A stretch of DNA of 64,000 nt from Sacculina carcini (taxonomy: Eukaryota; Arthropoda; Thecostraca; Sacculinidae): the NCBI GenBank assembly GCA_916048095.2, contig OU696573.1:986501-1050500 (forward strand), in the 5' to 3' direction. The notes beneath the pieces are model-generated. The model made no database searches. It was given only the letters and a program-made list of their open reading frames with translations, and was not told where the DNA came from. Position 1 is the first letter of the stretch; each line of letters begins with the position of its first letter. Position numbers and translations under genes: made by a program. This document shows positions 1 through 64,000 of the stretch, piece after piece.

Positions 1-390
1 CCACTGAATGATGGCAGAATGCTGGTCGGAAACGAGCAGCTCCAACAAAAACTGCCACAAGGTGATGTTGCTGTCCATCCCGACTACATACACACGACAC
101 ACACACACACATACACACACACATTGCATTACATTGTAACACACTTGTATCTTAATATCTGGTTGATTTTTAGTTACTATATTACATATATAGATACACA
201 GAGATATAGACATAAATACACACACGTATAGATATTATAGATATTGCATGATAAGTTGTATATATAACCCACATATACACAATTCATACAAATGAATATA
301 TGAAATCCAGAGTGCAAATATAAATGAAACATGATGATATCGGGGCCAAATCTATATATTTTTCAAATGAACACACACACACACATGCAG

Positions 391-445
391 GTGAGCGTCG
401 TACCAGAGGCTAGCGGACAGTATATAGGAGTAGGCGCGAGACACA
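391..445 (+). repeat. Dispersed repeat, copy 1 (pair with 23726-23785)
   Basis: The stretch starting GAGCGTCGTACCAGAGGC and continuing through a GGACAGT...AGGAGTAGGCG block recurs at 23726-23785 with a few substitutions. In both places it is followed directly by a CA microsatellite. No family recognised. Confidence 0.5.
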
Positions 446-640
446 CACACACACACACATGATCAAGGTGTGTGTCCAGCAATGATCGCGATCACCGCCA
501 GAACATGATCAAGATCAAGAAGTGGTGTGAAATACACCCCCACCCCCCACCGACATTCCCCCCCCCCCCGAATGTCCCAATGCCGAATACCGCATTTCCG
601 AACTTCAACTGTGTGTGTGTGTGTCTACTCTTGTCCTTAC

Positions 641-695
641 TGGAAGAACTGGCAACTAGGACAAAAAACACTTCTTATTGGCCCAGAACTCACAC
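641..695 (-). other. Candidate minus-strand mini-exon (speculative)
   Basis: On the minus strand a long (TG)n ends in ...TCAAG (acceptor). A 55-nt island follows, then the consensus donor GTAAGG, and CA repeats begin a few bases inside the presumed intron. One frame reads VSSGPIRSVFCPSCQFF. The layout copies PACSIN exons 2 and 8. There is no homology support. Confidence 0.15.
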
Positions 696-774
696 CTTGA
701 CACACACACACACACACAAGGCACCCTTCAAGTTTATTGCGGGGTAACACACCACCCGCTTGAATAGATGGTGT

Positions 775-815
<41 letters not shown>

Positions 816-1207
816 AATGTGTGCTTGTGTGTAAATACCCCTCAGATTCAGCGCACAGACGAGCATACAAAGCACGGGTTCAGACTGGTGCCGTGACAAT
901 GCAGTTTTAGCGAGTGAAAGCAAGGTCACACACACACACACACACACACACACCATTGTGACGCGAGGTGCAAAATCACCGAGAGGTGAACTATATTATT
1001 ATTATTATTCCATAGACACAAAGCAGAAACACACAGACATACAGCATTGTGGCACCCCTCATAGAAGGCAGATCATATATAAAGACAGTGACCAACTATC
1101 TCAGCGAGATAGTAAAACAGGCTCTTACGAACAAGACCTCACATTTCGCCGGGTTCCGTCATGTATGACTTCACTGTGCAGCTTATGTGCGGGCCACATC
1201 GCACCTC

Positions 1208-1238
<31 letters not shown>

Positions 1239-1428
1239 TCAGTTCAATATATATATATTTCTAAGACTCACAGTGCAAATATACATAATTTTTTAGCATT
1301 AATATCACAACGAATAAATAAGTTTTACATCAATACACACATTTCATAATACAGTTTCCATTTTCCTACACACACTCATACATACAGCTACATGTACACA
1401 CAGGAATACACATTCTCTCTCACTCTGC

Positions 1429-1555
1429 CTAGCGTTGTTTCAATAAATGCTGTTTCAGTTTGTATTTGAAGCATTTCATGTTGTCGCTCGCCATAATATG
1501 TTTCAGCTCACTTGTCAGACAATTCCACATAACTGGTCGCAAATACAACTGAATT
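1429..1555 (-). mobile_element. LINE 3' end: C-terminal tail of a reverse transcriptase ORF
   Basis: Minus-strand translation gives LRPVMWNCLTSELK, then SDNMKCFKYKLKQHLLKQR and a stop. This matches the usual end of non-LTR retrotransposon polymerases, an LWNSLP...IK...SFKKKLKxxLL-type tail. The element is 5'-truncated: nothing upstream in frame is recognisable. The family (CR1, Jockey or similar) cannot be decided from the tail. Confidence 0.7.
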
Positions 1556-2947
1556 TTTTAACATAATATTTGTGGTTCAGTATGAAGGGACACACAAGAT
1601 CTAATTGGTCATGCCTGGTATTGGCTTCGTGATTTTGTGTGTGTGTGTGTGTTTGAACTGAGTCATAGACATACTTCATAGCCATACATGGCACATTTCA
1701 AAGCTGCAAAAAAGCAACAGATGATGTTATTGAGTGGAATTGTCACCATCGAAGACGCTTCAGCGCAACAGCATAGACAAAAACATGACGACACAATTCG
1801 AAAAAAATCCCGTGGTATTCTCAAAATGAACGCGAATCGATAACACTGAACGAAAAAACCAAAGGAAACAAATACATAATGTCAAGTTGTGGACAATTTT
1901 CCAGATTTACGAAGAGTGAGACACATACACAAACACACACACACACACATACACACAAAGATTATACATCAGGGCAATACAGGCTTATTGGCAAACTGAA
2001 TCACTGTGTGTACGAAGCCAGCCACAATAAGGTGATTTGTGCGAGTGGTGTGATTGTTGTGTGATTGTGCACACACACACACACACACAAACACAGCCGC
2101 AAATGATACGTGCTCGTGCGTGTATGTATGTCTGTGTGTACGACAACACCAAATGACGCCCAAACCGTGGGAAAAGCGGGCGAAAATTGCTCGAGAAACG
2201 ATACCACCATGAAATGAGACGCACAGGAAGTACACACACACACACACACACACACGCGCACGCAGGGAGTAAATGACATGCGATACAACGAACGGAAACA
2301 GTCGCTAGAATGCCTCTGGTGGACATTTCAATTGTGCCTGTGCGAAATCATAGAATAATGTGAAAATCATAGAACCACAACACAAAATGAAGGAAATTTA
2401 TACTTTGACTTGAAATTGACTAGACACGTGCACTAACACACAAGGCACCTCGCATACGCACGCATAAATTGTAGTCGAAGTAACATAAAGCTAGATGTAT
2501 AGATGAATTTTCCAAGAATATTTAGGCATGAAACGATTTTACTTTTTCTCCGTCTCACTAAACGTTTCTTTCCAATGAGCTTTCCCAATGTAATTTCTCT
2601 TCCCTTCGTGTGTCTGTCTGTCTGTTGATGATCAAGATTCATGGAGGTTGCACAAAATAATGCTCAAGAAGAACGTTCTGCAAAGAATGGTCATTTAGAA
2701 ACAGAAATGATAATTGAAGATCAGTTAGACATAAGGACACAAACATATATAACACACACAGACACACAGCAGTATTTGAGACGAGTAGTGCCGCTGTGAT
2801 GTCAAAGTTATGAACGACACCAACACCGCAGAACAGGAAGTGGAATGAGAGATGGCGAATGAGAAGAGGGATAGCATAACAGCAGTGTGTTGAGCGACGG
2901 AAACAGCTCATCACAACTGATCAACGACAAACTGACTACAATAACCG

Positions 2948-2979
<32 letters not shown>

Positions 2980-4331
2980 TTATGTTCATATGAACATCTC
3001 CTTGTGTGAGGGTATTCACTAAATGAAGAAAATCGAGGAAAGGACGTGCAGAATGAGAGCAAATTAAAATGAGAAAATGAAAATAAGGTGGAAAAATAAA
3101 AACAATAAGAAGTTAAGATAACAGTATAGACACATGGTTTGTATGCGCGTGTGTGTCAGGTTCTCTAGTCATATTGAAGATGGAATAGTAGAGAGAGAGT
3201 TCCGTATCAACTGTCCATTTCACTCGAAATATTCTATTAAAAATCGATTAGCACACACACACACAAATCTGATACACAAATATCTGCAAATATTAGCACA
3301 AATCTGCACGACAGTAGAAAACCCAATGCATTCATGTATTCATGTACCCAATGCATTCAATAGAAACCCCAATGCGCTTTCATCTATGAGAGGCGGCTAT
3401 TTCAACAGTGCACTGGTGCACGCAGGGTGTGTGTGTGTCACTTCTACTGCGGCGAAAATGTCTAATTTACACGCACAAAACACAACCACCGAACACGCAG
3501 GAAGTTACATCACCGGACATTTGAATGTATGTGTGTGTGTTCGCTCGTGTGCATGCGCGTGTGGAATCACCTAAAGTCACGCTTTTGTGAGACCAACACA
3601 CACACACAGACACACACACAGACATACAAACACATGACGTGCGCGTGATATTCTGGAGATGACATCAAACAGATGTGACCGACACGCCGTGTGCAAGCAG
3701 GGTAGAGTTAGAGGGATGGAGAGAGAGAATGAGACGTGATAACACACGTCTTCCATGGTGCACGTGCACCACCACCAGATCTATGCAAGACACTTCCAGC
3801 AACAACAACACATATATATCAATCAACATATGATTTGTGATTGAGATTGGAACCAATCATAAAACAGTGAAATCCAAGCGTATGAGCGTACACACACACA
3901 CACACACACATTAGTACAGTTGGTTTTACTGTGTGCTAATTTCAACCACAAATTTAACACACACACACATACATACATAAATATGACACAACCTGACGTA
4001 ATTCCAACCTGCCACATTGTTGTATTGAGTAGTTATTGAGATGCCCGTGAACAGAGGCGATACATTTGAAAACAACAAGCGTTTACTGGAGTTTTCTGTT
4101 TTTTCCTTCACAAGCGATAACACACACACACACACACGTACACACATATGACAATGATACAATGGCGAGCTTAAAAACTGGCCCTGTGAAGCAGTAATGA
4201 TGAATATGTGTGCAGCCAAACACCCACTACAAGCACGTAACTATGAGGGCACTGGGGTGGACAGGTATGGGCGGGTGTGTGTGTGGCGAAATGAAGGAAT
4301 GAATGGAGTAACGCACACACAAATGAAGTAA

Positions 4332-4372
<41 letters not shown>

Positions 4373-5174
4373 TCACAGCTGGAAATGACCCACTTCTCTG
4401 TCCTGTATGTGTGTGTGTGTGTGTGTGCACTGAGACACTGGCTAGGTGCACGCGAAAACACGTGGAAAAAACTACCCCTCCCTCTCATTCCCCCATTGAC
4501 ACACACACGGATGAGTGCACCCCCACTGGTGCATATATTATCGACACATTGCCGATTTACATGTAAAAAATTCCACCACATATACCATTGATGCGCACAT
4601 AAACGTCACGACAAAGAGCAACAAAGCAAAAGCGAAGAAAAGAATAGAGAAAAAGAATATAGAGAACAATTCGTGTGTAACATCATATCGTACCACTGTC
4701 ACATCATGTGACGCACTCATGTAACACACACACACACCTATATAACTCATACACACATACATACACACACACTCAATATATAATCTAACCCATTTTTACT
4801 GAGCCATCTTGATATACAATTTTCATCCATGGAAGCTCCTTGATATATAAAGCACGATTTCGACTTGAAAGAGCGAATATGTAATGTGTATGCTATACGA
4901 GAATATACTGTAATAGACAAGTATTTCAGGAGGATGTCGGCGATACATATCACGTGCACACAAAACAAAAATAAACTGTAATGAAATGTCAGGTCTTCTC
5001 ACAACTACGAAACATATACGAATAAATAAACCAATACACACATACACAGAAAACCACCCACATATATACACACAGAGATAATCGATGAGACAAAGGCACA
5101 CATTGGTTCACATACACATACACTCCTCTACACGTTGCACGACATGTGTGTGTATGCGTGTGTGTGTGTGTGAC

Positions 5175-5205
5175 CTCGGAAGTGGCCAACGGTTCACCAA
5201 ATATT
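5175..5205 (-). other. Candidate minus-strand mini-exon (speculative)
   Basis: A 31-nt island lies between a (TG)n-TCGTGAG acceptor and a GAG|GTCACACAC donor on the minus strand. The in-phase reading is IFGEPLATSE. It has (UG)n before the acceptor and (CA)n directly at the donor, like the bounded introns of PACSIN. No homology recognised. Confidence 0.15.
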
Positions 5206-5211
5206 CTCACG

Positions 5212-5242
<31 letters not shown>

Positions 5243-5450
5243 GAGCAAACTATGGAACGAATATTCAAACAGTGCGCACCACAAGTCATTGCTAGAACAG
5301 CATAGAGCGAGAGAGAGAGAGAGCACAAGAGCCGCAACTTCCTGCCTCCCACCCTCTGTAAATATTACACCAGTATGTGTGCGTGTAGGCAGTGTGTGTG
5401 TGTATTTAAAGCGAGACCGGACAACTGCGTGCTCACGCGCACGAGCTCAC

Positions 5451-5486
5451 AAAAACTGCCTCCTCTGCTGCCACTGCCGACGGTTA
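5451..5486 (-). other. Candidate minus-strand mini-exon (speculative)
   Basis: A 36-nt island follows a TG-repeat-rich stretch ending GGGCTCAG and precedes a GTGAGC donor on the minus strand. One frame reads TVGSGSRGGSF. The support is the splice-signal context only. Confidence 0.12.
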
Positions 5487-8400
5487 CTGAGCCCAACATG
5501 CATACACACCAACACACACACACACACACACACACAACAGGTGTATTGCGCGCCAGCCACCGAGCCGATATGAATCTGGTCGCGCAACCGAACAATGAGG
5601 CGAGAAAATGGCCAACCAAATAGGATGCACGAGGAAAAACAGTGGATAGAAGTGGAGAAGCGAAGTCAGCCACGTAGCTTCATGATTGTCGTACACACTA
5701 AGCAACACAATGCAAACACAAAATACAACACAATTGATGCATATAAAAACACACCAAGTCAGACCTTGTAGTCTACCAATACTAAGACTGCGCAGACAGT
5801 CATTTTTCGTCGGCAAAAACACACACAAACAACGCTTGTAAGCGGAATGCCAATTAAAACGACTCATAATGACAATCTCCTATGAATAAACCTAATTAAA
5901 AGAGGTAATTCATTCGTGTGCTGAAAAAACGGGAGATTTTTTTCTGACAAACTAATCAAAACTAGAAACGAATAAGAAGCAACATAATAAGCAATGATTA
6001 TTCACCACGTTCATACATAGAAGCGTGTGAGAGACTAGACACACAAACATACTGACAAACTGACACCAATATATCACTGTTAGTGTGGCATAAAATTGAT
6101 AGCGATGACATTGCGGTGACACGTGGATATTTGGCACGAGAAAATACAAGCAAAACTACAGCTTAATATAGCCAACCACCAGCCATCAGTTGACAAAAAG
6201 AGTGAGAGAGAGAGAGAAAGGAGGCAAGAGACGAGAAAGAGAGAGAGATAGGTGATAAAAACACAACACACACACATCCGGTGAACGTTTAAAACTGTGA
6301 CCGGTTATGGCACGCGAAAATACACACACACACACACACACATGCACGCGCACACGGAGATTTTGAAACGACGCCGGAGGTGGTACATAGAACGGTGGTC
6401 AGTCGTGCACTGCACCAGGCAATGCCAACAATTACACACACACACACACACACATACATACACACATGTATGTAGACAAGTTGTAGAGCGACCTACCTTT
6501 GAACACGTAGTATATATTCAAATTTATGCATAAGCATTACTTCCATACACTGAAACAGACATATCCTCATATACACTGATTGTAACAAAATATACATAGC
6601 TTTTATACGAAAAAATCATATTTTGTTGTCTGCTCGCATAAACAAAAAGACACAAACCTGTGTGTGAGTGTGCGTGTGTGTATGTGTGTATAAATTCAAT
6701 CAAATATACTATGAAACGTAGCGAGAAAATCGGACGACAAAATTCAATTTTCCACAAGATCACGAGCCATGTATGATAGGACACTGTCGATCATAATATC
6801 CGCAGTGGACGAACAAGCCGAGATAACATGTAACATTATATGGGGACATGATGGCGAAAGCGGGCGGTGTGGCGGCTTGTCTGACGTGAAGAGTGACAGA
6901 TTAGTATCGATACTCTACTCACTACTCTCTCCTCTCCTGTCCAGACTGCTCAAAAGGATCAATTGTGACCCACACACACACACACACACACAGGTGAACG
7001 AGTTAGGTTCAATGCCATTATATCACTTTCCTAGCAACCGGACCCGGTGTCAATTGAAAGTGAACAGTCACACACACACACACACACACACATACACACG
7101 AGCTGTGATTATGCAGCGTGCACGAGCAGCGGATAATCCCTGATGTACTCACTCACTTTCACAATCACAACCGGGGCGAAATGGAAGTACATCTCCACGC
7201 GCCGACACACACACACACACATACAGGGTGCAGTGAGGTGATGGTGTTTCAAAAAACGACACAAAGAGAGGTGAAATTCTTCCTGCTGAACAGACTTCCA
7301 GCAGTGTTCTTTACAAGTCGATATTTTTTCAGAAAGAAGCAGTCCTGAATGGTCAGTCCCAGACACCAGGAACGATGTGCCACGATGATTTCACGATGAG
7401 AAATACCACGAGATGGACGATCCACCTGCGTGGCCTGAGCGTCCTCGTTACGCTGAGACGGTCTTGCTACAAGTCCGAGAGGAAAGAGTCATGCTCCATG
7501 ATGTTGACATCTTCTTCACTTCAACCAACATCATCAATCGATAAATTACTCCACGGAAAACAATATCGCCAGTTCAACCTTGAGTGGACCTCCCCGGCGC
7601 TAAACGAGGTCCGTCACACGTACTCCCTCCAACTGACCGGCGCTACGACGCCGGAAAGCTACGACGCCGGACAAACGGACGGACGGCGGAACAATCCGGC
7701 CGCATTCCACACCGACCGGAGGAGCCTTCGTAGTCAGTCTAAGCGAAGCGATGTGTGTGTGTGAGGGACAGATAGAAGTGATGTACATGTTGTTGATGTA
7801 GCGTGACGTCACACTTAGTTAGTGATGCCAAGGAGAAGCTACGACCAGCGCAACCAGAGAATAGCCAAGCAACACACACTGACACACATAAATACATGCA
7901 GACACGAGCTCGCGCGCACGAACACAATGAGTGCACAAACTGAGTGACAAGGCAGTGACATCCGGATTCCATCGAGGAGACGCACACACACACACACACA
8001 GAGGCACGCCAATAGAACTACTAGCCGTTGTGAACAATGTGACACACAGTACAGTGACTTGACATACACACACACACACACTGTGACCTATCACTTACAA
8101 TAGGCAGTCAACGATATAGTGATGCTCTCCATTCACTTACACACACAAACACTGACACGAACGTAGCTAGCATAATCAAACGACAAATAAATTCCAACAC
8201 TACTCTGTCAGCTTGTAGAATGCGCGTGCGTCTTGAATAACGGCGGACCCCAAACATAGCAGCCACGAGAAAATCATCGAGAACTTGCACAGAATAATTC
8301 CGCATGCCAAGAGACTGCACACGCACACACACACACACACTGGAAGTGCTAGCAAAGGAAGAGAACGAGACAAAGTAAATACAATAAGAGAAGGTTAATA

Positions 8401-9902
8401 TGATAACAAGAAGAAAATAAGCAATAATCCGATAAGCTATTGTTTGCCTCTTTTTGTGTGCGTATGTGTTGAATTTGACACTGCAAAAAGAACAGTTTAA
8501 TTGGCAGCGTTTTAATTGTTTCATTAAGACACTTTTATACTAATAAGGCATTTATAGTAATAAATCAGTGATAATCTTCGTTCACACACACACACACACC
8601 TATATATATGCAGTAGAGATCATATACATTACAGCGCTTGTGTGTTAAAGGTTAACAAACGCACGCATCAGCACAAACACACACGAAAATGACAAGACAG
8701 GCAAAACATGCTGAAAACCCAAGATGTCATTGAGAACATAATGCGTGGGTGCGTGGAGGGAACATAACACACACTAACATGTCACTGCAACACAGCACAA
8801 AACACAAAACTATGTCGATAAACTGAGCTGAATTCTCGCGCCCGAGCACGCAATGCACTTCTCACATTAGAAAAAATTATAATAACACATGAATACACAA
8901 GCAAGCCGCAACACACACACATACATATAAACACAGGGATGATATCAAGCTGTTATGCTTTCAATCAGCCCGTCGACCACACGTGACTGAATCTCAGAAG
9001 CTGCACACACACACACACACAACAGCATGCGCGTGCAGTAAGCAGTAAAAAACTTCACCGGTCACGCCACACGTACATACACACACACAGACAGACATGC
9101 ACACAGAGGCGGGAGATGAGCGTCTTGATAGCGTTAATGAAAACGCACACACACACACACATACATACATACACGTTGGACTTGAAGGCGGCGGCTCCAT
9201 GAGTAGACTCATACAGCCGGGGCCGGGTTTAATGAGAGAACGCCATGTGAAGCCACCGCCAATGCGCACACGATGGCCAGCCAGAAGACAGGCAACAATA
9301 ACAACACAAGACAGAAACTGACTGACTAACTGACTGACTGGGGCCCAGTCAAACAACCGTCACTCCGTTGCAACTGTCTGTGTATGTGTGTGTGTATGTA
9401 TGTGTTTATCGAACAGATGAAAGCGAGCAATATTGTGTTTTGAGAGCATGCACAGATCCTAACACACACACAGCTGCATGTGAGGAAAATTGATTCCCAG
9501 AATCAACCTAATTCTTCATCCAATGAGCCGTTAACAGGCCCGCGTATCACACACATACACGCATAAGACAATAGGTAGCACATATATGACGCACTTTGAT
9601 ACATCACAATAGCGGGTATAGGGAATACCACGAAATACCGTCCATCCAAGCTCCTAGACTTATCGACCATTAACCGAGATTGCCTTTGTGTAGCGAACCA
9701 GGGAGTTATAAAACATCGATAACAGCTTGTATTGGATCTGAACTGCGATAAATAAATACATCCCATCTGTGCATCGTCGGCAAACAAACAGCGACGAATG
9801 AACAAACAACACTGCGACATGGAAATGCAACGATAGAAACATCATCTGTTGCAAGATAATCAGCGCAACATGCAACACGCGCGCGCGTGTGTGTGTGTGG
9901 AC

Positions 9903-9988
9903 CTCAGAGCAGAAAAATAGCAAGAAGCAATCAGCAAATACTCGAGTGACATCAGCAGCGGTGATTCTATGAATCGCTGATAGATAAA
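9903..9988 (-). other. Candidate minus-strand exon (speculative)
   Basis: An 86-nt stretch lies between a pyrimidine-rich CCAGTTTTTCTGCGAG acceptor and a GAG|GTCCACACAC donor followed by CA repeats, all on the minus strand. One frame is open throughout and includes AADVTRVFADCFLLFFCSE. No homology recognised. Confidence 0.18.
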
Positions 9989-11711
9989 CTCGCAGAAAAA
10001 CTGGTGTGTGCGCGCTCACTTATACACCAATGGATTTACAGACTGCACACACATATATATACACACGACCACAGCCACAATACACAAAAATTTTCCTGTC
10101 GCATATTGACTGCAGAACCATTGTACAGTCGATACGAGAAAGAAGCAACGTTACAAAACAAGAACTAAAACAGAAACACTGACACACACACACACACACT
10201 ATATCAAACTGCATTGTGAATGGTCTCAGTGAACAACAATTATAACCATGTGACTGTTAAACGAAGACAACAACAGCACAACACAGGTGGAATAATGGCG
10301 ATAATGCCTGGCCGTTCAAACGACAGGCCGAACAGTAATCGCCTCCAGTCCTAATTCAAGATGATATCGCGAGAAAAAGCGCGCGCACGAACTGGTCGAG
10401 TATACAAAGAGGAGAAAGTGAGTTAACTCATTGTCGTTTCCAGTTAAATAAACTAACGATACACAGACACAAACAGCGTGATAAAACCTAACACACACAC
10501 ACACACACACACAGATAACCGCTAGCAAAACATCTCTGAGATAGAACGTCTCGTTTCATCTTCTAATCTCGCCGAATTTCTCTACGCTTAGAAGATTAGT
10601 TTCAGTATTGTCTGCGAGCATCCCAACACACACATCGAAGCAAGCGAGTCATGCAACGTGCATGATAAATTGAGATAGATAAAATATATTTGTGCAGCTG
10701 TATAAATACTGACACAGCGAAAAAAACACAAGCATAACACACAGTGATGCCACAAACACTGGTTATATATCGCTAAATGTTGAATATCACTAAATGTTGA
10801 AAACATATATAAAAACCCAGGAATTAAGTACGGTTTAATATCACGATAATACAATTAGCAATAGGGAGTGTATACAAGGCAAAAATCTATATAAAAATAG
10901 AAGAATGAATGGAAAAATGGGATATAAACGCATAGCGCAGGCATATATTGTTCAAATTTGTTGTGCACCTATAGATTGGTCGGCAGGACCACCTCCAATC
11001 GTGTTCCCTCAGTCACACACACACACAGACAGACAGCACAGTGGGTGCAGGAGTGCATGTGGAGAGGCAGACGGACACACAACACATGCTGCGATATTCA
11101 TTGTAGCTGCCAGCAGTCGGCGTATAGCTGCGCGTGCGTGAGCGCGTGAAACATTGGCCATTACAGGCTCGCGCGGGCGCGCAAGACAAGCGGCGGTAGA
11201 AGAGCCACATACACTGACACACGAGCACACATACACACACACAGGCGTTCGACAGGTAAACAACGGGCGACAAAGTGACACCGCAAGAGGCTACCATACA
11301 CACACACACACACACACACACGCACAAGAGCCAGCATTCAAAACTGGTCGCGCGCACACAATCGCACACACACACACACGTGTGTGTGTATAGACGAAGG
11401 CGTTCTAGAAGGAAACCAATTTGCGTGAGTGAATGGAAAGAAGACGAAGCGAAGAACGAGAAGAAGACTGTGGAGAAGACTAGGCAAGAGAATGGCACGC
11501 AGTTTGCGACATGCTGAGTCCTGATCGCTCGAATAACGGAACAACTCATCCCCGACACACACACACACACACATACACACACATACATATAGTGCTGTGT
11601 TGTGTAATTCATCCGTGAGCCAAGCTAGCTAGATGCTCACATAACTGATTCATGTCACACACACACACAGTGTTATCTCAGAAGAGTCTCAATATTGGCG
11701 CCTACACTTGC

Positions 11712-11762
11712 TTCCCCAGGGAGATTGGGGAGGGGGGACATTAGGGGAGGTGGGGGAGGATG
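11712..11762 (+). other. G-rich tract with quadruplex potential
   Basis: Several runs of four or more G lie within about 50 bases on the + strand (GGGG, GGGGGG, GGGG, GGGGG separated by 1-7 bases). The tract is unusual here because the surrounding + strand is G-poor. Confidence 0.45.
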
Positions 11763-13825
11763 AATATTCACACACACACACACACACACACTGTTGCAGA
11801 GAGATATAATCAACGGCTACCACCAATACCTGTTGAACGATCCTGATGAATTCCTAGGCCCCTGAAAAACGAAAATTGCAAGCCACACAACCAACGCTTC
11901 TATATATGTGTATGTGTGTGTGGGTGCGTTATTGAGCGTGTTGTCAAAACGACTTGCCAACCTTGAAATGTCAAGCATATTGGCAAACAACTCGCACACA
12001 CACACACACACACATGCCACATGTCTAACGTTTCCCAAAACATAACCACCACGCACGCACACATATACATGTAGCGTTATCGTATACGTCACAACACAAT
12101 AAATGGAGTGAATGAATAAATGAACAGAAAGAGAGAAGACTGATTAACTTAAAATACAACGGTAAAACATCACAAACACAAACACACAAGTATCAGTACA
12201 CGATCTTAGATTAAATCGTATTTCGTTAACGCGCACGCAGGTGTGTTTGTGGTACGTTCATGGCACACGTGCGCGCTTGTACACATCGGTACATCACTGA
12301 AGACACACACACACATACATACAGCAGAAAAAGTAGACAAGACACACACACACACACACAAGACACACACACACATACGATGGATAAAAACAAGCAGTAC
12401 AAGTCACCCGTATGCAAATACGTAGTCAAACGGCAACCGACACACACAAACACTTGCATATTCACACACACACACACACACACACACACGCGCGAGTTGG
12501 TTAGAGAATGCGAGAGTGGAGACGTCATGTGGCCAGGCATGTATCAAGCTGAACCGGAAACTGCCGAGTTGTCAGACTCTCTGATCGAGAAAAAAGTTGT
12601 GCAAACAATCGCGGACAGACAGAAAGACATACACATACAATAAGAGATGAGAGGAGAAACAGGTTGAATGAAGAGAACGGAGGAGGTGAAAGACAGAGCT
12701 GGACAATTGTGAACAGTAGAATGAGACAGTAAAAGTGATTAAACCTGTCAGTTCTGGACGAGCAATATCAGCTGGTTGATTACAACCAGGTGATACAACC
12801 CACAACACACACTGGGTGCCTGACCATGAAGCACCATTGAATTGCGGCAGGAACTAGCACTTCATCAAGGAGCTTGTACAAGAGTATGGGATTGAGAGAA
12901 GTTTTAGGGACAAGTCCTAACTCGAGACCCATATGATCTCCCTAAAGGAATAGTTGAGGAAAGGAGGCGAAGATACCAATGTGCCAAGAAAGAAGAAGGG
13001 AAAACCGAGAAAGAACATTGCGACAACGACGAGAAGAACCACAAGAAAAGACAGGCAGGACAATAAATGTCTAATGTCTAGCAATATACACTGGAGCACA
13101 TACCACACAGGGAGGAAGTCGAGAATATGCAGTCTAAGAATCTAAGAATCTGTGAGATCATAGCCACAGAATACTGAGCTAGTTGAACGTCTCAAAAAGC
13201 GGCACTCTACTGCCAAAAACATTCAAGCACGGGAAACACACAGCAGAAGCTTGCGAGAAACATATGACGACTCCATACAGAACATACAGTACAAAAATTA
13301 CACACCACTCACCAATTGGTGAATAACAAATACACCAATTAAAACGGTCACACACACACACACACGGAGAGAAGCGCACAATCCAATTTAGCCTGGGGCC
13401 AAGAACAATTAGCTCACTGCCACTGCCATCTCATCCAGCAGACCGCAATTGTACAGCACCACCACACATACACCTGCGTGTGTGTGTGTGTTAGCAAGGC
13501 AGGGAGAGACGTAAACACAGGTGCGGCATAAACACACGCGGTGATTGACTGCAACTGCGTATAAACACACACACACACAAGCCCACAACACAAACAACAT
13601 CTACGGGCACATTTCGGAGTGTGAACCGTCGCCTCAAACCAAAGACACACCACACACACACACGCACATACATACAAGATGTGATAGGGGCCAGTGACAC
13701 TAAACACACACACACACACACACATCCCGATGTAGAGTGCGTTGAAGGGAAGCTCCAGAGAGACAATGAAACCACATTAATCAGAGGCTGGACAGTGGAA
13801 ATAATATCAGACATCGGATCGGTAG

Positions 13826-13999
13826 AAAAACGTGCCTAGTTATGAAGATGTACCTTCACTTAATCCACCACCGCCCAACAATTTCTATGTAGAGTTGTTT
13901 TTCACGCGGCTGGATACAGGACCACGCCATAAAAGTGATGACACCGCTGTTTTTCTTGTTGCAGATGACTGTGTTTTGTTAGTTAACAGTGGCTGTTGA
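13826..13999 (+). other. Short open frame of protein-like composition, no start codon
   Basis: After an in-frame TAG at 13823 the frame stays open for 57 codons and ends with TGA at 13997. It includes NFYVELFFTRLDTGPRHK and then SDDTAVFLVADDCVLLVNSG. It looks less repeat-like than its surroundings. A second open frame, in another phase, starts just downstream (14028). I read this as a possible decayed transposon ORF or an isolated exon; I do not recognise it. Confidence 0.2.
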
Positions 14000-14194
14000 C
14001 CTGTTCTTAACTCCCCACTGGTGAGGAATGAAACAGTTGCCAAGTGGGAAGCTAAAGGTCGAACAGAACAGGACAACTATGGGTGTTTTTATCAATTCCA
14101 AATTCGTTTATTTTTTGTTTCTAATGACCTCTAATGACATTTATTTTGATGTAACAAATGAATTTAATGAATGTATTAGCACTAGTGTGTGGAA

Positions 14195-14255
14195 AATGAA
14201 GAGACGGCTCATTAAGACGTGGGCAATCAGAGAAAAAGGTGGAGAACCTGTGGGA
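14195..14255 (+). repeat. Dispersed 'GGCTCATTAAGA' repeat, copy 1
   Basis: GGCTCATTAAGACGTGGGCA followed by ATCAGAGAAAAAGG resembles 47296-47345 and 55790-55838, where TTGGCTCATT(A/G)AGAA...GGGGAATCAGAGAAAA occurs. A degraded relative lies at about 52485-52525. All copies are in + orientation. It is an unknown interspersed family. Confidence 0.5.
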
Positions 14256-14494
14256 CACTGGTGGAAGTGTGTTAGAGGATTTTGTCGTCCCATGAGACCG
14301 TTTCTACTGGAGCAGAACAACCGCACAATGCTACGTGTTGTCTCACATTTTCGCTCTTCAGTTCGGTTGTTCGGAGAACTTCACGCTAAGCTTATGTGCA
14401 AGCTGCAACGGACCACAATGATCAACACTGTTGCAGCCCACAAATATGGAATTCCCTGGTTTCAAGGAAAAATGGACCCACCTAGCCTACTGCA

Positions 14495-15060
14495 AATGTG
14501 TATGTTTGTGTGTATTTATATGTGTGTGTGTATATGCAGGTGTGTCGGTGTTAGTGTGTTAGTGTGTCGGTGTGTTAGTGTGTGTGTCGGTGTGTATATG
14601 CGTGTGTGTTAGTGTGTTAATGTGTGTGTCGGTGTGTTAGTGTATGTGTCGGTGTGTTAGTGTGTGTCGGTGTGTTAGTGTGTATGTATGTGTGTGTGTA
14701 TATGTAGGTGTGTGTGTATATGCGTGTGTGTTAGTGTGTTAATGTGTGTGTCGGTGTGTTAGTGTGTGTCGGTGTGTTAGTGTGTGTGTCGGTGTGTTAG
14801 TGTATGTGTCGGTGTGTGTGTTAATATGTGTCGTATATTAATGTGTGTGTTAGTGTTAATGTGTATGTGTTAGTGTGTGTCGGTGTGTTAATGTGTGTGT
14901 GTGTGTGTGTCGGTGTGTTAGTGTGTGTATATGCGTGTGTGTTAATATGTGTCGGTATATTAATGTGTATGCGTCGGTGTGTTAATGTTTGTGTTAGTGT
15001 GTTAATGTGTTAATGTGTGTGTTAATGTGTATGTGTCGGTGTGTTAATGTGTTAGTGTGT
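14495..15060 (+). repeat. TG-based minisatellite with TCGG/TTAG interruptions
   Basis: About 560 bases are built from TGTG runs punctuated by TCGGTGTGT and TTAGTGTG modules in shifting order. It looks like a TG microsatellite that acquired point variants and then expanded as larger units. It is the only long TG-polarity tract on the + strand in the left 33 kb. Confidence 0.8.
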
Positions 15061-16088
15061 GAGCTTACATTTTGGCCGCGCTTCATCTCCATCATCGCTG
15101 CTCAGCGTGGTGGCGTCGGGAGGAGACGGAGTACACGTGGCCGTAGCTCCCTGCATGACGAACAGTGGACCACACCAGTGAATGCCAATGAGATCACCAC
15201 ACTCAACCTCACCACCAAGTCAACACTGACAAACAAACACACAAACACCAGCGAGATTAGATAAACACCTCTGGTTATTGAGAGGCACTACAAATTAAAT
15301 TAAGGAGTGATAAATGAAGATGAATTAATGAACGATGCGTGACATGACAAAAATGTCCCTACAAAACGTGTCAGGCTGGTGTGTGTGTGTGTTCTGCTGA
15401 ATATGGTATAGATATAAACCCAAATACATATAACTGCACTTAAATTTAGCTAAAATGCGCTAGTAAAATCAACTTTATCGCGTGATAATTAATTATAAGT
15501 GGAGGTGGTTGATGACAAGAACGGCGTGAAATACGCTGATATTTGGTTGGAATTATTGGCGGCGAGTGTGGCGCGATGGATGGTGGACAGTATAGACGCG
15601 ACTACCAGTGAGACAACGCCCCAAGAAGAACACAGCCACCTTGACTCTCATGGACTGAATATGAGCAAACACGCACTAATATGCGGTATGCACGCATAGA
15701 AAGCACCGGCCATACACAAGCTATCTAGATATCGAGATAAAGGCGCATCAGAACTAACAGGAAGGACATACACACACACACACACACACATACAGCATAC
15801 GTACCGCACATATCGTCCCCAAGAATGCGCCACTCACACAGACAGACGTACAAGAACGAATATGTGTGTGTGTGTGTGTGTGATTACTGATATAGCAGGT
15901 TAGAAACAGGTTCGCCATTAAACACACACACACACACAAATCTGCATTACACTACTAATTGTGATACAGACACGCACGAACGGAGATTGTGCGTGTGTGT
16001 GTGTGTTATCATGATTGGTTTATCATACTGAGCACTGTTCATCTGAATACAGATGAGCACGACAAGAAAACAATGCTCGTGTCAAGAT

Positions 16089-16182
16089 AACACACACACA
16101 CACACTGACGCACACACACACACACTGACGCACACACACACACACTGACGCACACACACACACACACTGACACACACACAGG
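16089..16182 (+). repeat. About 21-bp tandem repeat, (CA)nCTGACG
   Basis: Four near-identical units of CACACACACACACACTGACG, the last ending CTGACA, follow one another. It is a compound repeat derived from a CA microsatellite. Confidence 0.85.
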
Positions 16183-16261
16183 GACCATTAACGAGCACTC
16201 ATGGGGAATTTCGCTAGAACATATTCAACGCTCAGTAAGACGTTCGTGAGCTGGCGAGCAT

Positions 16262-16287
16262 GTATATTATATTATATATACATATAT

Positions 16288-16332
<45 letters not shown>
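16262..16332. repeat. AT-rich (TA)n tract
   Basis: ATATATTATAT-type sequence with a pure (TA)n core at about 16301-16322. A short CA run sits inside it. Confidence 0.7.
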
Positions 16333-16575
16333 CGGAATATACCGGAAAATAAATTCTAAGGAAATTCAACAGACATAAAAAGAAACACATAATTGTGTAA
16401 AACAGCCACTAACATGCATAATAAACCTGACATACTTAAGTGATATACTTGGAGTGAATATCTAGATAAAAAAGTGTCTCTCTTACACACGGGATACCAT
16501 GGTATTGTTAAGGGCGTGCCCAGCACATTGAGCCGCTGTATGTGCTACACTCTCTAACTATACTACTTGCTACTG

Positions 16576-16606
<31 letters not shown>

Positions 16607-17342
16607 GAAGAAACAATGTTATACACGCCAAGGTAATGGTTGTGTCAGGTACGTGTGTATGTGAGCCCAACAGGAATTCAACGGGATAACCAGGTAATAT
16701 TTGAATACACACGCACACACACATGTGTGTGTGTTTGTGTGTAAAGTCCAGTGCGCTGTCAAATACGCGATGAACGATTACATACACACACACACACACA
16801 CAGACATGCATAGAAACGGTTAGTGGAAGCTCGGTGATGCAGTGATAACGTCATGTGTATATAGTCGATACACACCGATAACACAATTTGTTTGTATGTG
16901 TGTGTGTGTGTGTATGATGCGGGTGTGTTGACAGTGTGTAGGAAAGCATCATACATCATGCGGGCTCCAGGCACACACACACACATACATACACGCATGC
17001 AATTCGAGTGCATATTACAATCAGTGAAACGAAAATCGGGGAAACCCAGGCACAAATAAACTGCGCACAACAGACAGAAAAGAAGAATAGAAACGAAAAA
17101 CAAGACATGAGTATGAACAAGCGACAAGATGGGAGTGTGAAAATGAAGACAAACCAAGCATTTTCTGTGAGATTCTGTGAACGTGAAGTTTCGTGCACTG
17201 CACTCTCAGAATGTAGAAAATGAAGACGACTACTCAAGATGAACAGTAAATAATTCAGTTCGAGATAAATATTTCACGATTAAATCGTTTCATAGATGTC
17301 TACGGCATCAAGATCGGTCTTAGATAAATGGAGACCCTAAAA

Positions 17343-17470
17343 CAAGTGGTTCCCAAACTTTTGAAGACTTGGAGATTTGAAGAGAACTGAGAACGAGAAG
17401 AATTGACTGAGAACTTTTGAAGATTTTGGAGCGCCCTTGGCTTCCTGGTGAATTCCTAGCCGCCCCCCCC
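17343..17470 (+). mobile_element. Possible hAT-like fragment
   Basis: CAAGTGGTTCCCAAACTTTTG resembles the CAGTGGTTCTCAACC-type ends of the other hAT miniature elements in this window. The GC-rich GGAGCGCCCTTGGC stretch resembles their interiors. I cannot place the 3' end or a target duplication. Confidence 0.3.
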
Positions 17471-18220
17471 CAACACACACACACACACGTATGGAAACAA
17501 ACACAAATGTGTATTTCACAAATAAAACCCAATATATTTTTCAGCAACATGGAAAATAAACATTGCACCAGTAACTTTCGTTGCCGTTCATTGTCCACCC
17601 CCTTCTACCTCGCTGCGCCCAAAGGGGCGACACTGCCCTAAATAAAGGGAATTTGGCAGCCCCAGATGAATTGAAAAATACCATCAACAGAACAAAACAC
17701 AAGTCCACAGCAACAAGAGTCCCAGTACCATGCTGTATAAACAATATTGAAAACGATAGTACAAAACCATAGTCAAGAAATCAACGCTGGCCATGAATAA
17801 AACATGATAAAATGAACATCGCAAGTGCACTACCAAATCACGCACGTTCCATCACGCATCCATAAACTGCAATATACATACACATAACGAATTTGACAAT
17901 GGAAATCACGTGACACACACACATACATACAAGATCACAGAAACGTTGCATATGACTGTGGGCATTTTTCTAGGGACACATGCACTTTACACACCCACAT
18001 TCCACACACACACACACAGGCCTGTGCATTAGTGGACAAAAGTAGAAAATGCATTAGAACGGAGATACTGCACGTGCATGCACCGTGCAACCGATTGCAA
18101 AAATCGGCGACCAAAAATGACACATTGAAAAGTGAATACAAGCGTACACACAGCAATAAGACAATACAATGACAGTCACGAAGCAAGTACACGAACACAA
18201 GACAACGATAAATTTTACAG

Positions 18221-18504
18221 CAGGGTTTTTAACAGGGGGTGCAAACCTGGTTCTAAAGAGTTGCGAGGATGATGTGCAGTGATGATGATGTGATGATCTT
18301 GTGATGTGCAGACTAAAATTACACTTTTTATGAGGTTTGTTTATACTTTTTTTCATAAAGATTCTTGATGGTATAGGAATGCATATTGATTAAAAGTTTT
18401 GTTATTGTGTATTAATATATTTTATATATAGCTATCAATATAATAATACAGGCTATAACTAATTGCTGATCTGAAAATAGGTGCGAACTCGTTAAGAACC
18501 GCTG
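18221..18504. mobile_element. hAT-type miniature element (MITE)
   Basis: The left end is CAGGGTTTTTAACAGGG and the reverse complement of the right end is CAGCGGTTCTTAACGAG, so imperfect terminal inverted repeats bound 284 bases. The flanking 8-mers TTTTACAG and TCTTACAC agree at 6 of 8 positions, as expected for an aged 8-bp hAT target duplication. It has no coding capacity. Confidence 0.6.
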
Positions 18505-18509
18505 TCTTA

Positions 18510-19150
18510 CACATTCAGGTCCGGGTGAGATTTTATGAAAAGAGGTCGCGAACAGGATTGAAAATGGAAAACTCAGAATTACTATATTTTGCATAATGCA
18601 TTGATTACGTGAATATAGTGTAATAACAATTACATTGAAGACCCAGAGGAAGAAAATTATATGGAACAATGAATAACAAATATATAATTTGATGCATCGA
18701 TAAACAAACGAATTATAATGCTGAAAAATATAGACGAAAATATCAAGTTAAACTTTCACATATGCACTATTATAAGAAAAATAACCGGGAAAAGTAGGCA
18801 TAATTATTTGAATTAATTAAATTAATTAGAGAAGATTATTGACATTTACGCCGAGCGTGTTCATATAAACACAAATGATTTCATTTATCAAAAATAAAAA
18901 AACAAAGTATCCAATACGTTCAAACTCCGTTGTATCGTATTCTGTATATTCTCAGAAACTACACTTTATACAGTTAAATGAATGCCATTTTTTGTAAATT
19001 TTACATCATTCTTACTCTATATTGAAAGTTATAAATCAATATGAAAACATTATATATTCTCGGCGTAAATGGGTTAACGACATTTATATGTGTTGACATC
19101 ATATATAAGTCGCTGCTCTTACGGCTGGAATGCAGAAATGATGAATCAGA
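18510..19150. other. AT-rich stretch with no recognised feature
   Basis: About 640 bases of A/T-rich sequence without microsatellites, open frames or repeats that I could recognise. Confidence 0.6.
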
Positions 19151-19475
19151 AATGAGTGACTGAGAGCGGTATCAAGTATGCAGTGGTTCAGTGGTTTGGC
19201 CGCACTCCAAGCTTATATGAGATCATGTCAACACACACACACACACACAACTATGCGTCACACACACACACACACACAGAAGTTGACCGCAAACATCCAT
19301 CCGACACGGTGCTGGATATAAGATGGCAACCGAACAAGAGAAACAGCGGCAAAGAGAGAGAGAGATATATATGGTGAGAATGACAAAAAGACGGTGCGAT
19401 GACATTTCTGAGTCATCGTTCATAGAATGAACTTGCACATGTGTTGCTACGGACACGTCAGATACAGGTGTGTTT

Positions 19476-19477
<2 letters not shown>

Positions 19478-19527
<50 letters not shown>

Positions 19528-19634
19528 GGAACGCAATCGAAGTCAAGTGCGCAGATGGAAGACGACAATGTAAATGGTGTCATTATTAAAACACAGGCTC
19601 AGATGTGTGTGTGTGTGTGTGTGTGTGTCCTGAT

Positions 19635-19716
<82 letters not shown>
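19478..19716. repeat. Adjacent (TG)n and (CA)n blocks, potential hairpin
   Basis: A long (TG)n (about 19478-19525), a second (TG)n (about 19605-19628) and a (CA)40 (19637-19716) follow each other. The second and third are separated by only about 8 bases. The transcript could form a long UG:CA hairpin, and the DNA could extrude a cruciform. Confidence 0.85.
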
Positions 19717-19722
<6 letters not shown>

Positions 19723-21131
19723 ATAGCAACCCGATCATGAGCATGGTGGATGGTGTGAAATTGATCGTGATTGATGGTGACGTAGGCTGGAAACAATGCC
19801 TCCATCTCAGAGCACACACTACAATCTGATCCGACCCACCACCAGGCAACATCAGTGTCTCAGTGGTTGAACATAGTTATGTGTGTGTGTGCACCAGTGA
19901 TGTAACTCATCAATAAACGAAACCATATCACCACCATCATAACCATTTACTTGAATAATGCTCTGATGTTTAGTACCTCATGGCGGGCATCCGCGAGGTG
20001 TATAGAAACCCTCACAGTAATAACTACCGAATGACGAATACGATGACAAAGACACACACAGCTAGTAGGAGTGGAGGAGCCTGACAAATTGGCTCACGTG
20101 AAATTACACATAATCAGAAATATTGACAAGCGATGCTCGATGACAGAAGAAATCAAATCTAGCGAGAAAACATCTAGTAGCCAACCTAACACACACTGAC
20201 ACACTGAAAGAAGTCACCGCATAAGAAAAAGAGACGTTTTCACTGAATAACAACATAATAGGTGCAACAATATTCTGTAGCCACCGAGACACATGTAACC
20301 TCTGAATCTCACGCACACAAACACTACCACTTGAACAAGTGATATAGACACACTTCCACAGACAAACATGATGTTTATCTGTGGAAGCGTGTGTGTGTGT
20401 CGACATGTCAACGTGTTTGTGTCTGTGAGTGCCATGCAGACAGACACAAACACGTTGATTTGTTGATATCAACACGAGACACACATACACTGTGACCAAA
20501 TTCACAGACACAATCAAGCAAGCACACACACACACACGTCAACCAGTGTATAAACACACACACACCGGTGCAAACACACTGGGTGAAGTATTTGATGGTG
20601 ATATCATAGCTTGAACATGGACGTGAACAAGTCACACACACACACATACAAACACATACACATACTTGGACTATACGGATGACAGGATGATGAAAAATCG
20701 AAAAATGCAGAAATTTCGCTTTCTGCCGTCGCGAACTTAAAGTGCGTAGATAATTTAAATAAGTAAATAAAACAAAAATGCTTGTCTTTTTGGTTTATCA
20801 CAGCAAATATAAATATATATGACCAAATTATATAGTAGAGCAAATGTTCTGTTTATTTGCGCCTAAATACGTGAGCTCTTGTTAAATCTGACCTGGGGAC
20901 TATATCACACGAAACAACGGCACACAAATCTAGCGGCAAACAGGAGAAAACGAGACAAGGAAAAGAGAAAGATGAAAAAGGGGATAAAAGAAGAAGGAAA
21001 TGACATGAGATAATGACAAAATAAGGGCAGAAAATAAAGTGCGGTATAATCATGATTGGAAGAGAGATAGAGAAGGAGAGAGATTGGCTGAAATGACTGG
21101 CGGCAGAAAAGATACCTGGGCCAGGTAATAG

Positions 21132-21132
<1 letters not shown>

Positions 21133-21193
<61 letters not shown>
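21133..21193 (+). repeat. (CA)30 microsatellite
   Basis: Uninterrupted CA repeat of about 61 bases. Confidence 0.95.
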
Positions 21194-21196
<3 letters not shown>

Positions 21197-21320
21197 TACT
21201 GTTGCCGCTTGCTAGATCAATCTGCCGATTATGTGAGCTAACCGGCGTGCGTCTGCGTGTGTGTGTGTGTGTTTGCCAGCGGGGGAGGTTGTAACGTGTC
21301 GTGAGACCACTACAAAACAC

Positions 21321-21393
21321 CTGTTTATTGGACACGAGAGGAGGCGGCGCGAGAGGTGCGTGTCTCTCCCGCACTACACGCCAAAGGCGACCA
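21321..21393 (-). other. Candidate minus-strand exon (speculative)
   Basis: On the minus strand, GTGTGTGTAG forms an acceptor and ACAG|GTGTTT a donor, enclosing 73 nt. The frame that fits (one leading base, then 24 codons) reads GRLWRVVRERHAPLAPPP and onward without a stop. A TG tract precedes the acceptor, and CA repeats lie about 50 bases after the donor. The protein is not recognised. Confidence 0.2.
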
Positions 21394-22924
21394 CTACACA
21401 CACACATACATGCACATAGCTGGCGGCGAGACACATACACACAGCTGAGATGAGTGTGTGTGTGATCGGTCCAGTCTTCTTCGCTCGTTACAATCGCTTG
21501 TACGACAAGGACACGAACACACACACACACAACGGTCGCTTTGGAGTCATCTAGGCAAACTCGACACACTAGGCCATTTGACGCACACACACACACAGAC
21601 AGACATACACGAGCGGTTGTATCTGCGCGTTCATCTGAACATGCCATGATGTCGCAACACACAGGAAATCTCATCAAACACTCGCGGATACACACGCGCG
21701 CGCGAGGAGATGTCAGTGAGAGGTCAACTCTCAACTACACAACACGACTAGTACACTATGTGATAAGCGATGCGACACTGCACCAGAAAATCCTCACTCA
21801 AACACAAAGCAACAGAGGATACAAAAATTATATACGATACAAAAAGGAAGATAACATATGTTTCCCGTTCAGCCTAGTGTCTATATTCTCTCACATTGGG
21901 AACCATTGAATAGACAGAGATATTCCTTCCTTCATTTACTAGCTCTATTCCTTCCTTCACTCTTGCTCTGTATTTGTTAGTTCTATCCTCTGCAGGTCCT
22001 TGGCTACACTCTAATGCACAGACAAGCATTTTGCATTTTGGCATTTTGTGATATAATTGCAAGGTGAAATTCATGTTGATATAGTGAGCTGGAGGAGCCG
22101 ACGAAATACACGCGCATGCACATAATAATGTAGGAAAATCAAGCACAGACATAAGTGTGATTTTGAACACGACTTGCATTGAATTTTGAACACGGTCTGT
22201 GCACTGCATTCCACAACGAAAAAACAACCACACGCGAATAAAAACAGCAGCACGAAGGTGATAGAGAGAGGAGCAAGTGAGGGGACAAGGAGAGAGGTGG
22301 GAGATGAAGTGAGAGAGAGAGGATTGTGGTCACCTGCCAAATGAACGCTGGTTTTGTGTTATCTCGAGCTGGTAATGGAGATGGATCGATGTGTAGGAAA
22401 CCACATCTCAGCACAAGCAAAAACTGACACACACACACATACAAGATACGTCATGTGTGTGTGTGTGTATGACGCAATCAATAGAGCAGAAGCAGCTCAT
22501 TGACCTGATACAACCGATTTGGTGTGTGTCTGTCTGTCTGTCTGTGTGTGTGTTGTAGGTCGCAAAAATACCACGGTCAGAACAAAACCAATAAACAAGA
22601 CAATTAAGTGGTAACACACACACACGCACGCACACGGTATCAACATGTATCATGAACAAGCTGTGCACGCAAGAATGACACTCGAACACACACACACACA
22701 CACACCTGTGATTGGCTTGTTTCTAGCCGGCACGCGTCTGCGGTGAAAAAGGGGTGATAAATTGGCCGTCACAATCGAGGACATGTCTGGACACGTGCAC
22801 ACACACACACACACACACACACACGAGCGACGGAGAGCGGGGGGAACCAGGTAGGAAGAGGTGGTGTAGTGCAAGAACGTGCTGGTTTCTAGTGCGAGTG
22901 TACGAACGAACAAGTAGCAAGGTG

Positions 22925-23330
22925 ATGAATTAATAATGGTGTACAGGTGCTAATTGGAGTACAAGATGACTATTTCTTCAAATATTTATTGTTGGTTATA
23001 ATTTATTGAATCCCACATATATTTTTGGTGTTGATTGTTGTTATTTATTGAGTAGTGTGGACGGAGTGGTATTATGCAGTGTTATCGGATGAATTGTATA
23101 TTGTTATTTATTTATTATTGTGTTTTCCAATTATCTTCTTTTCTAGAATACTTTACTTTTGAAACTCTCTATTAATCAACACTTCTCTGCATTTTTGTCA
23201 GAGTGGGATTTGAGGAGTTATAAGAGTTATAAGTCACGAGAATTGATGCGAGGAAAATGGAGTGAATAAGGCTGAAGTCCCTGTTTGTGTTTCACAATGG
23301 ATATCGACAATTCAAAACTTCTAAATCGCT
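22925..23330 (+). other. T-rich stretch, opposite polarity to surroundings
   Basis: About 400 bases with no microsatellite. T and G dominate the + strand (TTATTTATTATTGTG type), whereas the flanks are A/C-rich. No gene seen. Confidence 0.5.
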
Positions 23331-23725
23331 CTCGGGTAATTCACCTATACATAGGCATTGACAAAACCACTACGGCAAATGGGCAAAGGACACAGAGAGA
23401 AGCAACGAATAACGAATAACCAGAGGAAGATAATAGTGCGACATCAACTTGACATGAAGCGACAGGTAATCATTTGGTAACTACACTAAGATTCAACACA
23501 AGATGCGATATTAGCACTGATTATGGTCGAGATTAGCAGAAATGAAGTGTGTCCCTATCTTTCAAGCCAGGCATCGCGTTATCAACCGACGCCAGCGGTA
23601 AAAGGCCATTATACCTCATCCAGCACAACAACACACACACACACTAACCGCAGGTCAACGACCACGTCACGTGCAACACACTGACACACACACACACACA
23701 CACAAGTGACATTAGACTAGACCGC

Positions 23726-23785
23726 AAGCGAGCGTCGTATCTGAGGCCTGAGGACAGTGAATAAGAGTAGGCGTGAGAGACAAAC
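23726..23785 (+). repeat. Dispersed repeat, copy 2 (pair with 391-445)
   Basis: GAGCGTCGTATCTGAGGC and then GGACAGTGAATAAGAGTAGG mirror the first copy and are again followed by CA repeats. Confidence 0.5.
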
Positions 23786-26700
23786 ACACACACACACACA
23801 CACTATTATCTGGAACTGCGCTAACCACCAGCAAATACAAGTGCGCATTAACACACACACACACACACACACGGGAGATTGTGAGTAATCAAACGAACGT
23901 TCTGCTCAATGTCCCGAGGACAACACACACACACACACCTGTTGACCGCCTCGATCGATTGTCTCCCACTCTTCTCAGATCTCACTCACACACACACTCT
24001 CTCTGTCTGAGAATCAGTCCAGAACCAAGCGCTTATCAACTGCGCTCTACACTTGCCTGTGTGTTTGTGTGTGTGTGCGATGGATATTTGAAAAAGTCGA
24101 CACACAGACGGACAGAGAAGAGGGAAGGGGTGTAGGAAACCGACGGCCCACAAGCAAGCATACACACACACTGACATAAACACACACACACACACATACA
24201 CATTGCTATTAGCACTGACCGAGCACATCAAAATAAACACACAAACATACACACGCAGACCACCAACACTTGTATCAACAAGCTGGCTAGTAACCTTGGC
24301 GTCCAATCTCACACATGCATACACGTCGCACACGCACACACACACATACAGGCATTCACAACGCCAGACACACACACACAGACAGACACACACGAATTAG
24401 ACAGTAACAAATTGATTAAATTACATGCACTGACACAGACACACACAAACACACAGTATCATATTGCTTGTAGCTGACTATACGCGTATGTTTGTGTGTC
24501 AACAGTGTGCAATATGAGACGCACACGCATTCGTCTTACACGTGCACACACACACACACGTGTCCGGCATCATACAACAAGTGTGACAGGCGTGAACACG
24601 TGACCTCATGTTTGTGTGTGTGTTTCGACAAAGAAAAAAACAGCAAATGTACAAAAAAAGTGTGTGATAGAAAAAAGCCAGCCGAGACAAACGTGGAATC
24701 AGTGGAAACACACACACACACACTGACACAGCCGACAAGCGAAGAAAAACACAAGCCAACAAGGGGGGCGGAGGGGGGTGTCTTTTGAATTCACCGCAGC
24801 TTCTCAATCAATACACACAACGCAATCAATGTACCGCAAAATCATTCTGCAGAACGGCGAACAAGACGTGTGAACAGCAATGATAAAAACTGACAACAGA
24901 ATTTTATCACCGCAAGACCATAAGCACACACACACACACATGTGTGAACGTATGATTGAAACGCGAATAAAACATCGACTGACAAATGCGAATTTCGTGC
25001 GAGAAAACCAACAAAAGGGGAAAAATGTTGAGTGACTTAAAAATACAAGGAAAAAAATTAAAAGATAGTATTCAAACTGACTTATACAAATATGAAGCCA
25101 AGCACACACTCTCCAACATTAACTGATTTACGAAGTGAAATAAATATCTAAAATATACAAATATGATTGAGATTAAAAAAATGATTATGATTATACAAAT
25201 ATGATTGAGATTCACACAAAAACACACACACACACACACACACAGGAACAGACAATCAACAGTAACGCAGGAAACATCAAGGCACAAGATGACAGACACA
25301 TCACATCAAAACACACACCCACACAGATAGAATGAAGCCTCACATCAAAACATCCGGTGTGTGTCGCCTCGCTACGACATGCTCACCGAAATCTTCTGCT
25401 CTGATCTGACCAAGCTTGCCTTCATCTTGTTGTTTCCTTTCTACCGGTGTTCCAGTATCGAATATCTCCACCATCAAATGAGAGAGAGAGAGAGAAACAC
25501 TTGCACAAGGGCGCAGCATCCATCAGTGCGAAAAACACACACAAACAAGCCACAACAACAGTAAAAACAGGAAGAAAGGAGGGAAGGACGAGATAAAGAA
25601 ACACAGTGTCACAACAACAAGGAAAAAAGTTTACATTCTCACATGAAGAACAGTGAGTGAATCACAGAGTGGGCGTGCATGTAGATCAGCACAGCACTGG
25701 CATATGACACGAGCTGTCAAGCCACTACTGTACGACCAATGTATCATAACACCCACCTAACTCCAATTACATCAACACATCCTGGTCCACTCAGACCGAC
25801 CAACCGCCGGAGAACAAGACAGAGCACAGGGAGATAAACAGAGAGCGAGGGGATGAGTGTGGGGTGACAGGTGTTTCCTCTCAGTGCCCAGAGGCCGACG
25901 GCAAGTACTTCAGATGAGGAGAGGATGTGCGTGCGTGTGGTGTAGGCAGGCCTGAGGCGTGGGAACCGTCAGCACCCTGTATGTGTGTCTGTGTGTGGAC
26001 AAGGACTGTTTCTCTCCCGCCACATACACATACACAGACAGACAGACATACAGCCGGCGGCGAAGCAGCTAGCAGAGAAGTGCCGCTTACTGCCTCCTCA
26101 ACTGGCCGTGATAACTACAGTAGCAGTGTATAACCTGCACCGTCCCAACCTCTACCTATCTCTCACCCAGCCAGCACCCGCCTCACGCACTCCCTCTCTC
26201 TCCCAAGAGTGCGTAATGAACGCGTGTTTCAATCGTGCGCCGTCACCGACACACACACACACACACACACATAATCACATTTGTATTCGGTCCACCGTGC
26301 GCCCGCGCACACACCAGCACACAGTAAAAACTCGCACACACACACACGCGCGAGGAGACTGTGATAAACAGGCGCGTGGAGCCGCTCTCTTCATCGTGCT
26401 GCATGTGGCGTACAGGTGGAGGAGAATGGCGCGAGAAACCACCACAAACACACACACACAGACATAATACGTGCACCTAGTCGGCACAGACACACGCCGA
26501 AGAGCGCAGCAAAAGGGTGCACACAGGAAGGATAAGCCGAGACAGACAACAACCCCTCACCCTTACCACCCCATCCCCACTCATCCCACCAACACACACA
26601 CACACAAGTATTCTAAAGTGTCAAGAGGATGCACACACACACATACACGCACATAAACAACACATGCCGGCAGTGTGTGTGTGAACACACGTGGACAGGA

Positions 26701-27044
26701 CACACATACACATGAGCCTTGGTGCCAGCAAAACAGGGTGAACGTGCATGTGTGTGTGTGTGTTTACGAGAGCGTTAACGAATGAGGAACACAAGACGAT
26801 GAGACGAAATACAAGACGAGCCAACCCGACACGACTGTCTGCCTGCTAGCGAAATGTAACCAGGATCAGGAGTGTTCTCTAACACAGACAACACAAGCAC
26901 ACACGCAAAAACAACGCGGCTGAGAACATATGAAACATGATATCATAATACTGCTGGACCTTGTAGCATTGAGAAAATTTTACGATCTGCAGATCATTAA
27001 GGATCAAGTATGACGTCTACAGATCATTACGGATCAAATATTAC

Positions 27045-27165
27045 GTCCAAGCTCTTTCTCGTTCCTAAATAACCAAACCTAACCCAACCCAACTTGACAA
27101 GAAAGCAAGAGAGACGGAACTGAAGCGTAGGCGTAATGGTCCGTAGGCGTAATATCCTGTTTCCA
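27045..27165. mobile_element. Small fold-back element, copy 1
   Basis: It contains GCGTAGGCGTAATGGTCCGT and GTAGGCGTAATATCCTG at one end, with an imperfect complementary arm (TATTACGTCCAAGCTCTTTC) at the other. The loop is AACCTAACCC-rich. It is the same family as 44463-44605. It is non-coding and probably a MITE. Confidence 0.55.
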
Positions 27166-27709
27166 AAAAAAATCAGCCCCCGATCACTTCGAAGTCACTT
27201 TGATGTAAAAAAATAAGACCAAATTGTACAAGTATCAGAATTAGCAGGAAGAAAGCTAGTGAGGTGTCTAAGCATCCAAAATGAGTCATGTGTACCGTTC
27301 TGTTATGTCGGTACAGTACAGCTGTACAATACTGCTGAACATGCAAAACAGGTGGGAAAGTGAGAGAACAGATAATCCAAGACGAACGAACCAGTGAAAC
27401 ATTGATATGAAGGATGAGACAACAACAAAATCAGTTGACAACACACACACATGTACGTTTCAAAGACGGCGCTATATTTGCAATGAAACATTTCTAGCTG
27501 CTCCCACTAAATAAGGCAAAATTGTACACCACCACACATGGATGGGTTATCAGCCGCTCGAGTATGAAATCTCCACCGCTCTCACACACACACATACACA
27601 CACACGTACAAACAAGGTGGAAACACAAGGGTTGGTTGGAGTTTTTACGATGCCCATTGTAAATCTGTCTTGAGGGCTTTGTGCGACCACGTATCGTCCC
27701 ATGTCACTG

Positions 27710-27910
<201 letters not shown>

Positions 27911-28603
27911 ACCGACACACACACAAGAAACGGCGATAATGAACGACACACACACACACACAGTTGGGACCAGGGGCGGAGGGATACATGGGGGTGCGGG
28001 TCGGTGCGCTTTCAGAATGAACACAAAACCGGACACCACCTGTCCCGTCGCCTCTACTAGCAGCAATGTGTATGTGTGCGTGTCTGTCACCGGTCGTCTA
28101 CACACATACACCCACCCACACACACACACACACACTAGTCGACAAGAACAGCCTCCAGGTACATACACGCTGGGTCTGCAGGCAACGTACAGACGAGCAT
28201 ACACACCCACGCACTCAGCCAGGATATCAGACAGGTCTTTGGCAGGCGATCGCTGCCGCTGGAATCTATAGGAGTGGAGTGAGTATGGGAGACCACAGGG
28301 TAAACGTGCTGTAGGCAGGGCGTGCGGAAGAGGAAAGGGAGAGAGAGAGAGAGAGAGGTAAGGGTTGGCGGCAGAAGTCAACGGCTCGGCGGTCTGCTGA
28401 AAGCAGCGTGTGTCTGGCGTGATTCAACGTTGCCACGCGCGTATGCCACGCACGTAGCCACGCCACACCACGGGCGAGCCAACACACGACACAGAGCAGC
28501 AGAGGAGAAAAAGTGAAATGCGAAATAAAACGCAGTCCCTTGAACAAGGCAAAGCGTTTTCTCCCAGAGGCCCGCACGACGAGAGGTGATCAAACAAGTG
28601 AAG

Positions 28604-28810
28604 ATGGAGATGAGTACTGTAGATAACTGCAGATGTACGGTAACGACCAGTTACATCGACAACGAGCCAATACAAGCCACAACGAAGGCGAACAATGACG
28701 TCACAACACTAACAACACCATACACACCACATAGAAAGACCGTGAGATCAGCAAAGATCAAGACGTCAGATGATGCAACGGCAGCAGAAAACCCAATAGA
28801 ATGGAACTAG
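28604..28810 (+). other. Unassigned ATG-initiated open frame (68 codons)
   Basis: The frame starts MEMSTVDNCRCTVTTSYIDN and ends ENPIEWN before TAG. Threonine-rich and without CA repeats, it is one of few non-repetitive open frames in the left third. No domain, splice context or homology is recognisable, and chance is a sufficient explanation. Confidence 0.15.
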
Positions 28811-30439
28811 AAATAGAACAATCAATAGTGAAATGAAGAGGAAGAAAAACGAAGTACGGATGAGTAAACACAAGAGATGAAGATATTAAACACACACACA
28901 CACATAGTGGCATAGAGTGATGTTCAAAATGGCATCTAAAACACAATGCACAAGTGTACTAGTGAAACACCGAACGTCAAGCAACTTCAACAAACGCATC
29001 ATTCGGATACACCAACATTACAACCAATTGACGTATATATTGTAGCCCTACACACAATCAGACGAGGGGATTAGATGATCCGATGGATCGAAAACACTAT
29101 GAGAAGTAATCTAGTCTAGAGAAGATATCCCGTCGTTCTCATATCTTCTTGTAGTAAGATAACGTAATGAAACTCGCTTGTGGTTTGGCTATACACTGAA
29201 TTATACAGTGTGCGGAAAGCAAGACAGATCAAGATAGAAAAATGAGAAGCAGGAATAATGAAGCAAAGAACAAGAAAAGAAGGTGAAAACAGATACAGGA
29301 TGACAAGAGATAGGAAGGTATATGAAAAAAGAAACGAGAAGAAAAAACTACACAAGAAAGACAAGCAAACACTTGATGAAAAGAAGAGAACAAGAATAAC
29401 ACACAAGTATAATTAAGATAAGACGGCACACAGTGACTTGTATCACTGTTTTCAGCTGAATTCGCCGGCCAGACTAAAGATACCAGCCGTCATAATACAG
29501 GAGCACTGAGCACAATTGAAAACAAGCACAATAAACAACAGCGTGATGTCGCCCAGCCTTCCGACTTCAAACATAAACACTTTATGCATAAACACACACA
29601 CACACACACACACAGATATGCAAGCCACAACACATGGCGTGGTGCGCACAATTGAACAATGAGTCATCGACACAGACCAGGGGCGCACTGTCAAAGACCA
29701 CGTGCCAGCGACCACGCGTCATGCAGCAAAAATAAACCAGCGTACCAGCGATAAAAGCAACGACACAGCCACGCTAAACAAGATTGCCATATCGACACAA
29801 AACTGTGCAGATGTTTTTGAGAAACGTTTCTGCTTTTGGTTATCAGACGAGGGAAAATGTGCTATCTCGTAAAAGTTCGATAAATGTTCAATGAAATTGA
29901 GTGGAAAAATGAAGCATGTAGTGTTGACTCACAGTATAATCCTTTGGCCCAGTGAAGAAACCAGAATGAGTAAATGAATAAAAAATAATTATTATAACAC
30001 AACACACGCAACACTTGCACAGCACCGCACTAACACGCGCACGTCCACACACAACAACACTCAAACGGCAACTGAGACAAGTGCGTGGTTTGGCGCCAGT
30101 AGTTATCAAAGTGGCCGCCGCAAGGATGGTGGCGCTGTAGTCGCCCAAGTGGAGTCAAGTCCATGTCCAAGCCCCAGAACATTACGCTCAATTGACACAT
30201 TGCAGCGGCAGCCTTGCACCGTCCACTGATCAACTCAATAGGGATTAATCAACAGCAATACAGAATGGCGAGCCGAGGCACAACTAGTCCAATGGAAAAA
30301 CTTGATTAAACTACTCAATACAAAAAGCAATACTTCTGGTTGATTTTGCAAGATATTATGACAACAAGAAATGGAACGAAATTATATTTCTGAAAAAAAG
30401 CAAGCCAATTCAATTCAAACAGTGGGTTGTAGCGTACAC

Positions 30440-31140
30440 CAGGGTCGGATTTAGGGGGGGGGGCAAAGAGGGCACCTGCCCAGGGGCCTCAGCATTTTAG
30501 GGGGCCTCAAAAAAAGACCCAGGCGTGAATAACTTCAGTAAATATATAAGGAATATAAGTTTTTTGAGTCAGAAATAAAACAAAAGTATGGATATTTATG
30601 ATTTATCTTTCTTCATCACGGAAAACTGCAGTAAAACCAATCAGCGACTTTGACATATCGATAAGCAAATTTGCAAGGGTCAAGTCTCGTAAAGTGTCTG
30701 GTCTGTAAATACAGATACCACTATAGTTGTTTCTATTCTACGAATAAACTTTGGTTTTTATTTTAAGATTGGCGGCACTGAGTATGGGTCATGCTTCCTA
30801 ATCACCTTGGAAAAATGGTCTGTTTGTACAGTCAGGTGTGAAGAGTTCTGATGAGTGAAGGCAAACTAACAATTTAGATTTATGGTAATAAAAGATATGC
30901 TATTTATTTGGCATTGCTTTTCATAATCTTTTCACACTCGAGTGTACATAGTCAGGAGAGGTCATTTTCCAAACGTAATTAAGATGACCAACATTCATTA
31001 CTGGTAGGACCGGCAATGATTCCCGGTGCAGCTTACAGCTCTCCCCGGTGAGGCTTGCTTCGATCGCCCCCCGCCTCAAGCAGGGTAGGCCTCCACACAT
31101 ATATTGCCCAGGGGTCTCCACATACCTGAATCCGGCACTG
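30440..31140. mobile_element. Non-autonomous hAT-type transposon with 8-bp duplication
   Basis: The left terminus CAGGGTCGGATTTAGG pairs with the right terminus CCTGAATCCGGCACTG, whose reverse complement is CAGTGCCGGATTCAGG. The flanking 8-mers GCGTACAC (30432-30439) and GCGCACAC (31141-31148) match at 7 of 8, the hAT duplication size. The 701-bp interior has no transposase. Both ends carry the GGGCAAAGAGGGCACC/GGCAATATATG-like subterminal region that reads as 'CCCAGGGG' in both arms. Confidence 0.85.
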
Positions 31141-31239
31141 GCGCACACAATTCCATGGGTGTAGATCCTGGAGTTATGGGGATGTACTAGATCCCTATGG
31201 GAATATACAACTGTATATATTGTACAATATTGCCCTATG

Positions 31240-31707
31240 AACATATTAGCCACAAGCGCTTGTATACTCCCATACTCTGCAATAGAGCAATATGTTCACC
31301 TCGGCCAGTGTAGTGTCAAAGGCGTATCAAGTGCGGTGAGTGCGACTGTGGTGTGTGGTCAATATGTTCACTTTTCGCCATAGCGTAATTTCAGTGTTTT
31401 TCAACACAACGCACGAGTTCGTATACAACAGATAGCTAGCACCTAACGTATTGTGTGTGGTTATTGGCTAGGTTCAGTAAGCTGACCTAACCAAACTTAA
31501 CCTAACCTGACCAACCTAACCTAATCAATAACCACACAGTACGTTGTGTGCTAGCTATCTGTTGTACACAAACTCGTGCGTTTTGTCACACAAACCACAG
31601 TCGCACTCACCGCACTTGGTACGCCTTTGACACTTCACTGGCCGAGGTGAACATTATTGCCCTATTGCAGAGTATGAGAGTATTCGGGCGTTTGTGGCTA
31701 ATATGTT
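31240..31707. mobile_element. Fold-back element with long inverted arms
   Basis: The left arm begins ACATATTAGCCACAAGCGC and the right arm ends GCGTTTGTGGCTAATATGT. Between them the arms remain complementary for roughly 200 bases (for example GTGCGGTGAGTGCGACTGTG against CACAGTCGCACTCACCGCAC, and GATAGCTAGCAC against GTGCTAGCTATC). The central loop is made of CCTAACC-type repeats. It has no open frame and could form a very long RNA or DNA hairpin. Confidence 0.85.
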
Positions 31708-32601
31708 TTTTTCCGAAGCCAATTTTTCCGTGCACAGCTCACACGAGAATCTAATCAGTCTGGCCAAACTTCACATTGCATGACATAAAAAACGTTGACG
31801 TCATGCCATCGACCCAGCCCGCACACACACACACACACACATACACACACACCTGCGCAATTTGGCTGCTACGCTTGAAATGCGTACGACCTTGACTTTG
31901 ATGAGCCACACACACACACACATGCACACGAACACGCACACACAAACACACACACGCGTATACAACGGTGACAAATCGATAGGCACAAGATGCGCACACA
32001 AACACACATACTTACCGAGTTGAATATACACAGACCAGAGGGAGAAAGCGGAGAGAGAGAGAGAGAGAGGGAGAGAGCGGAGGCAGTAACTGAGCGATAA
32101 ACCCGATCAATGGCTTACAGGTTTCTGGCCACGAAAACTGGTCTATTACGGCCTAGCAACGCTGAAAACTGAAAACTTCAGCCATCAAAACAACTGAGTT
32201 TGAAAGATAAGCATTCATAGACGAATATCAGCTTATCAGAGATGAATATCATCATCATCATATCATATCATGTATTTGTCACCAACATATAATTTACACC
32301 ATCGTTGTAAAACATATAATTTACAACATATAATTTACATCGTAGTTTTGATGAAATTGTAAGCGGCGTGAAATGGTCAACGTTGGCCGAAACGCCAAGC
32401 CCAAATCAACAACAACAACCATCATCGTTGTGACAGGGACCCACATAAGCATGTGCTTTTTTTCATGTGGGCCCTTCCTAATTAATAAAGACAACGTACA
32501 AAAAGACAGTGACACCGTAACAAGATAAAAATAATTACAACCAATATAGGCACACTGCTGAATCAGTCGATCTTCTCTCGACACGTCGAAGCATCACTGA
32601 T

Positions 32602-32763
32602 TTATTTACATTTATTTTGATTCATCCCTTCAATGAATTTCTTTTTAAATGTCTTCAATGTCCTACTTTGTTTGACGCATTTTCGTATTTCATTCCACAC
32701 GGTTACTCGTCTTACGCCCAAGCTTTGCTGTCTAGCTCGAGTTCTCGGGAACCTCTTTACATC
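32602..32763 (-). mobile_element. LINE 3' end: reverse transcriptase C-terminal tail
   Basis: Minus-strand reading: SLGVRRVTVWNEIRKCVKQS, then RTLKTFKKKFIEGMNQNKCK and stop. This is the xVWNxI...S...FKKKxx signature of non-LTR retrotransposon polymerase ends. It is 5'-truncated, with no catalytic motifs in the window. Confidence 0.75.
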
Positions 32764-33474
32764 TTCACTTTACATCCATGAAAGGCAAACGACGGAATGA
32801 AAATTACCATAATGTAATCAAAACATCCTTAAAAACGAACTGAAAAGTCATCCTCGAAGTGAAGATTTAAATTGATAAATTGCAATTTGGCAAACTGAGT
32901 TAAAGTGCAGATTTTTAAACAGAAATGTTATAGTTTCGCTGCACTGCTTGTTCGTTTTGAGGGTAGTCCCAGTGCCCTCACGAGTTGAAAACACGTGAAT
33001 ATTGCCGAGTGCTCATCACTGTCTCTCTCATTATGTAATGCAAGTTTTCCGTGTAAAATACTAAAATAGATTATATAACTATTAATACCTTCTAATACAA
33101 AGCTGTGCTTTCTATCGCTTTCAGTGATAGTGCATCTGGCAACGTAGCACGAGAAATAAAACAAAAACTGACCAAATGAAATCTGATTGTTATCTCACAG
33201 ACAATAATTCACCGCAAGAACGGTAAATAAACACAAAATGGTTGAAAACCCCAGACTGAGAGGCTGCAATAACATCAACATTGACCCGCCGTGTGTCCAA
33301 CCTCATAGAAGAGCACTTCTCGAATTAGGCGCTCGAGGTGAGAGCGTTTGAACGATGAACAACGTATTTTTAAGTCTTCTCTGTCCAAGATTTCACTCCA
33401 GATTTGTGCAACGACAGGCTTAGATCTAAGACAAAACGCACGAATAGAACAACATTCATGTGCAACTGACTCAC

Positions 33475-33625
33475 CTTCCATCCGCCAAAAACATGCTGGG
33501 TAACCCCTAAGAACATCTGAATGCTGAGCAGCCGAATAAAGATTAATACAAACAGTCAGTCGAATGATAAATATAGCAACAAACACTAAAAATTCGGCCA
33601 CAGAAAACACTGCCTCCAATAACAT
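33475..33625 (-). other. Candidate first coding exon of a minus-strand gene
   Basis: An in-frame TGA lies 15 bases upstream of an ATG at 33625. The frame then codes 50 residues: a strongly hydrophobic N-terminus (about residues 2-27, AVFSVAEFLVFVAIFIIRL inside it) that could be a signal anchor, followed by LRGYPACFWRME. It then meets GAAG|GTGAGTCAG, a textbook donor. If unspliced, the frame continues to 33275 (117 residues). It sits at the right edge of the domain whose strand polarity suggests leftward transcription. No family recognised, and an open frame this long can arise by chance. Confidence 0.3.
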
Positions 33626-33986
33626 GCCATACCACAAAAATCACAAATACAACGCACTTGATACAAATAGGAATGTCCCACCAAAATTGGGAATTTCAAA
33701 TGTTCTTGCTGATTCTATTTCGAATGTTTTATTGTTCAATACGGCGTAAAAGTGGGTGGATGATTAATTATTCTCTGAACAAATAAAAAATTCCAAATAA
33801 TAGCCAACAAACGCCAATAACAACAAAGTAGAATTGTATTAATTGTGAATGTTATAAAGACCAGCGGGAGCACACGTGTACACGTATCCTCACAATAACC
33901 CCTCAGACTAGCACTCGTACACAGCTCGGTTAAATAAAGTTTAATATACATACAAAATCTCGATGCTCCTCTCTTTTCCCATCTAG

Positions 33987-35765
33987 TTTCGGTGAAAGTG
34001 TTTCATTCATATGGTTTGAGCGACTTCACAGCAAGGTGTGCTGCGTTCTCTGGTCAGATGCTGGTGGCGACGTGTATCGGCTGCTTGTGGGCGGCTTTCA
34101 TCGTGTACTTGTGCGACCCCGGCTCTTCACTGTTCTCGTGGCATCCCGCCTGCATGACCGTTGCTGTGAGTATCACCCACGAATATCTCCCGAGCAACTC
34201 AGTGACTTAAACCAGTGTTTCTCAGTCTTTTTTTGCCGTGGCCCCCTTCAACACAATGAGAGTTCTTGTGACCACCCATAAACAGTTCGTGACCCCCCTA
34301 GAATTCCCTGTGGCCTCCATAGACACATGGATCGTCGCGACGCGATATATCCAAAGGATTAGCTCATTTGCGCCGGTGAATATTCCCACTAACCACCAAA
34401 ATAATACCACGACCGTACATACAGGTAGGGTCAGCACACGAATGTTAATACACGAATGTTGGCGGATCAATCACACACGCCAGGCTAACACCGGGGGTCT
34501 CACTGTCGCGGCGGATTACACGATTGAAATGTATAACATCGACAATAATAACAGAGTAATACATTTTTTAAACTAAATATCTTCAGGTCCGTGAGAAATC
34601 ATGGTGCCCCCTCATTTTTTTAATTTAGTCCTATGAACCCTCAAAATCACTCAAAAATGGCCCACGGCGGAGCCGAATTTCATTGGGCGAATTTCGTAAT
34701 CCACAGCCCCTGTTCACCCAGCAGTGAATGATGGTACCAGATATCAGTCATGTGTTGTGTCATGCATTCTGGGGGTAGCTCTCTCTAATACGTCTTCCGT
34801 CCTTGTGGCGCCATAGCGTGGAGAGGGTCGGCTCTGCGGTGACAGCGAGCTGCACGGGACACACCTGTGTGTTCATAAGCTTCGACTTCTTCCCGTGTGG
34901 CAGCTGTCACTTGTAGACCTTTAACCTTAACATTTTAACCACGTTTAGAAGCACTGACGTAAACAATGAATATGCCAGGGGTTTGCGGTTCGAGCCCGGT
35001 CCAAGTTTCTTTCATCAACACCTTCGTTTGCATCCGCTGGCCCCGACTTTACATGGGTAGACAGCGAGCCACGTGGTATAAACTGGCAAGTTTTCTCGTA
35101 TAACTTTTCAGCGCTAATTCACGAATATTAATAATTGGAAACTTCTTTCAACGGTGTGTGTGTGTGTGTGCTGGCAGTATTCCGTGTTGATGTGGGTGGG
35201 CGCTTTACTACCGCGAGCTTCCCCGGCTGGCCGCAGTGGCTGGTGGGGGCGCCACCATCGCCAACCACTGCTCTCCTACCGCCAGCGACTGGTGCTTCAC
35301 TGGCTTCTCACAGCAGGGGGCGTGGCCTTGGCTCTGGCCGGCTTTGTCGCCATATTCGCCAACAAGCAGCGACGAGGCGGCGACGTCGTTCACTTCTCGT
35401 CGCCACACGGCCGCTATGGCCTGGCGGTGGTCGGCTGGACGCTGGCACAGGCGGCCGTCGGCGTCATCCTGCTGTACCGATGGCCCGCACCGAGCGCCCC
35501 TCCCGCCGGGGGAGTGAGGGGGGTGGCAGTGCGCGTGCTGCGAGCTCTCACTCTGAACAAGCACACGGTGCGAGCGGCTCATGCGCTATCAGGTAGTTTG
35601 CTGCTGTGTTGTGCCTTCTACAACAGCTGGTTGGGGGTGCGGTCGGCGTGGATGGTGGCCGTGTTACAGTCGCTGCCCGTGACATATGTAGCCGTGTGTG
35701 TCGCCTCCTCGTGCGTGCTGACCACACAGGCATATCACGTAGTGCGTGCACTGTTCAAATTCTAG
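33987..35765 (+). CDS. Cytochrome b561 domain protein (CYB561D1/D2-like), 5' end missing
   Basis: Two exons, 33987-34165 and 35178-35765, join in phase 0 and give 254 residues to the stop. The family are multi-pass membrane ferric reductases that move electrons across endomembranes through two b haems. Seen here: SLFSWHP (His52 counting from the first visible residue), LVLHWLL (His100), SSPHGRYG (His136) and RAAHALSG (His194). These are the four haem-ligand positions, each in or beside a hydrophobic helix; about six helices are visible. The linker RWPAPSAPPAGG is longer than in vertebrate relatives I know. The first exon follows the acceptor CCCATCTAG with no in-frame ATG. A short upstream exon supplying the start (ending one base into a codon) therefore remains unfound. 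The intron (34166-35177) contains a hAT element and a SINE piece and ends in (TG)n-CTGGCAG. Confidence 0.92.
34213..34670 (+). mobile_element. hAT-type miniature element in the cytochrome b561 intron
   Basis: It starts CAGTGTTTCTCAGTC and continues TTTTTGCCGTGGCCCCCTTC and ACACAATGAGAGTTCTTGTG. It is collinear with 55401-55668 (TGCCATGACCGCCTTCAACA). The 3' part (GTGAGAAATCATGGTGCCCC) also matches. Its right end is fused to a truncated SINE, so the exact boundary is lost. Confidence 0.65.
34671..34935 (+). mobile_element. tRNA-derived SINE, 5'-truncated copy
   Basis: It lacks the tRNA-like head but matches the bodies of the copies at 36954 and 54069 (GAATGATGGTACCAGATATC, then TTGTGGCGCCATAGCGTGGA, then GTTCATAAGCTTCG). 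It lies inside the cytochrome b561 intron. Confidence 0.85.
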
Positions 35766-35849
35766 AACTCAATCGCACACACACACACATAAACTAACAC
35801 ACACTCACAAGCATTTGGATACACATGCGTTCACATAGGCTTATCTACA

Positions 35850-36185
35850 TTATTCAATATGCACAGGATATAAACACAAATATTTATTGGTATCGAAAAT
35901 GTTAATTGAGCTGTAAATGTGCGCTGAGGTGCCCCGTGGTTGTTGAGCGTGCGCTATTTGCACGAGGTCCTCCGCCAGATATTGGAAGGCGCTTCCAGCG
36001 AATTTTTGCTTGTGATAATTGTAATTAACACGATGATATTTTGGGCATATGAAGAATGCAATGCTGTCTGTATCAAACACGTATTTGCAAATAAACGTTT
36101 GTTGATATTTTGAACGAAGATACTTCGGTCGAACAGACACGAGCTTTCGGAAAAACGATACACTTTTACACGCTGAAATTGTCAT
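35850..36185 (-). other. Unassigned minus-strand open frame (111 codons)
   Basis: The ATG at 36185 opens a frame beginning MTISACKSVSFFRKLVSVRP, basic and serine-rich like a mitochondrial presequence. It includes SAFQYLAEDLVQIAHAQQ and ends at TAA near 35850. A GCCGCCAGATGGCGATGGCG element lies about 90 bases upstream of the ATG on the same strand. It overlaps the presumed 3' UTR of the cytochrome b561 gene in antisense. The length is not beyond chance and no family is recognised. Confidence 0.2.
36090..36095 (+). terminator. Possible polyadenylation signal of the cytochrome b561 gene
   Basis: AATAAA, the first canonical hexamer after the stop at 35765. It would give a 3' UTR of about 350 bases. 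Confidence 0.35.
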
Positions 36186-36255
36186 AATCGTACACAGCGA
36201 TTAAATGGAAAGTGCACCAGTCAATATTGCACATGTCTGGGTTTCATTTCACTGA

Positions 36256-36321
36256 GCGCCATCGCCATCTGGCGGCGAAAGCGCAGAAGCTCTGGTTTGC
36301 TGAATCGCAGACAGATGGCGC
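36256..36321. promoter_or_regulatory. Pair of CTCF-like cores in opposite orientation
   Basis: The minus strand of about 36262-36275 reads CCGCCAGATGGCGA, and the + strand of about 36308-36321 reads CAGACAGATGGCGC. Both contain the AGATGGCG core shared by bilaterian CTCF motifs; AGATGGC also resembles a YY1 site. They sit in the short interval between the two genes, next to where strand composition reverses. Binding is inferred only. Confidence 0.35.
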
Positions 36322-36953
36322 TATTGTCAGCGCAGTTGAGTCGCAGCGTGACCAGAGGCTGCATCAATTTAGTGCCGGCGCTAGTGTCCAATAACACACA
36401 AACACACGCTGCAGAGCCGAAAGTACCCAATATCCAAGTACCCAATATACCAGCATTCAAACTCAGCACAGGGAATCGAAACCTGGAGTAATTGGCTATA
36501 AATTAGAGTAAACACTCTATTTAGCACATCCCGACGACTAATTTCTGTACATTTACTTTCCATTTCTCAACAGTGAAGAATCACCCACACAAGTTATGAA
36601 CCACTGAACCGGATCACACTAGAATGGCAGCTATACTAAACATTAGTGATTAAATTCACCTGCCGGCAGCCACCACGTCCAAATCCCAGGCAACCGACAA
36701 AATTGGCGGCGTGCCAGAACACGTGCCTGATGTTTGCGGGCACTTTTCAACGGCAGTCGATAATGTTTCCAGCCACATCGGCGGCGTTCTGACAGTAAAT
36801 AAATTATTTGCGGATACAATGTCATGAATAACGTGGAATATTACGGCTGAAATGATTTGTACATAGTGTTAGCAAAACTGGTATAACTTGTAGCAGTAAG
36901 CATTAAGTCTCATGTTAATTACAAAATATACTGATAACAATATACGATTTGTG

Positions 36954-37280
36954 GACTCCCTGGTGTAGTGGTAGCACACCCGTCTCACAAGCGTGAGACC
37001 CGTGGTTCGGAACCCGTCGGAGGAGAATTTCATTGGACGAATTCTATAATCCCACAGCCCCTGTCCACCCAGCAGTAAATGATGGTACCAGATATCAGTC
37101 ATGTGTTGTGTCATGCATTCTGGGGAGGTGGCCCTCTCTAATACGTCTTCCATCCTTGTGGCGCCATAGCGTGGAGAGGGTCGGTTCTGCAGTGGCAGCG
37201 AGTTGCACGGAACACACCTGTGTGTGTTCATAAGCTTCGGCTTCTTCCCGTGTAACAGCTGACATTTAACCTTCTAACAA
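36954..37280 (+). mobile_element. tRNA(Val)-derived SINE, near full length
   Basis: The head GACTCCCTGGTGTAGTGGTA carries an A-box. The anticodon-loop-like CTCACAA has CAC at the anticodon position (valine), and GTGGTTCGGAACC is a B-box. A roughly 230-bp body identical in layout to 54069 and 34671 follows, ending in an A/T-rich tail (AATAATAAGAATAG). The acceptor stem does not pair well enough for a working tRNA. Confidence 0.85.
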
Positions 37281-37430
37281 ATAATAAGAATAGCAATAAT
37301 ATAACACAATAATAATATTAATTTAAATGTAGCAATATTACAAAGATAAATTAATTCATTAATTCACGTTTCTGTCAGCTGAATGTTAACCTGAGCGCCG
37401 CGAGCAGCTCTTTTATAGCAGCAGGTCGTC

Positions 37431-37444
37431 GTTGCCATGGCAAC
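37431..37444. promoter_or_regulatory. Perfect RFX-type X-box
   Basis: GTTGCCATGGCAAC is a 14-bp palindrome and a full consensus RFX site. It lies about 1.4 kb upstream of the presumed first PACSIN exon in a GC-richer island (GAGCGCCGCGAGCAGCTC just before it). It may serve as an upstream control element for PACSIN. Confidence 0.5.
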
Positions 37445-37520
37445 AAGCGGCGACAAACAACACTCAGCAGCTGAATACAACCGCTGAAACACACAGCGGC
37501 TTGACTGCACGGCGATTGAC

Positions 37521-37534
37521 CCGCCACCTGGTGG
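37521..37534 (-). promoter_or_regulatory. Consensus-quality CTCF core
   Basis: The minus strand reads CCACCAGGTGGCGG, which fits the CCASYAGRKGGCRS consensus at every position. It lies 77 bases from the RFX X-box and upstream of PACSIN. Confidence 0.45.
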
Positions 37535-37619
37535 TAGACATCAGAAGCTTGTTGATAATCTCCGTGCAAATGCGCCAGTGCAGCTGACACACACACACAC
37601 ATACACATACGTTATTAAT

Positions 37620-38770
37620 ATTATTTACAGGCAAATCCAGTGACATGATCCAGAGAATTTGAGACACAAACAGAGAGAATTTAAACAGAGAGAATGTAAA
37701 CAGAGAAAATTTGATAATTAAGAATTTAGTCAGGAAGATGAGAGCAAATGAAGAAAGAAACAAAATAAAATTAAATTATGAAATCAAAAGGCGAAATAAA
37801 AGTGTATATACACCAGCGTGAAACAGATTGAGATATCATGAAGAGAGCATGGTGTGATCAAGATGTCAGATTGAGATAGCACGTCTGAGATATGATAAAC
37901 AGCACAAACCTCTCACCAACAGACTGAGATCATCCGCGCTGATTGATTCTTGTTGAGAGAAAAGGTGCTGGGTCTCTTTGGGCGCCCGTGTCAGGCCCAG
38001 CTTCAAGTCGGCCATTATCTGCAAGCTAAATACGAACAAATATTATGGAGAAATCACATCAAGGAACCAAACAGTATGCGAACGGTGTAATTATATGAGT
38101 AAATTAAAGCGCGTTTGCTGGTGTTTATATCAGTCATCATCATTGTAAGTAGAGTTTAGGTTTTAGCATTTTGGTTTTTAGACCCGACATTGACGAGCGG
38201 TTGAAACTGTGTAAATAAAATTGAAAATACATCGACTCAATGATTGTTCATACCTTTGCTGATATTTCAGTTAAACGGCAGCGTGGCTTACGCGAATCAT
38301 CCGCAAGCTACAACGTTCAAGAAGACATATTTTGGCGTAGTCTGCGATTTCACACAAAATAACCAAGCTGACTCACACGCATATTCTGACTCCAAATGAC
38401 AACAACGGCCCGAAACTGTATCAAATTGAAGTGAATTATCTCAAGCAAATTAAATAACATGTATTCAGTATAAGCCAACATTTACCTGATAGTGACTACC
38501 GCCTCATTTTCCTTGAAATTAATACTGCGAGGCCGAATGAACGCCTGAATAAATGAAGCCAAATTGTAAATAAAGCATAGAACCACCGTAAATGACTACA
38601 CTGCGCAATTTGTGTGCTTGCTGTCTAAGTTCCAGTCATTTCATTAATTTATGTGTTTCATCTTAAAATCATTTTTATAGAAAAAAAGACCTACCAAAAT
38701 AATAGGTTATAGACTTAATTCCTACCAATTAGTGTTATCTGAATCAATATGGTTAATCTTGAATACAAAT
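37620..38770. other. Intergenic sequence, nothing recognised
   Basis: AT-rich sequence with no microsatellite arrays, conserved open frame or repeat that I recognise. A short tandem duplication, TTTAAACAGAGAGAATGTAA, occurs near 37680. Confidence 0.5.
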
Positions 38771-38779
38771 GAAAGACGT

Positions 38780-38931
38780 GAGGTATGGAGCTTCTAGCGG
38801 ACAGGTACACAAGCTCCGTTACCGGCAGTTGTGTGTTGCGTGTGCGTGCTGGTGTGTTGTGTGTCGTGTCAGCGTTTTTATGAGTGATAGCATTCAGATA
38901 TAAATTCTTCCTCTAATTCATCAGCAAGAAG
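38780..38931 (+). other. Candidate 5' non-coding exon of PACSIN
   Basis: A GT-rich, CpG-containing stretch (GCTCCGTTACCGGCAGTTGT and GTGTGCGTGCTGG) ends at CAGCAAGAAG|GTAATAAT, a good donor. It would splice to the acceptor at 39235. The transcription start is not determined. Confidence 0.35.
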
Positions 38932-39235
38932 GTAATAATTTTCAATCAAGTGTTTCTACTGTATTTAAACTAGGGCATTTCCATTACTGTTCTGCCGCGC
39001 TATTATTCAAATGCATTTCCATGGAAAACAGTGTTCAACTGCTTAATTGATATGTTTTGGATTGATTATACGTTTATGCTGCTGTAGGTGTAAATTTTTG
39101 CAGGAATTTTCGAAACACACTTATCTAAATGGCTCACACTTAGTTAACCGGTTAACTTCTTACTTCGTAATGAAAGCAGTCGTTTTCATCAGCGAATTCA
39201 TTCACCATGTTTTGACGATTGGGTTCTTCTTTCAG

Positions 39236-39382
39236 GCAGACAGCAATAACGTCGCTGGACGGATGTGGATGCTGTGACAAACAGCCTTCTCCACGTTGCT
39301 TCTGATCAAGTGACTGTTGATCGCTGTGGTCGACGGTTTGTGGGAGTGCGAGTGTTTTGTGAAGGGGAATCGGTGATTCGCC
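39236..39382 (+). other. PACSIN 5' UTR part of the first coding exon
   Basis: The acceptor TTCTTCTTTCAG ends at 39235. The following 147 bases are untranslated and contain an in-frame TGA at 39374, nine bases before the ATG. This fixes the start codon. Confidence 0.7.
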
Positions 39383-39599
39383 ATGTCGGTGGGCAGTGAA
39401 GAGAATCTTCTGACGTTGGACACTGGAGGCTCGTTCTGGGAGCCGGGCAACTACCGACGCTCAACCAAACGCATCGACGACGGTCATCGTTTGTGTGATG
39501 ACCTGGTGCGCATGGTCTCTGAGCGAGCCGAGATCGAGAAATCGTACGCCAAGAGCCTGAAAGCGTGGAGCAAAAAGTGGTTCGACACCATTGATAAAG
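39383..39599 (+). CDS. PACSIN: PACSIN coding exon 1
   Basis: Codes residues 1-72 and one base of codon 73. It is the start of the F-BAR domain, through [11 protein letters not shown]. The donor is AAAG|GTAGGC. Intron 1 is 3574 bases and holds a 24-bp minisatellite, a hAT copy, tRNA-like debris and a LINE tail. It ends in (TG)n-TTAG. Confidence 0.96.
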
Positions 39600-42500
39600 G
39601 TAGGCAGGTCACAACACTCAAACAGTTGCACCTCTTCGTGTTGGAATACTTGATTGGAGTCTTCTTTTCATCGCTACCTTTCATAACATATTCATAGGTT
39701 ATACGTTCGTGTATGTGCATTTGTCACAGTCCGGTATGGTTATAACCACAACATTGCGAATATAAGCGTGTTTTGTTCTGACTCAAGTTGGTTAGTTCCT
39801 TCACTATCACGAGGCATGATTCCTTCACTATCACGAGGTTTAGTTCCTTCACTATCACGAGGGCTGATTCCTTCACTATCACGAGGACTGATTCCTTCAC
39901 TATCACGAGGGTTGATTACTTCACTAGCCCGAGGGCTGATCTTGTACGCAATTGGTCAGTCAGTTTGGTTGTTATGCTGACATGTCTGTGGTCGCAGTGT
40001 ATGTGGAATATCCAGTATGTATGACGATGATTTATCATTTTAACCATTTTGCCTGTGCCTGAGACCATATGTCACGTGCGGCTATTATCTCAAGGCCGCG
40101 AGAAGTTCATGTTGTGTGCTCACCCCAAGTGTACGCCAGGTCGTGGTGTTGTTTTGGTAGTCAGTAGGAATATTCACCGACGTATATGAGCTCTGGAGAA
40201 ATAGCGACGCGACTATTCATGTGTATATGGGGCCACAAGGACTTCTAGGAGGACCAAGGACTGTTTCTGACTGGTCACAAGGACTCACATCGTGTTGGAG
40301 GGGTTCATAGCAAGGAAAAGGTTGAGAAATACTGTTGATGTTGATGAAACGAATGCGTCCAGATTTCGAACCGCCAATTAGTTTTACGAGAGTTCGGCAC
40401 CTAAGCCAATGAGCTGGCTAATGTCCAGTATGGCAACATTCCGAGCTATATTGTCCTCAGCGCTTGGTCTGGTCCCTTCATCCGCTGTTGTGCATTGATA
40501 TTCTCTACGACATGTTCAAGGTTGATTTCCTCCAAAATGCCGAAGTATATCACTAATTCCCAGCTTATTTTTCTGGTTATAATTGCACTGCGTTCTCCAC
40601 ACACTGAACACATTTTTGAAGTGTAATATAAATATTTTATTTATCCATTTCATAGAAGTGGAGGAACGGAAGGGGTTTGAACTCGGAATATCTACAGATC
40701 ATTGCATTCGCTCACTCTCTAGCTGTGCTTACCATCCGTGTCAGTGGTTGTGACGCTGCATGACCTCACACAGGGCTCCTGTCTGTGTGTATGTGTGTGT
40801 GTGTGTCACCATTGACACATACAGTCTGGCTGTTCATGTCCTGTGTGCGTGGAACACCTGCCCTTTCTTTTGTGCAGCCGCCACGTGCGTTCAAGTTCAG
40901 CGCTCACAAGAAAAGTGCACGTGTGTGTGTGTGTGTGTGCGTTATGTGTATCCTAGATGATATTCTCCCGATTTTATTTGCGTTTCTTGATATGCGAGTA
41001 TTTTTCCCAGTTATCATGTGCGTTTGTGCTTCAATAGTTTTTCTTCTTGTTTGTATTTCCTGTATTATTTCACATAGCACAGGTTAAGACATGAATATTT
41101 GGTTCACTTACGAACTAATATTGAGGAAGACACTTTGTACATTAAATAGAGGAAAAATATTGAATATTTCAGGTCTTATACACTTCAAAACATGTAAATT
41201 AATGTACAAAGTTTTTTATAAAAAATTGCACAAAAATCCACAGATTTGTTTTGAAACAAATCCTCGTCGTCCCGACCTGTTCCTAGTTCAACACAGAAGA
41301 ACATACGCCAGAAATCAAGCTTTGACCATAAACGGTGTGAAGCTGTGGAATGAATTGGTGAAGAACAAAGAAATAATTCTGAGTGACATGACGTCTATGA
41401 AAAAATTCACAACATGCCTATTCAACACCATTCTCTTAAAATATATGTAATAACAAAGCCCAATGTTGACTCAATTGCCTGGTGGAGATTGCCGATCTTC
41501 TTATGATCTCATTATGAAACTGAGCTCTTGCTGAACTGTAAATTTGAGGTACAGCAAGCAACGCGTCTATTACTTGCCACTGCACATTTCCAACTGAGCT
41601 AAACTGTATATATGTTTTTTCATTTTCTTCTTTTATTTTATTTGTTCTTGCTTTTTTCAAGGGATATAAGCCTTTATGGCTTCCCCCGACACATGAAAAT
41701 ATGTTGTTTGGTGTTATTATATGTTTACTGTGTCGTTTCGAAATACAAAAAAAAAACTCGCTTCGGTTCACTTGAATGTAATCAATATAATTGCAATACA
41801 TTTACACGGTACATTTTTACTACATTTTAATGTTATTTAATGGAGGCGTTTCATGTTATTCGTTTACATGTATGTTTGTTCCGTTGATGGCCATATCTTG
41901 AAGCTTATTATAGGCGCTTATCGCGTGTTTCTTGCTCATTATGGCGCCTTTATCTGGTTCCGATTAGGACAGGGGCGTTATTGGTGTACGCTGGTGTATT
42001 CTTGTACACCGCACCATTTTCTAGGTTTTATCTGACGTCGTATCATTCGCCTGACTAACTCCAAACTCCCGCCTGCCTGGAGACACCTTCGATTAAATGG
42101 TGCTCACATTAATGACCACTATTAAGTGCCAGCGTGTGTTAGTGCCAGTGTTTATTTATGCACGCTCGTTTGCGGACGCGTCTTGCGCAATCATTATTGA
42201 CATTCCTATTCGACAACAATTGGTACACACACACACACACATACAGACAGACACTTTCTCACACTCACACTCGATGTATCAAGTGGTGATGTATCTCCGA
42301 GAAATGTTGATGGTGATGATGATGGTGAGTAGCCCTGCTTTCCAGTGCGGGCTCGTTTGCAGGAGAGAATATCCACCTGGACGACCAGTGTCCATTGTGA
42401 TGTTAGTGTCCGGTTGTTGATAATGCACTACCGCGACAAAACCTGTTGTCGCCTCTCACTCTCTCTGTCTCTGTGTGAGTGTGTCGTTACAAGCTTGTTG

Positions 42501-45500
42501 AGCTGTCGCGGGGGTTGATATGAATTGTTTTGTGAGCCACCGTGTGTCTGTTTACACGCTGCAACCACACAGATGTACGTGTCATGTTTGTGCCTGATGG
42601 TCATGTTTGTGTGTGTTTACATTTGCGATCTAGTAACTCCATTCCTCATAGAGAGAATGTTGGCTGGTGTGATCCTCTTGTTATTTAAACCACTGGAGAT
42701 TAGCCGCACACACCGATATTTGTTCTCATCGGCTTCATATCATATTCCCTGAGTATTGTCATTGTATTTATCATCGATTCCGATCAGACTGGTTATTTGC
42801 TTAGAAATCAAGGCAGGACTAAGGTATTATTTGGTTGCGTCGAAGTGTTTAATGATTGGTAGAGACACAGGCTAAACACAGCTTCTTTTTCCAGCGTAAT
42901 TATCACCAAATGTTTCATTGCTCAAGTCCTCACATTTTTTTTTGCTGGCGTATAATCTCGATAATGTCAAGTTTGGTCACTGAATTGTCTTCAGAAACAT
43001 ATTCACTGTGTATTTGATCCGCTTTTCACCGTCTTCCTCAGTGTTCGTCTGTTTTGTACCTTTTACGTTCGTTGTTGGCCAAAATTCCACTGATCAGATC
43101 TATCATGATCTCTCGATGACCTGTCAGCCACGTAGAGTACTCTGGCACGCGCCTGTGTGTGTGTGTGTGTTAGGACCGGAGTATGGAAGCACGGAGTCAG
43201 CGTGGAAATCGGCGCTGGTGGAGGCGGACCGGCGGTGTGAGCTGCACTTACAGGTGCGCGACAACCTGCTCAATGATGTGCAGAGCAAAGTCAAACAGTG
43301 GCAGAAGGACAACTACCACAGGGTGAGCCAACACACACACACACACGGGGCAGCCTCCACCAGACTGTGTCGTTCTGAATGGGACGATTGAACCTGAACG
43401 ACTCCCACGAGTGTTTTCCAATGAAATGGTGCCGTATCACGCACATATTTGTGGGTCGTGATTGGACTGTGTACTATGAGTGGGGATTATCCCACCTAGA
43501 AAGTCAACATTCATCTTTTGCAAAGGGAAAATTGCAACAGATCACGGGATTCCCAGTTGTCCGTGCCGATTTCTGTGAATTGTGCTGTCAGAGATCTGGT
43601 TTATGTTGTACCCTCCTGGTAATTTCCACTACCGTCGTGTTGGGATGATTTGCACTCACCATCCACTTCTTTTAGTTCACTAATCCTACCATAACCTGGA
43701 TTCACTTGGACAGTCTGCCAATGGTTTGACAAAACTACGAGTTATTACTAGTGGTCTCATATAACACTAATATCATCTCGTGACTGGGTGAATCATAATA
43801 GCGGTGTGGTTTAGTCGTCGTGCACCACTACCAAAATTCTTCACTCAACGTCGAGTTTCAATGACATTCAGTTGGCATTCAGTCGTGTGGGCTGATTTTT
43901 TCGACAACAGTGAGATATGTCATTGTGGATTTTTGTTCATATATCACGTGCTCATACACAGAACGTACCTTCACGGAGCTTGTGCGTAGGCGGCCATTAT
44001 TGACTCACTTCACCGTACACGTTTTTATCGGCACGTGTTATGAGATTTTCGCCGAATCAGTGAATTATTATCGCATTGTTTTATGAACACATCTGGTTTC
44101 TTCAAATAGCGACTGTTATCGAGTTCTATTTGCGTGTTCGTTGCGTTCATTCTTTGTGTCGTCACGATTAATAACTGGTCTTGGCGCTTCATTTCGTGCT
44201 GCCATTTTGTCTACTACATTCTTGACAGATGAAAGCTACGATTTTGTGTCAGGATTATGGTGAGTACTCTATAGTTCTTATCGTCGCGAATGACAATCTG
44301 TCTTACGACGAATGAAGATCGTGGTTGAAAAAGGGAAAGAAGCTTGGTGTATGTATGCATTGGAAACTGGTGACTTCGGGTCTTGAATGTTTCAACAACC
44401 GCACGCTTTTTTCTATGCTCATATAAATCCCCAAAGACTCCCTGCCTGGTTCATGTTGAGAACAGGGATAATACGCCTACGCTTCAGTCCCGTCTCTCTT
44501 TCTCATTCTTGTTAGGTTAGGCAAGGTTAGACTCTGTTAGTTAGGGAAGAGAAAGAGAGCCTGGACTGGAGCGTAGGCGTAATGGTCCGTAGACGTAATA
44601 TCCTCAGCTCTGTTCTTGTTGATACTATTGTTATTCGCACGCGTGTGTGTGTGTGTGCAATAGCACACACACACACACGCGTGCGTATTATCCTCTTTCC
44701 TTGCACTGAGTTTGGTAATTGGGCCTATGCTAATACGTCTGCTGCTGGTGTAGTCCACTTCACAGCTCTCGCCTGCAACTCCTGCTTGGTATGCATGCGG
44801 CGATACACACACCTGTTTGTGTGCGTGTGTGTGTGTGCACGAGATAACCAGCAGCGGGGCGGTCAAGGTCGCTGAAGGTGACCGAAATTACGGCCACGTG
44901 TGTCAAACAGGATCGACAACAAATTGGTGGAGAACATGTTCGTGTATTGTGCAGCCGTCTGATAATTGATGCCAGTCACACATGTTCTCCATCTCACTGA
45001 AATTCTAGCAAATCTTGCGGTATCTTGCTATTTGAACCGTGGTTCTCAACCTTTTTGTGAGATCGAGTACCACTTGGAGGTCCCGAGTACAGTCGCCGCC
45101 TGGTACCACCTGGTTCCAGAGAAACTCAGCTCGATCAGATATCAGTGTATTTACATAATTGTACAAGTACGAGAACACAGGGATCAACTGATAGAAACAT
45201 GTTGTGTCTGCTTCTTCTCCAGCAGCTGGTCAATGAGGCACTAGCCGTGCGAGTAGCACAGGTTGGGAACCACTGTATACTGGATCAACCGCTGCTTACG
45301 TCGTGTGTTCAACCACTTGAAATGCGTATATCCACCACTGCTTGTACTATTGGTCAATTCCTTGAAGTGAATACGTTTTTTTCTGGAAGGAAAGGCGAGT
45401 AAATGAAATGTTTCATGTGGGGATGAACCTGAGTTTCACCATTGAAAACTGGTGTTCATTACGTCAGGCTGGCTCATGCTTGTAGTTCAGTGTTTTCTTT

Positions 45501-48500
45501 AAATTACCAGTCTGTTAATTTTATCTGCGCTTTCTTATTATTCGCTCTTCCGTGTCATTTTCCTAGTGTTTGCTCAATCTCTCTCATCAAAGCTAGTTTT
45601 GACAGCCTATGCTGTATTTCTCTCTCATTCTTTTCCATTTTTGTGTCGTCGTCTGTGATCTATCTCCATCCTTGTGACGTATTTGTGATATTCTCACCTG
45701 ATGTCTGATTCTGTAGCATCGCAAACACACACACACACACATGCGCGCTTGTTCACCTGCTATGGGCGTGTCAGTTCGAATGTGTACCTGTGTGTCAGTT
45801 CAATGTGTACCTGTTTGTGTGACATTGAATGACTTGTTTAATCACACGTTTCCATGTGGAGCTGATACTAGCGCTCATCAACGTGTGTGTCTGTACATCG
45901 CCTACATACACACATGCATAGCGCACATACACATTTAACCTTGGCAATAACTGGCTGGATGAAGGTATCGGTACACCAGCTGTCTTAGCGTGTATTTGCT
46001 TCGCTTAATATCTCTGTTCTTTACTTGTGTGTGTGTGTTGTGTTGTGTTGTGTTGAAAAGCGCCATCCTGATAGACACACACGTGCGTGCATAAGCAGAT
46101 ATATGCATGCACGCGTGCCTAATCGACTGTTGTACGTTGTAAACACGTGTGTGTGTGTGTGTGTGTATGTGTACATACTCATACGCACATTTTTTGCATA
46201 CATTTACAACTACCTACATCTCTTACTCTCTCTTCCTCTTTGCCTGTCTTCGCGGTCATATTGACGGGTGTTCAACTGAGGCTGTTGCTGCAAAACGTTA
46301 CCTGTGCGTGTCTAACTTGTGATTTGTGATTTGTGACTTGTGATTGGTATAGTTGTACGAACATGCAAGGATGTGTGTGTGTGTGCATGTGTTTGTTAGT
46401 TATATTCTTGACAGAGGTGCATGGAGGTGTACAGGCACCGGATGTTTGTTGATTGAACATGCTTTGTGAGTGGAGTTGTTCTGTAATGAACATGTAATAC
46501 TGAGTGGTTGAACAAGTGTAGATGTGGGAACGTACAGCTTGAACGTGCATGCTCCTGCGGACCCCTCCGGCGATGCTGCAGTAAAAAGCAACGATCACTT
46601 CCTGTGGTGATGATTGCGAGTTGCATCATTCATGTGTGTGCGTGTGTGTTTTTTGTCCGTGGTGAGCTTCACAGGTACGAAGTAGTAATGTGAGTAGTAT
46701 GTGTTGAAAACTTGTGAAACCCGGTGTTGAAGTACTGGCCGTCTCTTGTGGATTGAAGTTTTATCATTTTTAAGATCCGTTGAAGCCAGTATTTAGACCT
46801 ATTGTTGTGGTAAAAGTTTGTCTCACGAATCTCCCTCGAAAAATATGTGTATTTTTCCGAAGATTTCTAGTCGGCAGTTCAGTGCGGCAGTTATGTGATT
46901 GTTTCTTGAGCATCTGTTTGGCTTTATGAGCCCTGTCATGGTGGAGCGGTCTAGTGTTTGTTTATTATCATGCAGTCACTCATGTTCCCTAAATTAGCAC
47001 ATGTATGTCCTTGTTATGTACATATGGCTGTCATTTCATCGCTGCTCCGAGTTCAAGTTTCTTGACTGTGTCGCTGCTCTTCTCATGCACCGGGGCTGTT
47101 CTCCAGATGTTCGTCCAAGAGCGTTGACGGTTGTGCTACTTGCTCACTGTTGGCTCAAGACAACGAGGATGCGTTTAGCGAAGTAGCGGAATTCTAGATG
47201 TGTTTCCTACATGTGAATCCTAGTAGAAATCATGTTAAAAATGATATGAAATGGGGGCAGAGAAGTTGTAGGGAATATAAGTATATAATTTATATAAGTT
47301 GGCTCATTGAGAAGTGTGGGGAATCAGAGAAAAAAAGATGTCGAACAACTGAGCTATAAGAATAATTTATATTTGACTTCAGACTTGTGATTTTATCAGA
47401 CTTTACATATAGTATGGTTGATTATGTGAGATGGTCGAGATGGCGTATGAGCTCGTACTGATTGAATCTACTGCCAGCATAGTGGGCAAACACATGAACA
47501 ATGAGAGTAGGATCTAGTCATCATTGTTCATCCTCTCCTTTACTCTCTCTCTCTCCTTCTATCTGATTGCCTGTTATCCCGCGCCGGTGATTTCTCCAAG
47601 CGAGTTCTTTCATCAGACGTCCTAGTCCTGACGTAGTTATCTGGAATATCCCGTGTGATGTGTTGTGTTGGACTCGCTTGTTGATTGCTTGGCTCCTGCT
47701 AACCGGTTGCAAATGACGTAATGACGTATGTTCATATAGTTGTGTGTTTGTGGGGGTGTCTGTGGTTGGTTTGCTTTCACGTAATGTTCTGCTGTTTTGC
47801 GTGGAAGTGCGTGATTAAGTCATCTCATCCTGGCGATCATCAAGAGGAAAACGAGTGACGGAATCATTTTTTCATACGGCTAGCATATATGAGCATTGAG
47901 TATTGTGTTTTGCTTCTTATTTGAAAGCCGCATTTACCGGCGTCGGTGGATGAGGCTATTAGTATTGTCAGCGGTGCTAAATTTCAACAACACCTGCCAA
48001 TTAGCGGTGCGTTGCGGTGTGACTGCGCGTGCGTAGCTGTTTGTCGCTTGAAGGCACCTGTGTGTGTGTGTGTGTGTGATTGTCGGACGATTAATAAGAC
48101 CAAGACTCAAGTGCGTTATCTTTTGGTAGCGGACTGTTAGCGTTGGCAACATCATCATCAATCATATGCTGTACTGTGCGACCGAACTGGACTTTTGGTC
48201 CGTTCCGCGTGCACCAAACACCAGCTTCAACCTGCCACACTGATTCTTGATGGCGGCTGGCACGTGTGATTGCTAGCGTGTGCTTGGTGCACAGGTTTTC
48301 CGACTGCTTGTTAAGTCTGGTATCACTGGTGTTATCTGTGCTTTGATGAGTCGCTCGGTGAAAAGACCGCATATACTTGGCATCTTCGGCTGGAATTCTA
48401 CATGGTTCGACCAGTATCAGTACAAATCGTGGGGCTAAACAATATGTTACAATAAGAAAACAATATGTTATGAACTTCCAGAAAGTTCATCGTATTTGTT

Positions 48501-49072
48501 GCCGAGTGGAGCAACGATTTTAAACAAACGACTTCCAAATGTGATGTCATTGTTAGGAGGCCCGTTTTTGGACGGTGATTCAACATCCGTCTTCATTCAT
48601 CATCTTTCTCTTCTTGCTGTGTGTCGTTCGCTGCTTGTTGATGTCTGTGTTCGAACGTCTGGCGCGTAACTGTTCGTGCGGCCCACGGAGAAGAGCATTT
48701 GCTTGTACGCGCTTGTCATCTTCCAAACCTCAAGTATTCGTGTGTGTGTGTGTGTGTGTTTGTGTTAAGCCGAGCGGAAAACGACAAAACACATACGGTG
48801 ATGGCTCTGTCGGAGGTCCTCCCGGCGACAAATCACCCGTCTCACTACTCTCTCTCTTTCTCTCCACCTCTCACCCGCTTCCAGGCTTCTCCTCACTTTC
48901 TTCTCCCGGCGCGCTGTTGTTGGTGTCTTCCGCCACCAGTTTGGGAACACATTCGATAGTGTGTGTGTGTGTGTGTGTGTGGGTGTGTGTTTGTGTTTCA
49001 CTGATTTCATGGCCGATGGCCCATGGTTTGTGTTGAATCATCCACGACATTTGTGCTATTTGTGGCACAATT

Positions 49073-49139
<67 letters not shown>

Positions 49140-50623
49140 TCACTCAGACACTCCTGTCGTTTCCCGTTATTCGGCAGTGTCAAAGCTTCTTGTATTCCGG
49201 TCGTTATTGGCATAATCAGTGGTTTTTAGGATGCGATTATTTCTCGTGTTATCGCTGCAGTGTTGGTTTTCGTTCACGCCCATGCATTTCCATGCACACA
49301 CTTATGTCGTAATGTTTGTGCTTCTAGAAAGAACGCTTGCTGAGTGTTTGGATGTTTAACTAGAAAAGTCCAAATGACTACGAAAATCAAGTCGCGTATT
49401 GTCTATTACCGTGCACATGAGCTCAAAATCTGGACTTCAAGTTCCAGCTGGTCTGGAATGAAGGTTTCATCGTCTTATCACTAACCACTTGATCAATTTG
49501 TCTTCCATAACCGTTTCTTAGCATGACCTTTCTCAGTTCTCACGGTCTTCCAAACAAGATTTTGCGACTTCATACTGGTTCAGGACCCAAATATTGTTAA
49601 TCCCTGGTGGTCAATGGATCGTCAACTCCTCGATGGGTTTGTCGCTGTCTGTCTGTTCGGATATCATGATGTGGTTCCTTGTAGGACTAGAGTAACCTCG
49701 TTTGATGTTACTTCGATGAGCAAGTTGGCAGGATCCCCCAAGTGACTGACACATTTACTGCCTTCATCTTGCTATTCTGATGTGCTCAACCGTTGTTGTT
49801 GTTGTCCTATCGCATCGTTGTGTGGTCCATTTGCCAGCATTTCGATGTGGCACGTGCATTGCTAGCCAGCCAGCTCCGTGCCGCTCGTACACTACGCTAG
49901 TTGACCTCTCACCCGTTCCACGTGGCCGCTGAATTATTCATGACCTCCGGGACCACTGCGTGCGGATGCCGTGTTTTTGATTCACCTGCCACCGACTGAC
50001 TGGGTCGCTCGGGCGTTTGTCTCTCTGTGTGTGTGTGTGTGTGTGTGTGCAAGTGAATTTGGGTTGATTGTTCGCTTCACTAGCACCGTTATTTCTTGTT
50101 GAGTCAGTGATGCCGGCGTGCATGCCCGGTTTTCGCGTATTTAATTCCTGGTGCATCGGTCCGTGATTGCCAAGTATATGGGTGATGTGTGTGTGTGTGT
50201 ACGAAACATTCACGCCAATACAATGCAATACTACACCAAAACTACGATGTACTGATAAATACAGCGGTTAATTGATCGATAGATAGGTAGATGGATGGAT
50301 GCGGAGAAAGATATTGCGTGTGTTCAAATATTTATCCTTGTCTCAATTTTATATCACTGTTTACTTGAAAATGCTTGAAGCGCAGCGAGATATTACCAAG
50401 GTAGAAAACGTGGAAGAAGTTGTGTTGTCTGTAGGACTAGTGGATGATTACTACATACACACACGAGCAGTAATAAGCTGACTGATAATGGAACACGAGA
50501 GCACGTGTTCTTCTCTCGACATTCTCCTCATTCTCTGGCTTCATCAACACTCCTCTCTAGCTGGCGGCCATTGACCGCATCGGCAGTTCCCACGCGCTCC
50601 TGTGGCACATACACTTGCTGTCC

Positions 50624-50669
<46 letters not shown>

Positions 50670-53600
50670 GAACGTTTCTGACACCTGTACATCCTGTTTG
50701 CTGGTGATGCGTGAGTGGAGCATTGCTCACCTTGTTCACCGCTTCCTTCACCCATTATTGCCATCAACAACAACAACAACATGTATTTGATATAGCGCAC
50801 CTTCGAGGACGAAAGCGCGAGCAGTAATAAAAGTATAGACACATGGAGACCGGCATGGAGACAAAAACAAGCGGCACAAATCGACAGAAATTAGATGGGT
50901 GCTTGCACTCATCGCTTGGGGTGCTGATTCTGTGAGAAATTTCCCGAATTTCAGTGTTTCCGGTGAATATTGGCAGGATCCTGAACAATTTCCTTTCACG
51001 AGCGAATTTCAGCGTAAAAAGGAGTGACTCAATTGCTTGGAAAATGTAGTCTTTCAGCAAACTTCACTCTCTATTCACTAATGTGCACTAATGTACACAC
51101 CACAGCGCCTAGCAAACCGCTCTCGTACACGTATACATTAATAAAATCTCAACACACACACACATGTTCTTTTTCATATAGGTAACTTTTAGACTTCTTA
51201 TTCTGATGTTGTTGCATTCAGTATTTATCCGGAAGACAGTTTTCATTCTTTCTGTAAATGTCCCTGTCATTGTTAATTGACAGTTGATGTCGTTCGCCCA
51301 ATGTTCGTATTAATTTTATTACCTTCATTTGTCTTTGTTGCACTCTCTCTCTCTCTCTCACACACAATGACTGTGACGGACGGCTTGATCTGGTCCAAAC
51401 GCTGATATTTCTGCTAATGATCTCAGCTGTGTGTGTGTGTGTGTGTGTGTGTTCCGCTTCTCTGCACACGTGTGTGTGTGTGTGTGGGCGCTTGTCATTC
51501 TACTGTGCTATCCACCTACGGTAATTTGTATGCTTGCGCGTGTGTGCGTGTGTGTGAACACATAGTGGAAATTTCCTAGCGCGTTGGGGACCATCAACAT
51601 ACGGGCAGCTGGTATAACGGTATAAAACACACACACACACATACACAGGCAGGCAGGCATGTGCGTATTTCAGACATGCACAGAGGTGAGGAAAACTTGT
51701 CAGCGTGCGAGTGTGGTTGTGGCGTGCCTTGATTTTATGCTGGACATTCTCTAGCAAACACACACACAGGGAGGGGAACCGTTGCACTGCTTGCATGACC
51801 TGGTCAGTGGGGGCAGGGGGGTGGTGCAGACTGGCACAAACCAGTAGCATATCTCAAATGGATGCAGCGGGATTGTGGATTGGTGAACGATCAATCCACA
51901 ATCCACTCAGATACGCGGCCACCGCTGCTGCTGCCGCGTGTTTCAAATACCGAGCTCAAACTATGCACAGAGTCAGAGTTCGTGCGTGGGAGGCTGGTTT
52001 CGCTATGGTCACCATGACAACGGTAGGTGGGCCCACATGTCAACACACACACATGAGGGAAGAGAGAGCGAGGTGCCGACTCACTGGAAAAGACCATAGT
52101 TCGTTTTTCTCGCCGTTTTGTTGATTCAACATTGTTTTGTTTTTATCTGTTTCTTGTGTGTTTTTCACCGTCGCTCGCTAATCTGTCGCCTCTGAGTGTT
52201 TGACGCCATATGGTCCAGGAACATGTGGTGTGATTGTTGAATTCGGTCGTTTGCTCAAGATGTGAGCGTCATTATGTCTAATTCCAGTAATTACCTAGAT
52301 TTTCATTTGAACTTTGTGTTCTTGAAGAGAATGTTCCACTTTATGCGTGAACTTTTTATGCAAAAAATCAAGTATCAATTTGTCTGGGCGAATTATCTTC
52401 ATACCTGTGTTTTTATCAATCCGAATTCTTTGATTTTAGTTTCCAGTGATTTTCTGACATTTAACGTAGTGGAACAACTGATTTTATCGGATTTATCAGC
52501 GCTATTGTGCGTAAAATGAGGAGTTGGCTCACTGACCTAGACTATTGAATTTCTACTTGACGTTCAAGCTTATGTCTCGATGGTGGATTTTGGTTTGATT
52601 TCTTATTTCGATTGATCAGATTCAAGGTCAGATGTTAGTTGGCAATATGTTGCTCGTCTCCGTGTAGTTCAGCCAATATGCCAGATGTTTGATGGATTTT
52701 TCAGTCTCGTGATTTTTTGGTCCGTGCTCTTTCGATTCGCCATTTCACATATCGAACAGTTTTGTTGTGTTGGAATTTATCACGTGCGTTTGTGTGTGTG
52801 TTTTGCAGTATATGATGCAATTTAAGGAGAAACGGGATATTGACGACGCGTTCAAGAAGGCCCAAAAACCGTGGATTAAGCTGCTCACCAAGGTACCCTC
52901 TCTGTTCACGTGCTTAAGCACTCTCTCCATACACCATGTCTATACGACCTGCGTCACACAAATAGGGTGTGTTCGTTTCAACTTCAGAAGTCCTTCAGAA
53001 GTATTTCTAAGCGTTCGACTCTATATGCACACACACACACACACCATAAGCGCGTGCATACGTTCACTCTAGCTGAATTACCATTTTCTATGCACGCGCG
53101 GGACCTTCGATCTGTCTTCTCTGAATGTGTCTAATTATGCGGCCGTTTTGTGCGCGTGCGTGTGTCTGTTAACCGTGCCATTTGTCGTGATAGTAGCTGC
53201 TGATATGGCCCGAGGCCATCGGTGACCTTTTTGTGCGAGCGTCATCTGGTCATCGCTCACGTACGTCACGTGACCATGAGGTGTTGACCTTGCTGGGTCA
53301 ATACACTCGGTCATATTTGCTGCTACCGGGCGAATTATTATTTCGCGAATTATTCTTCTAATTTGTATAAATGTTTGTCTCAGCGTGATAAAATGATTGG
53401 TTCACCCCGCTGCGGGCTCAACTACAATGTTATTCATCGGTATCAAGCAGAGTTGGTCGAAACTTTTCCTGTGCTGGGTTTGAACCGCCAGTCGCATATT
53501 TCGCTATGTCTACCTGTGAGTTCAACTGTCGTAATTTCGGTCTCTTATAAATGCGAATCTTTTTCAGTGATCATGGTATTTGCCGTATTTGGGAAATTTA

Positions 53601-56600
53601 GAAAGCCCAGAAAGTATATTTATTGTTTAGAAAGCCTTATAATCGTAGACATTTGAAGATCTTAGTTTGTTCACTGGGTAACCATGGCAACAGAGGTCTT
53701 GTAACCATGAAAATCACGTTTCTATGGCACAAACTATGAGTGATGAAAACTTGTGAAATCCTGGATTCACCCAGCTTCACTCCAACATCTCTGGGTGGGT
53801 GTTTCCAATAACTGTACGTTATCCTTTCTATCAAGCAGGAATTTGTTGTGCTGTGAACAGACCCACTTGCACAGGAAGTGTAGGGTGATACGGCAGGATG
53901 TACCATGAATAATGTGTATGTGTGTGTGTGTGTGTAAAGGTGAATAAGGCCAAACATGACTACCACTCTGCATGCAAACATCAACGAACTGTGTCCGTGC
54001 AGGAGAGAAACGCCACCGGAGATGATTCCCTGTCCTCGGAAGCGGTGAGTGTTGATGTATGATCGTTGGACTCCGTGGTGTAGTGGTAGCACACCCGTCT
54101 CACAAGCAGGAGGTCCGTGGCTCGAAACCAGCCAGAGGAGAATTTCCTTGGGTGAATTCTATAATCCAACAGTCCCTGTCTACCCAGCAGTAAATGATGG
54201 TACCAGATATCAGTCATGTGTTATGTCATGCATTCTGGGAGGTGGCCCTGTCTAATACGTCTTTCGTCCTTGTGGCGCCATAGCGTGGAGAGGGTCGGTT
54301 CCGCGGTGGCAGCGAGCTGCACGGGACACACCTGTGTTCATAAGCTTCGGCTTTTTTCCGTGTAGCAGCTGCCACTTGAGGCAGTTAACTTTTAATCGTC
54401 TATTCTAGTGCTGATGTCGTTCGTTGTGTCTTCCACTATGTTCCATGTTGCCTCCGTTCCTATTTCATAATATCCACTTCTTTTAACGTTTGAAGCTTTT
54501 GTTAATGTTGAACGATCATGCCATATAGAAGCATGTCTTCAATTGTGTAATGATTATTTAAACAATGTTTTCAATTCAATTGAATCAATGTGTACAGGTT
54601 TTGTGTTGTGCCTAGTTGAAAGTGTGTACGCATATATCTACCTGTTGTCTACCTGTCTGGTGTATATAGTCAGTGGCGGTGAGATCAGTGCGGTTATCAA
54701 TAACTCGCTCAGTTGAGTGGTGCCACAGTGGCTCGTGCGGTGCTGTTACGAAAGTGGACTGACAGCTAACCGGTCGAGATTTTCGTTGTTGTCTCACACG
54801 ACTACTAGGCAGCCAGTCAGTCAGCCACGCCCTCGGCAACATGTTGTTTCTAATCGGCCACCACCCGTGCTGCCGTCTCCCCACCTCTGTCTTGTCTTGC
54901 TCCCGCCCCTCTCTCTTTCTCCGGTCTGCCTCTGTGTTCGTTTTTGTGTGTTGTAATGTGAGGCGGGTGTGCGTGCGTGTATGGGCTGCTCGAAGTCACT
55001 GGTGTATTTCCCGCTGGTCACTTTTTCCTATCATTGCCTCTACTCTTTCGTCTTTATCTCCCTCACTCTTGCTCTGGTCGTGTATGTCTGATTGCGTTCA
55101 TCTTAACGAATCCTGGATAGAGGAGGTGTTGGTAGTTTTGCGCGTGTCAGTTTGAGTGGTGACATCCTCACCCTCACTTCTTGTAGAATACTGGTTCTTG
55201 ACCTTTTTCCACTGTGTTCGCACTATTTTCAAATGAGAAGTCAGTTCTCGCACCTTACAACTCCTGTTAGAAAAAAGACTGCTTTTCAGGGAAGTATATG
55301 AAGCATAGGCAAAAACATATTTTTTCTTCAAATTTCTCATGAATCCTTGCACCTCTTAAAACTAGTCTCACACCCCCGGTTAAGACCCCTTGTTGTAGAG
55401 CATTGTTTCTCAACCTTTTTTTTGCCATGACCGCCTTCAACACAATGCGAGTCCTTGTGATCCCCAGAAACATCCCTTGGCCCTGCTAGAAGTCCTTGTG
55501 GCCCCATATACACACATGGATCTTCTCGTTGCTAATTATCCACACTTCTACGACAACTTGTTTCAGCATATATTTTTCGTGGCTCGTGAGAAACATGGTA
55601 GCCTCCCATTTTTACAATTTGGTCCTATGGTTCTTCAAGGAAATCCCGTGACCCCCGGTTAAGAATCATTGTAGAGGAACCTCCATCCTGTTAGCATAGA
55701 GTTCGATGTTCCAGGATTATACCAGCTACATATTGTCACTACATATCGACTGGTTTAATGGATTTCTCGGTGTTGTTGTGCAAAATTCAGAAGTTGGCTC
55801 ATTAAGAAATGGGGAATCAGAGAAAACAGGTTACTGACCAATGATCTTTCTATAACCAGATCATGTGAGCCTTCTGGACCAATGTTTCTCAACGTGCGTA
55901 TATGACCCTCTTGGGGGCCATGAAATTCTTTTGAGAGGACTTAGGACCAAATTTAAAACATAGGGGCCACCAAATTTTTGTCAGGGGCCACGAAAAATTC
56001 ATGTTGAAAATGTGTATTCCATTAATGTCATCGATGTTGTACATTTCAATCTTGTGATCCGCCGATGTCTGTGTGTGCTCACTCCACTTGTACGCAGGGT
56101 CACGGTGTTGTTTTGATGGTCAGTGGAAATATTCACCGACGTACAAGAGCTCTGGATAATTTGAGACGCGACTATCCATGTGTATATGGGGCCACAAGGA
56201 CTTCTAGGAGGACCACTGACTGTATCTGTGGAGCCACAAGAACTCGCATCGTGTTGAAGGGGGTCATGAGAAGGGCCGGTTGTTCTAGACATTGTACACA
56301 TCAGCCTAAGAACGCTTCATGTGTGTGTGGTTGTGTATGTGAGGAGGTGGATGCGTGTGTGTTGGCGGTTGTATATCTGTGTACGTGCATGAGTTTGTGT
56401 GCCTGCGTTTTTCTGTCCAGTGCACGTGAGATCTACCCTGTAATTATCTGGCGTGTGTGCATGTATGTGCATGTGTGTGTGTGTGCGTGTGTTTATATGC
56501 ACATGATGGCGAAAGTGGTGTTTTTGCTGTACTGGTGGAGCATCTCGTTGCTTCTCACGTGCATTTCTCTGATGATTTTATCTGTCGATTGATTGCATTT

Positions 56601-57779
56601 TCTCACGATGTAATTAATTGAATACCAATGTTTATTTCTTGTTCAGGAATTTTTGTGTGCATGCATCATGGTGTAATAATATAATACTGGAATTAGGCTA
56701 ATTATTTCGCGAAATATTCACACGAATACGAGCGTGCAGCATGGTTAGAATTGACCAACAGTGTGGCTTTATGCTAAAACATTGTGTTCAAACGTTCTGT
56801 CGTGTTTTTCAACAAATTTACTACCGTAGTGTTATTACTGTACACTAGTGGTTCTTTTTTAGTGTTCGCAACATTTCCAATTCAGCAGTCATTTCCCGCA
56901 TCCCCGACGTAATAACAAACATTTTGTATTCATTATCCATTCGTATAACTTTAAGTTACTTCAAGCTGCTTCATTTCTTTTCCAGAAAAAATATAAAACA
57001 TAGGTAAAACACATCTATTTTTCTATTTTTCACAGGAATCCTCGTATTCCTTTAGGAACCTGACTCGCACCTTCTAGGGGTGCGGTCACCCACGTTTAAG
57101 AGCGCGTGCTGTACCCCGGTCACATCCAGCAGGGGATGGGGAAATCATGCTGGCTCGGATTTGTATTTGTGCTCCATTTGAAGCCATATGCAGTCTTGCA
57201 GACTCCTAATGTGTGCTCTGTGGTGCTTCACATGCTGTCTGTCTGTGAACCGTTCCCTGTCGAACATCTGAGTTTGTGCCATTGATTTGCGACAGTCTAC
57301 TAGTGCATGTGCTTGGTGTTGACTGGCTTCTTTGGGTGTGGCATGTATTGTGGATGTCCGGTTGCTCTGTGTGTTCTAGTTCTGTGTGTGCGGCTGTAAT
57401 CCTCTTAAACAACATGATCCTCGCAAATCCTCTGCAATTCGCCCGTGTCACCAACATATTTGTACATGCCCCTGTTCATCTCGACAACCTGGACAGCTTC
57501 CTTCCTCTTTTGCTTATTGCTTGATTACTTATTCGCTTGTGTCCAGATGAAGAAGTTGAACGATCGCGTTCTGAAGGCGAAGGACGAGGTGTCGCGCACC
57601 AAGGGTCGCTACGAAGCTGCTCTGAGGGACCTGGGCGACTACAATGGCCAGTATGTCGAGGACATGCGGTCCGTATTCGAGCGATGTCAGCAAATGGAGA
57701 TGTGTCGACTGGAATTCGTGCGACAGTCACTACTGGCACTGCAGAAATGTCTCAACATCTCTGCCGATGACACGTCAGT

Positions 57780-57845
<66 letters not shown>

Positions 57846-60355
57846 TGCGACATTATTGCTTCATAGGCTGTTTTATTGTGTTCATTGAACGATTAAAGAG
57901 GTGGTGTGTCATCACATGTATTGTCCTCTATTTCTTCCTCACCAAAGTGAGACGAATTAGCCATTCACATCACTCATAGCTTCTGCAATAATCAGCGTTA
58001 AAAGATACATTTGGTTGTTGCCTATGTCACATTAACTGGAAGCATTCATGGTCGATTTATGCTCATGTATTCCATTCAAGCTTATTTTATTGTCTGATTA
58101 AACAAGTTTGAACATGTTTGAACATGTTTGCGCGTGCAGGTTGTCTCAAATATACTCCGAGTTTGATGAGACTATTATGGCGGCCGACAAGGATAATGAC
58201 CTGATGTGGTGGAGCAACAACCACGGTGTCAACATGCCCATGAACTGGCCGTCCTTTGAGGTCAGGTCATGTCATGTCACTGTGTCTGTAATGTGAAACG
58301 TTCAATATCAGTATATGTATATTTACGGTTTGTGTATTTGATATTGTTGGTTGTGTGCAAATATGCACGAGCGTGTTAGATTGACAGCTATATCGCACTA
58401 TTTTCCTCTTCGTAAACAATTATACCCGTTTTTTTTGGTATTTCATCCTGTATACTGCGTATCATGCTGGTTTATCTTGTAATTTCCGCTGCATATCTCG
58501 CAACGTTTACAGTTGATTTTGTGGTATTTTTGAAGTTCACGAGGATATGAGCTGAAGAATCATGCGATGTAATCATTATTTTTAGTATTTATCAAGGACA
58601 CAATGGGTGTCTGGGGCTTATATTATACATCAGAAATGCCTAGACGGAATATAAGCTCAACAAAAATGCATGAACACATAACATCAATGTTTTATTTTGA
58701 TCATTGCTTCTAGCGATCCTACCTGGAGAATTCCACAGACTGCGTACCGCGGCTAGAGACGAAAATGAATGTTGTAGAACTGAGAATAGTTTAGATCTGA
58801 TAACTGAATCACACAACTGCGCATGTTTGTGTCACTGTTTGAGTCCAATAATATCGTGCATTACGCTCAAAGGATACTTTGTGCTGCTGCACGAATGATA
58901 TCAGTCACGTACGCTTGATTTCACGTGACAAGCGTTCTTTTGTGCCTCCTTTCATTGTGCGGGTTGATTTCACATAGCATTGTACGGGTTTAATTCAGAA
59001 TCCAAACGATATAGTGTGAATTGTGAATAACAAACTATAAATATTCATATCTTTATCCAATTCAGCCCGAATTGATGGTAATTTTTTTGCGCTGCACTGA
59101 TTGCAAATTTTCTAAATGTCATTGAGTTCATTTGTGTCTGTTTACCCTATCTTCTCCTAAACCGATTTTGATGAAACTTGGTCCCTAGGGATAAAATGGA
59201 TGCAAGAAGGTAATAGGCTAGGCTTTGTTGACCTCTTATTGCTAGGTGTATCTTCTGGTCCCAAATTATTTCATCATTTTGCTTCTTCTTTACCCTCTTA
59301 TGTAATCTGTCCATAATGTGTAGTTGGTTTAGGATATCAAGGCCGAATTGGGGGTATGCAGCTTTGGATCTGGTTTGTGGCCAGACAAAGCTGCACGTCT
59401 ACTTAATTAATATTTATTTCTTCCATAATGTAACGTAAATGTAAGCATTCTACACGCGGGTTTATGTAGAAACTGAGAGTATTGAAGCAGTTTTAGGTGG
59501 TCGGTTTATATGCAATGCAGGATTATACTGCAGTCTTTATGGTTCTCAATCTTTAGCCTGACATTTTCCATTGTTTTTTCTTTATTTCTTGTCATATATT
59601 CACGTGATATATGTTCACGTGCACTCTTACAATGACCGCCTCTTGTACTCAAATTACACTAGTTTCTATGTCCGGTTGATTTTGCAGTTTTTAATCAAAC
59701 CTAAAACGTCTCACCCGTTCCTTTTGCCTGTCATTAAATCATGCTTGTATGTTTGTGTGTGCGTGTGTGTGTGTGTGTTCGATATTACACGATGGTAGCC
59801 GGGCTAATAGAAGCCCGGTGTGTCCGTTTCAACACGACGCATACACTAGCGGTCATTGCCCCCGATTTGCACGCGCTTCTCTCGTGCTAATACATCGAAC
59901 TGCACCTGTGTTGTCCTGCGGAACCTGTGGCTTTGTTCCGCTCCCCAAATTATCGTCAATTGTTTTACTTTTAGTTTGAATAAATGTGACAATTCACGAG
60001 AGGGGCGTCGAGCAAATATAAATTAGGATAAAATGAACAAATTCTTGGCCGAACTGAGAAAGAAAGCTTATTTATCTGTTCATTCGGAAATGCTATAAGA
60101 CGTTGTTGGTCATGTCTGTATCATGTCTTGTTTGTTCCACTTCATATCAATACTTTTTGTGCTATTCACAAAGATTCAGTCAACTTTTCAAGTCAGTTTT
60201 GTTGTTGTGTTTGTGCGTGTTGTAGGACTACAGCGAGGAATTCAGGGATATATCGTCGGGACGCAACAAGAAGGACGTGATTGGTGATGGCACCATCACT
60301 CTCATTCATCAACGAACTGTGTGCGATGATCTACCGGTAATCACGCACTGACACG

Positions 60356-60398
<43 letters not shown>

Positions 60399-61356
60399 AT
60401 AGACTTTCAGACCAGTTAAATCAGTTTCTATCTATATAACAAGATAGAAATACAAACGGGGTAATAACAAATCTATTACCTATCTTAGTATCTATTTATT
60501 ACCTATATAATCTATTACCTACCTATAGTAACCTATCTTCCTTGAAATTCCCAGTATTTCACACACTATCCAGTCTTTCTTTAAATGCTCCTACGCTGTT
60601 AGCTCCTACAATATTCTCCCCAGTAACTGATTCCAGACATCAACACACACCTGTATATGGTAAACTATACTTCCTAACATAGTGTACGTCTGTGCGTGTG
60701 TATGTGTGTATGTCAGGATTATAACACGGTGACGCGTCTGACCTCGACTACCACCACCAGTAACCTCCCTCACAACCAACAACAACAACATCATCAGCAA
60801 CGTAGCAGATCTCAGAGTCGAGACTCAGCCTGCTCACCTCCACGACTCAACAACAAACACCTCAAAAACATCACCTCAACACACATCAACAACAACAAGA
60901 GTAACAGCGGCGATAACAATAACATGAACCACTCGTCGCGACTTGGGCTCGGCTCCACTGGTTCCACAAACGTCCGCCAGATGTCGGGAGATTCGGCCAT
61001 TCCCAGCATTTCCAACAGGTCACATTTCACAACACGTGCGTTTGTATGTGTGTGTGTTTGTATGTGTTTGCATGTTTGTGTATGTGTGCTTGTGTGTGTG
61101 TAAGTGTTTGTGTGTGTGTTTGTGTAAGTGTTTGTGTGTTTGTATATGTGTGTGTGTGTGTGTGTGTGTTTGTTTGTGCGTGTGTTTGTATGTGTGTGAG
61201 TGTGTTTGTGTGTGTGTATGTAAGTGTTTGTGTGTATGTGTGCGTGTTTGTGTATATGTATGTGTATGTGTGTGTTTGTGCCTGTGTTTCTCTTCTAAGG
61301 TCTTCTATCCTTTTCGCATAATCAAGAGATTCACTAAAAGTGGTCAAGGAAAAGCA

Positions 61357-61399
<43 letters not shown>

Positions 61400-61532
61400 A
61401 TATCATTGAAAAAGCCAGCCCCCAAAAAACGTTTATGTTTTGGTGCATGTTTGTATGTGTGTGTGTGCTTGTATATTTGCGCATATATATAAGTTGATGT
61501 CGGTTTAATTTTGAGCGCATGTTCATATGTGT

Positions 61533-61564
<32 letters not shown>

Positions 61565-61852
61565 CCTGGCAGCGATGACACGGCCACCGACGATTGCTGG
61601 GACGATGAGGACCACCAGCGCCACTTAGCGGCTGAGAATTCGTCAAGTTGCGGCGGTGACAGTATAGATGGCAGCAGTGGCGTGGCGGTGAGAGCATTAT
61701 ATGATTACACGGCGGCCGAAGACGACGAACTAACATTCGTGGCCGGTCAGAGTTTGTATAAACTGGGCGAGCCAGACGACCAGGGCTGGTGCCAGGGACG
61801 TCTCAATGGCCGTCTGGGTCTCTACCCGGCCAACTATGTTCAACCCATCTAG
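39383..61852 (+). CDS. PACSIN: PACSIN/syndapin: F-BAR and SH3 membrane-bending adaptor
   Basis: Nine coding exons (39383-39599, 43174-43322, 52809-52892, 53940-54044, 57547-57773, 58140-58260, 60226-60336, 60717-61018, 61573-61852) give 531 residues, with all phases matching. Residues about 15-300 form the F-BAR domain, which dimerises and curves plasma-membrane and endosomal membrane. Family landmarks are [40 protein letters not shown] and [10 protein letters not shown]. Residues about 302-475 are a variable linker: Q/N/H-rich (NQQQQHHQQ), serine-rich, then acidic CWDDEDHQ. Residues 477-529 are an SH3 domain with ALYDY, DDELTF, GWCQGR and GLYPANYV intact, which in this family binds proline-rich dynamin and N-WASP. 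No NPF motif is visible, so EHD-protein binding is not predicted. The start is fixed by an upstream in-frame stop. Confidence 0.96.
39792..39945 (+). repeat. 24-bp minisatellite in PACSIN intron 1
   Basis: About six units of TTCCTTCACTATCACGAGG plus a variable 5-base spacer. The unit length is a multiple of three, and several frames on both strands stay open (PSLSRGLI on +, LVIVKES on -). It lies about 190 bases after exon 1 and is probably not translated. Confidence 0.9.
40100..40334 (-). mobile_element. hAT-type miniature element, left end lost
   Basis: It ends GGTTGAGAAATACTG, the reverse complement of a CAGTATTTCTCAACC terminus. It is collinear with 56088-56270 (ATATTCACCGACGTA, then GGGGCCACAAGGACTTCTAG). 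It lies in PACSIN intron 1. Confidence 0.6.
40360..40740 (-). mobile_element. Possible tRNA-like SINE fragments
   Basis: On the minus strand, GGCGGTTCGAAATC (near 40375) and GAGTTCAAACCCC (near 40675) resemble RNA polymerase III B-boxes, with A-box-like TGGCTTAGGTG and TGGTAAGCAC at suitable distances. No complete element is visible. Confidence 0.25.
41091..41450 (+). mobile_element. LINE 3' end: reverse transcriptase C-terminal 119 codons
   Basis: An open frame contains [39 protein letters not shown] and [18 protein letters not shown] before TAA. This is the conserved end of non-LTR retrotransposon polymerases (thumb-side helix, G-x-LWN motif, terminal F-K-x-x-L helix). Catalytic motifs are absent because the copy is 5'-truncated. 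It is the longest intact LINE coding remnant here, in sense orientation within PACSIN intron 1. Upstream frame breaks show that it is dead. Confidence 0.8.
43174..43322 (+). CDS. PACSIN: PACSIN coding exon 2
   Basis: Completes codon 73 and codes residues 74-122 ([20 protein letters not shown] to QWQKDNYHR). The acceptor is (TG)n-TTAG. The donor AGG|GTGAGC is followed within a few bases by (CA)n. Intron 2 (9486 bases) holds a fold-back element, a hAT element, long CA and TG arrays and two X-box-like or repeat items. Confidence 0.95.
44463..44605. mobile_element. Small fold-back element, copy 2
   Basis: ATACGCCTACGCTTCAGTCC on the left is complementary to GGACTGGAGCGTAGGCGTAA on the right. The loop contains TTAGGTTAGGCAAGG. 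It is the same family as 27045-27165. Confidence 0.75.
45038..45275. mobile_element. hAT-type miniature element
   Basis: The left end CGTGGTTCTCAACCTTTTTG is complementary to the right end CAGGTTGGGAACCACTG. It is 238 bases and non-coding. No convincing 8-bp duplication was seen. It lies in PACSIN intron 2. Confidence 0.65.
47296..47345 (+). repeat. Dispersed 'GGCTCATTAAGA' repeat, copy 2
   Basis: AAGTTGGCTCATTGAGAAGT and GGGGAATCAGAGAAAAAAAG match copies 1 and 3. Confidence 0.5.
49077..49135 (+). repeat. (CA)29 microsatellite
   Basis: Uninterrupted CA array inside PACSIN intron 2, about 100 bases after a (TG)n at 48960-48980. The pair could form an internal intron hairpin. Confidence 0.95.
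50629..50666 (+). repeat. (TG)19 microsatellite
   Basis: Uninterrupted TG array in PACSIN intron 2. Confidence 0.95.
52008..52021. promoter_or_regulatory. RFX X-box-like site in PACSIN intron 2
   Basis: GTCACCATGACAAC fits GTNRCC-AT-RRCAAC half-site spacing with one weaker position. Regulatory use is unproven. Confidence 0.25.
52809..52892 (+). CDS. PACSIN: PACSIN coding exon 3
   Basis: Residues 123-150, [20 protein letters not shown] then PWIKLLTK, in phase 0 at both ends. It covers the wedge-loop segment of the F-BAR domain. Compared with the vertebrate pattern QxMGGFKE it has YMMQFKE, one residue shorter. The acceptor is TTTGTGTGTGTGTTTTGCAG. Confidence 0.95.
53678..53691. promoter_or_regulatory. 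RFX X-box-like site in PACSIN intron 3
   Basis: GTAACCATGGCAAC is a near-perfect X-box palindrome and resembles the intergenic site at 37431. Confidence 0.35.
53940..54044 (+). CDS. PACSIN: PACSIN coding exon 4
   Basis: Residues 151-185, [20 protein letters not shown] then [15 protein letters not shown]. It aligns with the AxxAHHAACKEEK helix of known PACSINs. The acceptor is unusual, (TG)n-TAAAG. The downstream GTCCGTGCAG at 54002 could act as an alternative acceptor in frame, but would delete the conserved helix. Confidence 0.92.
54069..54390 (+). mobile_element. tRNA(Val)-derived SINE, near full length
   Basis: GACTCCGTGGTGTAGTGGTA and GGCTCGAAACC give A- and B-boxes, with CAC at the anticodon position. 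The body is collinear with the copy at 36954. It is inserted 25 bases after the donor of PACSIN exon 4, in sense orientation. Confidence 0.85.
55189..55392. mobile_element. hAT-type miniature element A (tandem pair)
   Basis: Ends TACTGGTTCTTGACC and GGTTAAGACCCCTTG (imperfect inverted repeats). It is flanked by TTGTAGAA (55181-55188) and TTGTAGAG (55393-55400), a 7 of 8 target duplication. The interior resembles 56846-57108 (AACATAGGTAAAACA against GCATAGGCAAAAACA). Confidence 0.75.
55401..55668. mobile_element. hAT-type miniature element B (tandem pair)
   Basis: It starts CATTGTTTCTCAACC and ends GGTTAAGAATCA, flanked by TTGTAGAG on both sides (55393-55400 and 55669-55676). The left duplication is shared with element A. 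It is the same subfamily as 34213-34670. Confidence 0.75.
55790..55838 (+). repeat. Dispersed 'GGCTCATTAAGA' repeat, copy 3
   Basis: AGTTGGCTCATTAAGAAATG and GGGAATCAGAGAAAACAGG match copies 1 and 2. Confidence 0.5.
55880..56282. mobile_element. hAT-type miniature element C
   Basis: It begins CAATGTTTCTCAACG and ends GAAGGGCCGGTTG, flanked by TTCTGGAC (55872-55879) and TTCTAGAC (56283-56290), 7 of 8 identical. Its interior is shared with 40100-40334. Confidence 0.75.
56846..57108. mobile_element. hAT-type miniature element D
   Basis: The ends TAGTGGTTCTTTTTTAG and CGTTTAAGAGCGCGTG are imperfect inverted repeats. The flanks CTGTACAC (56838-56845) and CTGTACCC (57109-57116) are 7 of 8 identical. 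It is a relative of element A. Confidence 0.7.
57547..57773 (+). CDS. PACSIN: PACSIN coding exon 5
   Basis: Residues 186-260 and two bases of 261: [60 protein letters not shown] and onward to NISADD. This is the long central F-BAR helix. The donor AC|GTCAGTCACATACACAC runs straight into (CA)n; the preceding splice sites are conventional. Confidence 0.95.
57785..57843 (+). repeat. (CA)29 array at the 5' end of PACSIN intron 5
   Basis: Starts 12 bases after the donor and occupies about a sixth of the 366-base intron. The intron's other end is rich in TGTTTG/GCGTG rather than pure TG. Confidence 0.95.
58140..58260 (+). CDS. PACSIN: PACSIN coding exon 6
   Basis: Completes codon 261 and codes 262-301: [40 protein letters not shown]. 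This is the C-terminal F-BAR part with the family's NHGxxMxMNWPxFE signature. The acceptor is GTTTGCGCGTGCAG and the donor GAG|GTCAGG. Intron 6 (1965 bases) holds nothing recognised except an AACCGATTTTGATGAAACTT stretch near 59160 that has the look of an old repeat. Confidence 0.95.
60226..60336 (+). CDS. PACSIN: PACSIN coding exon 7
   Basis: Residues 302-338, [20 protein letters not shown] then [17 protein letters not shown], in phase 0 at both ends. It aligns with the EEWSxDLNR...KKxTDGVTLT segment after the F-BAR core. The acceptor is TTGTGCGTGTTGTAG. The donor CCG|GTAATC is followed by CA repeats from 60357. Confidence 0.92.
60357..60395 (+). repeat. (CA)n array at the 5' end of PACSIN intron 7
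   Basis: Begins about 20 bases after the donor. The intron ends TGTGCGTGTGTATGTGTG before ATGTCAG, so both ends of this 380-base intron carry complementary repeats. Confidence 0.95.
60559..60690 (-). mobile_element. LINE 3' end: frameshifted reverse transcriptase tail
   Basis: Minus-strand frames give [11 protein letters not shown] and, after one frameshift, [16 protein letters not shown] and stop, the VVxVWNxLP...SVxxFKxRLD ending of many LINE polymerases. It is inserted antisense inside the small intron 7. Confidence 0.7.
60717..61018 (+). CDS. PACSIN: PACSIN coding exon 8 (low-complexity linker)
   Basis: Residues 339-438 and two bases of 439. The linker opens [18 protein letters not shown], continues with Q/H, R/S and N/K-rich runs ([25 protein letters not shown]) and ends [11 protein letters not shown]. 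There is no NPF motif. It is disordered by composition. Donor ACAG|GTCACA. Confidence 0.9.
61036..61570 (+). repeat. TG-rich intron 8 of PACSIN
   Basis: Most of this 554-base intron is (TG)n with TTTG, TATG and AAG variants, including (TG)19 at about 61361-61398. A TG array runs up to CCTGGCAG at the acceptor. Confidence 0.9.
61573..61852 (+). CDS. PACSIN: PACSIN coding exon 9 (acidic motif and SH3)
   Basis: Completes codon 439 and codes 440-531 plus TAG. It has an acidic [10 protein letters not shown] stretch, a Ser/Gly spacer, then the whole SH3 domain from [19 protein letters not shown] through [10 protein letters not shown] to [12 protein letters not shown]. The protein ends two residues after the SH3 fold, as in other PACSINs. 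Confidence 0.97.
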
Positions 61853-62019
61853 CAAGCGAGTGTGGCGCCCTCTATATAATGAACATTCACTGATGTCTGA
61901 TGTGTGTGTGTGTGTCGAGAAAGCCAGAATGAGGCTGGGCTATAGACATATATTCAGGTGGCAATATCATATTTGTGTGTGTTTTTCTGTTTATATTAAA
62001 AATATGTGTGTTTATTTGA

Positions 62020-62025
62020 AATAAA
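62020..62025 (+). terminator. PACSIN polyadenylation signal
   Basis: AATAAA 168 bases after the stop codon, followed by a TGTTTG-rich downstream element. Confidence 0.65.
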
Positions 62026-62029
62026 TATC

Positions 62030-62365
62030 ATATGTTACGCTGTTTGCCGTTGGTTTTTGATGTTTGTATGTTTTTGTTTGTGTTTTGTTCGCTGTCGTGT
62101 GATGTTTGTTGTCACTGTTTTTTGTGTGTTTTTCGCTCGTGTTCTGTGTGTGTGTGTGTGTGTGTATACAAGTGTATGGGCAAGCGGTAATGATTTTTAT
62201 ACGCTTTGAGGTATGCAGCGTTATACCTTGGTGCATCATATGTGGTCTTATACACCTTGTGAGTAGATCGTATGAGCAAAATTCATACACGTGGGATCAT
62301 ATCTTGAACACAATATTTATTCTAGCTTTGGTGCACTTATGTGTGTGTGTGTGTTTGTGTATGTT

Positions 62366-62404
<39 letters not shown>

Positions 62405-63650
62405 ATGTACCCCGTGCTACACTCATCAATACATGAGCAATGCTATCTGTTAGCATGCTACTGTGAACAGTTTCAAGAATATTATCAGTATATTTGATAC
62501 TGGAGTACTGGTGGATTTCCTAGAAGAAATGCTTAAACGCAGATTCTGTGAACAACTTTCTGCATTAGTTGGTTCAGTTTGCTTTTACTTTGTTTTATGC
62601 TAGTCATTTAGGGATATTCCTCAAAAAAGAGAGATAAAAATTCAATGTTTCAAATGAATATCAATCAATTTAATTGATTCAGTTATGCTTTTAAATATGG
62701 ATAAAACTATAAAGCGAAGTTGATGAAAATTTATGTTTAATATTTATTAATCATGTAGGCTATATTTTTATAAATGATTAAATCATTAAGTGTTTTTAGT
62801 TATATGTTGATTTATTTTGTACTGGGTGATTTTCGTGCCAGTTCAATCATGGCTGTATTTTCGGCACTCAATGGCGCACAATAGATGTCGTTTTCTCGGC
62901 TCCCTGCATCTGAGCCTAACCTGTGCTATATGCAGTAACCAATAACAACAACAACAACATCGTTTTCTCGTCTGTGATGACAGTTATCTTTGTTTCCATT
63001 CTCGTAATTTGAGTAGGAGTCATAAAGGCGTGGAAGAGGGATACTATGAGAATGCAGGTTTTAATAAGCATGCGATTGAAATGTGCTCTATATTATACAC
63101 AACTATGTATTGAGTAGCGATTTAATTATGTGTTAATTGCGATTTAATGGTAGTGACATCTGTGGGCAAAAACTTGAATTACAAGTTGGCATTTTTATCC
63201 GCCTATAATTTGGCGCATTTTGTCGATTTTCGCTCTATTTGTCCGTTTTTTCGTAAAACTTGCGATATCCGCCAGTTTCTGTGCACGTGAATTTGTTTTT
63301 CGCTTGTTGGCAGTTATTTGGTTGGGTATCTATTTTCCCAATTGTGTAAAATTTATTATTTTGCTTACTGATTTTCATTACATTTTAATTTATTTCATAC
63401 ACCGTTTAATTCACTGTTGATTTCCACTAAAATCAAGTAATTTTTCCAAAAGTAATTAATCATATTGGTGTACTTAATATATACTAATTTACTCGTTTGG
63501 AAGAGAAATATATTTCAAACGCAAATATTTGTACCAAACCTCAAAGCGACCTTGAAATATAACATACAGTCTGTATGTGTGCTTGTTCACCATACACGGC
63601 TATATGTTTGTATGTCCGTGTGCTCGGCCTCACCGTCAAGCGACTTTCAC
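62030..63650. other. Intergenic sequence right of PACSIN
   Basis: A (TG)n at about 62368-62402 and AT-rich sequence. A CAATAACAACAACAACAACA run at 62938 resembles a SINE tail. No gene recognised. Confidence 0.5.
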
Positions 63651-63657
63651 CTGTACG

Positions 63658-63678
63658 TGACGTCATGTGATGACGTCA
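63658..63678 (+). promoter_or_regulatory. Two perfect CRE sites
   Basis: TGACGTCA occurs at 63658-63665 and again at 63671-63678, the full CREB/ATF palindrome twice within 21 bases. It is placed about 80-100 bases before a plausible ATG. Confidence 0.6.
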
Positions 63679-63758
63679 CTGCTGCGATCTCTCCCGAGAA
63701 TCCAGCGATCTCTCTTATTAGTGCAGTGTTTGTCTGTGTGTGTCGTGTGACGGTTGAA

Positions 63759-63846
63759 ATGCGTTGTGCAAGCAGTTTGTGGTCCAATTTGTTGGTGATT
63801 TCTGCCTGGCTGTTGATTGTATTGATATTTGTCGGTGGAATATCAG
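63759..63846 (+). CDS. Putative first coding exon of a secreted or membrane protein
   Basis: ATG at 63759, then MRCASSLWSNLLVISAW followed by LLIVLIFVGGIS: a short charged start, a hydrophobic core and a small-residue GGIS(G) end, as in a signal peptide or anchor. The exon ends ATATCAG|GTGAGA, a consensus donor, one base into codon 30. The twin CRE sites just upstream support a promoter. The frame is also open upstream to about 63465, so the start is not proved by a stop. The rest of the gene lies outside the window, so its function is unknown. Confidence 0.42.
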
Positions 63847-64000
63847 GTGAGAGATTCATCTACCTTCCTCGCGGCGTGTTGCATGGAGTTTTACCTGAAG
63901 AAACGCGTAATGTTCTTGCGCTTGCGATATCTGTAATCTTTCTGGATTAACTTCATGCATAAAGATGTGAACGACAGGCAACATCTCGGGATTAAACCTA

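Follow-up and report, generated by a model that had tools for sequence, protein, structure and literature searches.

TG-rich acceptors and apparently independent intron ends in a PACSIN gene and five myosin loci of Sacculina carcini

The window is a stretch of 64,000 nucleotides (C6:986501-1050500) in a genome of 264.4 Mb and 43 contigs. It contains a PACSIN (syndapin) gene on the forward strand, which was rebuilt exon by exon. The gene is composed of nine exons separated by eight introns, all bounded by GT..AG. The eight exons from 43174 to 61852 give one open frame when joined. Over residues 1–230 the product shows a gap-free alignment with Drosophila syndapin (3i2w, E = 1.3e-86), and an SH3 domain is located at its C-terminal end. 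The alignment establishes where introns 2 to 6 are spliced; for introns 7 and 8 the sites are based on the reading frame and the SH3 domain. The product matches the Drosophila protein at 293.7 bits and the mammalian chains listed at 228.5 bits or less. The higher score against Drosophila than against human PACSIN fits the first-pass annotation of the sequence, which took the genome for that of an invertebrate. The gene is built as follows.

39377–39599, forward strand: first coding exon of PACSIN/syndapin with the FCH start (open frame from 39377, ATG at 39383; Pfam FCH E = 6.3e-14)
from 39600, forward strand: donor of intron 1, GTAGGC
43174–43322, forward strand: exon 2 (joined frame, syndapin alignment)
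52809–52892, forward strand: exon 3 (joined frame, syndapin alignment)
53940–54044, forward strand: exon 4 (joined frame, syndapin alignment)
57547–57773, forward strand: exon 5, whose acceptor has no TG run (joined frame, syndapin alignment)
58140–58260, forward strand: exon 6 (joined frame, syndapin alignment)
60226–60336, forward strand: exon 7 (joined frame)
60717–61018, forward strand: exon 8 (joined frame)
61573–61852, forward strand: exon 9 with the SH3 domain and the stop codon (joined frame, Pfam)

In addition, a cytochrome b561 exon lies at about 35.2 kb, and at the left edge of the window a putative ETS-domain exon of the minus strand begins at about 83. The Pfam Ets match of the latter (E = 2.6e-4) is below the cut-off. 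A codon-usage scan of the window was too noisy for annotating the left half.

Alternating TG and CA tracts are found next to splice sites of these genes. A run is defined as a pure alternating tract, the longest in the 60 nt next to the splice site, and the main threshold is a length of at least 8 nt.

43154–43170, forward strand: TG run of 17 nt at the acceptor of intron 1 (..TAG at 43173)
52791–52801, forward strand: TG run of 11 nt at the acceptor of intron 2 (..TTTTGCAG at 52808)
53919–53935, forward strand: TG run of 17 nt at the acceptor of intron 3 (..TAAAG at 53939)
60691–60713, forward strand: interrupted TG tract at the acceptor of intron 7 (..GTCAG at 60716), longest pure run 7 nt
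61538–61564, forward strand: TG run of 27 nt at the acceptor of intron 8 (..CCTGGCAG at 61572)
43331–43346, forward strand: CA run of 16 nt from +9 of the donor of intron 2 (GTGAGC)
57785–57843, forward strand: CA run of 59 nt from +12 of the donor of intron 5 (GTCAGT), the other end of the intron being without a TG run
60357–60395, forward strand: CA run of 39 nt from +21 of the donor of intron 7 (GTAATC), with predicted pairing to the acceptor end
35154–35170, forward strand: TG run of 17 nt at the cytochrome b561 acceptor (..GGCAG at 35177)
97–123, minus strand: TG runs of 11 and 15 nt, in gene sense, at the acceptor of the ETS exon (Pfam Ets below cut-off)

The first-pass annotation had listed TG repeats before the acceptors of PACSIN introns 1, 2, 3, 7 and 8 and of cytochrome b561, and CA repeats near the donors of introns 2, 5 and 7. 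All of them are present at the lengths given above, that of intron 7 as an interrupted TG tract, and its observation of TG and CA tracts at splice sites is confirmed as real. The last 60 nt of introns 4, 5 and 6 have a TG run of 0. The ETS-exon acceptor with its TG runs was absent from the earlier list.

Splice sites were sampled from six loci, one F-BAR gene (PACSIN) and five myosin loci. A genome search for the myosin head family returned 82 matches to exons, of which 38, in five loci picked for compactness, were used. These provide 38 acceptors and 29 donors, nine donors having been dropped as ambiguous; together with PACSIN the sample holds 46 acceptors and 37 donors. The myosin splice sites were set by eye from homology, frame and AG/GT with the sequence already seen beforehand, which is a possible bias. 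Thirty-four introns have both ends in the sample. Thirty of them are strict and four may span unseen exons; three of the 34 are flanked by duplicated exons and are possibly not genuine introns. The matched control consists of one random 60-nt window per intron from the same introns and covers 32 introns, two shorter than 300 nt having been dropped. The acceptors of cytochrome b561, of the ETS exon and of one further exon, L039, stand outside all counts. A 200-kb sample of contig C1, which consists largely of tandem copies of a retroelement-like unit along with other repeats, was excluded as a source of introns.

TG runs of at least 8 nt lie within 60 nt of 20 of the 46 acceptors, and CA runs at one. 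With runs of at least 12 nt the acceptors count 15 TG and 1 CA out of 46, and the donors 4 CA and 0 TG out of 37 (Fisher P = 0.001). The myosins alone give 16 TG and 1 CA at 38 acceptors and 3 CA and 2 TG at 29 donors for runs of at least 8 nt (P = 0.024), and 12 TG and 1 CA at acceptors and 1 CA and 0 TG at donors for runs of at least 12 nt (P = 0.14). A comparison with intron interiors, which the first-pass annotation had proposed, reveals an enrichment of about fivefold: TG runs of at least 8 nt are found at 15 of 32 acceptors, versus 3.2 expected inside the same introns (P = 2e-4). In strict introns of at least 300 nt, such runs are present at 4 of 8 PACSIN acceptors versus 1.12 expected (P = 0.001) and at 8 of 20 myosin acceptors versus 1.63 expected (P = 0.0002). 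The mean share of TG and GT dinucleotides over 30 introns is 0.152 at donors, 0.199 inside and 0.379 at acceptors, the donors lying below the interior (P = 0.01) and the acceptors above it (P = 7e-5). In the sample, TG acceptors are a genuine property of several genes. Our impression, from counts in this genome alone, is that their frequency is unusual.

The acceptor tract is built of U and G, not of U and C. Positions −25 to −4 contain 45% T, 33% G, 11% C and 11% A, and 43% T and 25% G at acceptors without a TG run. The longest pyrimidine run between −40 and −4 does not exceed 5 nt at 19 of 20 TG acceptors and at 23 of 26 acceptors without TG. Thus, poor tracts are general and no mark of TG acceptors. 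The poor pyrimidine tracts that the first-pass annotation saw at the TG acceptors of PACSIN are real, and they recur in the myosins. Between −25 and −4, TG acceptors contain 5.7% C and 48% T, versus 15.4% and 43% at the others. A C stands directly before AG in 11 of 20 TG acceptors versus 23 of 26 without TG (P = 0.017). Only two of the 46 acceptors end in AAG, and both, including that of PACSIN intron 3, follow TG runs. It is as if the TG tract made up for a weaker acceptor site, in which C before AG is rarer and AAG can occur. In four myosin paralogs, the TG run of the intron before position 153 of the myosin profile measures 20, 21, 0 and 0 nt. This gain or loss of TG between paralogs fits a tract that is interchangeable with an ordinary U-rich one.

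CA at donors is weaker than TG at acceptors and driven by PACSIN. Runs of at least 8 nt within 60 nt of the 37 donors are CA at six and TG at three. The matched test finds CA at 5 of 32 donors versus 0.92 expected (P = 0.0016). PACSIN contributes 3 of 8 versus 0.21 expected (P = 0.0002), the gene having been picked for its CA donors. The myosins show no excess of runs of at least 8 nt (1 of 20 versus 0.57 expected, P = 0.47), and a donor CA+AC dinucleotide score with P = 0.023. Over 30 introns the mean CA+AC share is 0.214 at donors, 0.107 inside and 0.088 at acceptors (donor versus inside, P = 5e-4). By these dinucleotide scores the introns are polar, with a CA-rich donor end and a TG-rich acceptor end, as the earlier reading implied. 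Over all runs, TG lies later in introns than CA (P = 0.0014). Once the terminal 60 nt on either side are excluded, the shift is no longer seen (P = 0.21; myosins 0.045); most of the polarity thus comes from the ends.

Pattern counts over the whole genome were rejected as support for CA donors. AGGTRAGT is followed by CA at 212 places on the forward strand and by TG at 81. The first 20 distinct AGGTRAGT places with CA were read, and 19 of them are copies of the 3' end of one retroelement, two being diverged. This 3' end consists of AGGTGAGTAC (GTAAGT in one copy), often repeated, and then (AC)n. Eighteen of the 20 places have a blastn partner within the set at 1e-5, and L038 has one only with gentler settings. 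L039, the sole place outside the retroelement, looks like a coding exon and has a CA donor. GTAAGT followed by (CA)6 occurs 202 times on the forward strand, not above (CA)6 followed by GTAAGT (232 forward). The octamer AAGGTAAG has CA beside it at 14 distinct places in the genome and TG at 9, a CA share with P = 0.01 against the interior share of 46/131. Read backwards, it has more such neighbours, 28 and 26 versus 5 and 6 (columns taken as unique starts), and it does not occur in the window, in the C1 sample or in the myosin loci. For these reasons, and because its sites are no more than candidate donors, the octamer carries little weight. Backward controls are inflated elsewhere too, for example 585 in one GTAAGT/(CA)6 count. 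A fragment of the retroelement family is also found in PACSIN.

60522–60680, minus strand: antisense retroelement fragment in intron 7, of the family with the 3' end AGGTGAGTAC(AC)n (blastn 88.7% over 159 nt, E = 2.6e-52)

The first-pass annotation went on to propose a class of paired introns, in which a CA:UG helix bridges donor and acceptor and stands in for the polypyrimidine tract. PACSIN intron 2 has both an AC donor repeat and a GT acceptor repeat, and so does intron 7 with its interrupted TG tract. Among the 34 introns, one has runs of at least 8 nt at both ends. At this threshold a TG acceptor is present in 1 of 5 CA-donor introns versus 16 of 29 others (one-sided Fisher P = 0.98). The corresponding counts are 2 of 5 versus 17 of 29 for runs of at least 7 nt, and 0 of 3 versus 12 of 31 for runs of at least 12 nt. 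Donor and acceptor scores are uncorrelated (Spearman −0.08, P = 0.68, n = 30). With five CA donors among 34 introns the power is low, and pairing is possible in single introns such as 2 and 7.

Predicted duplexes between the two ends of one intron are no stronger than those between swapped ends, with 70 nt (P = 0.16), 40 nt (P = 0.39) or 100 nt (P = 0.28) taken from each end. The mean energy at 70 nt is −24.3 for own ends versus −22.7 for swapped ends. Swaps within genes likewise give no advantage to own ends (P = 0.26 to 0.71). In the myosins alone, the P values for such an advantage are 0.06, 0.24 and 0.32 at 70, 40 and 100 nt, the first of them close to a trend. The own-end duplexes of introns 2 and 7 reach −44.1 and −39.0 kcal/mol. 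The sample lends no support to the class of paired introns: the ends show no detectable link, and own ends pair like swapped ones.

Partition-function folding predicts that intron 7 folds with its ends bridged, with 27.8 expected pairs. Three of the four C19 myosin introns folded have 28 to 39 expected bridging pairs. For intron 5, whose CA tract is the longest and whose acceptor lacks a TG run, the prediction is 6.1 such pairs. Among the short CA-donor introns of PACSIN, one is predicted to bridge and the other is not. At least 25 bridging pairs are reached by 4 of 11 real short introns, intron 7 being one of them, versus 4.1% of 220 length-matched interior segments (binomial P = 7e-4), a cut picked after the data were seen. 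A rank test of bridging pairs between the real short introns and the interior segments is not significant (P = 0.11). Chimeras were assembled by joining the donor half of an intron to the acceptor half of a different one. Of 110 chimeras, 37% reach 25 bridging pairs, and their mean is 19.0 pairs versus 14.9 for the real introns. Chimeras thus bridge as often as real introns, which indicates that the complementarity of the ends is generic and does not, taken alone, identify the partners. In the 9.5-kb intron 2, 13 further TG runs of at least 11 nt could pair with the donor tract, besides that of the acceptor. Of the proposed helix, the predicted bridge in intron 7 stands; its specificity finds no support, since chimeras bridge equally and intron 5 is not predicted to bridge. 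The paired clamp is probably a side effect of the sequence preference of each end, and the earlier interpretation as a whole is partly supported.

The reading that we favour, with a probability of roughly 0.55, is that UG tracts, free of AG and half uridine, take the place of pyrimidine tracts, that CA is tolerated at donors and that bridging is incidental. Dinucleotide microsatellites are abundant in the introns, and splicing would filter them by position and strand. Near acceptors the UG orientation alone would be kept or favored. UG repeats contain no AG and could occupy the stretch from branch point to acceptor, which is free of AG; being half uridine, they may serve as a weak, guanine-tolerant substitute for the pyrimidine tract. 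Near donors UG is under-represented, probably since GU repeats form cryptic donors, and CA may be tolerated or mildly favored. The complementarity of the ends, including the bridge of intron 7, would follow from two independent preferences with no matched pair. Acceptors without TG are about as pyrimidine-poor, so the UG tract need not be replacing anything. Mere tolerance hardly accounts for the CA tracts of 39 and 59 nt directly at PACSIN donors. The tract may be read by U2AF2 or by a UG-binding protein. Two copies of the U2AF large subunit score above the curated cut-off, with coverage of positions 61–510 and 66–510 of 510, and the factor is therefore not missing.

It is also possible, if doubtful, that a protein of the TDP-43 or CELF type binds the UG acceptors and one of the hnRNP L type the CA donors, the two ends being independent elements. 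The independence of the ends fits such recognition. A search for the N-terminal domain of TDP-43 gave three matches in the genome. All exceed the cut-off, and two form a divergent pair about 550 bases apart. The affinity of TDP-43 for GU repeats is among the highest measured, according to PMC12697283. In CFTR intron 8 the TG tract likewise lies directly upstream of an acceptor. There, however, TDP-43 on the TG repeats leads to exon skipping rather than inclusion (reference cited in PMC12276007), whereas here TG precedes 16 of 38 sampled exons of the myosin motor domain. TG is also gained and lost between paralogous introns, in which it differs from a regulatory element under conservation. PMC3585155 deals with a CELF protein of C. 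elegans and with mutually exclusive exons. The UG-repeat system of the pUG fold resembles the present case in the enrichment of UG repeats next to splice sites. The pUG fold takes up 12 repeats, and 6 of 46 acceptors have TG runs of at least 24 nt. None of the 37 donors has a TG run of at least 12 nt within 60 nt, in which they differ from that system; the enrichment here is at acceptors only.

A true class of CA-donor/UG-acceptor introns, whose helix bridges the ends and replaces the pyrimidine tract as is reported from teleosts, is unlikely. In teleost fish, co-occurrence of the repeats at both ends of one intron reportedly defines the AC/GT class. The introns of this genome resemble that class in the CA near donors, the TG near acceptors, the poor pyrimidine tracts and the bridging predicted in some short introns. 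They differ in that the ends are said to be linked in teleosts and show no link in 34 introns here. The duplexes of introns 2 and 7, the bridges of intron 7 and the C19 myosin introns, and the excess of short introns over interior segments at the 25-pair cut speak for a paired class. They are outweighed in our view by the lack of co-occurrence at three run lengths, of correlation and of an own-pair advantage, by the chimeras, by intron 5 and by the 13 other TG runs of intron 2. The AC/GT introns of teleosts are the subject of Lin et al. 2016 (Genome Res 26:12-23), a work used in PMC6883713.

A general polarity, with 5' ends leaning to CA and 3' ends to UG, in which almost every donor half could pair with almost every acceptor half and thereby fold and help to define short introns, would lessen the need for pyrimidines. 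The duplicated genes for the U2AF large subunit and TDP-43 would then be adaptations to UG-rich acceptors. We regard this combination as improbable.

Mutational strand asymmetry, by which transcription leaves an excess of TG and T on the sense strand that the intron ends share, is very unlikely. Sense TG runs of at least 8 nt do outnumber CA runs, and T exceeds A, in the region 120–33000, taken as a minus-strand intron (137 versus 61), and in the PACSIN region (42 versus 17); TG runs also outnumber CA runs in the sampled intron interiors (85 versus 46). Such a bias predicts equal TG at acceptors and inside and no excess of CA at donors, but the acceptors stand about fivefold over the interior and the donors lean towards CA. 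As the whole cause it was rejected, being contradicted by the matched interior test.

An origin of the tracts as (AC)n tails of the retroelement ending in AGGTGAGTAC, a ready-made donor, is hardly credible and was rejected for PACSIN. Such tails account for 19 of the 20 GTRAGT+CA places examined, an antisense tail sits immediately beside a TG tract in the C21 myosin locus, and intron 7 holds its antisense fragment. The PACSIN CA donors, however, come after conserved coding exons rather than sequence of the element, and a blastn comparison of the 19 copies with the whole window gives a single fragment.

A literature search found no report of UG-rich acceptors as a genome-wide feature of an invertebrate, which leaves their absence from the literature unproven. 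The co-presence of AC and GT repeats needs to be tested against independent end preferences before bridging is claimed, in fish as well. If the acceptor result extends to the whole genome, a non-vertebrate animal would read a large share of its 3' splice sites via UG-rich tracts in place of pyrimidine-rich ones. This would offer a natural test of the pyrimidine need of U2AF and of whether TDP-43-type proteins may promote constitutive splicing.

The 3' end of one retroelement family is composed of AGGTGAGTAC followed by (AC)n, at about position 300 in sense, in 19 of the 20 genome places read with GTRAGT and CA (L033-L038 and L040-L052). At this end, AGGTGAGTAC constitutes a consensus 5' splice site and is frequently present in tandem. 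CA microsatellites are set adjoining perfect donor sequences by the tails of this retroelement. The family, which we take to be LINE-like from its C-terminal reading, has left an antisense fragment inside PACSIN intron 7:

Window 60522-60680, minus strand, fragment of the AGGTGAGTAC-ending retroelement family

Separately, a long tandem array with a unit of about 3.76 kb occupies about C1:3.075-3.176 Mb (L012-L022, sampled DNA of contig C1). The unit carries an open frame, retroelement-like and about 1000 residues long, and the copies are alike at the frame ends among the frames read.

The window also displays strand asymmetry. The plus strand of 120-33000 contains 11384 A versus 7238 T, a strong A excess, and 137 CA runs versus 61 TG runs. 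Both excesses fit, as expected, a long minus-strand intron before the ETS-domain exon.

The U2AF large subunit and the TDP-43 N-terminal domain are present in the genome at these places:

C26:1032223-1033476, minus strand, U2AF large subunit, copy 1
C26:1035393-1036658, plus strand, U2AF large subunit, copy 2
C29:895365-895583, TDP-43 N-terminal domain match
C26:5886003-5886227, TDP-43 N-terminal domain match
C26:5886773-5886991, TDP-43 N-terminal domain match

The U2AF copies form a divergent pair, each a single open frame of 424-430 residues covering most of the profile. Two of the three TDP-43 matches likewise form a divergent pair.

In the myosin loci sampled for introns, exons are duplicated at profile positions of about 238-290 (C23, L026/L027) and 378-436 (C23, L026/L027; C36, L031/L032). 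These look like mutually exclusive alternative exons.
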